A DNA stretch of 21,710 nt. It comes from a virus. Location of the stretch: the IMG/VR virus record IMGVR_UViG_3300049846_000519, positions 1 through 21,710 of that record, one strand, 5' to 3'. Below are positions 1 through 21,710 of the stretch, piece after piece (position 1 is the stretch's first letter; each line of letters starts with the position of its first letter). Made by a program: the position numbers and the translations under genes. A model generated the notes under the pieces. The model saw nothing but the letters and a program-made list of their open reading frames with translations, searched no databases and was not told where the DNA came from.

Positions 1-75
1 GAAGTATGTTCAGGAATTAAACTAAACGACCCAAATTTAGTAGCAGCAGCAGCAGCGATGCTAGCGGCGGAGTAA
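1..75 (+). CDS. Tail assembly chaperone, short form (gpG-like), C-terminal end
   Basis: Only the last 24 codons are in the window; the start lies to the left. The reading frame beginning at base 1 stays open and ends at TAA 73-75, with an Ala-rich tail (residues VAAAAAMLAAE). It lies immediately before a tape measure gene, where siphoviruses keep the two tail assembly chaperones, usually made from one start with a programmed -1 frameshift (lambda gpG and gpGT are the model). A slippery sequence at 30-39, 34 bases before this stop, and a long open -1 frame fit that arrangement. The product would bind the tape measure and help tail tube polymerisation around it, without entering the virion. The identification rests on position and frameshift architecture, since too little sequence is present to judge homology. 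Confidence 0.65.
   Translation, partial: EVCSGIKLNDPNLVAAAAAMLAAE
30..39 (+). promoter_or_regulatory. Programmed -1 ribosomal frameshift site (two overlapping slippery heptamers)
   Basis: Read in the upstream chaperone frame, bases 30-36 are C CCA AAT and bases 33-39 are A AAT TTA. Both match the canonical X XXY YYZ heptamer, so tandem re-pairing is possible at either. Slipping back one base at either place joins the short chaperone to the frame open through 425. The zero-frame stop lies 34 bases downstream, a typical distance. The following stretch 41-63 can form only a weak TAGCA/TGCTA stem, so no strong stimulatory structure is obvious. Confidence 0.75.
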
Positions 76-425
76 GTTGGGAAAACCTAGACCTGGAAAA
101 GATAGAGTTTGAAGTCTTTACCAGGGTCGGCGCATGGAAAACATATGAAGAATTGGAGGAAAGCCTAACCGTAGACGAACTGGTCAGAAGTGCAATTGCC
201 CTGCAAAAACAGGATCGCGAGCACTTCCGAAGGATGGTAATTTCCGCTCACGGAGAAGATCCATTCCCAGAAGATGACCGGGAAGATCGTTCTGAAACAA
301 CGTTTGAAGATATCGTTAGAAGGACCACCGGAAGAGATTATGGTGACCCTGGTGTTAACGAACTAAACGATGCGTTGTCAATGGACGGAATGTTAGACCC
401 ATTCGGTTATAGCGTAGAGCCTTGA
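39..425 (+). CDS. Tail assembly chaperone, -1 frameshift extension (gpT-like)
   Basis: This frame is open from base 21 to TGA 423-425 and is entered by a -1 shift from the upstream chaperone frame, giving about 128 extra residues. It begins with a Ser run (SSSSSSDASGG), then an acidic helical segment with LTVDELVRSAIALQKQDREH, and ends DPFGYSVEP. An independent start at TTG 153 is possible, but no good ribosome binding site precedes it, and codons 39-152 remain open and protein-like (for example VSWENLDLEKIEFEVF). I therefore take it as the T-like half of a G-T fusion, which in characterised phages recruits tail tube subunits to the tape measure. The stop overlaps the next start (TTGA at 422-425), which suggests translational coupling to the tape measure gene. 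Confidence 0.7.
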   Translation, partial: SSSSSSDASGGVSWENLDLEKIEFEVFTRVGAWKTYEELEESLTVDELVRSAIALQKQDREHFRRMVISAHGEDPFPEDDREDRSETTFEDIVRRTTGRDYGDPGVNELNDALSMDGMLDPFGYSVEP

Positions 426-3400
426 GTTTTGAAAGAGTAAATATTGAGTTCCATGCCTCGGCTAATTTCCGTGATCTTATCACGCAGGTCCAGGCTGCCA
501 ACAGACAACTTGGCACGCTACAAAACAGTCTGAATCTTTCTAGTGCCAAAGGCATTGGCGATAGCGTCAAGGCCTTTGAAGATGCTATTAAACTCAGCGG
601 AATGTACTCCGTTAGCACTGCTGACGTTACTTCTGCCGAGAAAGCGTTTGGCAAGCAACTTGCTGAAAATAAACTTCGACTGAACGACTACACCCGGACA
701 CTGCGAGAGCACTACCGGCAGCGCGCTGCCGGAACTAGCATGATCAGTCGACTGGCTCGCCAGCAATTGCTGACAGAAAGAGCGATTGTTCTAGAGGCCG
801 GTAGAAACGCTGACGGCTCTATCAAGGCAACCTCGCTAAGACCAACCGCGCTATCTAACGACCTGGAAACCAAGGTTGCGATCAAGCGCAAGGAAATGCA
901 ACTTCTTAATACCGCAATTCAACAGGGATCGACAAAACTCATCGATTGGGGTAAGAATACTCAGTGGGCCGGTCGTCAGATCATGGTCGGTATCACCATC
1001 CCCCTTGGTATCTTCGGTGCAGCAGCAGGTAAGGCATTCTACGAACTAGACAAAGGCCTGACTCGTATGGTCAAGGTCTACGGAGACCTTGGCACAAAAC
1101 TGAGTGATGGTCAGGTTGCTAAACTCCGAGAAGATGTTACCGGCCTTGCGCGGGTCCTCGCGCAAGATTACGGAGCGTCCCTAGAACAAACAATCGGCCT
1201 AGCCGGTGACTTCGCTGCTGTAGGTCAACAGGGTAAAGACCTGCTTACATCAACAACCGAAGCGACCCGACTTGCTATCTTGGGAGAAGTAGATCGTCAA
1301 GACGCGATGAAAACAACGCTGGCCCTGACCAGCGCATTCCAGGTTAAAACAGAAGATTTGGCAGACGCGGTAAACTTTCTTAACGCGGTAGAAAACCAGA
1401 CCTCGCTTTCCCTGCAAGACCTGACCGTCGCAATTCCAAAGGCCGGTCCGCTAATTAGGAATCTCGGCGGAGACTATCAAGACCTCGCACTCTATCTGAC
1501 CGCTATGAAGGAGGGTGGAGTTAATGCGGGCGAAGGTGCTAACGCAATTAAATCCAGCCTTTCCTCTCTGATCGCACCCACAAAGGCCGCGACCGAGTAC
1601 CTTGCTGATCTTGGCGTAAACATTGTTGGGATTAGAGACGCCAACAAAGGTGATATTACGCAGTACATCCTTGACCTTAAGGCTGCACTAGACGAACTGG
1701 ACCCAACAGATCGTCAGGCAGCACTGGTTAAACTATTTGGTAAATATCAGGTCTCTCGTCTCACCGCCCTATTCGACAATATCGGCCGGGTTGGAAGTCA
1801 GACAAACAAGGTTCTGGATTTGACGAAGGCTAGCACCGAAGCCCTCGGAGACATTGCCGAACGAGAAATCAAGCAGGTCACACAGAGCCTTTCGGGTCAG
1901 TGGAACCGCGCAGTAGAAACTTTCAAAATCTCTCTAGCCAGTGTTGGTGAGGAATTCCTACGCATCGGAATCTTCATGGTGAACCTTGGAACAAAGGTTC
2001 TTGATTTCTGGTCGAACCTACCCGACACACTTAAGGGAGCAATAGCAATATTCTTGGGTCTTGTCGGAACCATCGGTGTTGTCATGATGAGCCTTGGTGT
2101 GTTCGCTAACCTTATCGGAACAGCAGTCAAGGGTATCATGCTACTCAGAAGGTTTGTCGACTGGCGTCGTGGACAAGTCACGTTCTGGGAGTACCTGAAC
2201 GAGCAGATGCACGTCAACAATCAACTTGGCGACAGAATGACAGCAGTGCTCAAAGACCAAACTCTCGCGACCAAGGTTTTTGCTGGCGAAGTAAAGATTC
2301 TTGTTGCTGCTCTTGAAAAACTATACACTACTCAAATGTCGTCCGTTAACGGAAGTCGGGCCGGTATTCGGATGATGCAGGCCCTTGAGGCTGAGCGCGC
2401 AGCAATGGCGACAACCGGAGATAGCGTACAACTAGGTCACGTCATGCCTTCAAACCTGATTACTGGAAGGGACCTTCTGGGCCCCGGTGCCAGCAAGAAC
2501 TGGTCCTTCTTGTACGGACTCCCATTTGCTCCTGAGACACTTGCGTCGAACCAAGGAACAATCGATACGGCCAGAAAGACTCAGGCTGCGTCAATCTACG
2601 CCACAGGAGATAATCTAAAGGCTTTTGACCCCATGGTCGCGGTGCGCGCCGCAGCGGGGCAGAGTGCTATTCAGTCAATTCTTGGTGGCAGAAATACGGG
2701 ATTTGATAAAATTCGTGCAAAGTACGAGGCGGCAGAAAGACTATTCTTTGCCGGAAAGATGGAAAAAGCAAGCCTAGCGTTCCAAGACTTTATGTCAAAT
2801 AGTGTGATTCGTGGCGAGCAGGTCGGGGTCATGTTTGAAAGAGAGTTTGGTAAGTTCTTTAACACATACCAAACGCTCTACAAAGAGATTGGTGCCCTAG
2901 ACCCGAAGAGCGATGCTTTCAAGGCTCGACTTAAGGCTGCCAGCGGTCAACTTGTGGACGACAAGGGTAAACTTGTAAACAACTACAAGCAACTTATGGA
3001 TGCTATTGAGGCTGGCCTAATTGACGGGCAGACCACGTTGTTCCAGATAGAGTCCTCTATCGAAGCACAGAAAATCCTTAGGCCCGGTCAGGCTCCAAGG
3101 ATCAGTAAGAGCGGCCAGGGAGGAAAGGGTAAGTTCGAAACCATCGGATACGGCGCAGGAAATCTATATGCTGGGGATGCCCGTGTAGCAGATCAGGTCG
3201 GTGACATTCAGATGAGCCTTCTAGACGACCTAGATGAACAGGAAAGGGTCATTGTTCAGTCTGTTGAAAACACCGAGGCAGAGAAGGAAGTCCAAAAAGA
3301 GCGTGCCAAGGTTGTTGAAAAAGAGCGCAAGACTCTAAAGCAAAGAATGTCTAAGGTTGGTAAGTACGGCGGAATTGCTGCCATGGGAGCCATGACGGCC

Positions 3401-5920
3401 TTGCCGTTCATGACGGAGACAGGTAACGCCTCCCTTGATAACACTGTGAATGTTGCCGGTGGTGCATCGATGGGCGCAATGATGGGAATGATGGCTGGTC
3501 CATGGGGTGCCGCAATCGGTGGTGTTATTGGTGGTCTTATTCCGGGAATCCAACTGCTTATCGACAAGGCCGGTGAGTTTGGTCGTGTAACCGAGGCTGC
3601 ATTCAGTGTCGGATCGGACGCCGCTGAAAGGTACGGACTAAAACTTCGTGACCTCAACGATATCACTATCGCGCAGCGCGAGGGCGGTGTCAACGGTGGC
3701 CGTGTGTCTGAAATTGCACAAAGCATTATGAACCAGGATGAATCAAGCCCTGACCGCATTCTTGCAGAGTTCATCAGAAGCGAAGAGAACATGGGCAATG
3801 TATTCGGTCGTCTTTCACAGCGGGCAGCAATGCTGGCTATCTCAGGAGCAAACCCAGAGCAGATAAAGGAACAAATCTCTGCTCTATTGGTGGCTGCCGG
3901 AAAGACGGATCAAATAATACAAATAAATGCTGCACTTGACCTCAACTTCAACAAGGACAAGAAGGGTAACTTTACCGGAACAGCAGAGAATGTTCGCAAA
4001 CTCGTTCAGGGCCAAATCAATGACGCCATGAGCAAGTTGAGCACAAACGAGACACAGGACTTGGTTAACAAGGCTTTCGGTGATAAGGCTGGCGCGATTG
4101 GCGAGGCTATCAAGAAAGGCCTGTTTGAGTTCGGAGGGGCTACCCCAGCAGATATTAAAGACTTTATCCCAAGCCCAACGGCCGAGCAGATCAATGCTTG
4201 GAAGCAGTACGAGTTTGCTATTCGCGCGGCCGGTCCGGCTGCGGAAGCCTTCGCGATGACAGAGGAAACAAAGGCCGCATTTGACGAGATAAGCAAAACT
4301 CTCTCCCAGGCAGCCGCAACGATGCCTATTGATAAGTTCTGGGAACTAGCAGACAGCCTAGATTATAGTAAACTGTCTGCCAGCCAGTTTGCCAACAGCA
4401 TCAGAGACGTGTATGGTGCTTCAAGCCCAATGTCTCAGGCACTTCTTCAAATGGCCGACGTAGGATATACGACTCAGCAAATGCTTCAAGGAATCGCCCT
4501 TGTTAATGCTGGTGTAATATCTTCTTGGCAGAGTCTACAGTCTATGGGTCCGGCCTACCTAGATGTTATCTACCGGACATTTGCAGCCAAGCAGGAGTTT
4601 GGAGCCTCCGTTGGAAAGAAACTTACTGACGAGGCCAACGATAAGCAAACCGCTGGAATTAACCCGAACGGAAGCCCAATCGGCGGGTCGGGAGTTAAGT
4701 CCTCTGGTGATGGTGGCGCTAGTGCATCTGACGCTCTTAACAAGAAGAAGAAGGCTATTCAGGACTACTACGACAAAGAAATAGAAAAGATCAAGGAGTC
4801 CGAGGAAGCCAAGAAGAAGGCCTTTGAGGCTGAGCAGCGTCGACTAGAGCGTCAAAAGCGTGACATGCAAACCATGATTTCCTATCGCGAAGCCCTCGCG
4901 GCAGGTGATTTCGCCGCAGCGGCCAAGGCTCAAATTCAACTTGAGTCTGACCGTAAGAAGGACGCGCTTGAGGATCAGCAGCGTGACGAAGAAAGCGCAG
5001 TCGCAAAGCGCATCAAGGCTCTTGAGGATGAGCGCGACAAGAAGATCGACGCAATCGACAAGGCCCTAGATGCTGCAAGGGCTGCTGACAAGGCCGCTGC
5101 TGGTTCTGCTGCGGGAGCAGCGGTTTCGGCCGGAAAGTCTTGGACCACCGTTATTGATGAAATTAACGCCGCAGTGTCGACCCTACCTACCAACTTTGAA
5201 GGTAGCATGGCTAAGTTGGTTCAGATTGCCAAAACAAATGGTCTGAGCGTCGGAAAGACAATCAAGTCGTCACTTGAGAGCGCCTTCGGAGATACTGGAA
5301 CTAAAATCTTTGATATTATCAAGGGTGATATTTCGAAGGCTCCGTGGTCGATGATTGGCGAGGTCGTTGAGGCAGCAATGGCTAAGGACCAGAACCTTCT
5401 TAACAAAAGGATTAACAGGCTTAAGGCCTATATCACGGCTGGCGGGGGCGCGGCGGGTGCGGCAGCGGTCGCAAAGCAGTCAAAGTTGGTCGATGATCCA
5501 CGGGCCGGGTACTCCTTCGGTGGAGCAATCCGTGGACCGGGTAGTGGAACTTCTGACAGCATTCCTGCATGGCTTTCAAACGGCGAGTATGTTATCCGGG
5601 CAGCAGCCGTTCGCAAGTATGGTCTTGGATTCATGGATAAACTAAATGATATGAAGGTTGCCCGCTTTGCTAACGGCGGTGCCGCCATTGGAAACTACAC
5701 CTGGAAGAAAGCATTTGCCACTGCACTATTCAGCACTGGTGGCTATGCCGGTGCGGGCATGTACGCTAATGGCGGTGCAATTGCGCCTTCAATTGGGCAC
5801 TATGGTAATATTACCGTAGAGGTTAACGTAACAGAGCCGGGATGCACGGCAGACGAAATCGTTGACGCAGCAATCAGGAAACTTGAGCGTAGGCAACGTA
5901 GAGTGGGAGCAAATCGTTAA
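422..5920 (+). CDS. Tail tape measure protein
   Basis: An 1832-residue protein that sets tail length and is packed inside the tail tube. Residues about 203-480 resemble the TP901-type tape measure core (KAFYELDKGLTRMVKVYGDL, then a DQDLALYLTAMKEGG-like section and SLSSLIAPTKAA). Hydrophobic segments occur at about 186-205, 534-575 and 980-1047, the last very rich in Gly, Met and Ala. Residues about 1438-1560 are a charged Lys/Glu/Ala coiled coil. The C-terminus has a motif common in tape measures (GPGSGTSDSIPAWLSNGEYV, near residue 1705), followed by repeats of NGG. At about 0.15 nm per residue, tail length would be near 270 nm. The TTG start at 422 overlaps the chaperone stop and is the only start before Met 61; no strong ribosome binding site is seen, so coupling is likely. 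It is the longest gene here and the surest call. Confidence 0.97.
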   Translation: MSFERVNIEFHASANFRDLITQVQAANRQLGTLQNSLNLSSAKGIGDSVKAFEDAIKLSGMYSVSTADVTSAEKAFGKQLAENKLRLNDYTRTLREHYRQRAAGTSMISRLARQQLLTERAIVLEAGRNADGSIKATSLRPTALSNDLETKVAIKRKEMQLLNTAIQQGSTKLIDWGKNTQWAGRQIMVGITIPLGIFGAAAGKAFYELDKGLTRMVKVYGDLGTKLSDGQVAKLREDVTGLARVLAQDYGASLEQTIGLAGDFAAVGQQGKDLLTSTTEATRLAILGEVDRQDAMKTTLALTSAFQVKTEDLADAVNFLNAVENQTSLSLQDLTVAIPKAGPLIRNLGGDYQDLALYLTAMKEGGVNAGEGANAIKSSLSSLIAPTKAATEYLADLGVNIVGIRDANKGDITQYILDLKAALDELDPTDRQAALVKLFGKYQVSRLTALFDNIGRVGSQTNKVLDLTKASTEALGDIAEREIKQVTQSLSGQWNRAVETFKISLASVGEEFLRIGIFMVNLGTKVLDFWSNLPDTLKGAIAIFLGLVGTIGVVMMSLGVFANLIGTAVKGIMLLRRFVDWRRGQVTFWEYLNEQMHVNNQLGDRMTAVLKDQTLATKVFAGEVKILVAALEKLYTTQMSSVNGSRAGIRMMQALEAERAAMATTGDSVQLGHVMPSNLITGRDLLGPGASKNWSFLYGLPFAPETLASNQGTIDTARKTQAASIYATGDNLKAFDPMVAVRAAAGQSAIQSILGGRNTGFDKIRAKYEAAERLFFAGKMEKASLAFQDFMSNSVIRGEQVGVMFEREFGKFFNTYQTLYKEIGALDPKSDAFKARLKAASGQLVDDKGKLVNNYKQLMDAIEAGLIDGQTTLFQIESSIEAQKILRPGQAPRISKSGQGGKGKFETIGYGAGNLYAGDARVADQVGDIQMSLLDDLDEQERVIVQSVENTEAEKEVQKERAKVVEKERKTLKQRMSKVGKYGGIAAMGAMTALPFMTETGNASLDNTVNVAGGASMGAMMGMMAGPWGAAIGGVIGGLIPGIQLLIDKAGEFGRVTEAAFSVGSDAAERYGLKLRDLNDITIAQREGGVNGGRVSEIAQSIMNQDESSPDRILAEFIRSEENMGNVFGRLSQRAAMLAISGANPEQIKEQISALLVAAGKTDQIIQINAALDLNFNKDKKGNFTGTAENVRKLVQGQINDAMSKLSTNETQDLVNKAFGDKAGAIGEAIKKGLFEFGGATPADIKDFIPSPTAEQINAWKQYEFAIRAAGPAAEAFAMTEETKAAFDEISKTLSQAAATMPIDKFWELADSLDYSKLSASQFANSIRDVYGASSPMSQALLQMADVGYTTQQMLQGIALVNAGVISSWQSLQSMGPAYLDVIYRTFAAKQEFGASVGKKLTDEANDKQTAGINPNGSPIGGSGVKSSGDGGASASDALNKKKKAIQDYYDKEIEKIKESEEAKKKAFEAEQRRLERQKRDMQTMISYREALAAGDFAAAAKAQIQLESDRKKDALEDQQRDEESAVAKRIKALEDERDKKIDAIDKALDAARAADKAAAGSAAGAAVSAGKSWTTVIDEINAAVSTLPTNFEGSMAKLVQIAKTNGLSVGKTIKSSLESAFGDTGTKIFDIIKGDISKAPWSMIGEVVEAAMAKDQNLLNKRINRLKAYITAGGGAAGAAAVAKQSKLVDDPRAGYSFGGAIRGPGSGTSDSIPAWLSNGEYVIRAAAVRKYGLGFMDKLNDMKVARFANGGAAIGNYTWKKAFATALFSTGGYAGAGMYANGGAIAPSIGHYGNITVEVNVTEPGCTADEIVDAAIRKLERRQRRVGANR

Positions 5921-6342
5921 TGGCACTGACACTACCCAGAGACACAGTAATGTCTTGGGCCGGTAACAAGATTACCGAGCACAACAGGCAACCGATTCAG
6001 ATCACCGAGCAGAAAATAAAGAAGTCTGCTCGTACGGTCAACGGGGTCCTGCGCGAGAACGTGCGCGTCGTCAAGAGCCGTTATAGTATTTCGTGGGAAA
6101 TGGTCCCGTCACTAGCATCACAGACAGTAGACGGTTTCTGGGGCGGTAAGGATATTCTTAACTACGCCAGGACTACTAGTGCGCCATTCACTCTTACCCT
6201 GCGTTACGATGATCAGGCCGGTGCGTCTATTACAAAGACTGTAGTCTTTTCTGGCGATCCAGAATACGAAGTAGTTAAGCGATCAACCGCCCCCGGCGGC
6301 TATGACCTCGTTAACGTATCGGTTGAATTAGAGGAAGTGTAA
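5920..6342 (+). CDS. Small minor tail protein, possibly distal-tail (Dit)-like
   Basis: A 140-residue soluble protein with no signal peptide or membrane segment. It is predicted beta-rich, with the pattern YSISWEMVPSLASQTVDGFW followed by SAPFTLTLRYDD and a final NVSVELEEV strand. A comparable pattern, a strand, then a DG turn, then PFTL, is seen in tail-tube and distal-tail folds, and the gene sits between the tape measure and the hub, where a distal tail adaptor is expected. The ATG at 5920 shares its A with the tape measure stop (TAATG), and its own stop overlaps the next start in the same way, so the three genes are probably translated by termination-reinitiation. The tail role is well supported by order; the exact Dit assignment is inference. 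Confidence 0.75.
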   Translation: MALTLPRDTVMSWAGNKITEHNRQPIQITEQKIKKSARTVNGVLRENVRVVKSRYSISWEMVPSLASQTVDGFWGGKDILNYARTTSAPFTLTLRYDDQAGASITKTVVFSGDPEYEVVKRSTAPGGYDLVNVSVELEEV

Positions 6343-9300
6343 TGCGCGGGTCTGTAGGAACGCAGAATTACCTCAAGCAGAACACAGTCATCACCACTTC
6401 TGATCGGGCGGTGCTGGAACTGAACATGAACCGGTACGCGACCCTTGCCGCAATACCTGATTCCGTGTATGGAACTGATCCTAACAAGATCGCCTACTAC
6501 AAGGCCAAGTTCCCGCTAGATTCTGTTACGTTGCCGAACCGGCCCGAATCTGGAATCTGCAAGGTGAAGTTCGGGGCGTACCCTTCCGCAACGTGGCAAA
6601 GCGCGGCGTATCTGCGGAACGTTTCGGCATCAGCAAATTATGACGCAGTAAACGACTGGTACACCTTAAAGCCACGATTCTATGTGGCCGGTCCAGACGA
6701 CAAGTATAAATACTTTACGTCATCTGTTGCACAGCCTAACCCTGAAATTACATACACGGCCGGTGTCTGGGCCAACAAGATTCGGGTCACCTTTGAAAAC
6801 AGCCTGCACTACCCGACCGCCTTCACCATTCAGATCAGGGCGACCGGTAGTGGAATCTGGACAACGATTGCTACGAATCCAACAATTCCAGCAAGCGGCG
6901 TAGTCGATGTGTACCGATCTGGAACAACATGGTCCACCGTCGAGCCAACACTTCCGGTGGCCGCAGACGCTATGTCAATTGATGGAATAAAGGTATCAAC
7001 CACGGCGATGAACGTATCTGACGGATATCTTGCAATCATCGAAATGTCTCCAAGACTCGTTGTTGATGTTACAGATTTCCTACAGGAGTATTCCGCAGAA
7101 GAAAACTTCTCCGAAGAGGACAATCTCGCTCCGGTAGGACTGATCAGCGCAAACTCTGGTAGTGCTACATTTCTCAACACCGGCAACGACTTTGAGCCTC
7201 GCAACACCAGCGGAGTAACAGCCAAGATTGCCGATCTGGTCAAGCGTTACACAGAACTCAGGGTCACTACCACCATAAATGCCGAGACTATCAAGATGGT
7301 CAGAATGCTTGTGGACAAATGGTCGGTTCAGGAAGGTGATACTGCCGAGGCGGAACTTTATGACGAGGCCACACCGCTTCAAAATACCGACTGTCCAGAA
7401 ATACTTTATCAAAACGTTACACCGTTCACAGCGGCGGTCAGGTTGCTAGATGCCGCTGGCTTCACGAAAGTTCGACTTCGTAAACTGTCCAGCGAAAAGG
7501 AGCCGACCCTTAACTTCTTCTTCACCACCAAGGACGAGACTGTCTGGGAAGCACTGCAAGAACTTTTCAGGACCTTCCAGTATTCAGCGTTCTTCGATGA
7601 GGACGGCTACCTCAACATTGCTACAAACGAGTGGATGTTCGGCCGGTCGACTCCTTCATGGACCTTCCGGGCAGATGCTAGCGGTCCAGACCTACCGGAT
7701 ATCATGGAGCACAGCGAGGAATCTACCGAGCCAGCCAACAAGGCGGTTGTGACATTTACGCCGCTGAACTCTTCACGAAACAATGACCCAGGAAACAGTT
7801 CCGCTGTCAGGAATAGCGACAGCGTGGCATTCGTCCGCCTAGCCAATAGAATCCTCTACTCTCCGGAGCGGGGCGTCCTGCTGGGATGTACTCTCCTTGA
7901 TCAGACTATGGATTCGACCCAGACATACGCATACATCCTGAATACATCGTTGAACAATGTATCCTGGGGCGCTTTTGCCGGTCACTTCATCGTGGACCAG
8001 GAGGTCATCAAATTTGATGGACTTGAATATTCTTTTAACAATAGCGGTGTTGTGACGACTGTGGTTGTGAAGAATTCCAACGAGTTGTCAGAGGTTATTT
8101 CCCGGGCCACTGGAAAGGTCCAATTCACGGGCAAGTTGTGCAACTTGGTCCGGGGACAGTTCGGTACTGCTGCGGTTGCTCACGGATTCAGTAAGGCAAG
8201 TTGGTCGATCCCATCAGCACAGGACCGGTATGTTCATGTTGTCACCGACTCAACCAAGCGCAATAGAAACCTATATATCTATAATTCTGTAGCCGGTACG
8301 TCTACTCGGACAACCGCGTACAAAGATTTGGGGGCATCAACATACAACACGTTCCGCCTTCGGATGAAGGTTGGTAAGAACGCTGCTGCTCGGGCCGGAA
8401 TCATCATATCGGCAGGTAAAGACGGAAGCAACAATATTACTTCTGGCTACATGATAACGCTAAATGCCACTGCTACAACTTCGACAAAGGAGTTAAGAAT
8501 TGAAAGAATAGGTGGAACCGGAACGCCACCAATTTTTGTCGGGGACGCAAACATTGACTACGAGGGCTGGGAAACAATTAACGTGACCACCCAGATGAAC
8601 AGCAATGGCGTTGATCGTATTTACCTAACCGGAGACACCTTCCGCCTCACCGCAACCTTTCCATCAAAGAAAATAACTTACACAAATGCAATTGCTTTAG
8701 TCTCCATTGGAAAGAGCAAGGCAACGTTTGATTGGGTTTCTGCTGGTAACGGTGATATCAACTATGTAAACTCTCAGCAGGAAGCGTTTCGTAGCGTGCT
8801 CCGGGCCGGGTCCGGACTGCTAGGAAATAGTTCAGGCTTCTTTGAGTCATTTGGTGACACCTGCCGAGAAATATTTGTGGACACGATCAGATTTGCCAAG
8901 GCACCGGCCCTGAATATCGAAGTGCTACCAACTGTCAACGCAGGAATCGGGGATAGTTCTCCGACTCCCGAGGTTGCGAAAACCAGTGATATTGCCTGGG
9001 GTATCAGCCAGGAGAGTCCTTTCTCTGCGCGACTGGCTATTGCTAATATCAGTTCCGAGCCTAAGATTCTAGACGAACTAGACTCTGGTCTTTACCCGCT
9101 AGTTTCTGGCCGGGTCGTAGAAGAGTTTGCCCCAATTGAAGTAACGGTGAAGAACCAGACAGCGATCAACCAGTTCGGAGAAAACAAGATCGAAATCCAG
9201 TCGAAGTGGATTAACGACCGCTCGACTGCTGACAAGATCGCTAATTGGGTTGTCAACCGGGCCGGTAAGCGGGAGCAGCACCAACTTCAAGTATTCGACA

Positions 9301-9449
9301 ACCCCCTTGTTGAAATAGGAGATATTGTGAACGTTGTATACGCAGCGAAGGGCATGACTGCTGGAACTGCTTATGTGGTAAAATCAGTATCAAGATCCGT
9401 AACGGTAGACGGCGGAATTGATACTAGTGTGACGGTTGTGAAAGTCTGA
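6342..9449 (+). CDS. Tail hub / tail-tip minor tail protein with inserted lectin-like domain
   Basis: A 1035-residue protein. Residues about 245-430 look like a baseplate-hub core: SAEENFSEEDNLAPVGLISA, then a strand-rich section and DETVWEALQELFRTFQYSAF, followed by GYLNIATNEW. Residues about 627-805 form a separate beta-rich block with repeated aromatic strands (RNLYIYNS, NTFRLRMKVG, GYMITLNA), resembling concanavalin/LamG-like sugar-binding modules. Hub-like sequence then resumes (REIFVDTIRF) and ends with NPLVEIGDIVNVVYAAKG near residue 987, a closing pattern common in actinobacteriophage minor tail proteins. It probably caps the tail tube and carries fibres, with the inserted module contacting the host surface. 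ATG 6342 overlaps the previous stop (TAATG). No peptidase or muramidase motif was recognised. Confidence 0.85.
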   Translation: MRGSVGTQNYLKQNTVITTSDRAVLELNMNRYATLAAIPDSVYGTDPNKIAYYKAKFPLDSVTLPNRPESGICKVKFGAYPSATWQSAAYLRNVSASANYDAVNDWYTLKPRFYVAGPDDKYKYFTSSVAQPNPEITYTAGVWANKIRVTFENSLHYPTAFTIQIRATGSGIWTTIATNPTIPASGVVDVYRSGTTWSTVEPTLPVAADAMSIDGIKVSTTAMNVSDGYLAIIEMSPRLVVDVTDFLQEYSAEENFSEEDNLAPVGLISANSGSATFLNTGNDFEPRNTSGVTAKIADLVKRYTELRVTTTINAETIKMVRMLVDKWSVQEGDTAEAELYDEATPLQNTDCPEILYQNVTPFTAAVRLLDAAGFTKVRLRKLSSEKEPTLNFFFTTKDETVWEALQELFRTFQYSAFFDEDGYLNIATNEWMFGRSTPSWTFRADASGPDLPDIMEHSEESTEPANKAVVTFTPLNSSRNNDPGNSSAVRNSDSVAFVRLANRILYSPERGVLLGCTLLDQTMDSTQTYAYILNTSLNNVSWGAFAGHFIVDQEVIKFDGLEYSFNNSGVVTTVVVKNSNELSEVISRATGKVQFTGKLCNLVRGQFGTAAVAHGFSKASWSIPSAQDRYVHVVTDSTKRNRNLYIYNSVAGTSTRTTAYKDLGASTYNTFRLRMKVGKNAAARAGIIISAGKDGSNNITSGYMITLNATATTSTKELRIERIGGTGTPPIFVGDANIDYEGWETINVTTQMNSNGVDRIYLTGDTFRLTATFPSKKITYTNAIALVSIGKSKATFDWVSAGNGDINYVNSQQEAFRSVLRAGSGLLGNSSGFFESFGDTCREIFVDTIRFAKAPALNIEVLPTVNAGIGDSSPTPEVAKTSDIAWGISQESPFSARLAIANISSEPKILDELDSGLYPLVSGRVVEEFAPIEVTVKNQTAINQFGENKIEIQSKWINDRSTADKIANWVVNRAGKREQHQLQVFDNPLVEIGDIVNVVYAAKGMTAGTAYVVKSVSRSVTVDGGIDTSVTVVKV

Positions 9450-10297
9450 TGGATTCTAGAAGCATTAAGTTCAGCCCAGCCACAATAGAAGAACTGAGGC
9501 GTGCGCTCTCCGAACCTGCTGATAACGAGGTCGAGTCTGAGACAGATCAGAGCGTAGACCTTGATTTCCCCTGGCCCATTACCATTGTTTCGCAGGGAGT
9601 ATCGACCGGTGATGACGGTGGTCAAGTTATTAATGTAACTCTTGGTTTTGAGTCTGTTGAGGGCGCTGAGGATTATGAGGTAAGAATCGCGCTAGTACCA
9701 GAGGTTACTAGTTTCTGGGATGGTATGTCTCCCTTTACATCCTGGGCCAGGAACGGAGCAGCCACCCTTATTACCGGCGGCACCGAAGTACAACTTCACT
9801 CTACTGCGGGAAGTACGACCGGATCTATTATTAGCCCCGAATTTGTTCCTAGCGGTTGGTCGGTGATCGACATAACAATTACAATGCTTATTTCTGGCGG
9901 TGGAGACGGGTGGGAGGTTACCCTCTGGGACGCGGCAACTCACGGAACAACAGAACTGGCTGCGGCAGGAACTAAATATAGCCGAGTTTTTGATAATCTC
10001 TGGGTGGCCTCTAATAATACTGATTTTAAGTCTAACGATGGCACAACAAACATAAATTACGTTGTTGGTGGAAATACGGCACGGAGCGGTTTTGAGGACA
10101 CGACACGCTTCGTGTGGACCAAGACCGGGGCAAATACCGCGTCTGTAAGCACTTACAGAAACGGTGTGCTTCAAATATCCTCACCGGGCGATCTTTGGGT
10201 GCCGGATACGGCCCGAATTGGTATTTGGGGATTCAACGGACTTCTTTCAAGCCACCAGAAGATAATTAAGGCTGTCACCGTTTATGCCAACGGATGA
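9449..10297 (+). CDS. Minor tail protein: acidic N-terminus, half FN3 domain, lectin-like domain
   Basis: A 282-residue protein starting at ATG 9449 inside the hub stop (TGATG). Residues 1-40 are helical then acidic (SEPADNEVESETDQS). Residues about 43-86 look like only the first half of a fibronectin-III domain (QVINVTLGFESVEGAEDYEV), then the fold breaks off. Residues 87-282 are a beta-rich, Trp-rich block resembling LamG/concanavalin-type lectins (SFWDGMSPFTSWARNG, DNLWVASNNTDF, ARIGIWGFNG). The missing second half of the FN3 domain appears at the start of the protein encoded from 11254, so this gene may be the product of a module insertion. A likely tail-tip receptor-binding component; ligand unknown. 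Confidence 0.75.
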   Translation: MDSRSIKFSPATIEELRRALSEPADNEVESETDQSVDLDFPWPITIVSQGVSTGDDGGQVINVTLGFESVEGAEDYEVRIALVPEVTSFWDGMSPFTSWARNGAATLITGGTEVQLHSTAGSTTGSIISPEFVPSGWSVIDITITMLISGGGDGWEVTLWDAATHGTTELAAAGTKYSRVFDNLWVASNNTDFKSNDGTTNINYVVGGNTARSGFEDTTRFVWTKTGANTASVSTYRNGVLQISSPGDLWVPDTARIGIWGFNGLLSSHQKIIKAVTVYANG

Positions 10298-10306
10298 TGC
10301 TTTTTT
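10278..10306 (+). terminator. Weak terminator-like hairpin with T6 tract
   Basis: CCGTT (10278-10282) and AACGG (10289-10293) can form a 5-bp stem over the end of the upstream gene, followed seven bases later by TTTTTT (10301-10306). The stem is short and the T tract is not directly adjacent, so the terminator reading is weak. It precedes a new promoter-like box. Confidence 0.25.
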
Positions 10307-10315
10307 CGTCTCGGA

Positions 10316-10324
10316 TGATATAAT
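10316..10324 (+). promoter_or_regulatory. Extended -10 promoter TGATATAAT (leaderless start at 10331)
   Basis: A perfect TGnTATAAT box whose last base is followed by six bases and then ATG 10331. Transcription starting at the normal distance would begin on or next to the A of that ATG, giving a leaderless mRNA. There is no clear -35 and no Shine-Dalgarno sequence. The 11-mer GATGATATAAT recurs exactly at 14701-14711. Confidence 0.6.
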
Positions 10325-10330
10325 TTGAGC

Positions 10331-11254
10331 ATGGAGCCAACCGGATTTTATAGAGTCTACGAAAATGGTGATTTGATTGCAGAGTCTCCAAACGTAGTCA
10401 CAACTCTAGGTAAAAAAGCAATAGCCGACCATTTAGCCGGAATTATTCCGGATTGGGCCGGGTCGATTGCTGTCGGTGTTGGCTCAACAACAGCAACTTC
10501 ATCTGACAAAAGACTGGTATTTGAGACTACCCGTTCTTCTGTTTCCAGCAAGGTTGTATCCTACGGGGGCGGTACTGCCGGGGCGCACAGGATTATCGTT
10601 AAGGCTACCCTGGACCCAGAAATCGCCGGTACGTTCAGCGAAATGGGAGTATTTTCACTAGACCGTAACGATTCTCTAGGTAATTACAGTTCTACGATGA
10701 TTTCTTTCTGTGACTCCACTGAAACATGGCAGCAGTACAACGGATCAGACTGGATTGCAAACCCCAATAGCCCAGACACCACCAACGAGAAAAACGGTAT
10801 CGACGCAGTAGCACTCACGTCGGCCGGTTCAGCAGTGCGCTACCGCCTGAGCGGCCTAGATATCAACCTTGCAGAATATGCATCAACAGACCTATTTCTG
10901 TTTGCAGCAAAAGTAAATGCTGGCTCTCTTACCACCATGGTTGTACGGTTCAACACCGACGACTCCAATTACTACACCTATACCACGCCAACCTTCGCCA
11001 CCGGAACATATGGGGTGGTCTCGTATGCGAAATCCAACTGGACTGCTGTTGGCTCACCATCTTGGGGAAATATCACCAGCATAGAGTTCACAGTAACCGG
11101 TACCGGACTGACTTTGATGCTTGATGGTATTCGAATTGAAGAGGTAGAGTCAGCGAACCCTGATTACGTTCTTGTCAGTCGGTCGGTGCTGGGAGCGCCC
11201 ATCGTCAAGAGTTCTGGAAGCCTTCTAGAAGTCGAATACTACCTGGACTACTAA
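10331..11254 (+). CDS. Minor tail protein with CBM-like domain
   Basis: 307 residues if started at ATG 10331. A TTG six bases upstream is in frame but lies directly against the -10 box, so ATG is preferred. Residues 1-118 form an adaptor-like beta domain (FYRVYENGDLIAESPNVVTT, later GTFSEMGVFSLD) of a type found in phage tail-fibre proteins. Residues about 119-275 resemble a carbohydrate-binding module: CDSTETWQQYNGSDW, GSAVRYRLSGLDINL, then TGLTLMLDGIRIEE. The end is VSRSVLGAPI and EVEYYLDY. It has its own promoter-like box and lies between two genes that each hold half of one FN3 domain, suggesting later acquisition. It probably sits at the tail tip and binds surface glycan; the ligand is unknown. 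Confidence 0.7.
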   Translation: MEPTGFYRVYENGDLIAESPNVVTTLGKKAIADHLAGIIPDWAGSIAVGVGSTTATSSDKRLVFETTRSSVSSKVVSYGGGTAGAHRIIVKATLDPEIAGTFSEMGVFSLDRNDSLGNYSSTMISFCDSTETWQQYNGSDWIANPNSPDTTNEKNGIDAVALTSAGSAVRYRLSGLDINLAEYASTDLFLFAAKVNAGSLTTMVVRFNTDDSNYYTYTTPTFATGTYGVVSYAKSNWTAVGSPSWGNITSIEFTVTGTGLTLMLDGIRIEEVESANPDYVLVSRSVLGAPIVKSSGSLLEVEYYLDY

Positions 11255-12924
11255 TGGAATATTTACTTAAAAACCTACAGGGCGGTAGAACGTATGCAGT
11301 TCAGATCAGGTCCGTCGCTGGTGATGACGTATCTGAGTGGAGCCCGACATTCCAGGTAACAGCGGCGAGCGACTCGACGGTTCCTCGACAACCGACCGGT
11401 CTCACGGGGTCAGTCCAGGGGTCATCCTTTGTTCTAACATGGACTCCTCCTACTAGAAACACAAACAACACGCTTGTCCGAGATATCAAAGACTATGAGT
11501 TAACCATTACCGATGGATCAACCACTGTTAAGCGATACTACGACACGGCCAAAGCACAGTACAGTATAGATGACAATATTACCGACTTTACAACAGCCAA
11601 GCCTTCACTAACTTTTTCGGTAAAAACTCGCGACAAAACCGGTAACCTATCTGTTGCCAGCAACTCCGTCGTCCTCACAAATCCGGTTCCGGCCACTCCG
11701 ACTGGTGTCACAGCGACTACTTCTTACGCTGGTGCAAACATCAAGTGGACCAAGGTCGCGGACACCGACATTCAACTTTACGAAGTCTACTACGGAACAA
11801 CGGCCGGTTTCACTCCCGACACCACAACATTCTCCAACCTCGGATACACTGGCCCGAACGTCAATGCTGTTATTGACACTATAACCTCAGGAACCTACTA
11901 CTTCAAGGTTTGCGCGGTCGACGTTTTTGCCCAGCGCGGAGGATTTGGTTCCTCTGCTGGGGCTACCGTGGGCGGAGGAACCGCCGGAAGCATCACAGTC
12001 AAAGACGAAGGCACAACACTGACAACAACAGCAACTTCCATTAACTTTGTTGGTGGTGGCGTTGTTGCAACAAACTCCGGTGGCGATGTTACCGTAACGG
12101 TGGGCGGTGGTGGATCAGCCTACGCCGCAGACATTGGTAATGGAACAGCGACAAGTTTTACGATTACTCACGGCCTTGCCACAAGGGATGTTCTAGTTCA
12201 AATATACGAAAATGGGGCACTGTATCAAAATGTAGATGTAGACATTCGTCATACGTCTACTAGTGCTGTTGATCTTGTATTTTCTATCGCTCCGACAACT
12301 AATCAGTACCGAGTTGTCATTTTGCCAGCGGGAGTGGGCGGCGGGCTGACGAGCCCTTGGACCAAGACCCTAGACAATCCTCTCACATCACTATCTAACC
12401 TTACTTCTACAAGTGATGGTGGAACGTGGGCAATCGACGGAGGAACCGGCCAACTAAGACAAACCGACACTGGCGCTAATGTGAGAACTTATAGGTCTAC
12501 CGACCAAACCCTGATGCGCCCAAACATGATCATAGAGGCAGAAGTTAAATACAACTCTGGCTCAGGATCAATCAGAAGAATGGGAATATTTGCGGGCGGT
12601 CAAGCATCTAGTTCCGGTGCTTTTCTAGTATACTTGCAAACTGATTCGGCTGCTACGGCATGGTCAGTTAACACTGAGCAGGCAGCAATTTTAGCAACCG
12701 GAGGAATAACTACAAGTCATAGCACGGCTAATTGGGCAACACTCAGAGCAGAAATTAACGGTGGCGGAGCCACAATTTTTCTTAACGGAACATTCCTCAT
12801 GTTCATTAGAAACATTCACTGGCAGGCATCCACAACTAATGCGCCCAATGTTGGGGTATACACCTATGGCTGTGACGCAACATTCAGAAACCTAAAGATT
12901 TGGAGTTTGGCCTCAACCGCCTGA
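11254..12924 (+). CDS. Minor tail protein: FN3 repeats plus lectin-like C-terminal domain
   Basis: A 556-residue protein whose ATG overlaps the previous stop (TAATG). Residues 1-37 are only the second half of an FN3 domain (YLLKNLQGGRTYAVQIRSVA then SEWSPTFQVTA). Complete FN3 domains follow at about 43-143 (PTGLTGSVQGSSFVLTWTPP) and 144-238 (PTGVTATTSYAGANIKWTKV, YYFKVCAVD). After a Gly-rich linker, residues about 289-366 form a small beta domain common in phage tail proteins (TSFTITHGL, VQIYENGALY). Residues 367-556 resemble a LamG/concanavalin-type lectin (MRPNMIIEAEVKY, WATLRAEINGGGATIFLNG, FRNLKIWSL). Function: tail-tip structural and probable glycan-binding protein. Translation is likely coupled to the upstream gene. 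Confidence 0.8.
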   Translation: MEYLLKNLQGGRTYAVQIRSVAGDDVSEWSPTFQVTAASDSTVPRQPTGLTGSVQGSSFVLTWTPPTRNTNNTLVRDIKDYELTITDGSTTVKRYYDTAKAQYSIDDNITDFTTAKPSLTFSVKTRDKTGNLSVASNSVVLTNPVPATPTGVTATTSYAGANIKWTKVADTDIQLYEVYYGTTAGFTPDTTTFSNLGYTGPNVNAVIDTITSGTYYFKVCAVDVFAQRGGFGSSAGATVGGGTAGSITVKDEGTTLTTTATSINFVGGGVVATNSGGDVTVTVGGGGSAYAADIGNGTATSFTITHGLATRDVLVQIYENGALYQNVDVDIRHTSTSAVDLVFSIAPTTNQYRVVILPAGVGGGLTSPWTKTLDNPLTSLSNLTSTSDGGTWAIDGGTGQLRQTDTGANVRTYRSTDQTLMRPNMIIEAEVKYNSGSGSIRRMGIFAGGQASSSGAFLVYLQTDSAATAWSVNTEQAAILATGGITTSHSTANWATLRAEINGGGATIFLNGTFLMFIRNIHWQASTTNAPNVGVYTYGCDATFRNLKIWSLASTA

Positions 12925-12926
12925 CG

Positions 12927-12935
12927 TGGGATAAT
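12927..12935 (+). promoter_or_regulatory. Extended -10 promoter TGGGATAAT (leaderless start at 12942)
   Basis: TGnGATAAT lies in the 17-base gap between TGA 12922-12924 and ATG 12942. Six bases separate the box from the ATG, the same spacing as at 10331, so the start codon would be at or beside the transcript 5' end. No Shine-Dalgarno sequence is present. Confidence 0.55.
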
Positions 12936-12941
12936 TAACTA

Positions 12942-14696
12942 ATGACAAATCTAAGAATTCCTTTACCACTGCTTTCGATGACTTCCGACCCGACCGGCCC
13001 AACGGCCGCGTCCGGATTCATGTATTTCAACAGCAGCCTTGGTCAGGTTCGTGTATATAACGGAAGCACATGGGTCTCTGTTGGTACTGGCGCAGGTGGT
13101 CCAACTGGTGCTACCGGCCCTACCGGTCCGCAGGGTCCTACTGGCCCAGCCGGATCAGGAGCGACTGGTCCCACCGGAGCGCAGGGCCCTACTGGTCCTA
13201 CGGGACCAACGGGGCCTCAGGGAATTCAGGGTTCCACCGGTCCAACAGGTGCTCAAGGTGCAACTGGAAGCGCGGGAGCAACCGGCCCAGCAGGACCTAC
13301 TGGACCTCAGGGGCCAACCGGGTCCCAGGGTGCTACCGGCGCTCAGGGACCGACCGGTACTTCCGGAGCCACTGGTCCACAGGGAGCCACCGGCCCAACT
13401 GGCCCACAAGGTATTCAAGGAATTACTGGACCTACGGGGACACAGGGCGCTACAGGAAATTCTGGCCCTACTGGTGCTACCGGAGCAACTGGTGCTACCG
13501 GCCCAGCCGGGGCCACAGGACCGACTGGTCCTCAGGGAATTCAAGGTATCACTGGGCCAACAGGCGCGCAGGGCGCGACTGGTCCTGCTGGTGCCACGGG
13601 CGCAACAGGTGCCCAGGGCTCTACCGGGCCACAGGGTCCAACCGGACCCCAAGGCCCGACAGGTGCCACTGGTCCTAGTGGATTAAGCATAACCGGTCCA
13701 ACGGGACCAACGGGAGCGACCGGTGCCACCGGACCGCAGGGACCAACCGGCCCAGCCGGAAGTGGATCGGGCGGCGGATTCTACTATCAGAGCACCGGCC
13801 CAACAGGCACCCTTGCCATTGGTGATAGGTGGATTGATTCAGACACAGGAATTGGATACACCTGGATCAACGACGGCGACAATACAACTTGGTTTGAAGC
13901 ATCTGCTTCCGGTCTAGTTGGAGCAACAGGTGCCACTGGACCGACCGGTCCTCAGGGACCTACCGGAAGCGCAGGAGCAACCGGGCCGCAGGGAGCAACC
14001 GGTCCAGCGGGAGCCACCGGCCCAGCAGGACCAACCGGGGCCCAAGGACCGACAGGATCGACCGGAGCAACCGGACCGGCTGGAACGACTGGACCAACCG
14101 GACCTGCTGGACCAACGGGTAATACTGGTGCTACGGGACCGCAAGGAATCACCGGTCCTGCCGGGGCAACTGGACCGACTGGATCAAGCGGTCCGACAGG
14201 AGCCACTGGTCCAACCGGTGCATCGGGCGGAAATACACTAAAAGCAGAAAGAACGACTGACACCGCCTCTATTGCAAACACCGAGACTCAGGTTATCAGT
14301 TACACTGCTGCCTCTAACGAACTGGTGGTCGGTAGTGTTGTCAGAATTCAGGCCTACTACACAAGGACCGGTACTAACGCAGCCCAGGGTACGGCGCGAC
14401 TAAGAATAGGAACAACAACTCTGACGGGAAATATCGTTTCCACCCTGACAATGCCTGCGGCTGCCACCGCTGTTTCCGGATATATAGAGTTGATCGGAGT
14501 CATCAGGACAACAGGAACAACAGGAACAACTCGTGGTAACGCGATTAATCACCATCAGGCAACTACCCCTCTTGTATCAGCAACAACCTCGGTCACGGTG
14601 AACACCACGGTTTCCAATATTATTGAAATGACTTTTATTTCCGGTCAGGCTGCTAACGGATATATCTTCTCGCATGCTACTATCGAGATTTTGTGA
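12942..14696 (+). CDS. Collagen-like tail fibre protein 1
   Basis: A 584-residue protein. Residues 1-50 form a short adaptor with the pattern [14 protein letters not shown]. Gly-X-Y collagen repeats run over about 53-277 and 324-429, mostly GPT, GAT, GPQ and GPA triplets, with small interruptions ([19 protein letters not shown]). Between them is a Trp-containing island ([20 protein letters not shown]). The last 150 residues are a Cys-free beta domain ([18 protein letters not shown] to HATIEIL), probably a trimerising tip. Collagen-like stalks of this kind form long trimeric fibres on virions. Thr dominates the Y position, as in bacterial collagens such as Bacillus BclA, where Thr carries O-linked sugar. 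It has its own promoter-like box. Confidence 0.9.
13098..13770 (+). repeat. Collagen Gly-X-Y repeat tract, fibre 1, part 1
   Basis: About 75 Gly-X-Y triplets, most of them GPT, GAT, GPQ or GPA, with GPQGIQG recurring three times. The DNA is not a simple repeat: Gly, Pro and Thr use several synonymous codons in mixed order (acc, act, aca, acg for Thr). Confidence 0.9.
13911..14229 (+). repeat. Collagen Gly-X-Y repeat tract, fibre 1, part 2
   Basis: About 105 residues of Gly-X-Y triplets after the Trp-containing island, ending in [11 protein letters not shown] before the C-terminal beta domain. Confidence 0.9.
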
Positions 14697-14702
14697 GCCT
14701 GA

Positions 14703-14711
14703 TGATATAAT
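14703..14711 (+). promoter_or_regulatory. Extended -10 promoter TGATATAAT before fibre 2
   Basis: A perfect TGnTATAAT box in the 29-base gap after TGA 14694-14696. Fourteen bases separate it from ATG 14726, so the 5' leader would be only about 7-8 bases and too short for a normal Shine-Dalgarno sequence. The 11-mer GATGATATAAT is identical to that at 10314-10324. Confidence 0.55.
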
Positions 14712-14725
14712 GTTAAAGATGACAT

Positions 14726-17700
14726 ATGCCGATTAATTTTCCTTCTTTACCGGCCCTCAACGACACATACTCTTTTGGTGGTAGAACTTGGCGTTGGAAC
14801 GGGGACGGCTGGCAAGCACTTAATTCCGGAGGTCCACAGGGTCCTACCGGTCCTCAGGGTGCAACTGGTCCGACAGGTCCAATAGGAACCACGGGCAGTG
14901 CAGGCCCAACTGGAAACACTGGTGCAACTGGACCAACTGGTCCAGCAGGAGCCACGGGCCCAACTGGTAATACCGGTGCCACGGGAGCGCAGGGGGCGAC
15001 AGGGCCCGCAGGGGCTACGGGCGCAACTGGTCCAACAGGATCGCAAGGACCAACAGGTAGTATTGGACCAACTGGTCCACAGGGCGCTGCTGGACCTACA
15101 GGTGCCACGGGAGCAACGGGTGCGGCTAGTACCGTCCCCGGCCCAACCGGGCCTACCGGTCCGACTGGACCGCAGGGTGCCACGGGTGCGACTGGTGCCG
15201 CCAGCACTGTCCCGGGGCCGACAGGAGCAACTGGTGCTACCGGCCCAGCGGGGCCGACTGGTCCGACAGGTCCGACAGGATCGCAGGGACCTACCGGCTC
15301 GCAAGGTGCTACCGGACCGGCAGGTGCGACCGGTGCTACGGGAGCAACGGGCTCTCAAGGAATTCAGGGAATAACCGGTCCCACCGGGCCTCAGGGCACA
15401 ACCGGTCCAACCGGAGCACAGGGTGCCACCGGTTCTGCCGGTCCAACTGGTGCAACCGGTGCGACGGGTCCCGCTGGCGCGACGGGGCCGACTGGTCCTC
15501 AAGGTATAACCGGTCCAACTGGTGCGACCGGGGTCGGTTATTCAGGAGTAACGTCTACAACCTCCCTTGCTATCGGTACTGGTGCCAAAGCCTTTACAAC
15601 TAATACAGCAAACCACGCCTTTGTCCTGGGCAACAGGGTTCGTGTTGTTAACTCTTCAACTAACTGGATGGAAGGAAACATCACCACCCTGGCCGGTACA
15701 TCTATGACAGTAACCGTAGATGTAACGTCCGGATCAGGCACGCTTGCCTCATGGACATTCTCTATTGCTGGAATTCAAGGCGCTACTGGCCCAACGGGAA
15801 GCACTGGACCTACCGGTGCAGGCGCAACCGGCCCGACCGGCCCTACGGGAGCACAGGGGCCAACCGGGCCGACAGGAGCGCAAGGCGCTACCGGAGCACA
15901 GGGTGCTACCGGAAATACTGGAAACACAGGAGCGACTGGCGCAACTGGACCGACAGGTCCCCAGGGTGCCACGGGACCAACTGGTGCCACTGGCGCAACT
16001 GGAAGTGCGGGATCAACGGGACCAACGGGTGCTACCGGAGCGTCCGGTCAGTACAAGACTTCTGTGGTAGCGGCAACTACGGCAAACATTACTCTTTCTG
16101 CTCCACAAACAATTGATGGTGTATCAGTTATCGCTGGGGATAGAGTTCTGGTCAAGGATCAATCTACTGCGTCAGCAAACGGTATTTATGTTGCGGCAGC
16201 CGGTGCCTGGACTCGGGCCACCGATGCAGATACGTCAGCAGAAATGGCCGGTGCTGTAGTAAGTGTAAACGCGGGCACAACAAACGGGGGAGAAGTTTTC
16301 ACAACAAACTTCAAGAGTACGGACACCCTGGGCACAACATCAATGTCTTGGTTTAACGTTGTAGACTCCGGAACAACACAAACCTTGGCGGGCAAGACGC
16401 TTACGTCCCCGGTAATAAATGGTGGAACCATAACTGGTGCTATTTCTGGAATTCCAACTTTTACTGGAACACCGGCATTCTCAAGTAATGGTTTTACTTC
16501 TACCGGCCCAATAAACCTTAATACTGGAAACTTTAGTCCCGAGATTATATTTAATCCAAACGCGGGGGTACAAAGAACCATATCTTTCCGGTCGGCTGGT
16601 GTTCGTAGATGGGACCTTCTTGTTGATAATTCTACTGAGTCTGGATCTAATGCTGGCTCCAACCTATCGCTTACAAGGTCGAGTGACGCTGGGGCCTCGC
16701 TGGGTCAAGTGCTCGGCATAAACAGGGCAACCGGTGCCGTAACTATAGACGGCTCAGTAGCACTGAACGGCGGAGGAACGCTTTCTGGAACACTTACCGG
16801 CGGCACGCTTGATTCCACTACATTGACAAATGCGGTAATAGTAGATGGATATTCTGCAAAATTGGTCGTAACGGCTGCCACCACCGCCAACATTACCTTG
16901 TCTGGAACCCAGACAATAGACGGTATAGCGGTCGTTGCCGGAAATAGAGTTCTTGTTAAGAACCAGTCTACTTCATCAGCAAACGGAATATATTCTGTTG
17001 CTGCTGGGGCCTGGACGAGAGCAACTGACGCAAATACGTCTGCAAAAATTTCGGGGGCGCTCGTTGCCGTTCAGTCGGGAACAGTAAACGGTGGCCTTAA
17101 CTTTACCACAAACTTCAAGTCCACAGATACCCTTGGCACAACAAGCATGCTGTGGTATCGCGTACTAGACTCTCGTAGCATAACTTATGGATCATCATTT
17201 CCGACTAACCCCGCTGACGGCCAGGTTTATTATGATCAAGGATCGCTGACGCCTGGATCTAATGTTCTTCCTTCTGATATGGCAACCAACACCGCGAACT
17301 GGACCTCGTTTGGTTTTGGTTACAACACAGGACAAACATATGCTCTAAACGGCGGATTTGTAGAAATTACATGGTCTGCGTCCAGCGGGCAACTTTCTGG
17401 ATATAATGCAGCAACGTTGACTACGGGTGTTCAATACATGCTTGCAGTCAAATTGCGTGTTCCTAGTGGATCACCCGACGTTAGACTATGTTTAGCCTTT
17501 AGAACGAGTGGCGACTGGATCACTGTAAAGGATCAGGACGTAGTTGTTTATATGCCTTTCTGGGCATGGGAAACTGCTGGCCCGGTTGGAATAGAAAAGA
17601 TTTCAAGCAGCACTGGAACATGTATTGTAAAATCAATGACTCTTTTTGCTGCTTCTGGAACTGGAGCACCGGCATACGTTTGGGATGCTGCTGCTTCACA

Positions 17701-18427
17701 ATGGGTAATGATGGAGCCAAGTGGGGCGCTACCAAATTCTTATAACTTTGTCAACAGGTTTTCCGGTCAAGATATTGCTGGCGCAAAGAACTTTGTCACC
17801 GATCTTCAAAAGGCGGGGGCGTCAGTAGAGCCATCAGGCCAGATTACTATGTTTGCTGGTGCTACTGCACCGAACGGATGGTTGCTATGTCAGGGACAGG
17901 CTGTTTCTCGTACGACATACGCTAGCCTGTTCTCAGTGATTTCTACAACATATGGAGCGGGCGATGGGTCAACGACATTCAATGTCCCTAACCTCGTCGG
18001 CCGTGTTGCTGTAGGTCTTAACTCAGCAGATGCCATTATGGATACGCTTGGTGAAACCGGTGGTAGCAAGGACTCCGTGGCTGTGAGCCACTCTCACAAT
18101 ATTAGCCATACGCACACAACCGCTGCTGTAGCAAATGGAGCAAACGGTACTTCTGCCAACGCTGTCCATTCCCACGGAATTACGCTGTACTCAAATACAG
18201 CATTTGACTCTACCGGTGGTGCGCGACCCGTTGGTGGTGACGGTACAGCGGTTCCAGCAACTCCGACCGTAGGAACATCTGTAGCGTCCGATAACGGAAC
18301 TCACACTCACCCTCTGCCTGCTCTATCAACCGATAGCCAGTCTGTCACAAGCGTCACAGACGGTGTGTCAGGAACAAACGCCAATATGCAGCCATTTATT
18401 ACGTTGAACTACATCATCAAGACTTAA
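14726..18427 (+). CDS. Collagen-like tail fibre protein 2 with tail-collar domain
   Basis: A 1233-residue protein. Residues 1-35 form an adaptor ([19 protein letters not shown]). Collagen repeats cover about 36-270, with two [11 protein letters not shown] interruptions, and about 349-441, separated by a beta domain of about 75 residues. Two copies of a 106-residue domain follow, at about 443-548 and 708-816. Next is a Trp-rich CBM-like block at about 850-985, flanked by [13 protein letters not shown] and [13 protein letters not shown]. From about 1038 ([33 protein letters not shown]) the sequence matches the phage tail collar domain also found in microcystin-dependent proteins, with His-rich [11 protein letters not shown] and the usual ending [15 protein letters not shown] receptor-binding fibre. 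Its stop overlaps the convergent glycosyltransferase gene by four bases. Confidence 0.92.
14831..15535 (+). repeat. Collagen Gly-X-Y repeat tract, fibre 2, part 1
   Basis: About 235 residues of Gly-X-Y triplets with Thr favoured at Y. The same non-triplet interruption, AASTVP, occurs twice, near 15122 and 15198, and may mark flexible joints in the stalk. Confidence 0.9.
15770..16050 (+). repeat. Collagen Gly-X-Y repeat tract, fibre 2, part 2
   Basis: About 93 residues of Gly-X-Y triplets with a short irregularity (GAGATGPTG), running directly into the first copy of the duplicated beta domain. Confidence 0.88.
16052..16369 (+). repeat. Duplicated fibre domain, copy 1
   Basis: Encodes about 106 residues beginning [16 protein letters not shown] and ending near [10 protein letters not shown]. 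It shares long identical stretches with copy 2 at 16847-17173 ([42 protein letters not shown]). The domain type recurs in phage fibre proteins; its fold is unknown to me. Confidence 0.88.
16847..17173 (+). repeat. Duplicated fibre domain, copy 2
   Basis: Second copy of the domain at 16052-16369, starting [19 protein letters not shown] and ending [10 protein letters not shown]. Differences are mostly conservative and the DNA has diverged at synonymous positions, so the duplication is not recent. About 160 residues of fibre sequence separate the copies. Confidence 0.88.
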
Positions 18428-19485
18428 TAATTGGCATGCTGGGAGTACCACGTCATGTTGTTAACAAGGCGGGGGTCCTGTCCCATGGTCAACTCTACCG
18501 CCTTTTTACCGTGTCCAAGTGCTTCGTAGTAAAGTCCCAACTGAAAAGAAGAAATTGCTGCTAGGTCGTGAGGAAGAGCGCCCCAGCAGTAATCCTCCGT
18601 GATGTATTCAAGGTTCTTTTCACGAATCTTGAGGGCGGAAAGGGCGGCAGAAAGACACTCTTGCCAGTCTGCTTTTTCGTAGTAGAACAGGGAAAGGTCG
18701 ACAAATGACTCCCGTTGTTCCGGTGCTTCGATACCGGCTCTGACTAGCCATTCTGTATCCCCGGTGATCTTGTACAGATAGCGCATAGATGCAGCACGTT
18801 CGGCTTTCCAGGTCGAGGTCGGTAGTGCAAGGTGCCGCTTGAACTCTGCCTCTGCCTCATCCTTCATACCATAAAAGAAATATTCGCGTGCAAGATAGTG
18901 GGCATTACGGGAATCGTCTGGGTTTTCCTCTACCGCCAGTTTGAGTAGCGGGAGGTACTGAGCCCTGGGCTTAGATGGGTCCGGGTGGTGGTGAATCTTG
19001 ATGTTAGACCAGTTCTGGGTTTCGATGAACCCTTCGACCGGTAAGAGGACTTCGTGAACCGGATATGTCCACCTATAGCCGTGACGTGAATGAATCTTTT
19101 CCCCACTGAAAACTACTCGCGGGGTGCCGTCCTCGTTCCAGGCCCAGGTGTATTCGTAGCGTAACCTAGTGACGCCCGGAACGAATGAATATTCAACTGT
19201 TTTACGCCAATCTTCGTTTCCAAATACCTCGTCCATGTCCAAGGCTATACAAACATCTGCATCTTCTGGAATTGCGTCAAGGGAGAGTTGCCGTGCCACG
19301 TCGAATCTCCAAGGATCGACGGTTATCGGTACCACGGTAACACCCAGGGATTCCGCAAGTTCTACAGTCTTATCGGTCGAGCCGGTGTCTGCTATGATGA
19401 GGTAGTCTGCGTCTTTGGCTGTGTCCGCCCATTTTTGGACGAACTGTTCCTCGTTCTTAGCAATGGTGTAAACAGCAATCTTCAT
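18424..19485 (-). CDS. Family-2 glycosyltransferase with helical C-terminal half
   Basis: A 353-residue protein. The frame stays open upstream, but the conserved family start [15 protein letters not shown] at 19485 and a -10 box six bases before it fix the start. Residues 1-170 form a GT-A domain with DTGSTDKT at 33-40 and the metal/nucleotide-sugar motif DMDE at 83-86. Further motifs are PWRFDVAR and [10 protein letters not shown]. The C-terminal half is alpha-helical and TPR-like ([33 protein letters not shown]), usually a protein-binding scaffold. No membrane segment or signal peptide is present, so it acts in the cytoplasm. The only minus-strand gene here, it faces the collagen-like fibre genes and overlaps the second by four bases. 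Its acceptor is unknown; virion fibre Thr/Ser residues are a plausible target, and DNA or host surface sugars are alternatives. Confidence 0.9.
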
Positions 19486-19491
19486 GCCGCA

Positions 19492-19500
19492 ATGATAGCA
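19492..19500 (-). promoter_or_regulatory. Extended -10 promoter TGCTATCAT (leaderless glycosyltransferase start)
   Basis: On the minus strand, TG-C-TATCAT is followed by six bases and then ATG at 19485-19483. This is the same geometry as the plus-strand boxes at 10331 and 12942. The 8-mer TGTGCTAT in this box also occurs in the promoter before the phosphoesterase (20929-20935 region). No -35 match was recognised. Confidence 0.55.
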
Positions 19501-19511
19501 CAAGCGGGGAC

Positions 19512-19551
19512 TTGACAGGACCGGGCCGGTAGTGCTAACCTCCTGTATAAT
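19512..19551 (+). promoter_or_regulatory. Promoter region of the accessory block (TATAAT at 19546)
   Basis: TATAAT at 19546-19551 would start transcription near 19558, leaving about 12 bases before ATG 19570. A perfect TTGACA at 19512-19517 is 28 bases away, too far to serve this box, but an 18-base spacer would pair it with TGCTAACCT (TG 19533-19534, TAACCT 19536-19541). Either start, or both, may be used. The region also fires in the opposite direction from 19492-19500. Confidence 0.5.
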
Positions 19552-19554
19552 TGG
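19524..19554 (+). repeat. Shared intergenic motif, copy 1 (GGCCGGTAGT ... TATAATTGG)
   Basis: GGCCGGTAGT (19524-19533), then AACCT-N4-TATAATTGG (19537-19554). Copy 2 at 20913-20941 has the identical 10-mer and AACCT-N4-TATAGTTGG, with the middle spacer two bases shorter. Both lie directly before genes and contain the -10 box, so this is probably a common promoter or regulator-binding element. Confidence 0.65.
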
Positions 19555-19569
19555 AAGTAGAGAGAAAAA

Positions 19570-19992
19570 ATGACTTGGTTCAAAGGGAAAGATAAGAATA
19601 CTAAAGAACAAGATAAACCGGTCGATAGACCGGTTTTGTGGCCGAACGGCTGGTCCGTTCGGACGCCTCAGGGAATTTGGTACATTTATCAAGGGAAGCG
19701 TCAACGCTTCTTTTCTGAAAGATGCTTTGAATCTTGGAATCTTCCTGTTCGAAATGGAACGGTTGAGAGTCTATCGCTTGTTCCGGTCGCAGAAGGCGTA
19801 CTCGGATTTCGTACGGGGACTTTGATTCGTGACTACTCTAATGGTAAAATATACTTGATATCAGGCTCTTACAAACGTCACATAACTTCTCCGGATGTAA
19901 TCCACATCCTTGGAAAACAAGGAATTATTGATGTAAGTAAGGATGAGGCCGGTATACACCTTGACGGAGAACCTATAAATGCCCTGGAATGA
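19570..19992 (+). CDS. Hypothetical protein with two small beta-hairpin repeats
   Basis: 140 residues; family not recognised by name. After a charged Lys/Asp start (residues 1-20), two similar units are visible. Unit 1 (about 28-60) is SVRTPQGIWYIYQGKRQRFF; unit 2 (about 82-115) is GTLIRDYSNGKIYLISGSYK then RHITSPDVI. Both follow G-x-(L/V)-(I/V)-R, then a Tyr-Ile/Leu strand, G-x-K-R and a short helix. Similar units occur in bacterial surface-associated proteins, with no established function. There is no signal peptide or membrane segment. Its end overlaps the next gene by 14 bases, so the two are co-transcribed. Three perfect inverted repeats lie in its first 150 bases. Confidence 0.75.
   Translation: MTWFKGKDKNTKEQDKPVDRPVLWPNGWSVRTPQGIWYIYQGKRQRFFSERCFESWNLPVRNGTVESLSLVPVAEGVLGFRTGTLIRDYSNGKIYLISGSYKRHITSPDVIHILGKQGIIDVSKDEAGIHLDGEPINALE
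19615..19714 (+). other. Cluster of three perfect hairpins inside a coding region
   Basis: Stem 1: AAACCGGTC (19615-19623) with its complement at 19628-19636, GATA loop, followed by a further T. Stem 2: CCGAACGG (19642-19649) with 19655-19662, loop CTGGT. Stem 3: GAAGCG (19695-19700) with 19705-19710, loop TCAA, followed by TTTT. Stems 1 and 3 look like intrinsic terminators or attenuators, but lie 45-145 bases inside a gene. Confidence 0.45.
19966..19971 (+). promoter_or_regulatory. Ribosome binding site GGAGAA
   Basis: GGAGAA lies seven bases before ATG 19979, inside the end of the upstream gene. It is one of the few good Shine-Dalgarno matches in the window and supports ATG 19979 as the start. 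Confidence 0.6.
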
Positions 19993-20395
19993 CATATCGC
20001 CCCTAATTAATGGAACCTCTCTTGATCTAGAGATAATCAACGATCTTGTAGAGAATTCCGTCTACTTGAAGTCTATCGTTCCGGACGTTTATGTCCGAAC
20101 GAACAACTCGTTCAAGGCCAACTCTGAGGCCGGGGCCCAGATGAAAATCCAGTGCTCGTCCACAGCGATCAAGGGCTTCACCGGCCGTCAGACCTTCTAC
20201 ATTCCATTCATCATTTCCCACAACGGGAAATATGTTCCGCCTGTCGTAGCGACAGTGTTCTCAAGTCAGAACATGTACTGCCAAGTAACCAAGGTTGACA
20301 ACAAAGGATTTTGGGTGACTCTTTCCCCGGTGAGCAAGAAGAAGATCACCGGAGTCAAGGTTAATTGGGTTGCAGTCACTCAGGTAGGAACCTGA
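19979..20395 (+). CDS. Hypothetical beta-rich protein, possibly a small virion or lectin-like protein
   Basis: 138 residues. A helical start (MPWNDISPLINGTSLDLEII) is followed by alternating strands: SVYLKSIVPDVYVRTNNSF, RQTFYIPFIISHNGKYVPPV, QNMYCQVTKVDNKGFWVTLS, and GVKVNWVAVTQVGT. The pattern of a strand, then P-x-V, then KGFWVTL and a final VNWVAV resembles the H-type-lectin-like modules in some phage fibres, but this is a weak, pattern-level comparison. No membrane segment or signal peptide is present. The start overlaps the upstream gene by 14 bases and has a good ribosome binding site. It ends six bases before the HNH gene. Confidence 0.7.
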   Translation: MPWNDISPLINGTSLDLEIINDLVENSVYLKSIVPDVYVRTNNSFKANSEAGAQMKIQCSSTAIKGFTGRQTFYIPFIISHNGKYVPPVVATVFSSQNMYCQVTKVDNKGFWVTLSPVSKKKITGVKVNWVAVTQVGT

Positions 20396-20401
20396 TAGTC
20401 G

Positions 20402-20665
20402 GTGTACCGGCCCCTGCGCTCCTGGTTCAAACGACAGCGCAAGATCGGGCGGGACGGCTATGTGCTAGTATGGGTACCCGAACACCCTAAGAATTTCGGG
20501 GGCGGGTGGTACTACGAACACCGTCTTGTCTACGAAAAGAAACTAGGAAGAATACTAGATCGCTGGGAAGAAGTTCATCATATCAATATGATCAAGAACG
20601 ATAACTCACTAGTCAATCTCTTCCTTTGCACACGGAAAGAGCATAACCGTGCCCATCGAACCTGA
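20402..20665 (+). CDS. HNH homing-type endonuclease
   Basis: An 87-residue protein matching the phage HNH_3 family pattern: GYVLVWVPEHP (residues 19-29), a WYYEHRLVYEKKLGR segment, EVHHINMIKNDNSLVNL carrying the catalytic His pair and Asn, and the final KEHNRAHR. This is near the usual full length for a free-standing phage HNH protein, so it looks intact. It would nick or cut DNA, typically spreading itself into related phages. The family pattern usually has G where Met follows HHIN, and R after DN where Ser is found, so activity is uncertain. The start is GTG 20402, six bases after the previous stop; no ATG lies early enough. Its end overlaps the next gene by 17 bases. Confidence 0.85.
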   Translation: MYRPLRSWFKRQRKIGRDGYVLVWVPEHPKNFGGGWYYEHRLVYEKKLGRILDRWEEVHHINMIKNDNSLVNLFLCTRKEHNRAHRT

Positions 20666-20906
20666 CAGACCTAGAAATGCTCCGGTGAACAGAGTAGTTT
20701 ATTTACCGGTTAAAGTAATGTATGAAGGTCTCGCTGATGACACCAACGGTCCATATTTTAAGGGTCAAGTATATACTTCCCCCGCTTATGGACCTCAAAC
20801 ATGGTCGATCAGTGAAATTTGTGTAGTTGACGAAACGCCACTTCAAAAAGAATTAGAGAGGCTGCGCCGGGAGTTAACGTCCCGGGGGCTAGGCCACGTC
20901 GTATGA
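20649..20906 (+). CDS. Hypothetical protein
   Basis: 85 residues, family not recognised. It begins at GTG 20649, with GGAAAG nine bases upstream, inside the end of the HNH gene. The sequence has an Arg/Pro-rich start (PIEPDRPRNAP), strands VVYLPVKVMYEGL and YFKGQVYTSPAYGPQTW, and ends in a charged helix (PLQKELERLRRELTS). It looks like a small compact soluble domain with a helical tail, with no Cys pairs or catalytic motif. Codon usage and protein-like composition support it as real. A perfect 6-bp inverted repeat (CCGGGA 20867-20872 with 20880-20885) lies near its end. It could be a small virion, DNA-associated or regulatory protein; I cannot choose. Confidence 0.65.
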   Translation: MPIEPDRPRNAPVNRVVYLPVKVMYEGLADDTNGPYFKGQVYTSPAYGPQTWSISEICVVDETPLQKELERLRRELTSRGLGHVV

Positions 20907-20912
20907 AGTTGC

Positions 20913-20941
20913 GGCCGGTAGTCAACCTGTGCTATAGTTGG
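20913..20941 (+). repeat. Shared intergenic motif, copy 2 (GGCCGGTAGT ... TATAGTTGG)
   Basis: GGCCGGTAGT (20913-20922), then AACCT-N4-TATAGTTGG (20924-20941), matching copy 1 at 19524-19554 base for base except for one -10 position and the spacers. It lies between TGA 20904-20906 and ATG 20947. Confidence 0.65.
20930..20938 (+). promoter_or_regulatory. Extended -10 promoter TGCTATAGT (leaderless start at 20947)
   Basis: TG-C-TATAGT is followed by eight bases and ATG 20947, so the mRNA would be leaderless or nearly so. TTGCGG at 20909-20914, 18 bases upstream, is a possible -35. No Shine-Dalgarno sequence is present. Confidence 0.55.
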
Positions 20942-20946
20942 CCCCG

Positions 20947-21710
20947 ATGAGTAACGACCTAAAATGGATGCTGTCGTCCGACCAGCAATATCCCTATCAG
21001 GACAAGCGAACCGTAGAGTTATGGTTCAAAGTCATGCGTTGGTTCAAGCCTGATGTTGTGGATTATGTCGGGGACCAGTCGGACCAGTTCTGCTTCTCCC
21101 GATGGTCGGAAGGTCGACCTGCTGAGTTCTTAGAGCAGATCAAGAAGGCACAGAAAGAGGACGCTCCCGACCCGGTTGAGCAGATGATCCTCGCAGCATC
21201 CCAAGAAGAAGAAAAGCCAGTCAAGGAATTTTATGAGCAAACCCGCAAGATTCTCAAGAACGCAGAGTTATTTGTCGCGCTTGGTAACCACGATATCAGA
21301 GCGTTTGACTACTTTGAGAAGAAGATTCCAGATATGGCAGCCCAGATCACGCCGGAATCTCTCTGGGGGCTCGACAGTCTCGGATACGGTTACATATACT
21401 ACAACCAAAGACCCAAGCACAGGTTCGGTGACATATACGTCCACCATGGAGTCTCTATTTCCAAACATGGCGGAGAGTCTGTCAGAAACGACGTTGACAA
21501 CTTCGGGGTCTCCCTTGTCCGTGGACATTCACACCGACTTGCATCATTTTCCCGCTCCTATCCGTTAAGAAATGAAACACTCCGAGGCTACGAACTTGGA
21601 CACATGATGGATATTCACCACGAAGGCGCTAGTTACGACAACGTTCACAACTGGCAGCAGGGCTTTGCTATCGCTCACATAGAGAATGGCAACTATCCGC
21701 ACATCCAACT
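20947..21710 (+). CDS. Calcineurin-like metallophosphoesterase (C-terminus beyond window)
   Basis: 254 codons, open from ATG 20947 to the window edge. The four phosphoesterase metal motifs are in order: SSDQQYPYQD near residue 10 (D-x-Q where D-x-H is classic), VGDQSDQF near 42, LGNHD near 115, then VHHG near 162 and GHSHR near 188. The metal-dependent phosphoesterase fold acts on phosphodiester or phosphomonoester bonds; the substrate is unknown. The D-x-Q form of motif I is, to my knowledge, common in phage members. An insert between motifs II and III (about residues 60-105) is helical and Glu/Lys-rich. Its leaderless-type promoter and the motif shared with 19570 suggest control separate from the tail genes. 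DNA repair or nucleotide processing are possibilities. Confidence 0.9.
   Translation, partial: MSNDLKWMLSSDQQYPYQDKRTVELWFKVMRWFKPDVVDYVGDQSDQFCFSRWSEGRPAEFLEQIKKAQKEDAPDPVEQMILAASQEEEKPVKEFYEQTRKILKNAELFVALGNHDIRAFDYFEKKIPDMAAQITPESLWGLDSLGYGYIYYNQRPKHRFGDIYVHHGVSISKHGGESVRNDVDNFGVSLVRGHSHRLASFSRSYPLRNETLRGYELGHMMDIHHEGASYDNVHNWQQGFAIAHIENGNYPHIQ

Follow-up and report, generated by a model that had tools for sequence, protein, structure and literature searches.

Fibronectin-III (FN3) and Ig-like domains are common in phage tails. The closest described systems to the locus reported here are those of the Stanwilliamsviridae (Samisti12, TunaTartare, Annadreamy, Karimac and others), phages with genomes of about 130 kb. 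Downstream of their tape measure and hub genes lie three genes, denoted here S, M and L, which are annotated as a 'small hypothetical protein', a 'tail protein' and a 'minor tail protein'. Their S protein, of about 112-137 aa, contains an acidic linker and lacks a C-terminal block, and L is 1,100-2,030 aa long. The S-M-L layout is also found in the Rhodococcus phages Trina, Dorin and Francesca, with the same half-domain borders as in the DNA studied here and an S that ends without an extra block. The phage group is a large set infecting soil and freshwater bacteria. Our literature search found no paper describing an FN3 domain divided between two genes as a rule across a phage group, and no virion structure for this phage group.

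The window analysed here (IMG/VR record IMGVR_UViG_3300049846_000519, all 21,710 nucleotides) is a 21.7-kb phage fragment with a GC content of 51%. Its order, namely tape measure, a protein of 130-140 aa, a hub of ~1,000 aa, S, M and L, matches the Stanwilliamsviridae-type module, and it shares with that module the half-FN3 ends and homologous M and L genes. It differs in that S has an N-terminal helix, an 'FPWPIT' motif and a further block of 196 aa, and in that L is 556 aa long. On balance we favour, with some confidence, the reading that one tail-tip FN3 domain is encoded as two halves in two genes flanking M, which would assemble in trans and dock S to L. This phage would then probably combine a conserved split FN3 with a lineage-specific cargo block. 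P1, P2 and P3 below are the S, M and L genes of the window, and their coordinates and reading frames in an earlier sequence-only reading agree with the ORF list. The features are as follows.

422-5920, upstream in the window: tape measure gene
Between the tape measure and hub-like genes: gene of 140 aa
6342-9449: hub-like minor tail protein, 1,035 aa
9449..10297, + strand: P1 (S gene), 282 aa, with N-terminal helix, linker, half-FN3 and extra C-terminal block
9476..9511, + strand: predicted N-terminal helix of P1, residues 10-21, 'ATIEELRRAL' (AlphaFold2, AF2; alignment with the paralogs in L095 and L049)
9569..9703, + strand: candidate first half of the split FN3, strands A-B-C, P1 residues 41-85 (phrog_11696, S alignment, AF2)
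9707..10294, + strand: extra C-terminal block of P1, 196 aa (residues ~88-282), called lectin-like in the sequence-only reading
10319-10324, + strand: exact TATAAT in the sequence, with no recognised -35
10331..11254, + strand: P2 (M gene), conserved middle tail protein, 307 aa (phrog_9983, E 4.9e-49)
10664..11150, + strand, limits approximate: CBM-like stretch within P2, a putative jelly-roll (pattern only)
11254..12924, + strand: P3 (L gene), minor tail protein beginning mid-FN3, 556 aa
11257..11367, + strand: second half of the split FN3, strands E-F-G, P3 residues 2-38 (Pfam, hhalign, AF2 chimera, Foldseek)
11380..11976, + strand, limits approximate: two complete FN3 domains, P3 residues ~43-241 (two Pfam fn3 stretches)
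After P3: two collagen-like fibre genes

Within the window the start of P3 overlaps the stop of P2 (TAATG), and P1 and P2 are separated by a gap of 33 nt; in relatives the gene junctions are mostly 4-nt ATGA overlaps. A programmed frameshift joining S, M and L was considered from the junction sequences and set aside, as these are ordinary stop/start overlaps with no obvious slippery site. P2 starts at the ATG at 10331, with the TTG at 10325 as a possible alternative. In the sequence-only reading P2 had a promoter box of its own. An exact TATAAT does occur at 10319-10324, but a promoter scan did not call a two-hexamer promoter there, and the number of promoter-like sites across the region (4, with 2.8 +/- 1.6 expected) is in line with chance, which leaves a separate promoter for P2 unsupported.

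The second half of the domain, at the start of P3, is the better supported of the two. The N-terminus of P3 reads 'MEYLLKNLQGGRTYAVQIRSVAGDDVSEWSPTFQVTAAS', and residues 2-35 match positions 50-83 of the 84 in Pfam fn3 (E 0.0027, with a 39 aa query). A profile built from related sequences matches the end portion of intact FN3 domains from unrelated phages (hhalign, P=2e-10), and the next fn3 in P3 begins at residue 46 (46-94, Pfam). The partial match, the profile match and the position of the next domain together indicate that P3 truly starts mid-domain, as had been claimed, and the two Pfam fn3 stretches bear out the two further domains said to follow. Positions 1-239 of phrog_11445 match P3 residues 1-241 (E 2.4e-42), and both this family and the annotated L genes of named phages begin at the same mid-FN3 point.

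Support for a first half in P1 is weaker. Residues 29-80 match phrog_11696 (E 0.0025), a 120-aa family that ends just past the matched stretch, and 82 fetched loci, counted with duplicates, contain homologues of the half-domain stretch. Its counterpart in the Stanwilliamsviridae of Streptomyces and in Rhodococcus phages is the C-terminal end of a protein of 112-140 aa, and the small S gene of the former and of Trina, Dorin and Francesca has a terminus like '..VVDVVIELEDVTGATEYDVRMTKA' and stop. These C-terminal ~45 aa are the most conserved part of S (mean pair identity 43% vs 33% over the rest) and finish where strand C would be expected to end. The S stretch looks like FN3 strands A-B-C. On the other side, a Pfam search with P1 residues 32-86 alone made no fn3 call, hhalign of the S half against FN3 was not significant (probability below 2%), and in a column-shuffle test of the joined profile 29 of 800 shuffles of S scored at least as high as the real one, a weak result. 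The S half also matches either FN3 half about equally well, and so is not specific for the N-terminal half. S and L together do make up one FN3 length, with 85 aligned columns spanning all 93 of the FN3 profile. The sequence-only reading was right that about half of one FN3 lies in each of two genes, and it is plausible that these halves belong together, but the sequence statistics of S are weak.

Structure prediction of a joined chain had been proposed as a check. The IMG/VR contig L015 has S and L in one frame. Reading through the middle, with stops as glycine, gave a chimera in which the S end is joined to the L start by ~290 out-of-frame nonsense residues, and this was modelled with AlphaFold2 using 26 aligned rows. 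The pLDDT was 93-96 over S residues 21-60 and 88-96 over L residues 361-400, with the linker at ~30. Strands were predicted at 23-33, 39-47 and 53-63 in S and at 360-366, 371-380 and 392-395 in L, and strand C (53-63) received the assignment E. For the control, P1 was modelled by itself on nearly the same S rows but with no L, although its query protein differs from that of the chimera. It gave a pLDDT of 89-96 over residues 41-80 with strands at 44-53 and 59-67 (A and B) only, and strand C, at about 89-94, lacked a beta partner. Since the pLDDT of the S half is high also without L, the runs are distinguished solely by strand assignment. In the FN3 fold strand C pairs with strand F, and a strand C paired only when L is present is therefore what trans-completion would lead one to expect. 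In a Foldseek search with the chimera, FN3 domains, many of them from cytokine receptors, matched over ~40 residues that presumably belong to the L half, at rmsd down to 1.1-1.3 A; the match is limited to this length because the search cannot jump the linker. The joined-chain check thus gave two confidently folded halves and a paired strand C, but a fold match over ~40 residues only. These predictions support the two halves folding together, with strand C paired only when L is present, and point to a contact between S and L.

The relatives bear on the age of the split. In each of the 42 distinct loci where S, M and L could be recognised, the order is S half, M, L half, and S and L never occur in one ORF. 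This count leaves out a distant clade (L077-L099) in which the N-terminus of L is not detectably FN3, although that clade has an M match (E about 1e-52 to 1e-57) and an end resembling that of S (hhalign P 7e-4). Each relative examined has M between the same half-domains, which makes the split ancestral to this set. This tells heavily against the sequence-only reading, in which a lectin and CBM cassette had been inserted as a unit into the minor tail gene of this phage. The block at the end of P1 is missing from the S of the Stanwilliamsviridae and Rhodococcus phages, as a recent insertion would have it, but conservation of M and both borders extends to every relative examined, among them named phages of Streptomyces and Rhodococcus, and we consider a recent cassette insertion very improbable indeed. 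What appears special to this phage is only the ~196-aa block after the half-domain.

The supposed CBM-like insert, P2, is in fact a conserved middle tail gene (phrog_9983), and tblastn matched P2-type M in 129 phage records. The M of Trina, Dorin and Francesca has only 21-24% identity to the window's P2. Within P2 the CBM-like stretch follows the N-terminal domain and precedes the last strands. It is also present in relatives and gave no Pfam hit, so that the label CBM is one we infer from its sequence pattern.

The sequence-only reading had named a relative with an uninterrupted gene as a check on its idea. An undivided relative, or one with S, M and L fused, was not found in 50,697 phage records or in the fetched IMG/VR loci, so that this check gave a negative result. 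In a tblastn search with the joined domain, matches outside the known group were generic complete FN3 proteins (Microbacterium, Curtobacterium, other phages) at E 0.006 or worse, and the four of these that were inspected were rejected as undivided relatives because their loci are not homologous. Close relatives of P1 were not found by single-protein search of phages, nor close relatives of P1 or the P3 N-terminus by a pattern scan of IMG/VR, and no prophage relatives were found in genome contigs.

A tentative account of the origin, compatible with the reading we favour, is that M was inserted in the CD loop of an ancestral single-gene FN3 and the chain was then cut at both borders, leaving three translationally coupled genes, with the P1 block added later at the same loop. 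In 42 of 42 loci the order S(A-B-C), M, L(E-F-G) is that of an FN3 with M in its CD loop, and the borders in most relatives are short stop/start overlaps. Because this order is the outcome that such an insertion and fission would give, the idea of insertion may hold for a distant ancestor. Against this, neither an undivided nor a fused relative turned up in the records searched, and the direction of change needs an outgroup to be inferred. We think this origin possible, but rather less likely than not.

P1 runs 196 aa past the half-domain, so S does not end right after strand C, unlike in the Stanwilliamsviridae-type module. Residues 88-282 gave no Pfam match and no useful PDB sequence match, the AF2 pLDDT of the block is mostly <50, and a fold search with the P1 model returned nothing meaningful; 'lectin' is thus a putative label. 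The two nearest relatives carry tandem S copies, of 525, 94 and 315 aa in L095 and of 280 and about 316-320 aa in L049. Common to all copies are the helix, the 'FPWPIT' motif and the half-domain; the C-terminal blocks are mostly unrelated to each other, and the 94-aa copy has none. Tandem copies (2-3) are restricted to the window's clade, as is conservation of the N-terminal helix. A constant S module followed by differing C-terminal blocks marks the site after strand C as a cargo position.

In the reading we favour, P1 would supply strands A-B-C within the constant module and P3 strands E-F-G from its extreme N-terminus. The halves would come together, at the tail tip or baseplate, as a single composite FN3 that would dock S onto the long FN3-rich L. 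On the model's strand assignment the break would fall at the CD loop, and as this loop is exposed the end of the S half could bear cargo: none in most relatives, the 196-aa block in P1, and differing blocks on the 2-3 tandem S copies of the closest relatives. Both the cargo and P2 may bind glycans. The split FN3 may even be a reusable dock, for whose L half S proteins with different blocks compete, giving mixed adhesins with L unchanged, but we regard this extension as speculative and rather unlikely.

The presence of 2-3 S paralogs per single L gene in L095 and L049 argues against a simple 1:1 stoichiometry, and agrees with a reading in which the halves are not one domain. The S end would then be a short beta-hairpin added onto the hub or some other protein of the baseplate, and another chain, e.g. 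the last strand of M, would complete the L N-terminus. No FN3 signal is seen in the sequence of the S half, and its hairpin is predicted confidently in the absence of L. Both points agree with such a reading, and in the mycobacteriophage Mysterious the hub C-terminus and a strand of the distal tail protein engage accessory proteins (PMC13252515). Set against it are the gain of a partner by strand C once the L half is added and the complementary lengths and break point of S and L, and we judge it doubtful. Alternatively each half could form its own homo-oligomeric (domain-swapped) sandwich in a symmetric tail tip, with no contact between S and L. In mycobacteriophage baseplates the hub and central fibre proteins form trimers, so copies of the same chain may be close, but the halves look complementary rather than self-complementary and nothing direct speaks for this reading, which we think improbable.

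If the composite FN3 is real, it would represent the gene fission of an autonomous fold, maintained by selection, and would explain how adhesin blocks are swapped on the tail tips of large actinobacterial phages. It would also correct the annotation of these genomes: the product now listed as a conserved 'hypothetical protein', located between hub and tail protein, would be half a structural domain.

Such a locus would be a natural counterpart of an engineered split-domain system. A paper citing the original work (PMC11666773 citing Dutta 2005) describes an FN3 cut at the CD loop (45/46) whose two fragments self-assemble and bind their target, and gives this as the most efficient FN3 split, with reduced stability. 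This monobody fragment complementation resembles what is proposed for the window in the CD-loop cut and assembly in trans; its cut is artificial and bench-tested, whereas the phage split is natural and its assembly predicted. Among phage baseplates, gp35, gp36 and gp37 of Mysterious form a heterotrimer of three different accessory proteins that share a beta-sandwich-like domain (PMC13252515). The BppU proteins of Claus and Douge have an Ig-like or N-terminal domain and a CBM, and CBM-like baseplate proteins of these two phages have been linked to cell-wall glycans. These systems and the window are alike in having consecutively numbered accessory baseplate genes with a beta-sandwich, and in combining a dock with a glycan-binding module, which in the window is putative. 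The proteins of Mysterious, Claus and Douge are not described as split FN3 domains, and the likeness is one of layout.

In L095 and L049, the relatives nearest to the window, the first of the three consecutive tail genes (S) is present as two to three tandem paralogs (L095, 3155-5957; L049, 4179-5965), whose N-terminal module is constant and whose C-terminal blocks are mostly unrelated. In another relative (L097, 5451-5999) the S protein carries a different domain, inserted ahead of its FN3 half-domain, not behind it. The third gene, L, is followed by a family of proteins of about 330 residues, with one copy in L095 (8258-9256) and two in tandem in L049 (8012-9993); the copies are 43-46% identical, and that of L095 has no Pfam match. 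The following features were recorded in L095 and the window:

L095, 4729-5013: S copy consisting of the bare module, without C-terminal block
Window, 8184-8783: stretch of about 200 residues without family in the hub-like minor tail protein, apparently beta-rich
Window, 12331-12921: similar-length stretch without family at the end of the L protein, apparently beta-rich
Window, 12942-18427: two large, threonine-rich, collagen-like (GPTGATG) fibre genes
Window, 18424-19470, minus strand: weak glycosyltransferase family 2 match and a TPR-like part
Window, 19979-20395: H-type lectin match, weak and narrowly short of the Pfam cut-off (E 7.8e-5)

Neither family-less stretch is related in sequence to the 196-residue C-terminal block of the window S protein. 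The second fibre gene encodes a Tail Collar domain, and the candidate glycosyltransferase, which adjoins the fibre genes on the opposite strand, could glycosylate their products.

In a distant clade (L077-L099) the middle gene, M, is homologous and the three-gene layout similar; FN3 is not detectable at the L N-terminus. The L half-domain (window, 11254-11367, and its homologues) has an invariant S-x-W-S motif close to its end. Many of the PDB matches, presumably to this half-domain, are cytokine receptors, whose FN3 domains carry the similar WSxWS motif, a likeness that is probably convergent.
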